Below, in pieces: positions 1-64,000 of a stretch of DNA of 64,000 bases (the first letter of the stretch is position 1; every line of letters starts with the position of its first letter). The notes under the pieces are model-generated. The model was not told the DNA's origin, made no database searches, and worked only from the letters and a program-made list of their open reading frames with translations. A program made the position numbers and the translations under genes. Source of the DNA: Polytrichum commune (taxonomy: Eukaryota > Streptophyta > Polytrichopsida > Polytrichales > Polytrichaceae); contig OX485804.1 of the NCBI GenBank assembly GCA_950295325.1, forward strand, positions 28,148,001 through 28,212,000. The letters are read 5' to 3'.

Positions 1-828
1 CTGTTGCCTTCACTGTTGTGCACTGCAGTCTCTCATCAAAGAAATCATACAGCAGAACAACCTCAGAGTCGAGGAGATTTATGTTATAATCAATCTTGCA
101 GTGCATCCCTGGTTCAATCCATAATGAAGCCAGAGCTTTGGTGGTCTTGCAGTAAAACTGCTGCACCCCATCATCTTTGTCAAAAATGAGGAACCCCTCT
201 TGCATCATTCTGTCTATGACCCCTTGTTCTTGATCAGTGACCACTATTCTACAGCATAGAGATCCACTGTCTGGAAATATTATGTGTTTCCCTTCTTCTA
301 TAACCTCTTCAGTCATGATTTTATAATGCTTGCAGGGCATGCTCCTTTGCGTGAAAGGGTTGCAGAACATGGGCTTGCCAATGCTACACAAATAATTGTA
401 ATACTTGTCTTTGCTAACGCCATAAAGGTAATCATAGAGGGCATCTAGGATCCTCAACAATTTGGACATGGGGGAAGTAAAGAATTCATAGAGGTCCATG
501 AGGTTGGGAATTAGAGTAGTTGTCATAACTAATGTCAACAAAATCATCCGCCACCTTCTTTGAGAGTTTGTATACTCCTCCATCATCGACTCTAAAGAGG
601 CTAGGAAAGTCAGGATTGCCAGCATGTTCATTTTCTGCGAATATTGGACACACCTTGTCAGAAGATATGAAACATCAAGGTGTACGAAGTGATTGAATCT
701 CCAATAGAAACTATGGCTGCTCTTCTTATCGGACATAGAAGTATTACTATTGACCCTTAAGGGCATGGATGCTTGACAAAAATCATAGCCCGAGGGAAAT
801 TTCTCCCCGAGTTTTTCTCCTATGGCAA
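1..828 (-). CDS. Unrecognised protein, internal exon running off the left edge
   Basis: On the minus strand the frame is open from base 829 to base 2 (276 codons, no stop) and continues outside the window, so it is far too long to be chance. The upstream limit is a TAA at 832-830, directly followed by an AG that could be a splice acceptor (exon from 828). An alternative start is an in-frame ATG at 766-764, leaving 255 codons. The product has two hydrophobic stretches near the middle (MLAILTFLASL and MILLTLVMTTTLIPNL), then a Tyr/Cys-rich segment and an acidic C-terminal part. I do not recognise a family. It could be a lineage-specific plant gene or part of an old mobile element; codon use looks like ordinary host coding sequence. 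Confidence 0.6.
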
Positions 829-1149
829 CTTAAATATTGTCCGAATCCTCAAAATCAGGTCCATTTGTGTAATGTTTTCCCCAACATCATAACAAATTAG
901 GCCATGGCTGGTGTGTGATTTGTAATCAATCAGGCACTCAAGGAAAGAAAGCTATCAGCACTAATTTGTATCAGCTGATGAATTACGAATTTACTAGAGA
1001 ATCATAGCCAAGAGTCATCAGGTGAGCACCAGCATGATGGTTGTGAAGCAGTGAAGGCTCACAGGCCTATCGAATTCAGATTTAATCTTTCATACAATAT
1101 GTGTTTGATATTACTAAAGTGTATATAATATAAACTTCTAAGCATGATC

Positions 1150-1415
1150 CAGTGGTCTATCCTACCACCTATGGTCCATCCAATCATAGTGGGAGTATTT
1201 GGGTGAACCGGATAACTTCAACCAACCATGTGGGAACCTAGGGGCTGGCCCTTTTGGAGGTGGAGGCGGGGGGTTGGGGGGGGGGGGTAGCTTGTCCGCA
1301 CCCGTTGAAGATGTTCACCTTTGAAAGGAGGCAACAGTCTCCAGAGCCTTCTAATTCTTGTAAAACCATAATTCACGCTGGTGTTACCATCAGAATCGCC
1401 TTTCTTTCTTTCTTA
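1150..1415 (+). repeat. 5S-related retroelement, copy A (5'-truncated)
   Basis: Shares its body with three other copies at 44.1, 61.7 and 63.4 kb: a CCTACCACCTATGGTCC block, an AACCGGATA block, TGTGGGAACCTAGGGGC, a GGAGGCA block, ATAATTCACGC and a TTTCTTTCTTTC tail. The 5' portion that resembles 5S rRNA in copies B and C is not recognisable here. A G-rich tract at 1262-1288 interrupts it. All four copies lie on the plus strand. Confidence 0.6.
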
Positions 1416-1429
1416 ACTTCTAGGCACTA

Positions 1430-2101
1430 AGGAAGAGGGTGCTTAAACCAACATTTAGAGCTATTGCACATTCATATGGCTACGTGGTTGATATTTAATA
1501 AATCATCATACTAGCCCGTGGGCTAAACATAGGTATAAAGAACATAAATTTATTTTTAACATCAATTGCACATTTGAGGAATTTTCAAAGTCAAAACCAC
1601 TAGCTCCTTAAACCGATCCCTAGGCCCCGTGTATAACGACCTTGCACCTCCTCCATTGATGAGGACCCCCACCTCCATTGCCTAGAACCAACACACCATA
1701 CTTGGCACTAGACCCAAGCTAGATCAAAGCCCAACATGGCCACCACCATGATCCCACCCGGTTCGGTTGTAGAACCATCCCCTTGCACCCCGGGTACTGA
1801 CCCCCCTTTGTCCCCCCCACCCACATGGATATAGAATGGCTATAATAGTAGGCATTGACAAGTGACCTCAAACCCACCTTGAACTAACCGGATATAAAGT
1901 GGAGCCCAACTACCTACCTTATTTGGAGGTAGTGGAGGCCAGGATGCAGTGGCGCCACTAATGACACGTGAATCCATAACTCCATGGGCCCGGGCACTCC
2001 TTTTCCATGGGGAACGGCTCAAGGTAGTAGAATGTTGGTGATTAGGAGGCGTTTTTAGGTGTTGCTTTTGAGTGGGGTGTTGTTTTTAGCACCCTCTACC
2101 T
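1430..2101. mobile_element. TA-flanked MITE, family AGGTAGAGGGTGC, copy 1
   Basis: Terminal inverted repeats begin AGGAAGAGGGTGCTTAAAC on the left; the right end reads AGGTAGAGGGTGCTAAAAAC on the opposite strand. Both ends are flanked by TA (1428-1429 and 2102-2103). Internal sequence is shared with the elements at 24.2-25.3 and 26.0-26.7 kb. No transposase is encoded. It abuts 5S-related copy A. Confidence 0.65.
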
Positions 2102-3807
2102 TAAGTCAAAGCTCACATAGAAACACACAAACAAATGTACTTATGAAACTACAGTACCTATGCAAGATACTAGACTTGTATTTTGCAAAGCAGAGCACTT
2201 ATGTAAGTGTATCCCAAACAACAACAAATCCTTGAAGATTCAATTTTGCAATCAGTTCTGGCTGATTTACAAGTTTTTTGAATCTCTGAGATTCCAGCAA
2301 TCACAAATTACATGAAATAAATTACACAATAATGCATGTAGTGCTCCAGTCATATTCGACACTCGACGTAAACCATGAGACCATCATTGACATACAATGA
2401 CATCATTTTTATATTACATGTAAGTCATTCACTACTTCCTATCTGTTGAATCTCATATACTTGTGCTCAAACATCTATAATTATCTGAGATAAACTTCAT
2501 TTATGTTAACAATCCAAGGGAAACAGTAAAAAAATTACAAAGCGCACCTTGGAGTTTTTTTGTTGATCAGCTCAAGTCAGTGGTTTCAATTTGTGACTCA
2601 GTCGGCAGTGTTACCACACCTGACCACTCCAATGCAAGAGATGAATCCAAAGTATTAGGAGGAGTTGCACTTATGCTGTATGTGGTTACTATCTAAAATT
2701 TGCAAAATAACTATAATGTGTCATTATTCGCGTGTTCAAATTAAATAGATCCACTGGACATGGATAGCATCTGCTGGACTACAGTCAGAAACATGTATGA
2801 ACATATAACAAATGCAGTGTGCCTACTGGAAATGAACTGACATAGGGTGTTGCAAATTGTAGAAGGAAAACAACCGCTGAAAGAGTTCCAGTTTGGCTTG
2901 TATCATGAACACTTCTCTGAAACCAGGAGACTGCTTATTTAGAGTCAATGAGTGCAACTGTAAAATAAGTGCTGATCTGTCCATACAATAGGTTAACAAC
3001 CAGGTGTGACTCCCACCGACACCAAGTTCAGTTGTACAAAAAGATATGTGTGGATCAGAGAGCAGGTCTGAGGCGCTTCCGCAAACCACATGACATTGTA
3101 AGTTACTTAGTCAGCAGCAGGGAGCACAACAAACTGTGTGGAGAAGAGAGAGACAGTTTCAAAAGTCCTGCTAACTTACGAACAGAAAAATGGGCCTCGT
3201 AAATGAGGAGGCTTGCACAATGCACAAGGCAGACAGTGCCAGAACCTTTTATGTTGAGCTAAGGTAGAAGGCTGCCAGTCATTTGGAGTCCGGACTCCTC
3301 AAACTGATTAAAATAGTTTGATTCCCACCAGTTGAGAGAGTCCTAACAGGCTCCGAAAGTCCTCGCTGATCTATTCCACACAGACTGTGTTATTCCCTTC
3401 GTTTTCTTTTTCTCTCTTTTACCATCTCCTGTTGATCAGATTTACATTCTTCACATTTTGTGTTGCATTAGAAAATCTATGATGAAACATCAATGAAAAC
3501 CAGATTGAAAATTGGACCTGTCCTAATTTAGTTATGGTTATCGAAAGTGCACGTTTGATCATTTCTTAACTTAATACATATATTCTGATCCCAATTGTGT
3601 TCACTATTGCGTGTGGAGTAGTTGATAGAATTTGAAAACGCAGTACGGTCGCATTTAAACATGCATCTTTATGATCTTTGATTTGTGATCCTCACTAAAC
3701 CGTTTACGGATCAAACGCCGGTGTCTGATTAAGAAAAGTAACCAAATAACACCCGCATTTCTTGATTGAGTAAATGAGCAGTCTTTCTCCAAAACTTCCT
3801 GAAGGCT
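2102..3807. other. Intergenic, no gene recognised
   Basis: AT-rich spacer. Short open frames on both strands around 2.8-3.2 kb have no recognisable domain and no convincing splice context. Confidence 0.4.
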
Positions 3808-3891
3808 CCTCTCATAATGTGTACAGACCTAAGGTAGTAAAAAGCATTGAGGCACTTTTTACTACCTTAGGTCTGTACACATTATGGGAGG
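3808..3891. repeat. Near-perfect snapback hairpin
   Basis: Left arm 3808-3844 and right arm 3855-3891 are reverse complements over 37 nt with one T/C mismatch, separated by a 10-nt loop. A transcript from either strand would fold into a very stable stem. The arms contain CTAAGGTAGTAAAAAG, whose AAGGTAG core resembles the ends of the TA-flanked MITEs. It may be a collapsed foldback element, a template-switch product or a young microRNA-type precursor. Confidence 0.75.
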
Positions 3892-5589
3892 TAAGTTTGA
3901 ATTGTAGCTAGGCCTTTATTTAGCCCTGGACTAGTAACCTAGTAATAAGGACTTTGAGTAGGTGTACACAATTTCTCATCTTTATGTGACCAAATCGTGT
4001 CAAGCTTGAATAATGTGTTGCTTTCCAAGCTTCGATAGGATGTTGACGAGTTACCGAAGAATTGAAGGGGCCTTTGTGTTGCAAGAGTATGTGATCAATA
4101 AGTCATCTAGAAAAGAACAAATTGCATAAAAATATGTACCTTGGAGCAAGATACGACCATTTGAAATTTGATCATGGAGTCTCATTTTGGAACATTTAGG
4201 CCATCAAGGGTTAATTTATGTGAAAGACTACATTAATATTGATGACAATGATGTTTCATATGGTATTCAACACAAAATATGTGTGCACAACATACTTCTT
4301 TGGTAAGATGAATTCACAAAAGTGCAAACTCAATTTCCTGATTCTACAAACCAATTTAGCAATAGGTTATAGCAATTTCATTGGAATTGTAAACCAAGTT
4401 CACTGTATAGATAACCAATTTCACTACATGTTTTGAACAATTTTATGATTTGGTACCCATACTCACAACTTTACAAAATCAATTCTATGAAATTTGTAAC
4501 TTTATTTCATAAAGCACGGTACATCATGTATAAGATATCTCTTTATCGCTCCCCATAACTAGCTCTACTAAAATTTCAATTGACCTTTGTTATCCAACCT
4601 TGGACCATGTCTAAAGTGGTTGCTTGTAGATCATCATTAATGTTACCTAATATTAGTGTTTGCTTCTAGCTTTGAGGTATTGTAATGGAAGACCAAAGGA
4701 AAATTAATGTCAAGGCTAGAGGTTTCTAGATGAACATAAAAATAACAAAGAGGAACCAATGAGCATCAAGAACGCAAAGAATGTGCAACAAGAAGACGAC
4801 ATGCTGAACAGTTGAGCATGCAAAAATCACATAGAGTAGAGGCATCCATAACCAATCGCGTAAGAAATTATATGCCAAATTTGGAGAAGTATAAAGCAGT
4901 GCAAATAAAAAAAATTACAATTTTTTGGTATTTTTCTTCTTTAAATTGAAATTAATGTGAATGTTTGAAACCAAAAGTTGGTTGTCACGGTATGTGGTGT
5001 CGGTGGCCACACCTTATCTGTGGGATTTCATCCATTTACATTTGGATGGATGAATTTTAGAAGTTGAAGAGATGCTCTTAAATGAGGAGCCTCCTCCTTG
5101 GCTTGACATTCTTGCCAAATCAAGCCTTGTGAGTAAGTGTGTGGAGAAAGTTTGTGTGATGTAGCACTTAGAATCATCATTCGATTTAATAACATAATTA
5201 TTAAGGTTGAATTGTCTTTAGCAACACAAATTTTAGAAATTATTGTAGAAGAGAGTTTTTAAGTTGTAAAGGAGAGATGAGAGATGTGTTTATGTGTCAA
5301 ATTTTTTCACAACAACAAAAGAATTTCATATTTGACCACCAACCACAAGCGAGTGCCGATTGTCTGCGGTCAATTTCAATTTTTTCTTAATCGTTGTTTG
5401 GGAAACATGATTCAGTGCTGCAATTACATTGTTTTTCAAATTTCGTTATGATACCTTCTTCCGTGGCGGACTGTGTTGCTGGACGTTGCTAGCATTGTTC
5501 CATTTTGTGTTGTTATAGTTTGTGATAGGACGTTGTTCGTAGGGGTGAGCTTGAAAGTATAACCGACAAGATCCTTGTGTGTACATCAA
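3892..5589. other. Intergenic, no gene recognised
   Basis: AT-rich, with short open frames only. I see no domain, RNA gene or convincing inverted repeat. Confidence 0.4.
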
Positions 5590-6990
5590 GTGAGCGGTGT
5601 TTATATTCCCTTATGGTGAGGCTCGATTGATTACCACCAAATCAAAAGATTGGTGGTTGTCGCGCACCTTTTCATGAGGAGTGCCCAAAACACCACAGGC
5701 ACAAGAGGGACCCCGGAGTGACACCTGGGACTTGTGGCGCCATGGGTGAGAGGGCCAAAGTGATCCTAGTGTGGGCGGCGGGCGTTGAAAACGCCTCCCA
5801 CCCACGGAAACTAGGAGGCACGAGGATAAGGCCATAAGCTATGCATAGCTTATGGCGTCTAGATTCTAGAATGCTCAAGAACACCTTAATCAGAGGTGTG
5901 AGCTAAGAGATATGGCAATTTGAATGGGGCGCTGTCCCTGGACACCGTCCTGGTATAGCAGTGGCCTGGGAGTGGCTCCCGGGACTGCCAAGGTTTAAAC
6001 AGGCATAAGTTCCTCAATACTTGCCCGAATGGGGCAATTGAGGACTTCATCGGCATCTACGTGAAGCGTAGATGAAGATAGAGTGGTCGGTTGTTAGATA
6101 TAGATACCAAACAAAAAAGTTATGATGGTCTGAAGCTGCTGGAGGCTTCTAGGCCCAGCAGCTAAGGGAAAATGTCTACTTGGCCCCAACTCTTGGTAGA
6201 GAGACAAAAGGTTTCTTGACGGTAGGGTAGGGGCCCTACGAAAAATCCTAGAGGTTTATATGGGTGAGGTGGTGTGGCCTCATCCACCCAATGCCGAACG
6301 GCACGGCCCTCGGGGGGGGGTAGTCATTGGTTGGAGTAGCAATATACATGCGAACAAATGATAGGATATTTTTAAAACATGGGAGCAAAAATTTATAAAT
6401 GGACTTACGAGTAATATAGGGTATCAAAAATGGCACTGGACATCTTTAAAGTACTATAGGGTATGGAATAATAGGTAATTTGGAATTATAAGTAATGCAA
6501 GCCATTTTTCTATCAACCCAAGGTAGAAATTTACATAATGATAGCATGTGGAAAAAAAATTGAAAGTAATACCCCCCTATAAAATAGTGGTTGTTCGCAC
6601 CTATATCCTTAATTTTTTAACACACTGCCCCCCCCCCCCCGAGGCACGGCCTCCATGGGCATTGGCCCAATGTGAGGGCATAGTTGCCTAGTATGCTTCG
6701 GATTGTTATAGTGTTGCTCGGGCAACGCAATGATCAACATAAGATTGAACTTTTATGAACATAAATCCACATCTACGATTGGTTGCCGATTAAGGGATGA
6801 GTCCCGAAAGTAAAGTAGGAGGGTTGGTTCCCCTCTTATGAACTATAAGGTCCGGCGGGATAGGAGGAGCTAACCATTAGCATGGCGGAATGAAAAGGGT
6901 TAGCACTCATAACCTTTGCTAGAAATGAAAATTGGCAAGTTTGTCAAATGGACTAGCAAGGGTTGCGACACTTTAGGCACCAAAAAAATA
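5590..6990 (+). mobile_element. LTR-like repeat, copy 1 (degenerate)
   Basis: Collinear over about 1.3 kb with 50.63-51.66 kb on the same strand. Shared landmarks include CATGAGGAGTGCC, the GCCTCCCACCCA block, AGCTTATGGC, TCTACTTGGCCCCAACTC, GCCTCCA.GGG..TTGGCCCAA and CTAGCAAGGGTTGCGACAC near the end. Downstream a degenerate GGCACCAAAAA lies where copy 2 has TGGTATCAAAA, the pattern expected of a primer-binding site for initiator tRNA-Met. A mid-element insertion with runs of G and C makes this copy longer. No coding remnant is recognisable downstream. Confidence 0.5.
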
Positions 6991-9900
6991 TGTTTGGTTA
7001 TAAGGAGGGCAATATTTTGTTCTGTGATGATCAACCCAACAAACACATTTGGAACAAGGCCTCATAGTGTTGCTACTTCCCCACACTTGGCATGGTCCTA
7101 GAATTATAGATAATATGACCACCGCTTATTACTTCAGAATCTACACTGAGAAACTTATACACACACCAAATGTTTCTCTTATTTGGGGAATCATAAAATT
7201 GATAGACAACCCCCAATTCCACATTTCGAAAAATGGTTTAGGTCATTTGTAATTGGCCGTTGCTTGCTAAACTTGGTAGAATCTTAGAATACATTCAGTG
7301 ATTATATTTCAATCTCTCTGGATTCATTTTTTATTTTTCTGTTACTACCATGGACCAAGAGGTCTCCCGATCCAACATTACTACAATGTATTTTTTAATC
7401 TATTTAATTGTATTGACACACTTTGATCTTTGTGTTATTTTGTATCATCTATAAGTGTGGCATTATTAGGCTCCACAATTTTAAAACCCATGAAATCTCC
7501 AAAACTTGCAACCCATGAAATTACTATGTTGCTTACCGCCTTAGAAGGCAAATCATTGCAATTGTTTCTTCCTCACCACAATGCAAGAGGTTGTGTGTTA
7601 GATGATGTCTACAACTTTCAGGAGGTGATATGGCTTTTCATTTAGTGAATCTCTTCTTTGTAATTTTATCGGCTTCATCGAGAAAAACAACAAGTTGGCA
7701 TTCGCCTCTACATCACAAGGGCTACCGCACTCCGCCACTCTAGAGAATTAGCTCACTTTAAACCATCATGATGTATTTTTAGTCCCATTAGTCTTTTCGG
7801 CATCATCATGCACTTCAAATTCATTTCATTATATTTCATTTCAATGCACAACTTATGTTTGAGTTTTTATGAATAAAGTACTATTTTGCAAATCCCTAAT
7901 TTCACTCTCCACATGTCCTTCATATACAATATTTGATTGAGTGCATTTTATATCTAGTGGTATAGATGGAGAAACCTCCTGATGCTCTAGTTGTTATAAC
8001 ATATAGTATACTTTATTTTTCCTCTTTTCTCATAATACTTGTTCTTTACTTGAAGCCATGAATAATTTGGGCATTGAGAGTGCCCCTGGTCTCATTCTTG
8101 TTTACTAAAATGTCTTGGGGACTTTTATTTTAATTCCATGATTAATTTTTCATTGATCATCCTTAATTAACTAAAATTCAAATTCAAACTCCTTGATTGT
8201 TTGTTTTTCGTTAAATACTTGCTCATTTGGCTTCATGGGTGATGACATTGTCATTGAGGTTTGTTGTCAAGCTTCAAGCCTCAAAATTGATTTGTCTCTG
8301 CCCCCCCCCCCCAACCCACCCGGATATGAATGTACCAAATTGCGAGGTCAGTTGACTATGCCACTGAGATGGTCAACATTGTCCATGAAATGAAGAGTTC
8401 AGATTGGAGGACAACTCAAAGGCTAAATGAAAATGCGATGGGAAAAAATGACGAAAATTTTTGCACATTGCACACATTGTCACCCCCTCTCTTGAAAACA
8501 CGATGAGAGCATGGATGAGGGGTCCACGATGGAAGGGAGCATTTCTAGACATATGAGAATGCTTGCCACCCCCTCCCATGGAACTTGACACTTAGTTAGA
8601 AGCCTCAAGATGATGAAGACAAGGGGTTTGAAAAGAATGTTGCCCTAGCATCCTTTATGCATCTTCATGGTTGGGTGGTTAACATGCCAATTGCTCACAA
8701 ATTCTGGATGAGACGTAACCTTCTATACTGGTCTCCGCTGTAATGAATGCTTAAACTCTAGGTTGAATGGGTAACGTAATTTGTTATTCTTTTATCTCCT
8801 TATTTTATGAGGACCCTTGTGTTGAAGAGGGTGTACTTGCAATAGACTGACCATTAACAAAACTCTCATTCAACAACAGAATGGTTATTATAGATTGTCA
8901 AAAAAATTACATTCATGAAGACCCGATACCATTCATAATTCCCATATTATGTATATGAATTGATAGGTTATGAACTAGCTAGATAACAAGCTTGAGTTGA
9001 TGGATGCCTTTGTTACTCCCACCACTCGTCATCAACTCTCCTCTTCTCATTTATCCAGTCCAAGTTGGTGGATCTCAAGCAAATAAGGCACATGCAAATC
9101 AAGCGTAAGGAAAAAAAATTGAGAGGCAATCCTACGTTGTCACCTCGTGCCGAAATGTCTCAAGAGGGCTAAAACCCGTCGACTGCAGCAACAAGCGACA
9201 TCGAAAATCTCAGATCGATTCTTGAGTCCCACTTTGTGTCCTATAAAATTGGACCGTTGTGCCACTTCGAATAGGCTCCCTGCTTGTGGTGGAGATTAGT
9301 CATGGAGAAGAATGGGGGGTTCCATTGACTTGGAAAATGATAAATTCAAATGTCTTGGTCAAAGACCTTCATAACCTTGGCAATTTTACAAGAGTATGCA
9401 GGGAAATTTTAAAAATGAGCATCTCATTATTGATTGGCATTCCTAGTCCTGATGAATGTTCCAAGTATTTCCAATGTTCAGATATAAGGAACGCTTGACG
9501 AATCTATAGCTTGAAGAGGACTTGAAGAATCTCTAATCTGGCGTTGTCAGTTGCATTACACTCATTTGCAGCTGCAGTTAAGACCGATCTAATGAAATTG
9601 ACAACGCCACAGTGCCAGAAATTCTTAAACCTACATGCTCAGGAGATAAATCGTGCTATTCTTGTACTTTTAGCCCCCTTTGAGCACTAGGAATGACCAG
9701 TACTAATGGGAACAAGAACCCTGAGATACCACCAGAAGTTCTTGACATCAAACTATCTAAGTAACGTCAAAACTCGCCAATTCCTCGCGGAAAGAAAGCC
9801 ATACCTCTCATTAACAAGTGTCAGACGAACTGGTATTTTGTTCACAGACATGCAATTATAGTTCAGATATTGTCACCTGCCGGGCGCCTGCGCCCATTCA

Positions 9901-10014
9901 GACTGTATCCAAAACCTGCCGAATACTAATTGGAACCTGGTTAATCCCAATGATCACTTACTTTTATTTGTTCTCTTTTCATTCATCCAGTATCTCAGTG
10001 TTGAACTCTGCAGT
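6991..10014. other. Intergenic, no gene recognised
   Basis: Low-complexity and AT-rich DNA with a C-run near 8300. Open frames are short and lack recognisable domains. No RNA gene was seen. Confidence 0.35.
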
Positions 10015-10908
10015 CTAAATGGCATAAGAATTGCCGTTAAATACTTTCTTCCTCCTGCCGAGTTTCTTGGTCCCAGACGCTAAGATAGTTGCTGCTACGA
10101 TTTGCCTACCATCATCGTTGTCTTGATCAGTAATACTCTCGCCACTCAACGAATACCATCTCGTGTTCATGTTGCCCGACTGATTGGAACATACGGACGC
10201 TGCTGCTCGTCTTTTCATATTCGATCTTTTCTGCTTCTGAATTTTTGAAGGAGGATCGGTATTGAAGGGATCAACCATATCGATCTGTAGGCCAGGTAGC
10301 TTAGACTTCCGCTTTCTGATCTTTTTTACTCCACAGTCCTTGTCATTTGGCAGTTGGAGAACGCCTTGAGGTATTTCGGAGTCAAAATTTCTGGAGCTTG
10401 TACCTGATTCATCATCAATCAAATCACTTGGTGATGAAAATTGTGTTGCATAATCCTGCAGTGATAAGTAGCTGTCCATCCAGCCCTCGTGACTTCCATG
10501 ATTGTCGATATCCATAGGATTGACAGCTGCTCTCTCAGCCTCCATCGTGGACTCTGCTTGAAGCTGGTCCATAATTTGAACACTCCGATATTGGTTCTCC
10601 CGAGTAGGATGTTTTGTTGTGATTTGATTAATACTCTCGAACTCGAGCTCTTTTTCAATCTCCGTGTTACAGTCAAGCGGAGGATATGCTTGCACACGTC
10701 GAAGATTTTCAATCCTCAATGGCGGTGTCGATGTGAAATTATATTCCACCTCGAGGAACTGAAAACCGTTGCTGATCTGAGCGGCATCACTTCGCACGCT
10801 GTTGTCAGTTCCTCCACTGCCAGGAGTTTCGTTTAAGAAGCGAATAACTCTGCCGCTCCGTGATGCGAACCGCCAAGAGACAGCGCCAAATCTGATGTAG
10901 ATTCCCAT
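10015..10908 (-). CDS. Hypothetical basic, nuclear-type protein
   Basis: An uninterrupted 297-codon frame starts at ATG 10908-10906. The N-terminal part is polar. The middle is acidic and Ser/Asp-rich (about residues 120-180). The C-terminal third carries basic clusters (KKIRKRKSK about residue 200, KIQKQKRSNMKRR about 225-240, KKLGRRKK near the end) that look like nuclear localisation signals. No DNA-binding domain is recognised. It overlaps the next frame upstream by 76 bp on the same strand in a different phase; no intron of reasonable size joins the two in frame, so this may be one gene broken by a frameshift or two alternative starts. The length and biased composition argue for real coding; the function is unknown. 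Confidence 0.5.
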   Translation of the reverse strand: MGIYIRFGAVSWRFASRSGRVIRFLNETPGSGGTDNSVRSDAAQISNGFQFLEVEYNFTSTPPLRIENLRRVQAYPPLDCNTEIEKELEFESINQITTKHPTRENQYRSVQIMDQLQAESTMEAERAAVNPMDIDNHGSHEGWMDSYLSLQDYATQFSSPSDLIDDESGTSSRNFDSEIPQGVLQLPNDKDCGVKKIRKRKSKLPGLQIDMVDPFNTDPPSKIQKQKRSNMKRRAAASVCSNQSGNMNTRWYSLSGESITDQDNDDGRQIVAATILASGTKKLGRRKKVFNGNSYAI

Positions 10909-11216
10909 TCTTGATCCATTTCAGAGTAGTTTCCGATTGAGTACGTCATAGCAAGGCCGGCAGGGGCATCAGTTTGTGATGATCGGAAAATTCCCGGCAA
11001 TAGATCTGGGAGACTTTCAAAAGCTTGATGGTCAGTGTCCTGGCTCTTCTTGCCGTCAGCAGCCTCTTGGATCAACATCGGAGAATCTCGGAATCTAAGC
11101 GTTAGCTTTTTCGATAATCTGATCTTGCGAGTGCTCATGTCAGCGCCTATACGCACAACGAGCAGGATTTCTTGGAAATTGATTACAGCACGCCATGTGA
11201 CCTGCTTGAACAGCAT
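10833..11216 (-). CDS. Hypothetical protein with an EAR-like motif, upstream partner of the 10.0-10.9 kb frame
   Basis: A 127-codon frame from ATG 11216-11214 to a TAA at 10833-10835. The product is basic at the start (STRKIRLSKKLTLRFR) and ends with DLALSLGG, which fits the LxLxL form of the plant EAR repression motif; that match is short and could be accidental. It overlaps the longer downstream frame by 76 bp. It could be the first part of a single frameshifted gene. No family is recognised. Confidence 0.35.
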   Translation of the reverse strand: MLFKQVTWRAVINFQEILLVVRIGADMSTRKIRLSKKLTLRFRDSPMLIQEAADGKKSQDTDHQAFESLPDLLPGIFRSSQTDAPAGLAMTYSIGNYSEMDQEWESTSDLALSLGGSHHGAAELFAS

Positions 11217-11677
11217 TTTATGTAAGGTGGCCACGGTTGCGATTAGTAAGTAAGTCCTTCATAGTCTTACTAACTCTATACAGTTTCTATGTCCATGCTG
11301 CGTCCATCCATGGTCCATATATAGAAGCAATTATGCACAAATGTGATTTTATTCTCGCAAACACTTGTCACTGGTTATCAAACAGAACTAAGTACGATGT
11401 GGAACATGTGCCAATAGACTGAGACCTTTAAATTTGAGTATTGCGTTCACTCCACTAAAATTTACTGGACATCGAAGGTGTGGACATCGGCTGATGATGA
11501 GCTCAGATTGCAGAAACAGGAGCCATTGCGTGGAACGTTGATAAACGACCATTATAATGTCTTCACATTAAGAATCTCTACTCATGTACGACGTCATAAT
11601 TTGCAAGTCGATGGAATGTAAATTTCCACTTCAGGAGGTGATATGCCTCGGAGAAACGCGTGCTTAGGAATTTTCTT

Positions 11678-11770
11678 GATGTCGAGTAGATTGATCGCTC
11701 CGCTGAGACTCCCCGGACGTCGAAGGTACGGACCTCAGCTGACCAGGAAGCGATCACTCTACTCGACATC
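11678..11770. repeat. Inverted repeat, possible foldback
   Basis: Arms 11678-11699 and 11749-11770 match as reverse complements over 22 nt with one mismatch. An inner GCTGAG/CTCAGC pair extends the stem. A related block (CATCGAAGGTGTGGACATC) lies about 250 bp upstream near 11470, suggesting the remnant of a larger repeat. Confidence 0.5.
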
Positions 11771-12649
11771 ATAGGAAATTCGTAAGAAATTCATAAAAAA
11801 AGTTTCTCCGAGTACTTCTGAGCAAGAAATTACCTTGCATTCCTATAAGTAAATAAAGAAATAAATAGGTGGAGGGGCTCGCTCAATGATATTAAATCAC
11901 TGAGAGAAAATCGGGACCCCTTATAAGCAAATCTATGAGAAAAATTTCCGCGGTTCAATCACCTGCTTTTGTATTAGATCACATCCTGTTGACATTTGAA
12001 ACCTGAGTAGGATTACCAATATGCAGACGTTTAAACTCTCGTCTATGACACCGCCCGCTGTTCCACGCATGATTGGCTAATATTTACACACTGAGCGAGC
12101 TAAGGTACATACCTTCCATGTCCAGAGGTTTCAGTAGAGAGCGATATTAAGATTACAAAAAATCAGGGAATTTCGTAAGCAGTAACCTAACAAGCTTCTC
12201 CAATCCTAAACTATTTGTCTTAACGAAATGGACATTCCATTGCGCAATTGAGCGTCGTACCTGACAAGAGTTTCAATGTGAAGGCGTGTACGGCCCTCTA
12301 CGGCAATCGCGAAGTGCTATACACAAAGCTCTTGTCCACCAAATCGCATCAAATCCTTGGACTCAAAACTGAGGCGCAATCTATGTAAAGACTTTTGCAA
12401 GGGCCCTGGGAGCAGCTGTCTCTCTATCTTACAAATAACGGAGCGGGAGACGGTAGAAGTCTGTGATGCACTGTGCAACAGATTTACTGATTCTGGACGA
12501 AAGTACGTATGGACGACATCCCAACGTCGTCTTTCTATTCTAGAGACTTCTAATATGAGACTTCAGACGACACTTGTTACTTTTGGATCCCAACTGTTTT
12601 GTCTCTTTCTTTTAGGTAAAGGCTGCTCTGCAGTGTTTGGTTATTAAAT

Positions 12650-12776
12650 AATGTAAGGAAGCCAAGTTGCCCTCACATAACATTATTCAGACTATGTGGG
12701 GAATATAATCTAAAGAATATTGTCAATCCCACATAACACTATTATGGATCTGAATAATGTTATGCACATTATGAGT
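12650..12776. repeat. Small foldback element
   Basis: ACATAACATTATTCAGA near 12678 is repeated in inverted form (TCTGAATAATGTTATG) near 12750, with ATAATGT/ACATTAT at the outer limits. It is about 125 bp and non-coding, with the general form of a tiny MITE. Confidence 0.4.
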
Positions 12777-14805
12777 AAAAGATGTTAACCGTCCCGAGTG
12801 AAATCAATTGATGTCAACTCAGTCTCCTTGCGTTCCCGTTCGCAAATCCTACGATGATAATTGCACTCTAGCACCTCTGACATGGGTCGCGGGTTGTGGC
12901 TCTCCATCGCCTAGCTAAAATGTTTGACGCTTTCTTAATTGAATCCCACATAACAAACATGTTGATTACCCGGGAAAATGCAAAAAATTATCAAAAGCAT
13001 ATTTGAAAATCTTTGTTCCATCCCCTCTCGCCAACTCATCCAATACCGTGGCCCGTGAACCAATCCACACCATGTACCAAGCATGTTGTGTCCCAATACC
13101 AAAGCCCCATGTAACCATTATTTGCATGGTACACCTAATGAACCAAATGAGCCCCATGTCCCAATCATTCCTCACCTTGGTACAAGCCCGGGTGTGTCAT
13201 AACTAATGACCATCCATGCATTTGATGTTACAATCTCACATCTTCCCGTAGTCCCAGCAAGAGTTTCAAATTCAAGAACATACATGAGTTTTTGGAAAGT
13301 AGGTTGGGGTGGGATTGTACACTTTTGCAACCCATGTTTACCATATTCACATGTGGAAGTCTGTCATGTGCCCAATGAAGTATAAAGATTTGCATCAATA
13401 GATGAGGTTCTTTGCAATGATCACAACATCTCTTGTTTAAGTTGAGGACTATTTGTAGAAAACATCAAATGTTCTTCTAGACCCAATACATTAAGTGTTC
13501 CTTTCCCTCCCGTTTATCCAATTTCTCAACATATTTCCATGTGACATATTCACTTTGAGGATTTCAAATGTGCACATGAATATGACTTTTAACGTCATCT
13601 TGTGCGATCTCGAGAGTAGAGCTCATGCAAATCTGGTTGTGCGAGTATTCAAAATCTCCACTCTAGATCTAGGGTTTTAAGGTACTGCTCAAATTCTTTG
13701 TCTTCTAATACATGCTAGGACAATAAACTTAGTAAAGCAAACATGGCAACCATGGATTCAAAGACACTACATTCCCAAACCAATGGTGGAGAGGATTCCA
13801 CAAACACATCTGACAACAGGAAGGATGTTCAAAGCCTCCTCCTGGTATATTCAATCACTTTTCACTCAGAGGTCCCTGAACATTGGCAAGACACACAAAC
13901 GGGCTCCAAAGGTTGTCAAGGTCACGTATATAAGATGGGTCAGGGTGTTGGGCTTCATCAGGGGTGAACATGACAATGTTCAACGTTGATTTGTGGAACA
14001 TGACATTCGCAAAAACTTGCATGGTTAGCTGACATCACCACAGGGGATAGCTATGACTGCAAAGCCATCTCCATTTTGAGGGTTGGTATCCTGAACAGTA
14101 TGACAAATCGTGAGCGGCCCATGGTCTAATCAACCATGTGACCAATAAGCCCATGGTTGTTGCAACACTGATTATCCCCATCGGTGTGTGATACTATTCA
14201 GAGTTACGCAGTGCAATAACATCAACTCAAGAGTTCACACATCAGATATCACCCAGGCTCCTGACAGCTGCAAAACAAAAGATGATTTCAAGGGTGCTAA
14301 AGTGCATGTAACTTAGCCAAAATTATATAGATATGGAAAAAGGTTGCAGTCATGAGCTTACTTACAGTTGTCTACATGTAAGTACAATTATCAGAGAGTT
14401 CCCACCATCACCTATTCTTTCTTGGATGGCATCAATGCTCAGCATGAACAGCATTGAGCTACTCAGGTACTCAATGAACCGGTAGTGTCTAACTATCATC
14501 CTATTGTGAGATAAAAGACTGAATGGGACCCAAACCGACTGTTATCAGAAGTGTCCTAGGACAGAAGACATGGCAGGGTTGAAAGCTTGCAACCAGTATA
14601 GGAAATGTGGATGCAATTCGTTGATCTCTATCCAGCATCATCAAAAGACAAAACACCTTTTGTCCTTCCAGATCCAGTCTACAGAAATTGGCGAGTCCAC
14701 GGTCAGGTATGCTGTGGCAAGGAATAGCCAACAAGGAGTGTCCACCTGCACACAAACTTAGACACCTTTCATAAAACACCAGTGTTGAACCAACACACCA
14801 ATGGC
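12777..14805. other. Intergenic and 3' flank of GAPN
   Basis: No gene recognised. The part nearest 14805 is downstream of the GAPN stop codon and probably includes its 3'UTR; the polyadenylation site cannot be placed with confidence. Confidence 0.4.
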
Positions 14806-17800
14806 TTAGCCCATGGTGTAGGATTCAGATGGCAAGTTGATCACAGTGCTCTTGGTTTTCGTCATCATGTTGATGCTGTTGGTGATTCCTTGAGAACCAA
14901 TCCCACTGTCACGCAAGCCCTGCAGCAGACAAGGTAATAAGTAAATGTGCAGCCTGTAACGGGCACTTTAAACTAGAGAGTGAGGGTCCTGTGACCATTG
15001 CATACTAAAATCTCTCATTGGTGGACAATGACAAGACCATCCCACTTCAATTCACATGAGAGTGTAAGGGTCTGAGGGACACAGTATGTTTCTATAGATC
15101 AACAAACATTCATAAATTCCTACACAGCATGAAATAGATAACATTTCCTGGTCTATCATATGAAAGCAACAAGAACAAGAAACGAGAAACGAGAAACAAG
15201 AACAAGACAGTGGGTACTCCTTAAATAACATCTTTTACAAGCTATCGCCAACTTTTCAAATGTGTCCCTAGAAGTAAGCAAAAGTAAAGAACCTGGAAGG
15301 GGAAGTGGTCAGGTCCTCGAGCAGGTGCTGCATTGATTTGAATAGTTCCAGACTCCATGGCATCACTAATCATGATAGCCTTATCGATATTTTTTGTGAA
15401 GACGCAGCCCTGCAAAATTTCTTCATTCTGTCAGTACCAGATATTCCAAACAATGCTGTAAATGAACATAGAAAAAGATATGTAATCTTTGCATTAAACT
15501 AATTCACAACCCATACCCCAACTGTCACATGAGAATACAGATGTAAAACCAGAAAACTCAGAGAAAACTGGATAACACATCCCAACTTTTTGCTAAATAT
15601 GCTCCTGTCACATTTGAAAAGTGGTGATACTTGGGAGACCCTTTCTACAGCATGTTTATAGTAGTGACTTCTTACAAAAGATATGTACCTGAAGAGCAAA
15701 ATTGTTTGCATTGCAGTGATGGATCCCTTCTTCAACTGTCTTGATACGGAGGACAGGGATCACAGGTCCAAAAGGCTCCTCCCATGCAATTCTCATGTCC
15801 GGCCGTACATTATCAATAAGAACTGGCCAAATCAGGTTTCCTTCTCTCTTCCATTCCTGTTTGGCAGAAAGATTGTGCGAGGTGAGAGAATGAGGATCTA
15901 GATACAGATCATCAGCATATTTCTAACTACATTAATAAGGCACCAAACTCCCAAGACATGGGGACGACTGTGCTGTGTATGGAAAATGACATCCATACAA
16001 ACAAATAGCCTGCAGGTACACCATATTGTAGAGCAGGATAAACACCAGCTACAGATACTCACTGACATATATATAATTTTAGCACTATATCAAAGGATAT
16101 ATTCTGCTGAACTAGAGCCTCCTAGAATATGATTTCAAACGACCCTCTACTGTCTGGAATGCACAAAAACCCTTCTCATGAGCCAAATTTTGTGGACTAG
16201 AAGTAGATATCACGTTCTGTGCATCAGATTCGTAAGTTAATAACAATGTGTTCCAATGTAGTTGACCTGATTAATGTGTTCCAATGTTACAATGTGTTAA
16301 CAATGTATTCCAAATTCCAATGTAAGTTAATAACAATGTATTCAATGTGTTCCAATGCTCACCTGATGGAATTTGGCTCCCTTCTCCTTGGCATCTTTAA
16401 CAAGACCCTCAATGAAATTGGCTGATGACTCGCTAATGACAGGAGTAATATCACAATCTTTTTCGGGCATGCCCACTGTAAGCTTCTTCATCTTTTCAAC
16501 AACCTTTTTCACAAGCTCATCTGCAACAGACTCCATCACACATACAACCTTCACAGCTGTGCAACGTTGGCCACTGCATCAAAAAGCAACACTTGTTTTT
16601 AAGCTTGCTGGATAGTGAGACAAAATATTGAACCGAGGAAAATGAGTAACCTTGTGCTAAGTCCAGTAAACTGTACACCAAACAAGAGGAAAGACAATAG
16701 TTCTGCACATGACCTTGTGACTAAATGACTCGTCATGGGAATGTAAGATCAAATGAAGTAAGATCAAACGGTGGTACATGTGGATTCAATCTGAACCATC
16801 AATACCTGTATGAGTAACCGCCCTTGATAATATTGTTAGCAGCAAGCTCCAAATCAGCATCTTCAAGAACAAGACAGGTATCTTTCCCTCCAAGCTCCAT
16901 TTGAAGTGGAATCATTCCAGCTTTCTTTGAGATGGCAATGCCAGTGTCTCCTCCAGTAAAACTATTGACAACAATACAAAAATAGTTCACTTCAGTTAGA
17001 AGACATTAGGCAGACCTAGTACTATCCAGATTGTCCAATTCCTTGGACATTACTTACAGTGCCAGAATCTCAACTCTCAGGCAGTCTAGATATATGTTGA
17101 GCGCCCTAGAAAATTTACTGAGGATCACAGTCAGACGATCTAATGATTCAGGCAGGTTTGAAAGACAGGGGAGCAGGGCAGAATCACCTAATGCAATTAA
17201 CGCCTGGGTGTGTTGTCAGAAGATCTCCTATTTCTGAGCCCTTCCCAGTCACTGCACACACCAATCCTTTCGGAAAGCCTGCCATATGGAGGCAATGCAT
17301 CATGTGTAAGCATGAAACTGCACCCTGCAATAAAAACAAGCCATGTCGAGGTCATGACTAATACGAAGCATCCAAGTCTCCATGGGTGACATGTAAAAGA
17401 AATCTCTCATACAAGTGTACCAAGTCTTGAAAAATGAAGGACAAATTCAAAAAAACAGACAGTGGTATAGGAGTCACAAACTGCATTAGGAACTACATAG
17501 ACAATTCGGTGCAATTACTGGGAGGAGTCACTGGTCTCCAGATTTACTGTGAGTTGAACTATCTTCCAAAACTAGCTAAAGGTATCTTTTTGAATTTGTA
17601 GCTTGTCTCTGACTACAAAGATTCAATGCTAGTAAAAAGTAACCTCTTTGGAATTGGCGTGCCCCACAGAAATTGCACTGAAAAGTGTAATAGAAATGAG
17701 AAACGGAATGAGGAATCCTGAGGAGTCCATGACTGCATTAAAGTCACCACTTTCAAGAAGGCATTGTTTTTTAAAACAGATCAGCCATTGTTCGTTTCCC

Positions 17801-19163
17801 CTTAAATTTAAAACGATGGCCTCTAGCAGTGTCCAATTTGCAATGCTGGGCAAAATGTTACCTGAGTAGGAGGCTTCAGAACAACAGCATTTCCTGCTAT
17901 CAGAGCTGGTCCAATCTTGGACACAGCAAGATTCACAGGATAGTTGAATGGGGGAATTGCAAGAACCACTCCAAGAGGAATCTGCATATATAAAGAACAT
18001 CGTTTGAATAACTCCATTGTCTCCCAAACAACATTATCACTGCAAAATGGTGTTCAAATTATTATGATTAACGTCAAAAACAATGAATTCATGTGAGCCC
18101 AGATTGTTGCATTACCTTCGATGCCAGGCAGTACTTATTCCTGCCATTCCCAGGAAAACAATCGGAAACCAAGAACTTGCCTTCAGCCAGAATCCTGATT
18201 CCCTCCTCAGCTGCATAGGAGATGAGATCCCCAGACCGTACCACCTGCAGAGAAGAAGCTCACCTAAGATGTGGTCCCAATTATCAAATCCATCCAACCA
18301 AGGTGAGACATAGTCATTCTCAGACTAGGAAGTACATCCAGAATGTATGCATTCTGCTGTACGTGGTAGATCCGGCACAGACAGGTGAACTGACTGTTCC
18401 TGAGTGGTCACTCACTAGATGTTCACGCTGAACATATTATCACAGTTGCAGAAATGAATGCACTTCAAAAAGATCCTAGGAATGCCTAACAATGTAATGC
18501 ACAGGACTTCCTCATCGAAAATCACCTCAGTAATGGCATCCTTCGAGCACTTAGCAACTTCCTTCACAAGAGCATCTGCAATGGGTGCCTTCTGATCCTT
18601 CAAAATAGCCGCAAACCTGTGAAGAGCTTCGGCTCTTTTCCACAAAGGAGTTTTAGCCCAGAGCTTCTGGGCAGCTTTGGCGCTCTCCACACACTTATTT
18701 ACCTCATCCTGTGTGCAAGCTGCAAACGCACAAAGAATGCATTTATGATAGACGTATTTGACTACTTGAACCAGCAATTGGGTCAAGATGGAGAGAACGT
18801 TCAGAAGAGCTAAACTGCTTTGCTGGTAAATTGCGTTTTGGCAACCACTTAACGGCATCTGCGATGTAATATCTTCTCTTATCAAGTTCGACAACAGAAA
18901 GCTCGTCTCTATATATCGGGAAATCTCAGAGTACATTTGAAGCTAAAGATCTCTACGAGAATTGGACTTCTCGACCGGATGCATATTAAGGCACGTGAAT
19001 CAAGGTGTATCGGCACACCTTGCACTTTGTACGTCGGCTTCAGGTTGGAGGGATTGATGATGCCCACGGACTTGCCAGAGGTGGATACCTTCCACTCGCC
19101 GTCAACATAGTATTTGTACACGTCGCCGTCAATGATCTCCTTGAAAATTCCAGTACCAGCCAT
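14806..19163 (-). CDS. GAPN: NADP-dependent non-phosphorylating glyceraldehyde-3-phosphate dehydrogenase
   Basis: Irreversibly oxidises glyceraldehyde-3-phosphate to 3-phosphoglycerate with NADP+ in the cytosol, giving NADPH (ALDH11 family). Ten coding exons: 19163-19019, 18719-18526, 18244-18116, 17981-17862, 17324-17188, 16961-16806, 16573-16363, 15856-15689, 15409-15293, 14919-14806. All introns are GT-AG and phases agree throughout. The joined frame is 1491 nt, 496 residues plus stop, the usual plant GAPN length. It begins [19 protein letters not shown] and ends with TMG. Visible key residues: Asn169 in PPFNYPVN, Glu264 in MELGGKD and catalytic Cys298 in SGQRC, all at the expected positions. 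FTGGDTG and EEPFGPV are intact. An acceptor 4 nt upstream of the ATG implies a 5'UTR intron. No damage is seen, so I take it as functional. Confidence 0.97.
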
Positions 19164-19167
19164 GTCG

Positions 19168-20324
19168 CTGCCAAAGACAGAACAATACACAACGTCAACA
19201 AACAATCACGCCCCCTTCACGTCAGGGGAAGGTCTCGCAACAAATAAGCTATCACGTCGACGGACAATAAGTTTGCAGATGCAGAAGAAAATCCTCGTGA
19301 AGAGTGAAACTATTTGCAATAACTATTTGCAGATGCAGAAGCGTGAAACTATTTGCAATAAATGTATTTGCTTAATACACTACTAAGCACAGAAATATGT
19401 TACAGCATAGAACGGCAAATAGAAACTAGGGCCACACTTCGAGAAGAAAGTTCACGAAGTCAACTCAAGAAGCGCTAGTCAGAGACGCCTACATCATCAC
19501 CTGCTCTTCGCATACAATCCAAAGGCAAGATATTAACAGACGAAAATAGAGAAACTTTCACAGTTCTCCAAGAAGTGCAGTATATGCAACAAACCCCTGG
19601 AAAAAGAGAAGGATTGAATTGACGCAAATCTAAAAGTCAGATCGAACTTCGGGAGCGCTTTTCAGCCAGTACTAGAGTTTGTTGCATTTTTCTATTGAAC
19701 CACCGTATGTTGCCAGGGGCCAATCGGGAAGGCATGTCTAAGGCCACTTTACATTCCATCCCGTGACCAAGGGATTAAAATTCTTATGTGAATTTCTATT
19801 CGTCGTGGCTCCAGACCAAGACAACACCAGTAGATGTCTCAGATTGCGAATAAGGTCGCATGATTCCCTCACTATCACAAATACCCTTCAAACTACCAAA
19901 CAATGGTGAAAATGGATAATGGTCAACGCGAAACGAACCTACCTCCCCAAACAGATCCTATACACAGAACCGCATTGCATACAAAGTAAATAAAATGTTA
20001 CGAAAAACGACTACATGCTTCGAGCATCCATTTCCGGCCTAGATAAAATGAAATTGGAAATAATTGTAGTTGATACGGTGACCTCAAACCTGCCCCGAAG
20101 GCTTTAAACCGTGTTGGAACTCAAAATTCCGCTCACCTTCTAGATTAGAAAGCTACACCAAGGCCCTCACACCCAAGGAATCGAACAGGCTGAACCGAAA
20201 GGCATAGAGGAGCGAAGCAAAGAGAAAAGAACACAGAACCGTGTCCGAGGTTCCGTGTCTGAGCGTTCCAACGAATGGAAGGAAGGGGGAAAATGCGGGC
20301 CAAATGCTGCGAGATGTGACTCAC
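19168..20324 (-). other. Predicted 5'UTR intron of GAPN
   Basis: On the minus strand a TTTGGCAG acceptor ends 4 nt before the GAPN ATG, and a perfect CAG/GTGAGT donor sits at 20325/20324. Together they predict a 1157-nt leader intron. The GC-rich DNA beyond 20325 (to about 20.6 kb) would hold the leader exon and promoter. No TATA box could be placed reliably. Confidence 0.6.
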
Positions 20325-20994
20325 CTGTGACTGCTGTGGCCACGGATCTGTGCGAACTCGAAGCTACGGCGCGGCGACGGAGTCGAGGTGCGTGAATCTC
20401 GACCGCAAGAGAGCCCAATGGGTCTTGCAAACGTAGCCGCAACAATCCCCAACTGCCCTGAAGTCTGCGCTCCTGCCAGCCCTCCGCCTCTTATGAGGGA
20501 CGATGCGCACGTGGTCGCCACTTAGGCACGCATGCCGCAGTCGTGGCCACATTCGATTGGCGGACGCTCTCCTCCTCCCAGCACTTTTTCAGCAGGTCCT
20601 CTTCTCACAGGCTCTCTATCACCGGCCCCAACCAACCACGAACCGGTTGGAGATGGTTACATACTTCCCAGCACGAACACGTGGATGCGCCCCATTGGGC
20701 AAGACCATCCCTTAAACATACATAATAAGCGTTTCTTTGCTAACTTTAGAGGGTCCATGCCCCGTGGTTAACAAACTGGTTGGTGGGGAAGAGTTTATGG
20801 TAACCCATGGTTAGGATGGAGGTAACCCTGGTTAATGCAGATGTGTCTTTTCCAGAAATTTAACTGGATATACCCTGGAATCAATCTTTGGTTAAAGCTG
20901 AGGTCCTACCTACCAAGGTTCAGTCCCTGGACATTCTTTCCACATAAGTTCCAAAGAGACTTGAAGTAGAAGAGAAGGAATTATTGTATACAAA

Positions 20995-21184
20995 GCATAC
21001 CTCTCATCCATCCAACATTGAAACTTTACCTCCTATAGATTTGTTGTCGATTCATCTCAAATGCTATTGAGTAAACAAATTCAAGGTTTTTTAAGTCGAT
21101 TTCGGTGTCAAATCAACTTTAAAATGTAACCTTCGGGTTGTATATTATTGTAGTGTTTTGATGTTGGATGAATGAGAGGTATGC
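20995..21184. mobile_element. Short foldback element, copy 1
   Basis: 24-bp terminal inverted repeats starting GCATACCTCTCAT with one mismatch, bounding 190 bp. The internal GATTTCGGTGTCAA and AATGTAACCTTCGG blocks recur in the copy at 22.7 kb. Non-coding. Confidence 0.6.
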
Positions 21185-22666
21185 TCATATATGATAATTC
21201 ACTCTCTCTCCCCCTTGAAGTCCATCATAATAGCAATGGTGTGTGCAGATGAATGTCCAATTCTCATAATTGTGTGGAACATAAGCTATGTATATGGATA
21301 AGGTAATAAGTGGGTCATACATGGTCTCTCTTCTTAGTTGAACACCGAAGGTTTGAGTGATACGCATATGACAATGTTTGTAGCTAAAAATGAACACCAA
21401 AACGACATGTGTTATGATGAGATTGGACTGAGTGCTCAAAATCTAGACACCAATATAGAAGTTTAATAGTTAAATACAATTGGTTATGTTGATGTGATAA
21501 CTAAAGGACAAGAGAAACCTTGGTTTTTTTCCCTCTTGATTTTTGCATCTCAATTTAATCCTAAAGTTTGGAATGGCGATTTTTGTGATCGTATTACACA
21601 AATCGTGATCCAACCAAATGACCAAAATTGTATGTGGGGTTGAAAATGCCCGAAATATGGTCAATTTATCCATAGCATTACTCAATGTTTTAGCTCTCGT
21701 TCTATGGGCCCTCATAAAGAACAATTGGATGAAAAGTTATGCAGGGTAACTTGGATTTTGAACGAGCTCCCAACACCCCATTGTTATATTCTAAGGACCC
21801 ACGTCAATGAGTAGTGTTATGTCTCACCCTGAAACTCATGCAAGTAGGAAGATTTATTTTTGTTCTATCATACAAGATCTAGCTCCCCTACACCATGGTC
21901 ATCTTGGTATGAACAAGAAATGAGGGCTGAAAATAACATACGAAGCCCAATTTGGGCCTCAGAGACTCTAGGGTTTATTGAGGACCTCCCGTTTTGTGCC
22001 AGTGCCCCGGCAAGAAAATGGACACAACCTTAACAATGAACATGACTTGTTGCCGCGGGTCTTAAATTGGAAGTAGCCTTTTGCCGGTCGTGATAAATCC
22101 AGCCTAAGTACCATATGTGCTTCACCACTTAATAGACTACCGTGACGGCTTGGGATTTGTGACACATGTGTAAACTCATCCATTGTGGATGAAGGGGCTC
22201 TAGGTAATACAACTCCCCTACAAGGTTGATGGCCAATTCATTCAAACTAGACTCCACCAAACTGAAAGTGGATTGTATGATGCTACTTCTAGAATGCAAG
22301 CAGATTAAAATAGTCATTTACATGATATAACATAATTTGTTGTGTTTTCACCTCCGCAATGGATGAGTTTACGTAGACACCATGAATACCTAGCCATGAC
22401 ATGACCTTGGGGACGTAGTGACTTCTTATTTAACTTGAAGCACCAAGTGGTCGAGTTGAATCCACACCCATTCATACACCACTCAAATATAGGTATTTTG
22501 TAGAAGACAAGTAACCGAATGATATATGTTTACTTCACTATCACCCCGCACTCACACATTTTGTATAAATCATCAACGTCTCGATGCTTAGCCAGATGGT
22601 GCAATAGGGTTTTGTCCTATCCCAAAATCATGGCCTTCGGTAGTCAAGCGGAAACTGTCACATACA

Positions 22667-22857
22667 AACATACCTCTCAACATTCCAATAGAAAACTTGA
22701 CCCCATACAAGTTTGTGGTTGGTGCATCTCAGTCGATTTCACCTCTACTAGTTCAAGGTCTTTGAGAAATAATTTTCGGTGTCAATCTAGCCATAAAAAT
22801 GTAACCTTCGGACTACATATTGTTTCAAGACTTCCATGTTGGATAATTGAGATGTGC
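22667..22857. mobile_element. Short foldback element, copy 2
   Basis: Same size, orientation and internal blocks (TTTTCGGTGTCAA, AATGTAACCTTCGG) as the element at 21.0 kb; the terminal repeats (ACATACCTCTCAA at the left) are more eroded. A 178-codon open frame crosses it but has no recognisable domain. Confidence 0.5.
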
Positions 22858-23368
22858 TCGTTTGGGATAAATCCCTCTCGCCCATTCAATTTCATCGAAC
22901 TGAATGGTAGGAGGCTCTCTATTATTGTTGGTGATCATAAAGTGGTGTCCCAAACCCTAAACCCCCTTTTTTTTCACCCCACCGTGTGTCCATCATTCCC
23001 ACGTAATTCTCCAATAGCCATCTCGGCTTCATTTGTAAGAATGAAGGACAAATGAGAGGCCGATGTCGTGAGTGGTTTCAAGCTCTTTTTCCTTTCATGG
23101 TGAAGTTTGTCTTTCCCTTTTTAAGATAGGACTTGACCATAGTGTTTTGTCCTGGCTGGGAACACATATAAAGTCTGCACTCTGCACCAAGGTCATACCC
23201 TCCGCCAATGAATTGAAAGCCTTTTTGGGAGTTCACAGGACTTTCAATGACATCATAAGTCACGAGCGGGAAGAAAAGCCATTCGGACCAGCCAATATCC
23301 ACAGTTCTCGCGCCACCAGCTTTGGACTCTTCTTTTCATGTGCCGTGTTGCATAATGACCGACTACTA

Positions 23369-23796
23369 AGGTAGAAATACCATACCCCGTGAAAAAAATA
23401 AAGGTGATTCGCATCGAAGATCTAGTCCGACAATCATGAGATAGTTTCCCAAGATAGACGAGAAGGATTCATGAAGAATGCAAGTTGTTTCATATTTTTC
23501 TGCCCTATACAAAAAATGCTACAATTTTCCAAAGTGGAAAGTTGTCCAACTCCCTACTCGTTCACTAGATTCTCCATACACCGAACACGGTGCTCTGCAT
23601 TTCCATACAGATGATCGCCTAAATCGGTTACTTCATGAGTACATTAACACTTGACTCCCATTGTCTACACAAGTGTACACGCATTGAAGTTGCCGCCGAG
23701 CCATGATCCGTTTTAGAAATGGCACTTCACCATTATATATGACGGCAATCTAGTGCACGGCTAGAGGGTGGTTAACGGGTTATGGTATTTCTACCT
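23369..23796. mobile_element. TA-flanked MITE with AGGTAGAAATACCATA ends
   Basis: Terminal repeats AGGTAGAAATACCATA at 23369 and its inverse ending at 23796, flanked on both sides by TA (23367-23368 and 23797-23798). 428 bp, non-coding. The first six bases match the AGGTAGAGGGTGC family, so the two may share a mobilising transposase. Confidence 0.65.
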
Positions 23797-24009
23797 TATG
23801 TAAACCTCAATGAAGCCTTGCACACGCTTCCTGGTGGGCAAAGCCAGTGGACGGTTCCCACTAGTAGGGGGCACATTGGTTTTGGCCAGCGGTTGGATGC
23901 AATGTTTTCAAATTTGGAGCACTTGTTGGTTAAAAGCCAACGAAAAAGTTGTTCCGTGCTGAATGAAGTCATCCACCAGTAAGTGTGGGTAGGACAATAG
24001 TTATATATG

Positions 24010-24150
24010 AACCAACTGAGTTTGAGAAATAACCAGTCAAAGTTAAGACTTCATGAAAGTTACCCCTCTTGTCAAGGAATCTATTGAATATACCTCAAAT
24101 CAATAAAGAAATCCCAAACAATCGCAACATGTAACCAATTGGACTTGGAA
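24010..24150 (-). repeat. Dispersed AACCGGTT-type repeat, copy 1
   Basis: In reverse orientation it shares blocks (AGTCCAA.TGGTTACATGTT, GGTATATTC, CATTCCT, GAACCGGTTCAT) with 27.4-27.75, 41.0-41.17 and 46.85-47.0 kb. The nature of the parent element is unknown. Confidence 0.45.
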
Positions 24151-24309
24151 ATATTACGGTGGAGGGTGCTTAAACCAACACTTTAGGCTATTGCACATAG
24201 AAATGGCTATGTGGTTGATATAAAATATGTATATTCATAGTAGCCTTTGGGCTAAACATAGGTATAAGAAACAAAATTAGCTTCGATTAAACATTCAAAG
24301 TCAAAAGCA

Positions 24310-24479
24310 CTACACTAAATAAGATATTTAGTGTTTGATTATATGTAGTGTTGTTACCACCCTACTCTGCTCAACACTAATTTTCATTCTTTGACAATTA
24401 GCGTTAGACATAAATGCAACGCCACCTTCCCTACTACCACTTCCCTTCATGTGAAACACTCTTCTTCGATCGCTTCAAG

Positions 24480-24548
<69 letters not shown>

Positions 24549-24905
24549 CTCCTCACTTCCTTAAGCTTCCATTCAACCAAGACCCTCGCAATTTAAGATG
24601 TGTAGTTTGAGAGGAATCTCGTCAAAGACTTAGAAAATTGCATTGCGCTTGATCATTTGCTTTGTCAATGGAAATTGTGTGAGCTTTTGTTGGAGATGAA
24701 TATGAGATCATGTGCAATACATGTGATTGTTTGTTGAGGGGAGTTAGGAGCCTTGTGTCCGAGCCCTATATCCATGCTTGCAATAAATCAAGAAATGAGG
24801 AACTGAACCTTCTCCTTACTAACACTAAATTTGTGCATGTAACTTCCACATATTACCATGGTTGATATTTAGTGTATCAAACACTATATATCATATTGAG
24901 TGTAG
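24310..24905. mobile_element. Nested MITE with CTACACTAAATA ends
   Basis: Left end CTACACTAAATAAGATAT, right end (inverted) CTACACTCAATATGATAT; a second internal match is TAGTGTTTGAT. Same end type as the elements at 32.4 and 39.9 kb. It carries the long CT microsatellite. Non-coding. Confidence 0.6.
24482..24545. repeat. (CT)n microsatellite
   Basis: About 32 uninterrupted CT units inside the nested MITE. The Leu-Ser open frame that crosses it is an artefact. Confidence 0.95.
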
Positions 24906-25956
24906 CTAGCTAGATCAAAGCCCAACTAGTAACGGTGCGCAAAGCCACATGGGCACCTCCATGATCCCATCTAGTTCTCTTGCAAAACAGTCACCCTACC
25001 TCCTGGATACCGACCCCATGTGTGCTATGTGAACACACCTCCTTGGCTTTGTGAATAGAATGGTTAGAATAGGCACTGACAAGCCACCCCAAACCCACCT
25101 TAGAACCAACCCGAGATAGAGTGAGGCCCGTTACCTACCCTACATGGGGGTAGTGAAGGCCGGTAAAAGGTGGCATCACTAATGACACCCAAAACCATCA
25201 CTATGTGGGCCCGGGCACTCCTACACTAGGAGAAACATTTCAAGGTAGTAGAGTGTCGACAATTAAGAAACATTTATAGGTGTTGGTTTTGGATGGGGTG
25301 TTTGGTTTTAGCACCCTCTACCGTTATGTATGCCCAAGAATCTCCCCGGACACTCATCTTGCAGTTGGTAGTGCATAAAGCCTGTAAATTCAACAATCAT
25401 CTCATGACGGCCTTGGGATAGGTCCTTGGAAGTAGGCTAACATGCTTTTCCGACATACATTGATCTTATGCAATCCATCACAAAGCTCTTATTTGTGGAA
25501 GGTGTCCTATTGGATGGCTGTGTTGCCCACCAACTTTAGCCATTAAAGCTCCAACTTGAGTTTATTATGCATTGCCTCTAAGCCAAAATTGAGCTAACAC
25601 CTATACAACACATCGAGTCTTTGGGAGAGGAAACACACTCCTCAAAAAGTCAAGGTATGTGGCCCTAATGCCAACATTTCCAACTCCACATGAAACATGG
25701 GCCATTCGGGGACCGTCACATCCTGTTAGTAATTGTAAATCGCAAAGAATGTCTCTCCAAGGTCCCAATTTGAAGTGGAGATGTTATTTAGAAGGCCGGT
25801 AAGAATTTTTTGGTTGGTTGGTTGATTGGTTGGTCCGTCCTCTTCATTGGATGTATGTATTGTAGTTTCACGGGTGCATACAAGGCACTCCTACCATGAT
25901 GGAAACTCTCCCAGTGGTGTGGACCAGTCGTTGGTCCTAGTGTGGGCACGCTATTA

Positions 25957-26713
25957 AGGTAGAGGGTGCCAAAACCGACACCTATAAATGCCTCTCAGTC
26001 ACCAACACTCTACTACCTTGAAGCGTTTCCCATGGTGTAGGAGTGTATGGGCCCACGGAGTGACGCTTTTAGGTGCCACTAGTGGCGCCACCTCATAGTG
26101 ACCTCCACTACCTCCATGTAGGGTAGGCAACGGGCTCCACTCTATCTCGGGTTGGTTCAAGGCAGGTTTAGGGTGGCTTATCAATGCCTATTCTACCCAT
26201 TCTATACACTGCAAGGGAGGGGGGGGGGGGTATTATAACCATTCTATTCACAAAGTCATGGAGATAGGCCCACAAAGCACAAAGGGGGTTGGTACCCATA
26301 ATGCAAGGTGATGGTTTTGTAAGCGAAGTGGGTAGGATCATGGAGGCGATCATATGGCTTTGCGCACCATTACTACTTGATCGTTGATCTAGCTCGGGTC
26401 TAGTACCCAACTATGTTGTGTTGGTTCTAGGCTATGACGACGGGGGATCCTCATCATATCCAAGGTCGCCATACACTGAAACCCACACATTGGTTTAGAG
26501 AAACTACAAGTGTGGTTTTGACTTTGAATATTCTTCAAACATCTGATTGAGGCTAAGAATGTTTCTTTCTTTCTTTATACCTACGTTTAGAACAAAGGCT
26601 AATATGAATTCTATTTTTAATTTTATATTCATATCAACCATGTCGCCATATGTATGTGCAATTGCTCAAAGTGTTGGTTTAAGCACCCTCTCCACCTACC
26701 TACCTACCTACCT
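25957..26713. mobile_element. MITE, family AGGTAGAGGGTGC, copy 3 (reversed)
   Basis: Reverse orientation relative to copies 1 and 2. The left end AGGTAGAGGGTGCC is preceded by TTA. At the right end the inverted repeat has expanded into a (CTAC)n run of about four units (26694-26713). Internal blocks (GGGCCCA, GTGGCGCCA, TTTATACCTA) match copies 1 and 2. Confidence 0.65.
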
Positions 26714-27399
26714 TACACGATCTCCCAAAGTGACATTCCCATGTGTCCGGATTCATGACAAAATCCTGTTGAGAAGTTTAAGAAAAAGCTTACGACATCT
26801 CTGATGAAACTAAAGTACATGCCCATCGTCAGGTTCAAAGGGAAGACTCCGTCCATCCGTCCGTCCGTCAGTAGCCTCACGGAGTGGCCAAGCTTGTGGC
26901 CAACAATTTTCCAAGTCCTTGTGAGCATCACCACCTATTAGGGCGCCCGGAACTGAAAAAACTCAAACTCAAAATTGATATTCATTGGAGTTCAGTTTGG
27001 AAACTGTTCATGCGCCCCACCCATAGACTTCATTTCCAGGGCATGTTCTCTGATTTGATAGGAAATCAGATGCTTTAGATGATTTGATTCACTTGTCTTA
27101 TTCTCCCATCGTTGTAGTCCAGGGCAACTCGTCCACTGCAAACACCACTGAGTTCACTGAAAATCGGATGTAAAGTAGTTTAGTTCCTCCATTTTGCAGA
27201 TGGGTGGGATGATTCCAGACTGAATTGGACTGCTCTCCATCCGATTTTCGGTTCAGTCTGGGATGGGTGGCGATGCTCGAAAAAGATGGAAACCTTCAAT
27301 TACCGTCGCGAGATGCGAGAGTGGAGGTTTCCGATCCAAGTCTGCCACAGCGATCACGGAGGTTTTTGGGCATCATCCGAGGGTTGGGATCCGAGTGTT

Positions 27400-27745
27400 T
27401 ACAAGTCCAGCTGGTGAACATGTTGACAGCCTGACTTCGGGTTTTCCTTTAGGAAACCGGGGTATATTCTTCTAGAGATTCCTCTAAATCAACCGGTCGG
27501 TTATTTCTCAAACTGAACCGGTGCATCTGTAACTAACTGCCGGTTCTCTCCCCAACAGTGATTGGGGAGATTGTTTGGGCATTCATAATCGGTGGAGAAG
27601 ATCCATGTGTTTGCAAGTCCAACCGGTTACATGTTGACATCCTCCGGTTTTCCTTTATTAAATTGGGGCATATTCTATGCATTCCTCTAACATGATCGGT
27701 AATTTTCCTGTCGTCTTGAACTTCAACCGGTTCATTTGTAACTAA
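27400..27745 (+). repeat. Dispersed AACCGGTT-type repeat, tandem pair
   Basis: Two degenerate tandem units of about 190 bp, each with AAGTCCA(A)C.GGTGAACATGTTGACA-like start, a GGTATATTCT/GGCATATTCT block, CATTCCTCTAA and an AACCGGT..ATCTGTAACTAA end. The second unit is interrupted after CTAA by the 27.75-28.23 kb MITE; the sequence resumes with TAACTGCCGGTTCTC. Confidence 0.5.
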
Positions 27746-28228
27746 GGGGCGGTTTACACTATGGACCATGAAGTCGTCCCATGTAAGAGGCCTATTTTGC
27801 GTGGGACGACTTCCATGGTCCGAGTTACTAAAATATTAGTTTTCATGGTTCGTGGGCCCTTCACTAGGTGTAAACCGAATGTGGACCATGAAGAATGACC
27901 ATGCACCAAAAAGTGGAGTCATTAACTAAGTTGGAAAAAAAATCATTAAAAAAATCCAAAAAAATCATTAAAACGGCATTTTTCTGACATGGGCCCTTGC
28001 TATTTTTCCTAGACCACCTCTTTTGCTTGTCCCAACGGAAAACCCGTTGGACCATGGCAGTCGATAGAGTAGGCTTAAAAAAAAAATTTTGTGGACCTCA
28101 ACCTCCATGGTCACTCTGCCATTTTTTCCTTGGTGTAAACCCAAGTCGTCCCGGGACGACTTCAACGTCCAATCACATTGCTTAGACGGCCGTGGGACGA
28201 CTTCATGGTCCATAGTGTAAACCGCCCC
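27746..28228. mobile_element. PIF/Harbinger (Tourist)-like MITE
   Basis: Perfect 36-bp terminal inverted repeats beginning GGGGCGGTTTACACTATGG, flanked by TAA on both sides (27743-27745 and 28229-28231). 483 bp with no coding capacity. Subterminal copies of the GGACCATGAAG and GGGACGACTT motifs occur inside in both orientations. The repeat around it resumes exactly after the target-site copy. The identical ends suggest recent movement. Confidence 0.85.
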
Positions 28229-28231
28229 TAA

Positions 28232-30251
28232 CTGCCGGTTCTCCCCGATCATTTATATATAGGTCTGCCATGGTGTGGACAGCAAAAGAATTTGGTGAAG
28301 GTACCGAGCAGGCTGCACGAACTCCAAGAGACAAATTACGATAGAAGACCACAAAAAGGGGAAAGGGAAGAAGGAAGAAGGAGGATGAATGTATATAGAG
28401 GATCTTAATTAACAATAACAACAACTTCAAGGGAGGTTTTGGGAAACAAAAGGTGACTCGGCTCAAGCCTTTCCAAAGGGCGGCAAACGAGAAGCAGGTC
28501 AAAACTTTGACCCATGCGCTTCACATGAGCAACCTATAACAAAGATGGGAATCGAGAAGGTCATCTCTCCTTGTGGGGTTTCGTCGTCCCCTTCCCCCCT
28601 CCCCAAAAAATAAATTAAAATAAATAAACACTAGGTATTGTGTTTAGTGGTGTATTATGGTACTTTATGTCATTGTGGTAATTTTGTTAATGACACTTTC
28701 TATGAATTAGGATACAAGTAGTGTCGTCTCAACGTACTTCTTGTTCATACACTTTTGATTTGGCGTATTTAACATCCGAGCATTTATGTTCTGAAAAGTT
28801 ATGGATGATTGGAAATTTGGATGACAAATCACTTAGTAAGTTGTCACTTACGAACCACTGTATTCATTGGTGTATTTATCATACCTGAATATGATATTTC
28901 GTCTCACCAATTCTAATTGTCGTGCTCACTATTAATTGTGAACCATGGTGTAATGTCACACAACAACTAGCCATGGCTAAAACCTAAAGGAGTGAAAGGA
29001 TGTTAGTATAGCTAAAAGTTGGTCGACAAATAAAGGCGACCTGAGGGGTTGATCGCATTGGTCGGTTTTGGCATCATTCGTCAGCATCTCGAGTTGTAAT
29101 AATGTGAAAAGTGGTGGGCCAATATCTATTTGTCAACATAATCCTTAGTAATTTTACCGTTGGAGCCATATGGAAACTTTGGTGTGATCGGTTGGCAATT
29201 TCTCAAATCACTTTCTAAAGAAGTGAACAAGCATGCTCTATTTACATTCAACAAACAAGTGCAAATGCAACACAATGCTTGAGATAACATTGAGCGCTCA
29301 AGGGAGCTTTAGATGGGGATCCAAGGGGGAGGGTACAACAAAATGAAGGAATCCTATTGGTCAATAGGTGCAAATTGGACCAAAGGCCTTCAGATGAGGG
29401 TCCAAGACCAAGGAGAGGCAAAGTGAGGTGCGTTGTCTCCTACATGAGATCATTATGAAGGGAAACACTTTTAATGGTCCAAACCAAGAAATGAAGCTCA
29501 AAGGAGAGTACATGTTTAAGAGAACTAGTTTGGTGGGTAGAGTTTTAGGGAGGTCCCAATTCAAGAGTTTCAATCTGTCTCAAATTGCTTCAAATTGGTT
29601 CCTATGACCCCATCTAAAGTGTCCCTTATCTTGTTGCTAACTTCATTTGGAAAGGACATAAGTCCTAGCCTCGTATGTTCCTCCGTGTTGAAACCCTAAC
29701 CCCACAAATGCATGACTTGGGCATCATGTTCAATGTGTCTTCTCAATTATGAAGCCCATGCCTGCTGGGTACGAACCCATGTATCGGTCACCCTAGACAA
29801 GGTTGACAAAAAGAGGGGGGGAAAAAAAACGTCATCTCAATTCATACAATTCGAAAGATTCATAGAATAGGGAGGGTGCATGAAACTAAAATACTTGGTA
29901 AAAAATTAAGAAAGAAAAAAAACATCATAAATAAGATCAAGCATGTATCAAGTTTCATTGAGGGGGTCCTGTGATAGACATAGAAGAAGAAAGAAAGAAA
30001 TAAATGTTGGCTTCACGAGGGTGCAAGAATGATGAGTCTCTTTGCTCGCATGCATGCTACAACCATCTTTGACGTGGGAAAAAAAATTAAACTTTAGGAG
30101 CATGTAGCAGAAAATTTCATCACCTCCATGATATTACCACACATGTAATAGATCTACTAAACGAAGGTGTGCATAATGTTTACTACCGGTGAATCCTCAA
30201 GGAGGCCAACGCAATGAAAAGTCACAAATTTTGGGCCATCGTGTGTTTTAA
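28232..30251. other. Intergenic, no gene recognised
   Basis: AT-rich spacer without recognised coding or RNA features. Confidence 0.35.
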
Positions 30252-30639
30252 GGGCAAGCCCAGTGATGTTGCACCTGCATATGCATTTGCGCTTTCTCAT
30301 CCGCGATGTTGATGCAGATGCAGGATACTGGCCTAGTCACCCTGCTATACCCTAAAATTGGATGTAGAATAATACAGGAAGTGCAAAACTCCCTGCATTT
30401 CGACGAGATATGCATGGAGCCTGCTATCAGCTAAGGACAAACAACTTCATGGCGGCTTTTAACTAAAGACAATTCAATATGGTAGGGCCGCAGAAAACTA
30501 CAAATCATTTTAGAGGAAATTATGAGGTAGTAAGGTAGAATGAGTAGCAGTTTTGCCTGGGTCTGCATCTGCATTCTGGGTGGATCTCATTTTTCATTCG
30601 TGCATGCAGATGCGGATCCGGGAACGACTGGGCTTGCTC
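30252..30639. mobile_element. Tourist-like MITE with GCAAGCCCAGT ends
   Basis: Ends GGGCAAGCCCAGT and (inverted) GAGCAAGCCCAGT, TAA on both sides (30249-30251 and 30640-30642). Subterminal GCATCTGCATGC-type motifs are present on each arm. 388 bp, non-coding. Related to the element in invertase intron 2. Confidence 0.7.
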
Positions 30640-31017
30640 TAACAATTGAATTTTGAAAGCGAGGATGTCGAAAGCCAATAAATGGTTACCTACATGGGCC
30701 ACATGAAGGAACATATTTATCAATCAATCACAACGTGCATAGTGAAAGTACCTAGAAAATTACTTCCTTGTCATATTCCATTATTTTGTATTATCAGAAG
30801 TACCAAACCCACCCACCAAAGTGTTAGTATGTTGTGCTTTGAAACCCCAAATCATATGAAGCATTGAAACACCGAACAGGAATTGCTGCATTTAAAAGAA
30901 ACATTGATGGGAAAAGTGTTAATGATCCTCATGCCCCCGTTCACATTGGTCGATGCAGTTTATCAGTCCTACAATCACATTCGATATCTTCATGCTCTGT
31001 GAGGTATGTGGGCCTAA

Positions 31018-32106
31018 GGGCTGCTTCACACACGAGACTGAGGACCCATGACCAGTACACTTCAAGCACTCTCATTGGTGGAAAAGGCGGAGCCAGTCCA
31101 AGTTCGCTTCTCACTATGCTTGAGGGACCAACGGAGACTGTGAATGCATGATGGATGAAAAGTCTACATGGATTCCTACATGGCATGGAATGGATCATGT
31201 TTCATGGCCATTTGGCCTGTTTTTCAAAAGCCACCTCTTGGAGGGAAGGGCCACTTCACACATGAGCCAAGAGCTGTGACCTTGTAATGGTGAGGACCCT
31301 TGACTCTCATCCAAAGGCCGTACCGTGGGTGTTGGGAAAGTTGTTTTATGTAGTCACGGGCCCTCAACCATAGTGTGAAGTGAGAATGGACCATGTTGCG
31401 GGATCATTGCATATTTTGTTCGTAGAAAAAGAGGGGAGGAATTGGCTCAATATAGTATGTCTTAATTTTTATCAATTTAAGAGAATTACTTGGTGGTGTT
31501 TGTTTGTCCTAGAATCTATTCTGGAATATGCCATGCCGTTTGTCATGTTGGAAAAAATATATTTAAAAAGTCATGGTCTCCCGGAATTTGCGTCAGGCCC
31601 AACTCCAAGAGGTGGGCCTGACGCAAATTCTGGGAGACCATGCACCCTAATCCACAACCTGCCATGTAGGACTCCATGTAGACTTTTCATCCATGAACTT
31701 TTCTTTGGGCATTTAGGCCTTCACCTCCTAGTGTGATGTGAACTTGGACGGTCTCCTCCTTTTCGACCAATGAGAGTTCTTACATTGCCATGGTCAGGGT
31801 CCTTTAGCCTTGTATGTGAAGTGGCCCTAAACCTAACACAAAACCGGGAGAGCATGGCACTCCAAACGCTCCTAGCCGTTGGTTTATTCTATTTTATCAT
31901 GCGTGAGGACCCGCATGAATAGAAATTCATTGAAAAGAGCACTTGGTGGAGGGCCCGGTCACATATGGCTTCACACTACACTTGAGGATCCGTGACCACA
32001 CTACATGATTTTGGAGGTCTCTTGGGACAACCTTTGGACACTTTCTTTTGGTTTGGGCTCTCACAATTTCATGGTCATGGCTTTTGGCTCGTGTGTGAAG
32101 TGGCCT
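31018..32106. mobile_element. Nested inverted-repeat elements with GGGCCACTTCACAC ends
   Basis: Two overlapping inverted pairs. Outer blocks 31018-31190 and 31655-31832 match in reverse complement (TTCACA, CTCTCATTGGT, GATGAAAAGTCTACATGGA). A second pair runs from GGGCCACTTCACACATGAGCC at about 31249 to its inverse ending about 32106. The ends resemble those at 27.7 and 35.5 kb. A snapback hairpin lies near the centre. No transposase. Confidence 0.55.
31572..31642. repeat. Near-perfect snapback hairpin
   Basis: Arms 31572-31601 and 31613-31642 are reverse complements over 30 nt with one mismatch and an 11-nt loop, the same design as the hairpin at 3.8 kb but unrelated in sequence. It sits inside nested MITE sequence. 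Confidence 0.8.
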
Positions 32107-32434
32107 TTATACAATTGTTACTCTTAAATAGGCACCTATATATTTGAGTGGTGTGTGGTTAGGTTAGATTTATAAATGGAATTCAACAGGACATGTGTTC
32201 AAAAGAGATTGTGCTTGGATTCAACAGGACTACGTGCTCGGATTTTGTCAACCATTCTAGACTCAATAGTCAACGTGATGGGCATACTTGACTATTCGTT
32301 TGAAAATTCAACACACATGCACTTCCATTAATCATAACTAAATCAAGGAAGATCCGATATTCAATCTAATTTTTTTTGGTTGATGCTTCATCAAAGGGTT
32401 GGTGGTGCAACACAAGTTTCATTATGTAAATATG

Positions 32435-32780
32435 ACTACACTAAATAGGTAGATTAGTGTTGGAAACACTAATAGTCGACGAAAACGCTAAATGTAAATT
32501 GTCTCTATAGTGTTAGAACACTAAATGTCAACTCTAACACTATTTGTACCAAGTAGTAACTTTAAATATTTACATGAGCTCATTTAGTGTTAGATGATAT
32601 TTTGTAAATCTTGGAATGAAGAACTGAAGGAAGAAGAATATGAGAACCTCGTAAAAGGTATAATTTGTTCAAATCCTATTCAAACAATAATTGTAATATC
32701 AGTTGAAAATTAGTGTTTTAGGTAACTATTGCCTCTAACACTAATTTTCATCTAACACTAATCTACCTACTTAGTGTAGT
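32435..32780. mobile_element. MITE with ACTACACTAAATAGG ends
   Basis: 27-bp terminal inverted repeats with one mismatch (ACTACACTAAATAGGTAG and inverse ACTACACTAAGTAGGTAG). It splits a repeat whose uninterrupted relative is at 51.68-51.96 kb, giving an internal comparison for the insertion point. Non-coding. The ends weakly recall CACTA termini, but no clear target duplication is visible. Confidence 0.7.
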
Positions 32781-35476
32781 GGAAGTTGGACAACATAAAA
32801 AATGAACTGAATAACACTCACACACCTTATCTACCACATGAACGGAAAATTGGGAGGAGGATGTAACATCATGAGTCCCCGTTGACAATTGATTTCTCAA
32901 GAACTTTTGCCCACTTTTTCCCAAGAAAACCATGACACTTTTTATACGAGGGGCCGTGATTGGACCATGGCTTTCTCCATGGTGTTGTACGTAGAGAGGG
33001 AGGGGTCTCAAGTCTATAAGGTATGCGGGCCTTACTCAATTTCTTCTTTTAAAAATCCACCACTTATGTGTGAGTTGTGTGTGGTTAGGTGTGGGTATGA
33101 GAATGGACACCGAAAAGTCATATGTCTGAAAGAAATTGGACTACGTGTTTAGAATTTGTTAATTGATTATGAGTTCAATAGTCAACACAATTGAGAGAAT
33201 CTTATATAACCACTTAAGGAACTTGAGAATCTTCACTTTGATGATGAAGAAAGGGTCCACAAATTTTGGGGTCAATGGTTGTTGTGGCCACAATTTGGAC
33301 TTGTCAATCTCATCTTGCAGTAGTGTGTTTCGTATCTTACAAGAATTGGGTGCATAGCTAACATGGGTGGGTCACTCTAGAAGATTTTATGTTGCTGTGG
33401 AGGGGTATGTTTTTTATAGGGGCTATTTTCTTCCAAGGCGTGGATTAAAAGTTCCTTCTACTTAATTTTGTAAAATGACCTATTTTTTTGCACCCTTATC
33501 ATTACTTATATTTCCCATGCCAATGCAATTTACTGTAGTATACTATATATTAAGTAATAAAAAGTATTTCATGCCCATACATACCATTGCATACATTGAA
33601 AATCCATCTCCATACATACTGTTACAAATATGGGCCGGTGTCATGAACTTTAAAGGGACTTTAGACAACACACAACCACATCGCACTTGCATATCATACA
33701 CAACCATATCAACAACTAAAATATCATACACCATATGCATTACAAAAGTGCAGGCATATTCACCCAAAAGATTGATCGTGTGCTAAAAAATGCAACACAA
33801 GCACCATAGGAATTTTGCACACAAGCATAATGAAAATCTTGTATGGGTACAAAACAAAATGACAACCTCAAAATCTAACAACCTCTTGCGAATCCATAAC
33901 CCCCTAGCTCCCAATTCTTATTCATACTAAACATGTACCCTGGGATCTTAAACTTCAACCCCTACATTAGTTCTGCTAAAAAGTAATGGCCCACATTTTT
34001 TTTACCTATCCACTTTACGTGTAATGGGATTGTTTGCTTTTAATGAACCCTTCATGATTTGAAATTCCTATATTTAAAAAAAATAAAAAATCCATATGAA
34101 ATTGAACCCCCCTATATCATGTTGCACATTGGTTGTAAACTGCCCTAAGTGACCCATCTATGATAGCTAAAAGTGTCCATTTAAAGCCCACTTATCTTAG
34201 TTGATGCTAAGGCCCTACATCCTAACTTAAACCTAGCCATACTTAATGCCAACTCAAAATATTCCTTACCGCCATGTGAAAAGGGCTCTCACGATAGATG
34301 CTTGAAAAATTTCCATTACTTTGTAAGCATACTAAATAATCCTATCAATGTGAGCAATAATAATTCTCTACAACCCACATAAATTCTAAACCCTTGCCAA
34401 ATTTTAGTTTAAAATTAGCATGGGCCACATTAATTAGCTTTGTGCGAGAAATATTAATATGAGGGAATATTCTTATTTATGCGACTTAGATGTGACTTGC
34501 TGACTAGTTTATTCTATGTGATGTGTTGATTGGAAGTCTCAAGGAAGAGTAAAGGGGAATCCTGATATTTGGGACCCATGTTACTTCCATCCCAAATAGA
34601 CAATTAGAGTGGCTCACGTTACTTATTTGACACTAAACTTCCACCCACAACTATAGGTTTAGGGTATATAGGTATCAAATAGTTACTTTTTTTGACTAGC
34701 CACTTCAACATAGATATGATACACACGGTTGGTACAAGATGGTTAGTAAATCCAAATCGATGCCATAGCTATCTTCATCATTTTTGGAGCTCATATAAAC
34801 ATCTTATTCATTATCAAAGTGAAGATTCTCATGTTCATTAAGTTGTCATATAGGTCCCCCAAATTATGTTGATTATTGAGCCTACCATGGCTATCATAGT
34901 TTGAGTAGGTAGTCCAATATGTTGTATGAAAGTAAATATGGACATATAATCAAAATTCGGACTTTTCGGTTGCTTCGATTCTATCATAGGATCCTATGAT
35001 ACACTTCTGATATACCTAGATTTTATGGGAGATGTGTGAATCTTTAGTGGTTGATTGAATTTTATGCTATTAAAATCTAATAAAAATGATCTATTTGATT
35101 GATGCTAAATGTATAAAATAAAATATTAATAATGAAAATGAAATAAAAATTTCTATAATATTATCATAATTAACTCTACATATTCTATTAGAGGATCTAT
35201 CCACATAATCTTAACATAAGATCCTATGATAGAATTCAACATGTTGTTTAGACTTGGACTTAGTCTAGTTTTATTTAAATATGTGTTCAATCTCTTTCAA
35301 ACACATGTGTTATTGCCGTTGTTGTCGTCGTCGTCCATTATGAGAGTCACACCCAACCACACACCACTCTGAGAATTAAGATAAGTAACTAAATTAGGCA
35401 TATCTGCCTTATTTAGTGTAGTCTTTGTTTCATGAAAGAAAAAGAGACTTTGCTTTGGAGAGGAGATTAAACTTAG
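32781..35476. other. Intergenic with repeat fragments
   Basis: 33.06-33.24 kb is another fragment of the repeat split at 32.4 kb. 34.36-34.63 kb is related to the interior of the MITE at 39.9 kb (AATTAGCATGGGCCACATTA). The rest is AT-rich with no gene recognised. Confidence 0.4.
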
Positions 35477-35982
35477 GGCCGGTTCACGCAAGGTCCCAAA
35501 TCCATGTACCACTCATGTTAGCGAGTGCCAACATGGAGGCAAAGTCCCAAATTTTGAGCCTCATGAAACCATTAAAATATGGTTCACATCCATTAATGTC
35601 AAGTCTTATATATTTTATTTATGCAATTTACATGACTTGTGCTGAGAGTTGGGTCTAGCGTTTTGGAAGCCTGACCTCCAAAAAGTGTTGCCATGTAGGC
35701 ATCCACGTCATACTTGGGACTTAGGACTTGGAACCCGTTTGAAGTGGCAAGTTCCAACACCCGTCTGAGCGCTTAATGTGATACACTATGACTTGGTACT
35801 GCAAGTGAGTTAAAACACAGGCAGGAAAATTGTACCCACCAACCAGGTGCTACCCGTCTCCTGAGCTACCGGTGACATCTTAAATAACTAGTGGACTTAC
35901 CACTACCCCTCTTTTACTCTACTCACACTAACTGGTTGCTTCTATCCATCTCGACATACAAACTAAAAGAAAGTACTCCCAA

Positions 35983-36013
<31 letters not shown>

Positions 36014-36328
36014 CACACACCTGCCAACCAATAAATAAAAGGCACCACAATCAACCAATGGGAGACCACTCAACATCCACTCCACAAAGTTATAACCTTT
36101 GCTCCTATAGTGCCCACCCCGAGAGGGGTTAGTAGTCCTGCACCACTGATATTATGCCCACTGGACATAATATCAAGGGTGGGTCGAACGGGCATTTCAA
36201 TCACGCTGATCCTATCAAGGGTCAGCGTTTCTTCTCTGGCAAGTTCCAGCTTGCATGCTCTCAACGGCTGAGATTGCACGGATTGACCTCAAGTGACTTG
36301 GGACTTAGGACTCCGTGTGAACCGGCCC
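35477..36328. mobile_element. MITE-like element with GGGCCGGTTCAC ends
   Basis: Left end GGGCCGGTTCACGC and right end (inverted) GGGCCGGTTCACAC. TTA precedes the left end and TTG follows the right, so the target duplication is eroded. It contains an A-run followed by (CA)10 at about 35980-36020. The ends resemble GGGGCGGTTTACAC of the 27.7 kb Tourist-like element. 852 bp, no transposase. Confidence 0.55.
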
Positions 36329-36639
36329 TTGGTCATGCTTGGCATCTCATCGCGGGGTCACTTGCAAGCATCCTTGAATTTAGGGTTGTTGATTGATTGC
36401 GCTTTCTTGGAGTCGCAACTCCCGCATTCCTGCCATAGCTGCTGTGCTAAGAATTCAAGATAAAGATGGTCAGTGTTTCCCAATTCGTTACCTATCTTTG
36501 TGGACTTGTCCTTTTTCTACACTCATGTGTCGGCCCACCACTATAGACTCACCAAAACAAGTTTGGCGCTGTAACCATAGGTACACCCATGCACTTCGCC
36601 GCTTTCGTCTCTCAATTCATCTTTAACGTGCTGAGTTGT

Positions 36640-38420
36640 GTAGGGTTTGGATAAGATCATCACATCCGTGCACTTGTGACCATTAACATCAATGTCTCGT
36701 CGGTTTTATTTAATATAAATGCGGATGTTGATTGCACATGAGCCGGTTACAGCTGTTGAATGTATCACATCATGGAATCCTCATGCATACTGTTAACACG
36801 CACATGATACGATATGTTTGTGATATAATTCAGTAGTCTGCAATTGCAAGGAACCGAGCCGCCGTTCGCTTTATCTGTGCATGTCATCAAGTGTTCGGGA
36901 GTTTCAAAATGTTTTTATTGGGCATCACTTCATCTTGTGCTGCCCATCGTTATAACTTTCGCACATCGATCAGCATGAGCGCAAGTACACTCTCATCAAT
37001 GTCCAATGAAGTATGTGCTAAGTTGTACGATTTGGATAAGATCTTTATATCCGTGCACTTCAGTGTGAGCAACATTGTTTCTTAGAATATGAACCATTCA
37101 TAAATGTGGAAGTTGATTGCACATGGTTGCACATGCATGCTCTCAACAAGCACATGATATAACATGTTTGTGATACAATTCAGTAGTAGTCTGCATTTGT
37201 AAGAAACTGGGACTTCCTGTTCGCTTCTGTGAATTTCATCAACTTGATATGGAAGTCATAGGGATTCCTACAAGGATTTAATGGGCATCACTTCATCTTG
37301 CTGCACATTGTTGTAGGCTGTGGATAAGATAATCGGAACCGTGAACCTGTGAGCATTAGCATTGTCTCGTACAAAATTGGATCATCTGTAAATGTGGAAG
37401 TTGATTGCACATGAACTGGTTACAGCAGTTGAATCCATCGCCTTTCACCCTCATGCATGCTATCAATCAACAAGCGCATGATACCGCATGTTTGTAATAT
37501 AATTCAGTAGTCAGTGATTGCAAGAAACTGGTCCCCGTTCGCATAATCTATGTATTTTATCTCCTTGATATGGAAGTCGTAAAGCGACCCACAAGGATTT
37601 AATGGGCATGACTTGATGTTGTGCTGCCCATTGTTGTAGGGTGTAGATAAGATCATCAGAGCCATGCCCTTGTGAGCATTAACATTGTCACTTGGAAAAA
37701 ATATTGTATATAACTATGGAAGTTGATTGCACATGAGCTGGTTATAAAAGTTGAATACATTGCCTGTAATCCTCATGCATCCTATCAATCAACAAGTACA
37801 TGATACCGTATGTTTGTGATATAATTCAGTATTCTGCAATTGCAAAAAAATGGCCCCTTTTTGCTTCTGTGTATTTCATCAACTTGATATGGAAATCTTA
37901 GGGCGTCCCATAAGGAATTATTGGGCATGGCTTGAGCTTGTGCTGCCCATTCTTGCTTCTTTTGCACTTTAGATCAGCATGAGCCCAAGTTCACTCTCAT
38001 CAATGTCCAATGGAGTATGTGCTAAGTTGTAGGGTTTGGATAAGATCATCAGAACTGTGCCCTTCAGTGTGAACAACATTGTCACTTAATAGAATGAAAT
38101 ATTCATAAATTGGAAGTTGATTGCACATGAGCCATTTACAGCAGTTGAATCCTTCACCTTTAATCCTCATGTTTTCTATCAACATGCACATGATACTACA
38201 TGTTTGTGATATGTTTCAGTAATCTGCAATTAAGAAAACAGCCCCTGTTTGCTTGATCTGTGTATTTCATCAACGTGATATGGAAGTCTTATGGAGTCCC
38301 ATGAGGATTTGATGGGCATGGCTTGAGCTTGTGCTGCCCATTCTTGCCTCTTTTGCACATTTGATCAGCATGAGCTCAAGTACACTCTCATCAATGTCCA
38401 ATGGAGTATCTACTTTTGCT
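36640..38420. repeat. Tandem array of about five 320-390 bp units
   Basis: The landmark ATATAATTCAGTAGTCTGCA recurs near 36822, 37172, 37495, 37819 and 38206. Other shared blocks are GTTGATTGCACATGAGC, GGATAAGATCATCA, CTCTCATCAATGTCCAATG and GGGCATGACTTGATCTTGTGCTGCCCA-like stretches. Units are diverged, so the array is old. It lies just upstream of the unknown gene at 38.9 kb. Confidence 0.75.
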
Positions 38421-38429
38421 GATATAGAG

Positions 38430-38665
38430 TGTCATTACGGGTAGCCAATAATACAGGAGGGCTTGCCAACTCAAAATGGTGACTTCTGGATAATAAATGA
38501 TTTGTCTCTTCTTGTTGGTTGGAGGTGACCGTCTCAAGACGGTTGCCTTAATTTGGCTCCAAAGGTGACCAACTTGAAATGGTCACTGTCAGCCAATCAA
38601 TAAGGAAAATTGAACATTAAGAACAATAATCACCTGTTTGCCACCATTTTGAGTCGGCCACCTTC
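38430..38665. repeat. Possible MITE at the end of the tandem array
   Basis: CAACTCAAAATGGTGACTTC near 38466 faces an inverted GACTCAAAATGGTGGC near 38640. A small palindrome (ACCGTCTC..GACGGT) lies between them. The limits are uncertain. Confidence 0.35.
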
Positions 38666-38878
38666 ATGTGTGTGGGAGTCCTAAGGAAGACTCAGACCTA
38701 TCAATGGGCATAGTGCTGTTCATTGTTAGAGTTCAGTTAACATCCGTGTACAGGTTCTGCATTATTGCTCGATTGTTGCACTTGACAAAAATGGATGTGT
38801 ATCAATCACACAGTTGTATGGGTCTTGAAGAGATTGCATAAAACAAACTCACTTGCCTGTCATTGTCGTCTGGCACAG

Positions 38879-41800
38879 GCTCTTGCAAGGCCGGTGTCCA
38901 AGGTTGGGTGGGATGCTAACCAGTTGCAAGACAATGCTGATGGGGTATTCAAGGTTCAAGCAAACAGTTCCCGGCCTCGTGGGTGCTTCTCATCACTTCT
39001 GTTATTGCCTTTCATGATGTGATCGGTATAAGCAATCATCAAACCCTAAAAATATGCTTAGTGAATTCTGAGCAACAGGGAACAGGGAGAATATGAGGAC
39101 AACCAGCTAAATCTTAAGTCTTCCAAAGTGAACCGGTTTTGTTGGGTAGGCAATCGGTTATGGTTAAAGAAAACTGCAAAATATTCTCTGTATCCTTTGA
39201 AAATGGTCAATAGTTGCCTATGGTCTCAAATTCTGAACGCTTTTTTTTGGCCATTTCAATCGGTTGACTTGTGAGTAGTTGCTGGTGCTCCCGTACCTAG
39301 CTGAGCACCACATGAGAATGGATTCATCACTGACATTGTCCTGAAAGCAGTGCCATCAGGTTTTCCTACAGGAATGAGGACTTAGTGAGATTTTAAGACT
39401 AATACAGTTATGTGGACCATGATTGCTCATAATGTCACTTTTTCTGGTGGAGAAGAATGAAGCAGTTCTTAACATAGAAAAGTGTGAGGGTTCCATCTCT
39501 TCTTGGTTCATCACACTTGAATGTAGAAGAAGGATTTTTGAGGGTTTCCCATCTCTTCTCAGTTCAATATGCTTGAAATGTGAAGAAGGTGACTCATGAT
39601 CTGGTGGATATGAAGCTTGCACTTCAAAAAAAAAATCCTGGACAAAAAGTGTTTGTTCACGTCATATTCCAGTGCAACTTGGAATCTGAGATATGTAATC
39701 AAATCTGATTTGAATAGCAATGCGTTTGGGGATTTATCAGCACAGGTGTCACAGGAGCACCAGACAGAACCAAACATGCAGATGAAGATGGTGAGTGTCA
39801 TGCTTTCATGTCAATTTCAAGCAGTTTACTACATTCCATATAAGCTTCTATTGTTAAAATGTGAGACCACATATCATGTTCCGAACAGGAAGCTACACTA
39901 GATAGTCCTATTAGTGTGGGCCATAGTAATCTTTAAAACCCATGTTAATTTTCAACCCATGCCAAAACTCTAGTTTATAAATTAGTGTGGGCCACATTAA
40001 TTTTTTTTTCTAGAAAATTGATGTGGGTTCCCAGTGGGTGACTATTTTATTTTATGCCACTTTCGTCCTTGAAGTAATACTCAAGGTGTTGGTCAAAAGT
40101 CTCCAGGAAGACTTAGGTGAAGACCTAGGGTCTTCGGTCCACTTTATTTCCACCCTAACTAGATGCTTAGTGTGGCCCACATTAACTATTTCCACATTAA
40201 TTTTCTACCCACACTAATAGGACTATCTAGTGTAGTGTCGTGCTTTGCATCCACGGTGATAGTGTTCAAAATCCTTGGAAATGTTGTCATCTCGTGACAA
40301 TGTAGAAGCAAAGCAAACTTCTCATTTTTAGTCTCTCTACTGCGATAGGGATTAATCTCAAATTGTGGAGAAGTGACAGGGACCATGGCGAAGGACCTGA
40401 GAGCTGTCTCTCTTTCCTTGACCGCATCCTTGATTCGTCCGCATTGGTCTCGGGGTCTAATCACTCCCCAAAGCCAACCTCCAACCTCCAAGAGTACAAC
40501 TTCTCTCTCTTCACTATCGTGTTCCTAGTCCCTAAATTCTCAAGAACCGTTTGCACTACAAATGTGGTTGTGGTTAACCACCAAAATCAACCACAACTGT
40601 CGTCTTCTCATTCACACTCAGACTGTGCAAATCCTTCAGACCTTGTACAGCCGCTAGCCCACGGACTTTTTGGGCTAGCGGCTAACCTAATAGCTAACAG
40701 TTATGGCTGAAAACGGTTCTCGAAAAAAATGGGCTAGCCCAGCTATGGCTAGATCGCGGCTTGAAAAATTATGGGCTAGCCTAGCTATGGCTAGATCGAG
40801 GCCTCAAAAAATATGGGCTAGTCCAGCTATGGCTAGATCGAGGCCTCAGATAATATGGGCTAGCCCAGCTAGTTATTAGCTAGCTAAAGATAAGTCATGT
40901 AACTCAATTGGCTCAAGCTAAGGCCCAGCCATGTCATCCCTACCACTACCATAAAATTTTTAGGGTTGAGATCATCTGTCCATATCCAAGTGCTTCCAAG
41001 TGCAACCGGTTACATGTTTACATCTTTTGATATGTCTTTACTCAAAGTGGGCTATATTCTCTACATTCCTCTAAAAAGATGGGTCGTTCTCTTGAAGTCT
41101 TGAACAAGAACTTCAACAAGTTCATTTTGAAACTCAACCAGCTCATCTGCAACTAGTAGCCGGAACTCTGTAAGTAGTAGCCAGATCTCTGTAACTGTAG
41201 TGGCGGGCGTAATCGAGAAACTTTACGATCTCATCCATGACGGTGTGATTTGGAAAACCATCAAGCGATTGGTGGAGAAGAAAGCTGAGGCGATCATATC
41301 CCTTCTCCCGGAGATCAATGCTGACCGCGGCCGTCTAGTCAAGCGTCGAAAGATAGCATCGGATCCTATAGCATCTAGAGCAATGTTGCAGGATCTCATT
41401 GGCGACGCAGTGCAAACCAGCCATGAGGAGAGTGAGGAGGTGGATATTGAACATGATCCGGTGGCCATGGTGGCGGCCAAGATACACATGTATTTCTCCA
41501 TCGCCAGTGAGAAATTCCCAGAATCTGGGAATTTGGTTAGTTGGTGGTGGAATGAACGATATAGAATGCCGTGTTTGGCGGAAGTAGCCGCCGCTTTACT
41601 AGCCTCCAAACCCGGATCGGGTGGGCTAGAATGTGACTTTGGCAGTCTAAATGATATCATTACTCCAAAGAGATCATCGCTTGGGGGAGGATTTGCAGAG
41701 GCATCAATGATGTTGAAGTTGAACAAACATCTAATGCCATACGATCCTGAAAAGTTGATCTTGTTGGATAATTCCGATTGGAAGAATCACATTCCCAAAC

Positions 41801-44800
41801 GCCCTATTTTCAATGAGGAGTTGCAAATAGAGGATGATGACAATTTGTTGGTAGAGTATGATGAGCAACATGTTTTAGATATTGATGAAGATGAGTGATT
41901 TTGACTGATATGAAATATAATTGTATTGATGACACAATGTCTCCTTGAATTCATTATATGAGCTACATGAATTAATTTATTAGGTCAGCTAATCCAACTA
42001 TATGGCTAGAAACGGTACCCGAAAAAAATGGGTTAGCCCAGCTATGGCTAGATCGAGGCCTCCCAAAATATGGGCTAGCCCAGCTATGGCTAGATCGAGG
42101 CCTCAAAAAATATGGGCTAGCCTAGCTATGGCTAGATCGAGGCCTTAGAAAATATGGGCTAGCCTAACTATGGCTAGATTGAGGCCTCAAAAAATATGGG
42201 CTAGCCTAGCTATGGCAAGATTAAGGCCTCAAAAATATGGGCTAGCCCAGCTAGCTAATGGGCTATAAAAGGTGTGAAATCCTTGTGGTTGACGGTAGCA
42301 TCGGTCTTCCAAATCACAATCTATCATTGGTTAAGGTCTTGGACTTGAGAAGAGATTAAAGTGATTATTATCCTTCTTGACCTTGGATTGGATTATAGTG
42401 TTGAAGCGGTTGCCTCTTTCTCCCCGGACCTTGGCCTTAAGACTCTGTAGTGGTGCCACATGAGCATGAACAACCACCCTAAGGATGGTTAAACACACGG
42501 AACAATGGGGGTAGAGAATGGTTGTGGTTGTGGTTAGCATTTGTTGTGCCTTTTCCATGGAAATAGAACCCAAGAAATTAAACTACATGACAACCACAAC
42601 CACCCCTAGTGTAAATGACCCTTGACAAGATTGCCTTGAGTCTTGTAAATATATTCAACGGTGTGGTGGCACCAATTGCACTTCAAATCAGTCGCGTCTT
42701 TTTGGTAATTAAGAGTGCCCAAATACCATTCATTGGGTTTACCCTGAAACTTTCAGGTTGATCCTAGAACCTGAAACATATTTGAGAGTAACAGTAGAAA
42801 ATCATTTGCAATTTCCTACTAAATTATGTTAGGCAATAAGTTTCCAACTAATTTTCATCCTCTCATTGTCTTACCGTCTGAGAACACATGATTACAATCT
42901 CACTACGCCAAAATCTAGTGATTTGTTTATCTCCTCATGATTCCTTAATATGCAGTGCTTGCTTTTTAGGAGCACTCATTTGAAAATTTTATACCGGAAC
43001 GCTATTAAGGAAATTGTGATGATTCTTTTGATGTTTATAATCTGTTTGGAGTATTCGAGGTTACATGAATACTTCAATGCTAAAGCTGTGGTCGTAAAAC
43101 CATTTGCCACTGTCGTGGAGAACAAATTTTCAACCCATGAGCCCCAAATGTTTGCTTCATTAAATTTGCAGGGAAAGCTTTTTCTCATTCTAGTATTCTA
43201 GAAGACAATTCTCAAGATAATTTTTGATTCTTGTCAATCTTGTCATGATTCCATCACTTTCTGGGTTCATCTATTGGAATGCTCACAGAAACTCAAGATA
43301 TTCCAGAACTAGATGATGGGCTGGACACTGCAAGGGAGGTACCTATTGCCAATACCCTCCATGAATTTTCATAGACTATACCAGCTGAATAATGATATCA
43401 ACCTTTGCCTACAAGCCCTAATCTTTTAAATATACAAGAATGTCAAGGCATAGTCTTCAATAAGCAAAACCAATAACATGAAGGCCAAAAGATTGCTCAG
43501 CGCATGAAAAACTGAAGTGAACTGTGCAGGTTGCTGTTCCACCCAAAATTTCAGCGCAAAGGGTCCCAGCCATGAGGGATTTGGGCAACAATATGCCATT
43601 TATATTGCCATACATTCACGTGAGTTTTTTAACATGTGTTACCAATGCTAACATGAAGATTCTGACCATCTCGGAATCCTGCTCTAAATTGATTTTGTTT
43701 TTTTATTCAATAAATATAATCATGACTAAGCAGGTTTATTGTGGCTAAAGTATGTCATGATTGTCTTAACAGGATGGCAACATTGATCTTAGACCTCTTA
43801 TATGTCATCTTACACCGGTTTCTCAGGTAGTTTCCAACAATATTGTCACAATTTCGTTTAGTATCTATGTGGAAAGCTTGAACTAAGTGAATTTTGCATA
43901 ACTAGATAGATACAGGCATGCGTAGGTGACGATGGATAATCAGCTGGACTCATAAATAATAAATATGTAAACATGCAGATGAGATCTGTCACTATTAGAG
44001 GAACAACAAAGATGAGCATATGGAACTTCTAATCGACGTGTGCATATTTGCACTGGTAGAACAAGGGGTGGCTTGAACCCAAGGCCTTAACCTGGATCCC
44101 ATTGGAACTCAAGGTTAAGTGGCCTAAGGTTGGAATAGTGTTTGGATGGGTGACCCTCCTAGCACTTGATTCTGGTGCACCCTCCCATCTATGATCCACC
44201 CAATCATAGTGGGGGTATTTGGGTAAATCGGATATTTTCAACAAATCATGTGGGAACCCAGGGGCTTGCCCTTGGGGGAGATAGGTTCTGGCTAGCTTGT
44301 CTATGCACGTTCGAGGTGTGCACCTTCAGAAGGAGGCAATAGTCGTTGGGGCCCCTCTAATTCTCGTAATGCCCATTTCAATATTACATATAAATTTAGA
44401 CCAACTTGAAAATGAGGCAACACCATAATTCACGCTGGTGGCAACATTGAAGTCGTCTTTCTATGGTAGAACACAGTGAAAGTGTGTGTTAACATATGTT
44501 GCTTGTGAAATCACTATTTTATTGTTGTAACCTATGTTGCGGCTGAATTCCATATCAAGTAATCTTTGAAAGTTTGTGTGTACTGAAAATGTCATTTTAC
44601 ACTAGAGCATAGTTTACAATACATTTTTGGAGCTTGGCTTTGGGTGATGTAGTGTATAATGTGGCGTGAGCTTTCCCTTGAACTTCGGATCCAATTGTGT
44701 ACAATTAGTTCAAATTTGATGGGAAGGTGGCACTATGTTGCAGGTGATTGAAGACGATGAACTGTGGGATCCTGACATACTTCTTAGAGAGGTAATCAGC

Positions 44801-45049
44801 GGTTGGGTCTTTCTTGTCACACCAATCTGTTATTGCAGTAATGCTGATTGACAACAAGGATCATGAACACACAATCTGAGCTGGAATTGAAAAATTTCAA
44901 GTTAAAAACACAAACTGTTGACATACAGAAGTTACTGGTCATTTTGTGTCGAAACAAGGAAATTTGATGATTTCTTGTGTGGTGTATTGCAGTTAGAATT
45001 TAAAGAAAATGCAGATAAACAGAACAATCTTCCAAGTTCATTTGCTAAT
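38879..45049 (+). CDS. Unknown multi-exon plant gene
   Basis: Predicted exons between good AG acceptors and GT donors: 38879-38944, 39673-39790, 43289-43338, 43530-43619, 43773-43826, 44744-44791 and 44993-45049. The last five are consecutive and keep phase 0 at every junction, which chance would rarely give. Their product reads TQDIPELDDGLDTARE, then VAVPPKISAQRVPAMRDLG, then DGNIDLRPLICHLTPVSQ, then VIEDDELWDPDILLRE, then LEFKENADKQNN. At least one exon between 39.8 and 43.3 kb is missing from this model, because the phases there do not join. A candidate terminal exon lies at 45254-45511. The 5' end is unresolved. No family is recognised; the product is acidic and hydrophilic. A MITE and a hAT-derived element sit in the gap between 39.8 and 43.3 kb. 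Confidence 0.5.
39893..40235. mobile_element. MITE with CTACACTAGATAG ends
   Basis: Perfect 28-bp terminal inverted repeats starting CTACACTAGATAGTCCTATT, 343 bp in all. The interior contains AATTAGTGTGGGCCACATTA, also found in degenerate form at 34.4 kb. It lies in a predicted intron of the 38.9-45 kb gene. Confidence 0.8.
41000..41170 (+). repeat. Dispersed AACCGGTT-type repeat, copy 3
   Basis: Shares AAGTGCAACCGGTTACATGT, GGGCTATATTCT, CATTCCTCTAA and CTCATCTGCAACTA blocks with the copies at 24.0, 27.4 and 46.9 kb. It lies directly 5' of the hAT fragment. Confidence 0.45.
41200..41898 (+). pseudogene. hAT transposase C-terminal (dimerisation) fragment
   Basis: The frame is open for 232 codons from a non-ATG codon; the first in-frame ATG is at about 41383. 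The C-terminal half resembles the hAT dimerisation domain: the order SWWWNERYRMPCLAEVAAALL, then ECDFG, then ITPKRSSL, then MMLKLNKH follows the family pattern W-W, P-L, S-ER-FS, KR-L, L-N. The catalytic DDE core expected upstream is missing, so it is truncated. It ends in an acidic tail. The frame is intact over 230 codons, so either it is young or it has been retained. Confidence 0.7.
44067..44462 (+). repeat. 5S-related retroelement, copy B (most complete)
   Basis: The first 100 bp resemble plant 5S rRNA in order: CTGGATCCCATTGGAACTC (44092-44110), GGTTAAG near 44113, and a perfect GGATGGGTGACC at 44144-44155, the last two being in the internal pol III promoter region of 5S genes. It is followed by the shared unrelated body (CATCTATGATCC, TGTGGGAACC, GGAGGCA, ATAATTCACGC). 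It resembles either a 5S-derived SINE or the LTR of a Cassandra-type TRIM; only single copies without paired LTRs are visible. Confidence 0.65.
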
Positions 45050-45253
45050 GTGAGCATCACATGAGTAACACCTCCCACTGAAGGAGATATGTGTGAAAAC
45101 CCTGTGACCAAATGATGGTGAATTTTGATTTGTTAGTATAGAGAACATATGAAAAACCCACAGCAGATCTTCCGTGTGAAACATTCTGTGAAATTTGAGC
45201 CCAAAGATATCAGGCATGAGTAAAATTCAGCTCAACTTGGAAAAGATTGTTAG

Positions 45254-45511
45254 ATCCCCTTCTTTACAACAATGTTCATTCACCTTCTGTCACAAGAACT
45301 GGTCTTCAGTAATCATGAACTAAATCTTGCACAAATGTACGAGCAATGTTTTTTAATTCAACACAACCTAGCATTCAAAGAGGAAATCCCACGTTTACAA
45401 GCTAATGAGAGAAATTTCCTTAAAATGCCATATAAGAAAAACGCTGGAGGTACAGATAATCTCTTCTATAGTAGCTTCTTCAAATTTGAGGTCTCTCTGC
45501 CTTACAGTTGA
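45254..45511 (+). CDS. Candidate terminal exon of the 38.9-45 kb gene
   Basis: An open frame of about 85 codons to a TGA at 45509-45511, containing NHELNLAQMYEQC and EEIPRLQANERNFLKMPY. A TTAG acceptor at 45253 keeps phase 0 with the exon ending at 45049, but its pyrimidine tract is poor; the better TCTTCAG acceptor at about 45309 would be out of phase. Assignment to the gene is tentative. Confidence 0.3.
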   Translation: MPFFTTMFIHLLSQELVFSNHELNLAQMYEQCFLIQHNLAFKEEIPRLQANERNFLKMPYKKNAGGTDNLFYSSFFKFEVSLPYS

Positions 45512-46171
45512 TTGCCCAAATTGTGTAAATAAGGACAAGTGAAGAACTTTAAGCACTCTCAAGCATCTCAATCTGTGAAGATTAGTCTGAAATGAACATC
45601 AACTTCATTACATGATGAAAATGGGCCAGTATGTGTGACCTAATTCACAAGAATGCGAGCATCTGAATCAAGGCATTCTATCCCTAAATGGCAATTACAG
45701 CTACAAAAGCCACACCTTCAAGAGTTAGTTTGGGCTATGAATTGCGAAGAGACCATCAGATTGCAAAACATTTCTCAATGGAGAACTTGGAAGTGAACCT
45801 GGAAGAAGACTCAGATTCATGAAATAGTTCGTCATGACTTCACCTTGAAATAAAGAACATGGTGGTGGCAATCAAAGATGAAGTTGAGCACATCAATGGA
45901 AGTTTTCCAAGCTCAAGCCCATGTTAGAGGTAGACACCTACTTGTAAAGTGGTTTCCAATTTTCGTTCAAGACTAATAGAATACATTTCCTATCAAATGT
46001 GAAACCCTTTAAGGCATCCATCTATGCCTATAGTGGTAAGCAAGTGAATTGTTGCCAACCCTGGTGGCTCAATGATTTTCTATGATTAGACATTGCCCAA
46101 TCAATATGCTCATATGTTCACCTATTCTATGACCTGGCCATTAAACCCAAGGGCAAAATGCAATCATCCTG
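45512..46171. other. Intergenic between convergent genes
   Basis: Probably 3' flanks of the unknown plus-strand gene and the minus-strand monooxygenase. Nothing else is recognised. Confidence 0.4.
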
Positions 46172-48539
46172 TCAAATTCCAGCCCATTGTCTACTAGCGT
46201 TCACCCATCCAACTCCCTTCAACACCATATCTCGTAAAACGCCTCGCAATCCAGTACCATGAAGCATGTCAGTAGCTTGTTTGGATAATCTGGAAGATTT
46301 AAATCCACGTTCAAACAAAAGCTTTTCGTAGTCAGGAATTCCTGTCGTGATGACATCAGTGTCTTTGTGCTTCAAGGCTTCCACCAGATCATGTGCATCT
46401 TGAAACGCAATATTTGCACCAAGCCCGCGATGGGGGGTCATGGCATGTGCAGCATCCCCTAGCAGTGTGACGCGCGTGGTTTTGCCGAGTGGAGATACAT
46501 TCTTCTTGGTGGGTACAACCCATGTAAGAGATCGAGCTCGCAAACCGTAACCTTCGGAAGGTGTTTCTTGAACTAGTGCTGCGTATTCGACCCCTTCGGC
46601 ATTAAATACTTCACCTGCAAGAGAATCTATCTCCTGTTGGCCCATCAACCACAGTGACTCAATCCATCAGCGCACTCTGCCATTGGACTAAACCTTGAAA
46701 GACTCGCCATGAGACATCTAGATCTCTTAAAAACACACTCTCAAAAGCAGGTGTCAATGACTACCCTAGTTTGGCATCCTAGCCTGAGATCTTTAGCAGA
46801 ACCTCGAATAGGTGCAACCAATGCACGGGAGTACTGACTGCTAGTTACAGATGAACCGGTTCAGTTTGGAAAATAACCGGTTAAATTTCAAGATTCAGGA
46901 AAATTACCGACGAGTTTGAAAAAATCCATAGAATATACCTCAGATGAACCAAGAAAAACTGAAAGATCACAATATGCAACCGATTGGACTTGGAAACATT
47001 AGAATTTCGGTTGATTATGCCCCAAAACATCCCCGTACACTGGCTGCAACTCTCCCCGTTAAAGCAGCTGTTTCTGAACCACTTCTAATGCTTCTAATAA
47101 ATTCTTGAATTTCTTTGTGGACAAAAAGGGAGTGAAACATGCTTGGAGAGAGGGCGTTGAGAGGAATCCATTAAAACCATTTATGTCTAAAATAGAAAAC
47201 ATCCAGCTGCCTTTGTAAGAAAACAATTCACAAACAATTCCTAGAGTCTGTAGTGTTAAAAAAATGCTAACAACATGAAAAAAAATCCCGGAAAACCAGT
47301 GCTTTTTATGAATGTGTTAACTTAACAACTCCAAACCATGTTCTGAAGTCGCCGACCCTCCCCAACATCAATAGGTACACTTTCAATCTGTTGCAACTGA
47401 GATTCCGACAAGTTTGTGCCCATTCTGAGCTTGTGGTAGCAACCAATGTCGGACCGGTATATAGGTGAATGGCATGTAATAATAATCAACATCGATAACA
47501 ATGGTGTTAAAGAACCTACCTGTGGGTGTCAAATTGTCATACCAGTCAAGTATTGATGTTTGGTGGGATGTCAAGCTGAGAGAATCTTTGCATACCCAAG
47601 TTATTATTTAGGTTAACACCATTCTAAACCATATTGCAGATACTAGGACGGTTTTGCCGCAGTCTGAAACTCTCGCACGGCATATACATAGACCCGGATG
47701 GTATCGAAAACAAAAACAGCGTCAAATACCCATAGCAACAACTGATCTCTTACCGGTTTGAGTGTTTCGGCGTCGGTGGGCAGATTGGGAGCCACATGCA
47801 GAGGGAAGCTGTAGGCCCAGAAGAACATTTCCTGCCCCGAAGTTCCGTCGAATTCCATGAGCATGAGGCAACTTCCTTTGGCCCCCATACCGCGCACGAA
47901 GTGGGAGCCCTGGAGTAGATCCACAAGTCTCGGCATCTTGGCCTTCAAAGCAGGAGTGGCAGCCACCGAGGCCGCCACCACCTGCACCGCGACTTCCTCC
48001 AGCTTCATATCGGGGCAGCGTTGGGATCGGACCCGCGACTTGGCCCCGTCCGCTCCGACCAACATGTCCCCCGTGGCTTGCGTCCCGTCCTTGAAGTACG
48101 CCGTCACATTGGTCTCGGTCTCCTCGTACCGCTCGAACATTTTCCCGTACTCCACGCTCACACCCGCCACCAGGGCGTCGCGGAGCCCCCACCTGTTGAC
48201 GACGCCCACGATGCTGGCGTTCGGGTTGGACGGGTCGTCCTTGATGGACATCATGAGCTTCAGCTTGCTGTCCACCATAAGCCCTCCTTTGGGTTTAGGT
48301 TCTATGGCTCCCAAGAACTGCACAGCTTTGGGAACGGAAGCAAGCGCAGATTGGCCGGAGCGGTTGATGCCAATTCGGTAGCCCTGTGCACGCTCCCCGG
48401 CCTTAGGATCCCGCTCGAAAACGATCACTTTGTACTTGTCCGCCACTGAGGAGTTTTGGAGAATCTGAGCAAACGCAAGCCCGCCGAGACCTCCACCAAT
48501 AACAAGGATGGTTTTGGGTGGTGGTGGTGGTGGCGCCAT
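46172..48539 (-). CDS. Class A FAD-dependent monooxygenase (aromatic hydroxylase-like)
   Basis: Two exons: 48539-47754 and 46633-46172 (donor CCG/GTAAGA, acceptor CAACAG/GAG, phase 0), giving 415 residues plus stop, normal for the family. Start ATG 48539-48537 gives MAPPPPPPKTILVIGGGLGG. Three family signatures are intact: GGGLGG (15-20) for FAD ADP binding, GADGAKSRV (162-170, the DG motif) and LLGDAAHAMTPHRGLGAN (319-336, the GD motif with the FAD ribityl site). It would use NAD(P)H and O2 to hydroxylate a small, probably aromatic, substrate; the substrate cannot be read from the sequence. There is no signal peptide or membrane anchor. Reading past the donor would end after a short unrelated tail at 47643. 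GC-rich codon use in exon 1 contrasts with the AT-rich surroundings. Confidence 0.88.
46845..47010 (-). repeat. Dispersed AACCGGTT-type repeat inside the monooxygenase intron
   Basis: Reverse-orientation copy with GATGAACCGGTTCAG, AATAACCGGTTAA, GAATATACCTC and ATGCAACCGATTGGACTTGG. It lies in the 1120-nt intron. Confidence 0.45.
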
Positions 48540-50620
48540 TTTGTGCTCCAGGAGATCGCCAAGCGAGCGATGGCTGAGCTTGAATTGATCTGCACAGACG
48601 ATGGATCCACCACAAGTAAATTTCAGATGAGTCAGCTGAGAGTCAGTGAATTTATTAGAGATTCTTGTGCTCTCGGCAACCTGGTACTTCACCCGAAACC
48701 GCAAATTCTCTAGATGGACCTTTACTTTTCACTACAACATGACGATATGATGCTCGATCCTTGGACATAGGGGCAGAGCGAAAAGGCATTCATTCATTCG
48801 ACTTGACATAACTCAAGACATCAAAGTGTCGAGTGACCACATCAATTTGACACTTTTTCCAAGTTTTAAATAGTGAAAAAATTTGTCGAGATCAAAGGCA
48901 TCAGAAACTAAATCAATGCTAGGCGAAAAATGTCTTTCAAATTATGACGCTGTCGAATGGACAGGAAAAGAATCAGGAGTCGTGCAGAACATCAACTTTG
49001 TGACTCGACGAGAGAAGATATATATATATATATATATATACATAGTATTCGACGCAGTGAGAGTTTGACGATCATGGCGATTCGAAATCTGTCTAAACAT
49101 ATCGAATAAACGTGTCGAATGAGCAGCCATGTACACAAATTGTAACTCGTGAAACTCACCCAAACTATGCACTCGCTCAATGCCCTTCTCTACAAGGGAC
49201 AATCGAAATCGAGGAATGAAACTGCAGGACTAAACTCACGCGACTAGCAAAATGTTGGACTAAAAGATGACAACTTGAGCTCCAATTTGAATCGCGCACA
49301 GGTGATGACCAATTCCACTGCATTTCGCAAAAAAGGAAGACCCATGGGAACACACTATATATATTGGCTGACACATGTGAACCCGAAACACTCTAGACCC
49401 TCCAGGTCCACGATCTTCACAGCACTGAACCAACTAATCTTACACAGAGAAGCTGCAAGCATGATGCATGAAAAAACATGGCAGTTTGAGTCTAACTGCA
49501 GGGCCAATAAACCTTGAAGGACGTTAATTAAGCTTGAATAAGCTTAACCTAGTGTGAGTATGCGGAAGTGGGAGAAATTAAGAGGGTGAGTAGATTGCCT
49601 GGTTTTGTGTAAGTTCTAATAAATCGCTCCAGCTGGGTCTACATATTATGACATCTGCGCTGGAAATCTGTGACAGGAATGATTGGCACACTGGCGATTC
49701 TTATAGAGCTTGGCGATGGGGCGGCAGGACGGAAGGTTCCTGTCACTCAGCTCCCAAAGTTCCTGGATACTTCGCACCTGCGTTCCAAGATCGTCTTCAC
49801 CGATTTGGGTCACTCCTCCGGAGCTGTGACTGAGAATGTGCCATGCGTCGACGCGGGTAGGCTCGATCTGAGCCGTTCGATCCATCCAGGCCCATCTAGC
49901 GGCCTGACTGATCCGAGGTGGCATGAATGAAGCTGAAGGACCGGGCACATGGCGTTGGCTTCCACAGCCTAGGCGGCCCTTGACAGACCTGGGCTGAAAT
50001 AGTAAAAAAAGAAAAAGAAAAAGAATTGAACGTAACAGTTCAAAAGGTTGGTTTTGAATCGTTGCATTACATGTAGGCAATGTGTTTATTACGTTGGGGG
50101 TAGAATGGCCTTATCAACTAAAATGAGCCAATTGGTCTGCTTAATTTAATGTAGGGAACATGATGGGAACGTAATGATTGTTAGTTGGTACGAGAGAATA
50201 CCCGTTGAGGGTTCTTAAAATACAACTCAACCATTCCAATACACCCACACATGTTTATAAAACCATGCAAATAATCAATTGTAATATGGAAAATCTCATC
50301 AATTGTGACAAAAGGATTGTCTCATAATGACCCAATTGGTTCATTTTAGTTGATAAGGCCATTAAAATACATTCTACGTTTTACTACATTTTGTAGCCTG
50401 CGCGGTGGCTTGCCTTGGTTGTAGTCAATTTTTTGTTGTGTTGTACAGTTGCTTGCCCAACCACCCTACTTCCCCAACAATTAAAAAACAGTTGCGGGGG
50501 TAGCAAAGTTGGGCCATGTGCCCAACCCTTGACGTTACCAACAAATTTTGAGGTGCACAGGGTTGAGACCAAATCCACCCATGTCCAAACTTTCTCAATT
50601 AAGGTATGCAAGTGATATGC
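48540..50620. other. Intergenic; 5' flank of the monooxygenase
   Basis: Contains a (TA)n run at 49019-49041. A GC-richer block at 49.65-50.0 kb is open in several frames on both strands but shows no domain. The monooxygenase promoter should lie within the first few hundred bases; no element could be placed. Confidence 0.4.
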
Positions 50621-50629
50621 AATTATTCT

Positions 50630-51660
50630 TCTTGATTGAGCCCCTAGATTTTGGTTGATGTGTGGTTTGGTGATGTCGCACACTTTTCCATGAGGAGTAC
50701 CTATAACACCATGAGCACAAACGGGACCCTGGACTGACACCCGAGACTTGTGCCGCTATAGGTGAGAGGTCCCAAGTGGCTCTAATATATGTGGGTGGGG
50801 GCTATGGACGTTGAGAAAGCCTCCCACCCATGAAGATAAGAGTCTCAAGGGTGAGGCCATGAGCATTTGGTAGCTTATGGCCTCCCAATTCTAAAATGCT
50901 CAAGAACTTCCCAATCGAAGGTGTGGGTTAGGAGATATGACAATTTGAGTGGGACGATGAATTAGGACAACAATGACCCGGAGTAGGACAATAGTGACCC
51001 GAGGTTAGGACAATTATAACTCCTGCAATATTTGTCTGAATGGGACAAGTGAGGAGTCTATCGGCATCTAAGCAAAAAATAGATGTCGATGGATTGGTTG
51101 CTCAATAGAATTTGAGATTGGATGACGAAGTTATGGAGGTTTGAAGTTGCTAGGGGCTCCAGCTCCTACGGCTAAGGAAAAACGTCTACTTGGCCCCAAC
51201 TCTTAGGAGAGAGAGAAAATGTTACTTTATGGTGGGGTAAAGGCCTTGCACAAACTCCTAGAGGCTTATATGGGGAGGCAGCTTTGTCGACCAACCCCAC
51301 GCGTTGCAAAACAACATAGCCTCCACGGGAGTTGGCCCAACATGAGGGTGAAGTTGCTGATTTGAAATATGCTTTAGGTTGTTTTAGTATTGCTCCGGCA
51401 ACACAGTGATCAACTCAAGATTGGATGAACATGAATGAAAGTCCGCACCTAATCATTGGCTACCTACTGAGGGAAGAGTCCCAACTGCATGTGTAAAAGA
51501 ATCTAGTAACCAAGCTATGAGCGTAGAGGTTGGGATGGGAAATTAATCACGTGCGTGTGTATGATGTGCGGGGTTAGCGCTCGTAACACCTGCTAGAGTT
51601 GCGAAACGGTGAAGGTAAGTTAAGGGGATCTAGCAAGGGTCGCAACACGTGGTATCAAAA
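50630..51660 (+). mobile_element. LTR of an LTR retrotransposon, copy 2, with primer-binding-like site
   Basis: Collinear with 5.6-7.0 kb. It ends at GGTCGCAACA and is followed by TGGTATCAAAA (51649-51659), close to the TGGTATCAGAGC complement of plant initiator tRNA-Met used by many Copia elements. The 5' limit is approximate. No second LTR was found in the window, though decayed Copia coding DNA lies 3.6 kb downstream on the same strand. Confidence 0.5.
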
Positions 51661-51679
51661 AATATACATTATAAAAACA

Positions 51680-51960
51680 CGTGTAAAAGGGATTGGATTA
51701 CATCTTCAAATATTAATAACTACTCCACATTCAATAGTGAACATAATTGGGAGGACCTATGATCCAGTTAAGGATTCAACAAACATGCACTTCTAATAAC
51801 CATAATTAAAATAGGGGAGGTCCGATTTCAATCTTATTTTTGCATATGTTTCATCATAGATTTGCTAATGCATTACAAGTTTTGTTGCATAAAACTAATT
51901 GGTAGAAGTTGGAGAATATGGAAAATGAATCAAATAACACCCACATACCTTAGAAGGTAC
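51680..51960 (+). repeat. Retroelement leader-type repeat
   Basis: Directly follows the primer-binding-like site. Related to 32.13-32.85 kb (there split by a MITE) and 33.06-33.24 kb through blocks such as TCAATAGT.AAC, CATGCACTTC and GAAGTTGGA. This suggests that those segments also come from the same retroelement family. Confidence 0.45.
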
Positions 51961-53059
51961 TCTAACTTAGCTTAGTCAAGTCTAAGTTAGGCTCACTTTA
52001 TGCCCAACATCCATCTTTTGTTTAGACTAGGTCCTAGGTACATTGTCTAGCCTATGCTACTTTCTATACTACACTATATTTGTATCCTAATTAATGTTTG
52101 CGAGACTAATTTCCGTAGCACACACTAATTTTCCAAGTCTCAAAATTAATGAGGGTTGAAGTTTTTAGTGAATGATACTAAATTCATGAATACATGCTTA
52201 TTTATCATACATTGCAGAAAAAATAATGCATGCTCTAAAGTGCTTGCAGAGCAACAAAAAAAATTATATGCATATACATCCTTGTCAGTGAATGCCATGA
52301 TGAATAGTGTCGGTAAGGTATATGAAGCTATTGTGAACACCTCTAGCTTTGTGGAATCATCCATCTGATGGATTCGTGCATTAGAAGCTTGAGCATGTTA
52401 GCAATTGCGAATCATGACCAAAGATTTTGAAATCGTTTAAATTGGATTTGAGGACGGTGTTGATCTAGGCTCCAAATTCAAAGATTCTTTAATTTTCAAT
52501 GTGATGGTATAGGGTGAAATTCTTTTATTGCTCATTGTTGTGTAATGAACACCATCATTAGCACATTCTACATGGGTCATTTGCCGATGAAAACCAAATT
52601 GTATGCCAATATTGGCTATTTCATGTCTCTAAAGTGGTCACATGTTCTTTAATATTCTAACCCTTACTAATTATATAACTAGGCTAGTATCAGAAGTTTC
52701 CAAACCATTTTCTTGAGCATCGAGTTCCGCTACTCCAAAGTCAAATGAAACATGTTGCGCCACCTCCTCCTCTAAATCAACTCTATAGTGTGATCCAACT
52801 GATGTCATGCTTATGAATGAACATACTATTCTTGATAGAGCTAATAACAATGCCCTAAGATCTTCACCTTTGTTCCTGGTTGAGTCATGTAATATGATAC
52901 ACCTCAAACATAACCACGTGGAGAATGACATAATGGAAGGCCTCACTAAAGCCACCATGTCATACCACAAAAAAATGGTCATTCAATTACTAATGGAGTT
53001 TATGCCAATGGTGTAGGATGACATACTCACGTTTTTTTTTTTAACTCTTCATTAAAGAG

Positions 53060-53860
53060 TGTTAATACATTTCCACGTCTTTCATAACCGACGCCTTCAT
53101 AGACTCCTCTTCATAGGACTCCCATGTATGATGATGCGTATATTCATGCAAGTTCAAATACTTTGTGCAAAATCCAAGTATTTTTTGTCTCACATATCTA
53201 TTGGCCATTGTTGCCTCTGGATGCGCCTTGTTTCTAACAAATGTCTTTAAAGTCCTTAGTACCTCTCAATGATACATCCATATATTGCCTACCGGATCAT
53301 ATAATTTTAGTTTGCCAACTAAATTGGTTAATATATGCTTCATTATGTCAAAGAACAACGAAATAAAACACACCTATAAATAACATAACGTCTCAACTAC
53401 ATATAGTTTCAGTGTAACAATCTCATCCTTGTCTATTACCTTTACACAAATACATGTTAACCTTTCATCCAATCTTATCAAATCTATTCTTTAGAAATGA
53501 TATATCAATGTCATACTGAGAACATGCATTATCTGTTCAATTAGATAATGATAGTCATGTATTTTAGAACCTATCAACTTGGTTTTCCTGATATGTACTT
53601 TTAATGACAGTAGGTGTGAGAATATCACTCACCTCGTCGAGGAATAATTTTTTCTCATTTTCCTATGAAAACATAGAAAGCACATGGTGGGAAAATGTTT
53701 GTCGGTTTAGTCTCTCTTTAAACCATAGGTTGCGGTGGACCTCCACATACTCCATGTCTCTCCAAAATTTGAGGGTGTTGTTTTCTCCAAACATGAACTT
53801 CATTATTGATTCCGCAATATTTTTTTCAACATGTATGACGTCCAACGCATGTCTCAAATC
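53060..53860 (-). pseudogene. CACTA (En/Spm) TNP2-like transposase remnant
   Basis: Minus-strand reading gives, in order, HALDVIHVEKNIAESIM (53.86 kb), a degenerate middle with several stops, and near 53.2 kb IWMYH, EVLRTLKTFVRN and HPEATMANRYV. These fit the TNP2/DUF4218 pattern (HALDVMHIEKN, then RWMYPFERYLKTLK, then VRN-A-PE-S-AEGYL). Frameshifts and stops make it clearly dead. Flanking CACTA ends were not found. Confidence 0.75.
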
Positions 53861-54949
53861 ATGTACACATACGTTCTTGGCTAGTATTAATAAAATCTCC
53901 TTAATAATATCAATTGATATTTTAGTAGTTTGTTTGTTTACCTTTCAATAAGACAAACTAAACAAGGTTGGTAATCGTTTCACACCACTACAAAACATTG
54001 GGTCGCCTTCTACAGCTAGCCTTCCACTAAAACGTGTGTACCATGCTTGCATAAATTTCCATTGTATGTGGCTCATTGCATTTGTTGCGGGTGGTTCTTC
54101 TTGTAATTATTATGTTGAAAATAAAATACCATCATAGCGAAACGGCTGGTTAGGGTAACTACCTCCGGTGGCTTCCTCCATAAACTACCTTGGATACATG
54201 GTCTTAGTACCTTGAAAGAATGTTTAGACAACACACAAGACATGCGTAATATCCCTTGTTGGTAGTGTCGGCCATTATGACATAGGCTAAAAAGTCATGG
54301 ATATGTTATGACATTGTCATCGATGACTAGGTGTACGTAGACCCAACCTCATCGTCAACGACACCTCGTTGAGGACGCCTAGTTGTCGAGGACGCCTCGT
54401 CGTCGCAGGATGGTAACTAGGTGCCGGTACAGTGCCCCATCATCTTAGGAGATGGTGGTGATCAAAGACCTTAAATAGACACCAAGGTTGAGAGAGAAAT
54501 CAATCGAAGTCTCGGTCCTACTTTCTAGCTCTCAAAGATTATATGATCTTACTTGCGTAATATGTTTTCATTTCATATTCATTTTGTACCCATTTTGTAA
54601 CACGTTATCATCATGAGGCTCGAAGCAACGGAGTTGTGATTTTGTAGTGGAATTTTGGTGAACGGTATTCATGTTGAGTGTTGTGAGGTGAAGGAAAGAA
54701 AAATGTAGCCAAATATGGTGTAGTGATATGATGGAGTGAAAGATGTAGTAAAATATAGTATAAAAGTATAGAGAATGTATGATATTTCCGTATAGAATTT
54801 GTAGCACTAAATTTGGGGTTTGAAATTATTGTCTCTCTAAAAGCATTAGCGTTTTATGGAGAAGAAGAAATGTTTAAAAGAATAGTAAATGTATATGTGT
54901 CTCTAGAGATGTTCACTCACCAATGTCTACAAGGAATTTATTGAATTTC

Positions 54950-55112
54950 CAAGACATTCAACGAAATGATTTTTACCTTCGTACAGTTGAGAAAGATAAT
55001 CAAGGGTTGTTGCAGATTTTGGATCACGACGGATTCCCAATATTCTGACATACTCCTCAAGTATGTACACCGTTTCTTTAATTTGTTCGTCCGAGGGAGA
55101 GGTTGCTACATT
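54950..55112 (-). pseudogene. Orphan exon-like ORF, family unknown
   Basis: Minus strand, about 50 codons with coding-like composition: SDEQIKETVYILEEYVRIL, then GIRRDPKSATTLDYLSQLYEG. It lies between a TGTAG acceptor near 55113 and a GAAG/GTAAAA donor near 54975. No adjacent exons were found. Placed between CACTA and Copia remnants, it may be a host gene fragment captured by a transposon. I do not recognise the source gene. Confidence 0.35.
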
Positions 55113-55264
55113 TTGTGTGAACACATAACATGAGCGCATGGGACAAACGAGAATTTCAATGATGAGGCGAATTGTTCCCAACACAAAATGACACAAATTT
55201 CAAGTATCAAATTTGTTGAAATGTATAAAATCTTGTGAATTTTGTATTTTAGAAAAAAATGTTG

Positions 55265-56100
55265 TTGGATCTCATAAACAAAAATTAGCACAAAGGGTTC
55301 GAGGGGATATATGTTGAGTGTGAATCACTTAGTATTATTAGATATTTAGATCCTCCAACTAGAAATTTACTACGAAATGTTTTTGCCGATTACTTTTTTT
55401 ATGAAGGAATTTTTTCATGTTTGGTAGGACACTCAAATCCATGTAGAAATTTGAACTTTAATGTTTTATATATTCCAAAGATGTTTCCAGATCCTCGTAG
55501 CCAAGGATGTGAAAGAGATGTTGAACGCATTCTACATTTGAATCAGTTAGCTGATAGACTATCCGATTTATTCAATAATACAACAAATGTGACTAAGTGA
55601 CACACTCATGTTGCTAATGCACATACTCATCTAGAGAGATCCACTATTCAAACCACATCCTTGAAGAGGGGTCGTAATAGAGATCTTCAACTTCACAAAC
55701 AACGTATCCAAGGGGAGGTACGTGCGACACACAAAGGTATGCTTCCAAACATCGAGTTGGATGATTCTGAAAGAGAAGCACCAGTTGATCAACAAATATT
55801 ACAATCAACTTTGTAAAAACATGAAAATTATGGGATCGTATGCATGTAAACCTAGATGATGCCTTTTGTTTTCATGTATCACAACACTTCGACAATGATT
55901 GTAATCCGACTTCTATAGCCGAGGCTCGTGGTTGAAGTGATTGGCCCATGTGGGAAGAAGCCATGAGATTTGAACTAGAGTCTCTTATATCAAGGAAGGT
56001 GTTTAGTCCAGTTGAGACTACGCCAAAAGGGGTTAACCTTGTGGGTTGTAAATGGGTATTTGTGAAGATTTTGTTTCAGATGGCACTTCCTTTGAGGCTA
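55265..56100 (+). pseudogene. Copia polyprotein remnant (integrase end to reverse transcriptase start)
   Basis: Plus-strand segments follow Copia order: CESLSIIRYLDPPTRNLL and FADYFFYEGIF (55.3-55.4 kb), PDPRSQGCERDVERILHLNQ (about 55.5 kb), LKRGRNRD (about 55.66 kb), then DWPMWEEAMRFELESLISRK, VFSPVETTPKGV and GCKWVFVK (55.94-56.07 kb), the usual start of the reverse transcriptase. Several stops interrupt it; catalytic regions downstream are missing. It is dead. Confidence 0.8.
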
Positions 56101-56385
56101 ATGGTGAAGCTGATGACAATTTCAATGCCCCTCTCCACCCCCCCTCCATATGGTATATGTTAATATTCAAATAACATCTTATAAATGATCTCAATATCCA
56201 ATCTTGGATTGATACATGTTTGACAATACAAATCATAAAAATTCAAAATAAAAATTTCAATATTACTCGATTTTGGTTTCCGCTACTTGAATCATATATT
56301 GTGAGCATCGCAAAGCCTTTAGTTTGTTATATATCTAACAATCGATTGGGAGTGTTGACTACTATTCAAATGCTAATCGCAATCA

Positions 56386-56423
<38 letters not shown>

Positions 56424-57238
56424 AGCCATTATTGTGATAATTTTTAATTACATATCATGGGATGTCGTCATGACATTCGTGATATGATAGCCAGAGGTTA
56501 CATCATGTCCATTCACACAACCCACGAGTCAATGAGGATAAACAAATTAACTTTGTTAATGAACAAGACATTTGTACAAGCTTCAAACTTACGACTCGAG
56601 AAAAATGACTACAACTTTGATTTGCATTTCCTAATCAGGCCCTCATACTAATTGCTTAATTTATATCCTCAGAGGAGTGGGCTACTTGAAGAAGAAGAAG
56701 AAATATTTTCAGAATTATTTATATCCAAAAAAAAAAAAAAAAAAAAAAAAACATTCAAGAGAGGTCGAATGTGTTGCTAAAAGCTTGACTTTCCTAGAAA
56801 TCTTAACCTCGGAGGGCTCGGACTGTGAGTGCATTGAGTTTAGGATAGGGCCCAAAGGACTACAATCTAGAGGTATTCAACAGTAGAGTAGGTTAGATTC
56901 TGTCTGAAATCCTCACTCGTTTCTAATCATCTGCACTTTGCAATCCTGATTGACATTGTCAAGGCAATGTCTGTGAATCTGATGGAGAATCCAGGACCTA
57001 CTTAGAGACGTACTTCAAATTGCAACAAGTTGGCGAGAAGATGGATTTTAGAGACGATCCACAAAACAAGTGATCATTTGAAATCAAAGGAAAATTGTTC
57101 AAATGTACTAGTTTTACTTTGCATGCATCTATTGAGATCAGGGCACATGGAATCGTTTTTTGCTTCTACTGCTGAGCAGTTTTGATGGTTAAGATCTCTG
57201 TTGTGATGTTTGCTCATGTCCTAACACATTTGTTGTCC
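56101..57238. other. Intergenic; invertase 5' flank
   Basis: Holds a (TA)n tract at 56392-56421 and a run of about 23 A at 56729-56751 that could be the tail of a retroposed sequence. The invertase promoter should lie in the last few hundred bases; no TATA box was placed with confidence. Confidence 0.4.
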
Positions 57239-57268
57239 ATGGCTGATGCAACCACAGAGATGATTTGA
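57239..57268 (+). promoter_or_regulatory. Upstream ORF before the invertase start
   Basis: ATG at 57239 in a good context (G at +4) opens a 9-codon frame, MADATTEMI, ending at TGA 57266-57268, 14 nt before the main ATG. If the transcript starts upstream of it, it could dampen translation. A CACAG acceptor inside it (57257) is an alternative, in which case the uORF would be intronic. Confidence 0.35.
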
Positions 57269-57282
57269 ATAGGAGAAACGAA

Positions 57283-60200
57283 ATGGAAGAAACTCTGTGT
57301 TCAGTGCGCGTTGATCATGGATATGATGATACTCTAAGCCCTAATTTGGCAGTCCAGGAGCTAATTTCCGAATCCAGGACGAAGAGGCGAGGGAGTGTGA
57401 TCCTCCTCCTCCTCGCCGCCTGCTGCACGGCTGCTGTGTGGTGCTTAGGTGTAAAGGAATTTCGACAGCCTCTTGGAGTCAGAGACGATGTCACTTTGAG
57501 TGATGCGGAGGAGTCCAGACCGCAGCATTACCAATCCGCATTTCATTTCCAGCCTACCAAAAACTGGATGAATGGTATGGAATTTGGATCGATACACAGC
57601 TACAATTTCCCAAGTAATGCATATCTTAGAAAAATTGTGATGATAGAATCATGAAATACAACTCTGCAAGGCTTCAAAATTCTAGATTAACCACATGCAC
57701 AATGTGGAAGTACATGAAATGAGATGCACATACAGTAGTAGCTTCTACCCCTAATTTTGATCGATACACGGCTACAATTTCCTAAGTCATGCATGCTTCA
57801 GAAACATTGTGATGATAGAATTATGAATTACAACTCGGCAAGGCTTCAAATTTCTAGATTAACCACTTGCAGAAGAGTGGAAGTATATGAAATGAGAAGC
57901 ACAAAGAGTAGTATCTTCTAACCCTAATTTGGATTCTCCTCGGAATTTGACATGAGTTGGATTGGATGCCTTCGACTTCCTCCTACTCCGCAGATCCCAA
58001 CGGTGCGTTTCTTCTTTCATTTCATTTATGCACAGAAATTTTCTTTGTCCAGATGTGCAGTGGTTTTGTTTTGTTTGCTATGGAGTGCACAGTGGTGGTG
58101 AGCTCTGGCTCAAACTTGCAAGTTTGGTGAACCAACGTAGTAGAAGAATCTGAGCCCTTATGTGCCTCCAATGGTGGAGCTTTGGCTCCTCCCTTTTCTG
58201 GATTGATTTATCAGTTCAAGCCCAAACATGAACTTGTTGTCATCAGGTTAGAAATTCTACAGGGCAAGCCCAACCGTTGCCACCATATCCACATAACAAC
58301 TCCTCCCACATCCTCCACTTTTTGCATTTGCGAAGGCGGGGACAGCGCATTCTCCCACTCCGAGGGGAAATAAGGACATTAACTGTTCGTCTCATTATGT
58401 TTGTGGCGAGTTTTAAGTGGCTGCAAACGGGCTCGGTTTGTTGGAAAATGTGGATGAGCGTATCCGCTTTTCGCAAACATTTGCGGATACGGCAGTGGAA
58501 GGGAGCCCTCACCGCAAATTTTCCCAACACCATGCACTTTTCATCTATAATCTATGTTTGCTATGTGCATACGGCAACGGGTGGGCTTGCACATGTTCAC
58601 GTTCAGGCTTGAAATTGGATATCAAAAACTACCAACCTTGAGACAAATTTATCTTCAGCTTCTTAGGCACATGTTAGGGCGCTTGAGATTCGTTTACCTT
58701 GGCCTAACCAAACATGCAAGCTTGAGGTTGAGCTCAAGTAATTTGTGTGTGGCAAACTCATGAGCAGGGCGAATTCTTTGTTGTTCATATGCGCATTGGC
58801 TTGTTTCTTTCTAGAATTGCATAGTTTTGAGGCTGAGCTTCATATGTTGGTGGTGAGCAGGACCAATGTACTACAAGGGATTGTATCATTTGTTCTACCA
58901 GTACAATCCAGGAGGAGCTGTTTGGGGGAACCTGACCTGGGGTCATGCAGTGTCAAAAAATCTCATTCACTGGCTTCATCTTGAGCCGGCTCTGCTTCCA
59001 GATTGCTCGTATGATGCTGGAGGGGTGTGGTCAGGTTCGGTCACTTTTCGCCCCGATGGCACACCCATTATTCTTTATACAGGTAGTCACTTTTGGCTTC
59101 TGTTTTCCTATTGTAGGGTTTTGTTTTTGTCTGAAATAAGTAAGAGAAAAACAACTCCGATGTTGCCACCGGCATGAATTGTGGTGTTGCTTTATTTTCA
59201 AGTTGGTCTAAGTTTACATGGAATCCCGAAATGGACATTACGAGAATTAGAGGGCCCTGCAGACTGGTGCCTCCTTTTGAAGGTGAACACCTTGAACGGC
59301 TGTAGACAAGTCGATTGAGGTCTTACTACACATGTGTTGCAACAATTTGCTTTAGTCTTCCCATTACCTCTGGAGATCAGTAGCAAAAACTCAAGACAAG
59401 AATCCTTGTCAGGAACTGATGAAGTTTCATAAGTGGGGATGTCGTGAAAGGTGGCTTCTTCCATGGAGATAGATTGTTGTGGATGACCCCTGCTCAAATG
59501 GCTATTTCCGCATGCATGATTTGATGTTTCTATTCCATTCTAGTTTCTGATTCCTTCCTTTCATACGCTTCACATTGAGTATGTAAATCTAAAAGCTTGA
59601 GAATAACTACCTTTCAAGATTATTATTATAATGATTCGCTGAAATTGATGGCATCCAATCTGAGTATCTATGTTCAAACAACACTTACAGATGAGACAAT
59701 ATCCTTGTAAGTAACCTGGATGTAATGTTGAGGAATTAAAGGATACCATCAATTTACCTATATTGCAATCCGCGTATTTACTTTGATCCTCCTCATTGCT
59801 AATGCTTCCACAATTTGGGACAAATTACAGGCGTGGCCGATGATCTGGAGCAGACACAAAACATGGCTGTCCCAGAAGACACAAGTGATCCATACCTCCG
59901 CAAATGGATAAAAGTCCCTGAAAATCCACTCCTCCGGCACCCGGAAGGTGTGGGCAGGGAGGAATTCCGAGACCCCACAACTGCATGGCAAGTCGATGGT
60001 GGCTCGTGGCGAATTGCCATCGGAGTCCAATTTGGAACAAACGGATCAGCGTTGCTTTACAAGAGCGACGATCTTGTCCACTGGGAATTGAAGGAAATCC
60101 TCCATACAGTCCCCAGGTCGGGAATGTGGGAGTGCTTGGACTTCTTTCCGGTGGCATTACATGGGGAGGAAGGCTTGGATGTTTCAACTCATGGAGACAA

Positions 60201-63200
60201 GCATGTCTTGAAGGTGAGCTCATTCGACGACAAGCGTGATTACTATGCGGTTGGTACTTACAATGAGGTTGGTGAATCATTCACTCCCGACCGTCTGGAC
60301 CTTGACGTAACTCGTGGTTTGCAATATGACCACGGGAAGTTTTATGCCTCAAAGTCATTTTACGACCCAGTGAAGAAACGGCGTATCAATTGGGGGTGGT
60401 CCAATGAATCAGATACGGCAGCTGAAGACATTGCAAAAGGATGGGCATCACTCCAGGTAATAATAACCAGCGTTGTACTGGTATCACCCTTTTTTTAATT
60501 AGCACTTAAGTATCGATATATTGAGGGTTTGACATTGTTCTATACCAGTAGGGTCTGGATATTTGATTATCTTGGGCCAAAGATTTGTGCCACTCAAGTA
60601 AGTTGATCATGAAAACGACTGGAATCCTTATAGCTTGGAGATTTCGTTTTAAAGCACATTTGACCCTGAAATTATCATGAGACCCTGAAAGTAGTCTCGT
60701 GAGATCAAGTTGGGATGAATCAACCATAGACCTATAAGAAGAGGTTTTCACTGGACCTCCTTACTTGAGTGGCACCAATCTGAAGCCATTTTTTCATTTT
60801 TGTTACCATGCGGGTCTATATACCATCCAAGAACCTTCGTAGCTAGGTAAAAATTACCCTTAAGTATCATTATGGTAGGAGGATGGTATTGACCCAAACA
60901 ATGACTTGGGTGATTCTTTCACCTTGTGATACCCACCAAGCATCAACATCTGACGTGTATTACAATTCTGGTACTGGTCGGGTAGGTTCTTTGATACCAT
61001 TATGGATATTGTGTATTGCTATCATGCATTCACGTATATACCTTCAACATTGGTAATAACTTTAATCACAAATGTAAGGCTGCTTTCATTGGATTCAAGA
61101 CATAGATCCGTTGTCAGGAACTGATGAAATCAGTGGGGATGGATGTTGTGAAAGGTGGCTACATGCAGCTAGATTGTTGCGGATGGACCCTGTTCAAATG
61201 CTTTTCCCCAATTCAGCTATTGCCACATGTGTGATTTGTTTAATTATCTCATTCTATTTTTTGGTTGCTTCGTATTGAGAATGCAACATTAGTTGGAGTA
61301 ACTATGCTCTGTTGATTCTTATGTTTTAATGTACTGGGTACCTTTATATGTTTGCACATCGATACTTGCAAGGAATTATTTCATTGATCACCAAGGTCAG
61401 GTTCTGACTTTCTGATGTGAATCTGCAGTGCAGGCCATACCAAGGACATTGTGGCTTGACAACCAGCTAGGGGATAACCTCATACAGGCTCCTGTTGAGG
61501 AGCTGAAATTGTTGCGAGGTGCAAAATCGTCAATGGAAGAGGTGGAATTGGAGGCAGGCAGTACTATCAAAGTTGAGGGTTCCTCTGGAGGGCAGGTGAG
61601 ACCCAGAACACTTTTATGTATGCAAAGGTTAAAATTGATGATGCGTTATGGGTAATCCACAAAAGAACTTGAGGCAGTTGACCAATTCACTTAAGACCCC
61701 TATCCCGGATCCCATGGAATTTTCCGAGGTTAAGCCGCCTAAGGCCGGAATAGTACTCACATACCCTACCACCTATGATCCACCTAAAAATAGTGTAGAT
61801 ATCCAGATGAACCAGGTGTTTTCTACCAACTATGTGGGAACCTAGAGGCTGGCCCTTGGGGAATATGAGTGCCAGCCAGTTTGTCCATGCCTCTTCAAGG
61901 CATTTACCTTCAAGAGGAGGCAGCAGTGTTTGGGGCCCTCAAATTCTCATAATGACCGTTTCAGGATTACATATAGACTTAGACCAAGTCAAACATGAAG
62001 CAACATCATAATTCACACAAGTGGCAATACTGGAGTTGTCTTTCTTTCTTAAAGGCACTACGGTACTCCTTAGTGACTGTGGTTATGTATGTGCAGCTGG
62101 ATATAGAGGTCATGTTCGAGTATCCAAACATGTCCAAAGTGAATATTGACAATGTGAGTTATCTCAACAATCCGATAAATTGTAGTGAAAGAGGATCAGC
62201 GCAACAAGGTATACTTGGACCATTTGGGCTATTGGTGATGGCAGATGATGCATTGCAAGAGCAAACTGCAATCTTCTTTTACTTGTCTCAATCCAACAAT
62301 CGAAGCTGGGTTACGCATTTCTACAGTGACCAGAGCAGGTAATGTGAGGCTGTATAAACTAGAGTTTTGTACATTTCTCGAAGTTTGGTTGTACATAAAC
62401 TAGTAGGAGATGGGGTCTTTTCGACATGCCCTGATTGACACACTGTCATCTTGGACCCGTCTGTAACATCAGCTTTTGTCCCAAGAGGTTGAATTGGCAT
62501 ACTTTTGACACCAAATGTGGCTTGTCAATGGGTCCTAGGCGTCAAATGGGCCGTGTCAAAAAGGTATGCCTCTGGAGTCTGGAAGTTCTGATTACAGAAA
62601 CACCATATGGTTATTTGCAGAAATGAGATTTGCAGGTTGGAACTCTTCCTAGAGTCCAAACTGATTGACTTGGGTGTTGTATTTGCAGGTCTTCTTTGTT
62701 GACAGATGTTGACACCACTGTGTTCTGGAGCGACTTTCGTGTCTTGCCTACAGAGAACTTCTTATCTTTACGTGTGCTGGTAAGTCTCTTCTCCATGTTT
62801 TGAGACCCCAAAGTCGACTACCTCATGCTTAGTCCACCAATCTTAACCCCCCTTCGCACTAGAGCTTCACACGAGACCCCTTGCAATTTTCAGGAGTTTG
62901 ATACTTGGAGTTGACAAGTTTCCGTCCAAAGTTCAAACTATTGACACCTTGACCTTGAAATATCAAGTGGAAATGAAAAACAAGGAAGCATTTATGACAA
63001 GCTAAAGAATGCTTGAAAAGCCCATTGGCTTGGGGCCTACAAAACGAGAGCTTGAGCTCTCGACATTCCCAGGCTACCTCATGGAGGTAGTGCAGGATTT
63101 TGACCAAGAGCTTCTCAAAAAGGACCAAGAGCTTGTCGTAGTTGTTTCACATGGGATCCATCAAGGCACCATCTCAGCATTGCAAGTTTAGTAAAAAGGT

Positions 63201-63995
63201 CAAACTCCCAAGTTGAAAGCTTAAATGTAGAGTGGACTTAAGTGAACATGCATGCATAAGAACCTCATGTCTGCCAATGAGAAGGCTCCTTTTCTTTGAG
63301 TATCAACCTCTCTAATGGAAAGGGACCTCAGATCCAAAGTTCAAAATTCGGTCTCTCTTGGATATTTGTTTCATGGGTCTTCTTAGCACTTGATTTCCAG
63401 TGCACCCTACCACCTATGGTCCACTCAATCATAGTGGGGGTATCCTAGTGAACCGGATATATTCAACCAACCATGTGGGAATCTAGGGGCTTGTCTGCGC
63501 CCATTCCTGTTCACCTTCAAAAGGAGGCAGTAGTTTTCGGGAGCCTTATAGTTCTCGTAATGCCTGTTTTGGATTTACATCTGGACTTAGTCCAACTTGA
63601 AAATGAAGTGACACCATAATTCATGCCGGTGGCAACATCGGAGTTGTCTTTCTTTCTTTTCTTCCTAGGTGAGAATCCACTCTGCTCAAATGACACACTA
63701 CCTTCTGTGGTTGGTAAGAAACAAGTCTAGTCAAGTTGGGGTAATGTCAGGGCATGGATGAAACATCCTAGTATTGGAGAAAGTTATGCTGAGAGTGGTG
63801 ATTCAGCTTGTTTTAAGGTTTTAATAACTTTGATTCTATTACCAACCTGATTTCTGTTTTCAGGTGGATCACTCAATTGTAGAATCCTTTGTGCAAGGAG
63901 GGCGGATGGCAATTACATCTCGCATTTATCCAGTAAAGGCCGTGAATGAGCAAGCTCATGTTTACCTCTTCAATAATGGCACCACTCACGTCAAG
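57283..63995 (+). CDS. Acid (vacuolar-type) invertase, beta-fructofuranosidase; 3' end outside window
   Basis: Hydrolyses sucrose to glucose and fructose; GH32 family. Exons: 57283-57574, 57994-58002 (9-nt mini-exon), 58861-59082, 59831-60456, 61434-61595, 62097-62338, 62689-62779, 63864-63995; all junctions are GT-AG and the frame closes at 592 codons, with the final exon beyond the edge. A basic N-terminus followed by a hydrophobic anchor (about 38-57) is typical of vacuolar invertases. WMNDPNG (95-101, nucleophile Asp98) is split by the mini-exon. FRDP (220-223) supplies the transition-state Asp222. WECLDF (274-279) carries acid/base Glu275; most plant enzymes have V or P where this has Leu277. 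VDHSIVESF lies in the C-terminal beta-sandwich. No frameshift is seen, so it appears functional. Confidence 0.95.
57581..57925 (+). repeat. Tandem duplication in invertase intron 1
   Basis: Two copies of about 172 bp (57581-57752 and 57753-57925), each beginning AATTTGGATCGATACAC or close to it; a third partial start follows at 57926. The first unit starts 6 nt after the exon 1 splice site. Confidence 0.8.
57994..58002 (+). other. 9-nt invertase mini-exon
   Basis: CAG/ATCCCAACG/GTGCGT. With the last G of exon 1 and the first bases of exon 3 it gives Asp-Pro-Asn-Gly of the catalytic motif. Mini-exons of this size at this place are known in plant invertase genes; without it the reading frame loses the nucleophile. 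Confidence 0.92.
58259..58592. mobile_element. MITE in invertase intron 2
   Basis: Left end GGGCAAGCCCAACCGTTGCC near 58262, inverted right end GTGCAAGCCCACCCGTTGCC near 58590. Related by GCAAGCCCA ends to the element at 30.25 kb. Non-coding. Confidence 0.6.
59391..59586 (+). repeat. Segment duplicated between invertase introns 3 and 4, copy 1
   Basis: Shares CTTGTCAGGAACTGATGAA, GTGGGGATG, GTGAAAGGTGGCT, AGATTGTTG.GGATG and TATTGAGAATG-type blocks with 61094-61287 in intron 4, same strand. Confidence 0.65.
61094..61287 (+). repeat. Segment duplicated between invertase introns 3 and 4, copy 2
   Basis: Counterpart of 59391-59586, equally long and in the same orientation. Either an old intragenic duplication or two insertions of one repeat. 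Confidence 0.65.
61705..62050 (+). repeat. 5S-related retroelement, copy C, in invertase intron 5
   Basis: Begins CCGGATCCCATGGAATTTTC (61705-61724), then GAGGTTAAGC (61726-61735) and GGAATAGTACT, following the order of plant 5S rRNA; the GATGGGTGACC box has been lost. The shared body and TTTCTTTCTT tail follow, ending 46 nt before the exon 6 acceptor. Confidence 0.65.
63370..63661 (+). repeat. 5S-related retroelement, copy D, in invertase intron 7
   Basis: Contains only the last part of the 5S-like head (CATGGGTC, TAGCACTTGATT) and then the full shared body with the TTTCTTTCTTTT tail. Same strand as the gene and as copies A-C. Confidence 0.6.
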
Positions 63996-64000
63996 GTGAG

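Follow-up and report, generated by a model that had tools for sequence, protein, structure and literature searches.

A probable SINE family with 5S rRNA-like heads in the genome of Polytrichum commune

The repeat family observed in the 64-kb window (the whole stretch of DNA that was analysed) is probably an old, non-autonomous SINE family of about 400 bp, with a head derived from 5S rRNA that would hold an internal RNA polymerase III promoter and with a LINE as the likely agent of its mobilisation. A BLAST comparison of the copies with the window exposed five members, four on the forward strand and one on the reverse strand, which are designated A to E.

1145-1414, forward strand: copy A, 5'-truncated, with a TTTCTTTCTTTCTT tail (BLAST and nhmmer, E 1.3e-73)
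44064-44463, forward strand: copy B, full-length, 400 bp, with a 5S-like head, a body and a short TTTC tail
61680-62050, forward strand: copy C, 5S-headed, with a TTTC tail (nhmmer E 9.6e-117)
about 63387-63659, forward strand: copy D, 5'-truncated, with a TTTC tail (BLAST and nhmmer, E 8.6e-87)
59143-59310, reverse strand: copy E, 3' half only (BLAST and nhmmer, E 1.9e-57)

The 5' limit of copy C was placed by its offset from GGATCC, that of copy D is uncertain between 63358 and 63387, and the likeness of copy A to copy D sets in at about 1135. The initial annotation had listed four same-strand copies, and these four do share a body, with BLAST E values of 4e-55 for B and C (75% identity over 284 columns), 3e-48 for B and D, 4e-31 for A and B and 5e-20 for A and C; the count was nevertheless one short, as copy E lies on the minus strand, where it matches B with 82% identity (E 3e-39) at 59145-59310. 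An nhmmer profile was built from all five copies and then run against the window; it recovered B at 44064-44464 (model positions 1-369, E 2.5e-121, with B itself in the profile), and no sixth copy in the window passed E 0.05, the next match having an E value of 0.056. Pairwise identities range from 68 to 82% in all ten pairs and K2P distances from 0.21 to 0.45, and the copies are accordingly regarded as old. At plant neutral rates between 6.5e-9 and 1.5e-8 per site per year, these distances correspond to roughly 7-35 million years per branch.

The likeness to 5S rRNA is located at the very beginning of the full-length copy.

44067-44182, forward strand: 5S rRNA-like head of copy B (Rfam RF00001 and pairwise alignment)

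This stretch aligned to positions 1-120 of the Rfam 5S_rRNA model (RF00001) with 27.0 bits, which is below the gathering score of 38, and with E values of 0.0052 in a search of 1.4 kb and 0.24 in a search of the whole window; the model did not match copy C at any E value up to 10. Local alignments were also made with a plant 5S gene as reference, which aligns well to the Rfam consensus. Copy B matched positions 27-118 of this gene with 64 identities, 27 mismatches and 3 gaps, and copy C matched positions 28-79 with 39 identities, 12 mismatches and 3 gaps; 5S positions 1-26 lie outside both pairwise alignments, and the position called 5S position 1 in copy B rests on the full-length Rfam alignment. 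B and C scored 59 and 42 against the plant gene and 48 and 44 against the Rfam consensus, respectively, and 0 of 1000 dinucleotide shuffles scored as well for either copy against either reference. The initial annotation had read 5S sequence at the head of these two copies, with a similarity no better than that of shuffled sequence as grounds for dropping the idea, and the reading is borne out by both references. The motifs on which it had relied were likewise all located, with GGATCCCAT at 44094 (B) and 61707 (C), GGTTAAG at 44113 (B) and 61728 (C), both motifs being found at other places of the window too, and a perfect GGATGGGTGACC at 44144 in B, where it matches exactly once in the window.

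The Rfam score below the curated threshold could be held in favour of a tRNA-headed plant SINE, or of another non-autonomous repeat, whose resemblance to 5S arose by chance. The shuffles argue against such a coincidence in two copies and with two references, and ARAGORN found no tRNA in the window (a bacterial-code run, which could miss degenerate heads), so that a chance resemblance is very improbable. Moreover, a scan of the window on both strands in overlapping tiles gave scores above 30 only for tiles of B and C, the best score elsewhere being 30. The body of B, used as a control, is unlike 5S (139 of 500 shuffles as good). The reverse-complemented Rfam consensus gave nothing for B and C (498 and 702 of 1000 shuffles as good, respectively), and with the reverse-complemented plant 5S gene 708 of 1000 shuffles were as good for C and 25 of 1000 for B, where the score was 23 versus 59 in the forward direction.

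The heads of B and C carry common departures from the 5S gene. In the alignment of the two copies with 5S, B and C agree against 5S in 16 columns, only B departs in 9 and only C departs in 9; in the remaining columns all agree (31), all differ (7) or gaps occur (9). Because 16 columns are common to both copies against 5S, the simplest reading is that a single modified 5S was ancestral to both heads, as opposed to two separate 5S insertions. Copy C is without about 31 nt of the head, box C included. The short upstream parts of A and D showed nothing beyond chance against plant 5S (515 and 941 of 1000 shuffles as good, respectively), and longer, degenerate 5S heads were not accepted for these copies, as 82 of 1000 random stretches scored as well as the one in D and 226 of 1000 as well as the one in A. 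A composite or head-swapped family, in which an older SINE or the 3' fragment of a LINE and a 5S pseudogene came together in one source copy while most copies stayed without the head, would agree with a clear 5S head in only two of the five copies (B and C) and with A and D beginning near the same place. However, the changes against 5S that are common to B and C argue that the head was already present in a common source, and 5' truncation accounts for A, D and E; a composite origin is therefore considered unlikely.

Two sequences resembling the promoter boxes of 5S genes are observed in the head of copy B.

44113-44124, forward strand: sequence of copy B that resembles box A and precedes box C by 18 nt
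44143-44155, forward strand: box C-like sequence of copy B, which contains GGATGGGTGACC, the sole exact occurrence in the window

Relative to the published Cassandra patterns the two boxes show 3 mismatches in all, and they are separated by an 18-nt gap, 18 nt also being the published spacing of boxes A and C in the 5S part of Cassandra (PMC7215508). A head that comes from a 5S rRNA gene would provide an internal, type 1 promoter for RNA polymerase III, consisting of box A, an intermediate element and box C, and transcription would begin at about 5S position 1 and proceed through the 5S part and the body of about 280 bp into the (TTTC)n tail. Read-through past the end of the 5S part of B is possible, to judge from its sequence, because no T-run, and hence no natural 5S stop, is present there and the sole T4 run of this copy is in the body. 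At least one TTTT, a possible pol III stop, is present on the RNA strand of all five copies, and in C one of these is within the head. RNA folding of B was uninformative (z=-0.86).

The further course of the proposed mechanism would depend on the tail, which a LINE reverse transcriptase would take up, copying the RNA into nicked target DNA by target-primed reverse transcription; target duplications of about 10 bp would result, along with copies that are often 5'-truncated and agree in their 3' end. For the partner, an RTE-type LINE is at most a fair guess, because LINEs of this type end in short tandem repeats, without poly(A) (PMC10741241). Pfam scans of 20 protein entries (19 different) from stop-to-stop frames of the window contained no reverse transcriptase.

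The starts of the copies vary and their 3' ends coincide. On the nhmmer profile the five copies start at positions 1, 4, 74, 79 and 202 and all of them end at 369-372, and the common 3' end reads GTCTTTC in B, C and D, GCCTTTC in A and GTTTTTC in E. At least two TTTC units follow in A, C and D, against a single unit in B and a degenerate end in E. The body of about 280 bp that had been ascribed to the four copies of the initial annotation is indeed common to them, whereas the (TTTC)n-like tail described with it holds for A, C and D but not for B, with its one unit. Target-site duplications had been proposed for inspection but overlooked there, and the direct repeats that flank B and A are as follows.

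44054-44063, forward strand: left target-site duplication of B, TGGTAGAACA, exact 10-bp repeat
44464-44473, forward strand: right target-site duplication of B, TGGTAGAACA, separated from the last TTTC by 2 bp
1133-1144, forward strand: left direct repeat of A, AACTTCTAAGCA, 11/12 identical with the right one (p=0.0022)
1415-1426, forward strand: right direct repeat of A, AACTTCTAGGCA, 11/12 identical with the left one

The limits of B were set independently of its flanks, the 5' limit by Rfam 5S position 1 (44067) and the 3' limit by the final base of TTTC (44461), and the left repeat ends 3 bp before 5S position 1. With position constrained, 4000 random intervals gave p=0.0022 for the duplication of B. 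The repeat of A is ambiguous, as its left arm overlaps D-like sequence and may be partly element, and that of D (TCTTCTTAG/TCTTCCTAG, 8/9, p=0.0235) is doubtful, as its left arm aligns with the 5S part of B; the boundaries behind the p-values of A and D were set after inspection, and the combined p of 4.5e-5 was not relied on. C and E have no convincing flanking repeat (p=0.16 and p=0.39, respectively). A clear target duplication is thus present in one of the five copies, B. An earlier scan with other boundaries, in which the 3' boundary of A was too far out, gave p=0.0026 for B, 0.15 for A and D, 0.35 for C and 0.80 for E, and an unconstrained, wider scan gave 0.039 for A and B, 0.47 for C and D and 0.97 for E.

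The 3' flanks of A and C (1415-1432 and 62051-62063) have AGGCACTA(A/C)GG in common right after the tail (p=0.002 for the pair, with 10 pairs tested), which is unexpected for independent insertions and may represent a target preference or an element end running past the tail. The starts of A and D fall close to one 5S position, and the left repeats of both copies (1133-1144 and 63378-63386) resemble each other as well as that 5S stretch, a likeness that may reflect either junction microhomology or a truncated subfamily. A tandem or dimeric arrangement was rejected, the lowest p being 0.155 when the 3' flanks of all five copies were compared with the head of B and 0.060 (C and D) for the 5' flanks of all five.

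The initial annotation had left the choice between a plant 5S SINE and solo LTRs of Cassandra. A Cassandra-type TRIM, left as solo LTRs or as pieces of LTRs and moved by the enzymes of LTR retrotransposons, would account for 5S boxes at the 18-nt spacing used in Cassandra searches and for the size of the element, which is near that of a Cassandra LTR, about 200-400 bp (PMC10853983), and Cassandra is widespread in vascular plants (PMC7215508). Against this, the published query of box A, box C and PBS gave 0 matches on either strand of the window, both for exact matching and when at most 3, 2 and 3 mismatches, respectively, were allowed. The PBS TGGTATCAGAGC (Met-tRNA) had 4 matches within two mismatches, none of them exact, with 4.7 expected by chance. 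In the 1.5 kb on either side of A, B and E (only 1144 bp to the left of A) there is no second copy at E 0.01, and to the right of D this search for paired copies stops at the end of the window. A distance of 1.3 kb separates C from D, which are on the same strand, but sequence of an invertase exon (62097-62339, with a PDB match) lies between them, as part of the following gene.

58857-64000, forward strand: GH32 invertase-like gene, whose exon stretches have invertase, fructosyltransferase and fructan exohydrolase as best PDB matches

Because this exon sequence stands between them, and more of it follows at 63864-63998, C and D are read as two separate insertions in introns. The 5S part of B forms the 5' terminus of the element instead of lying within an LTR. 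Copy B has the ends AGGGG and TTTCTA and a 10-bp duplication, whereas Cassandra makes 5-bp duplications and has TG...CA ends; the duplication TGGTAGAACA itself begins with TG and ends with CA, and it is absent from the other copies. Cassandra LTRs were rejected on the missing PBS and pairing within the window, the ends and the duplication length, and this origin has only a small probability. The plant 5S SINE is the alternative favoured, because of the 5S sequence at the 5' end of B, the common 3' end with varied starts, the 10-bp duplication and the fact that neither a PBS nor paired copies were found in the window. The features by which SINE3 elements are recognised agree with this choice, as a 5S-homologous head stands at the 5' end of the element in B and C, type 1 pol III promoter boxes are present in B for A and C, with box C absent in C, and a simple-repeat tail accompanies the common 3' end in A, C and D.

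The window resembles plant nuclear DNA, with the GH32 gene and its introns in the 58.8-64 kb part; the matched PDB entries for invertase, fructosyltransferase and fructan exohydrolase are presumably from plants. Three of the five copies are located between exon stretches of this gene, C and D in sense and E in antisense orientation, E being between two of the earlier exon stretches. Exon stretches of an aldehyde dehydrogenase gene (15659-18053, reverse strand) and of an FAD-dependent monooxygenase-like gene (46175-48728, reverse strand) were also observed. Other repeats of the window include two tandem arrays with an identical 42-bp unit, about 1.2 kb apart (40719-40871 and 42022-42253), and tandem repeats that overlap one another and have long units, of 322 and 391 bp (37143-38409). 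Matches to microRNA models below gathering, found on both strands at 3814-3885 and 31567-31648, mark near-palindromes, perhaps MITEs. Besides the 5S match of B, Rfam on the whole window (E up to 1) returned weak microRNA-model matches and one viral-element match, which have no bearing on the family.

Fishes, mammals, insects and a fungus are known to have SINEs derived from 5S rRNA (PMC8010984, PMC5063351, PMC3747384). The moth elements PxSE4 and PxSE5, of the SINE3 type, have a comparable 5S head with boxes A, IE and C (PMC8010984). They measure 389 bp, with a head identity of about 63% to 5S, as compared with 400 bp and 64 of 91 aligned bases in copy B, and both families end in a simple-repeat 3' tail, which is (TGA)n or (ATGT)n in the moth and (TTTC)n here; their host is an insect, and they are described with 4415 and 1952 copies and with empty sites (PMC8010984), whereas the present family comprises five copies in one window, with no empty site. 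AfuSINE3 of Aspergillus fumigatus likewise has a 5S-related head, with a length of 259-343 bp and all copies but one without the 5S terminator; its host is a fungus, and it is likened to the plant family by description and not by alignment (PMC5063351). The Cassandra TRIMs of vascular plants are similarly short and non-coding and have 5S boxes A and C 18 nt apart (PMC7215508, PMC10853983). In contrast to them, the present family has no LTR pair or PBS found in the window, its 5S part is at the 5' end in B, and a (TTTC)n tail and a 10-bp duplication are observed. The tRNA-derived plant SINEs, such as Au, p-SINE1, ZmSINE and TS, resemble it in their short length, simple 3' tail and plant host but have a tRNA head in place of a 5S head and tails of (T)n or (A)n, with no (TTTC)n among the seed-plant rows listed (PMC3747384). 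SINEX-2_CR of the green alga Chlamydomonas has a (CTTT)n tail, the same repeat in another phase, with the promoter listed as unknown and the LINE RandI as partner, the likeness being one of table entry and not of sequence (PMC3747384).

Plant SINEs are characterised in two reviews as "derived from tRNAs" (PMC9033089) or as "nearly all" tRNA-derived (PMC10741241), and Maiwald et al., writing on Cassandra, cite SINEs "in animals" for such promoters (PMC10853983). No plant 5S SINE appears among the open-literature matches listed, in which the subjects of 5S SINE reports are fungal, insect, fish, amniote or general (Repbase and SINEBase being outside this scope). A plant SINE with a 5S head is therefore provisionally regarded as likely new, with a design known from animals and fungi. 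Pattern scans of viral contigs and of bacterial and archaeal genomes, as well as distant blastn of phages and plasmids, exposed no relatives, which is expected because the family is a plant repeat and plants lie outside those scans.

Tentatively, land plants may have 5S-headed SINEs of their own, independent of the animal and fungal SINE3 elements, and of the class that has been postulated as donor of the 5S promoter of Cassandra. Such a family would be an actual instance of the step that has been suggested for the origin of Cassandra, the insertion of a SINE3 into an LTR (PMC10886601), whereas according to a competing proposal 5S rDNA was taken up by an LTR element located beside an array (PMC10853983); the choice between the two proposals would be testable by which plant lineages have 5S SINEs. 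Searches based on the A and B boxes of tRNA could miss a family of this kind, and AnnoSINE has a 5S class (PMC8825457). If the plant 5S-headed family is real, the range of promoter types mobilised by plant LINEs would be wider.
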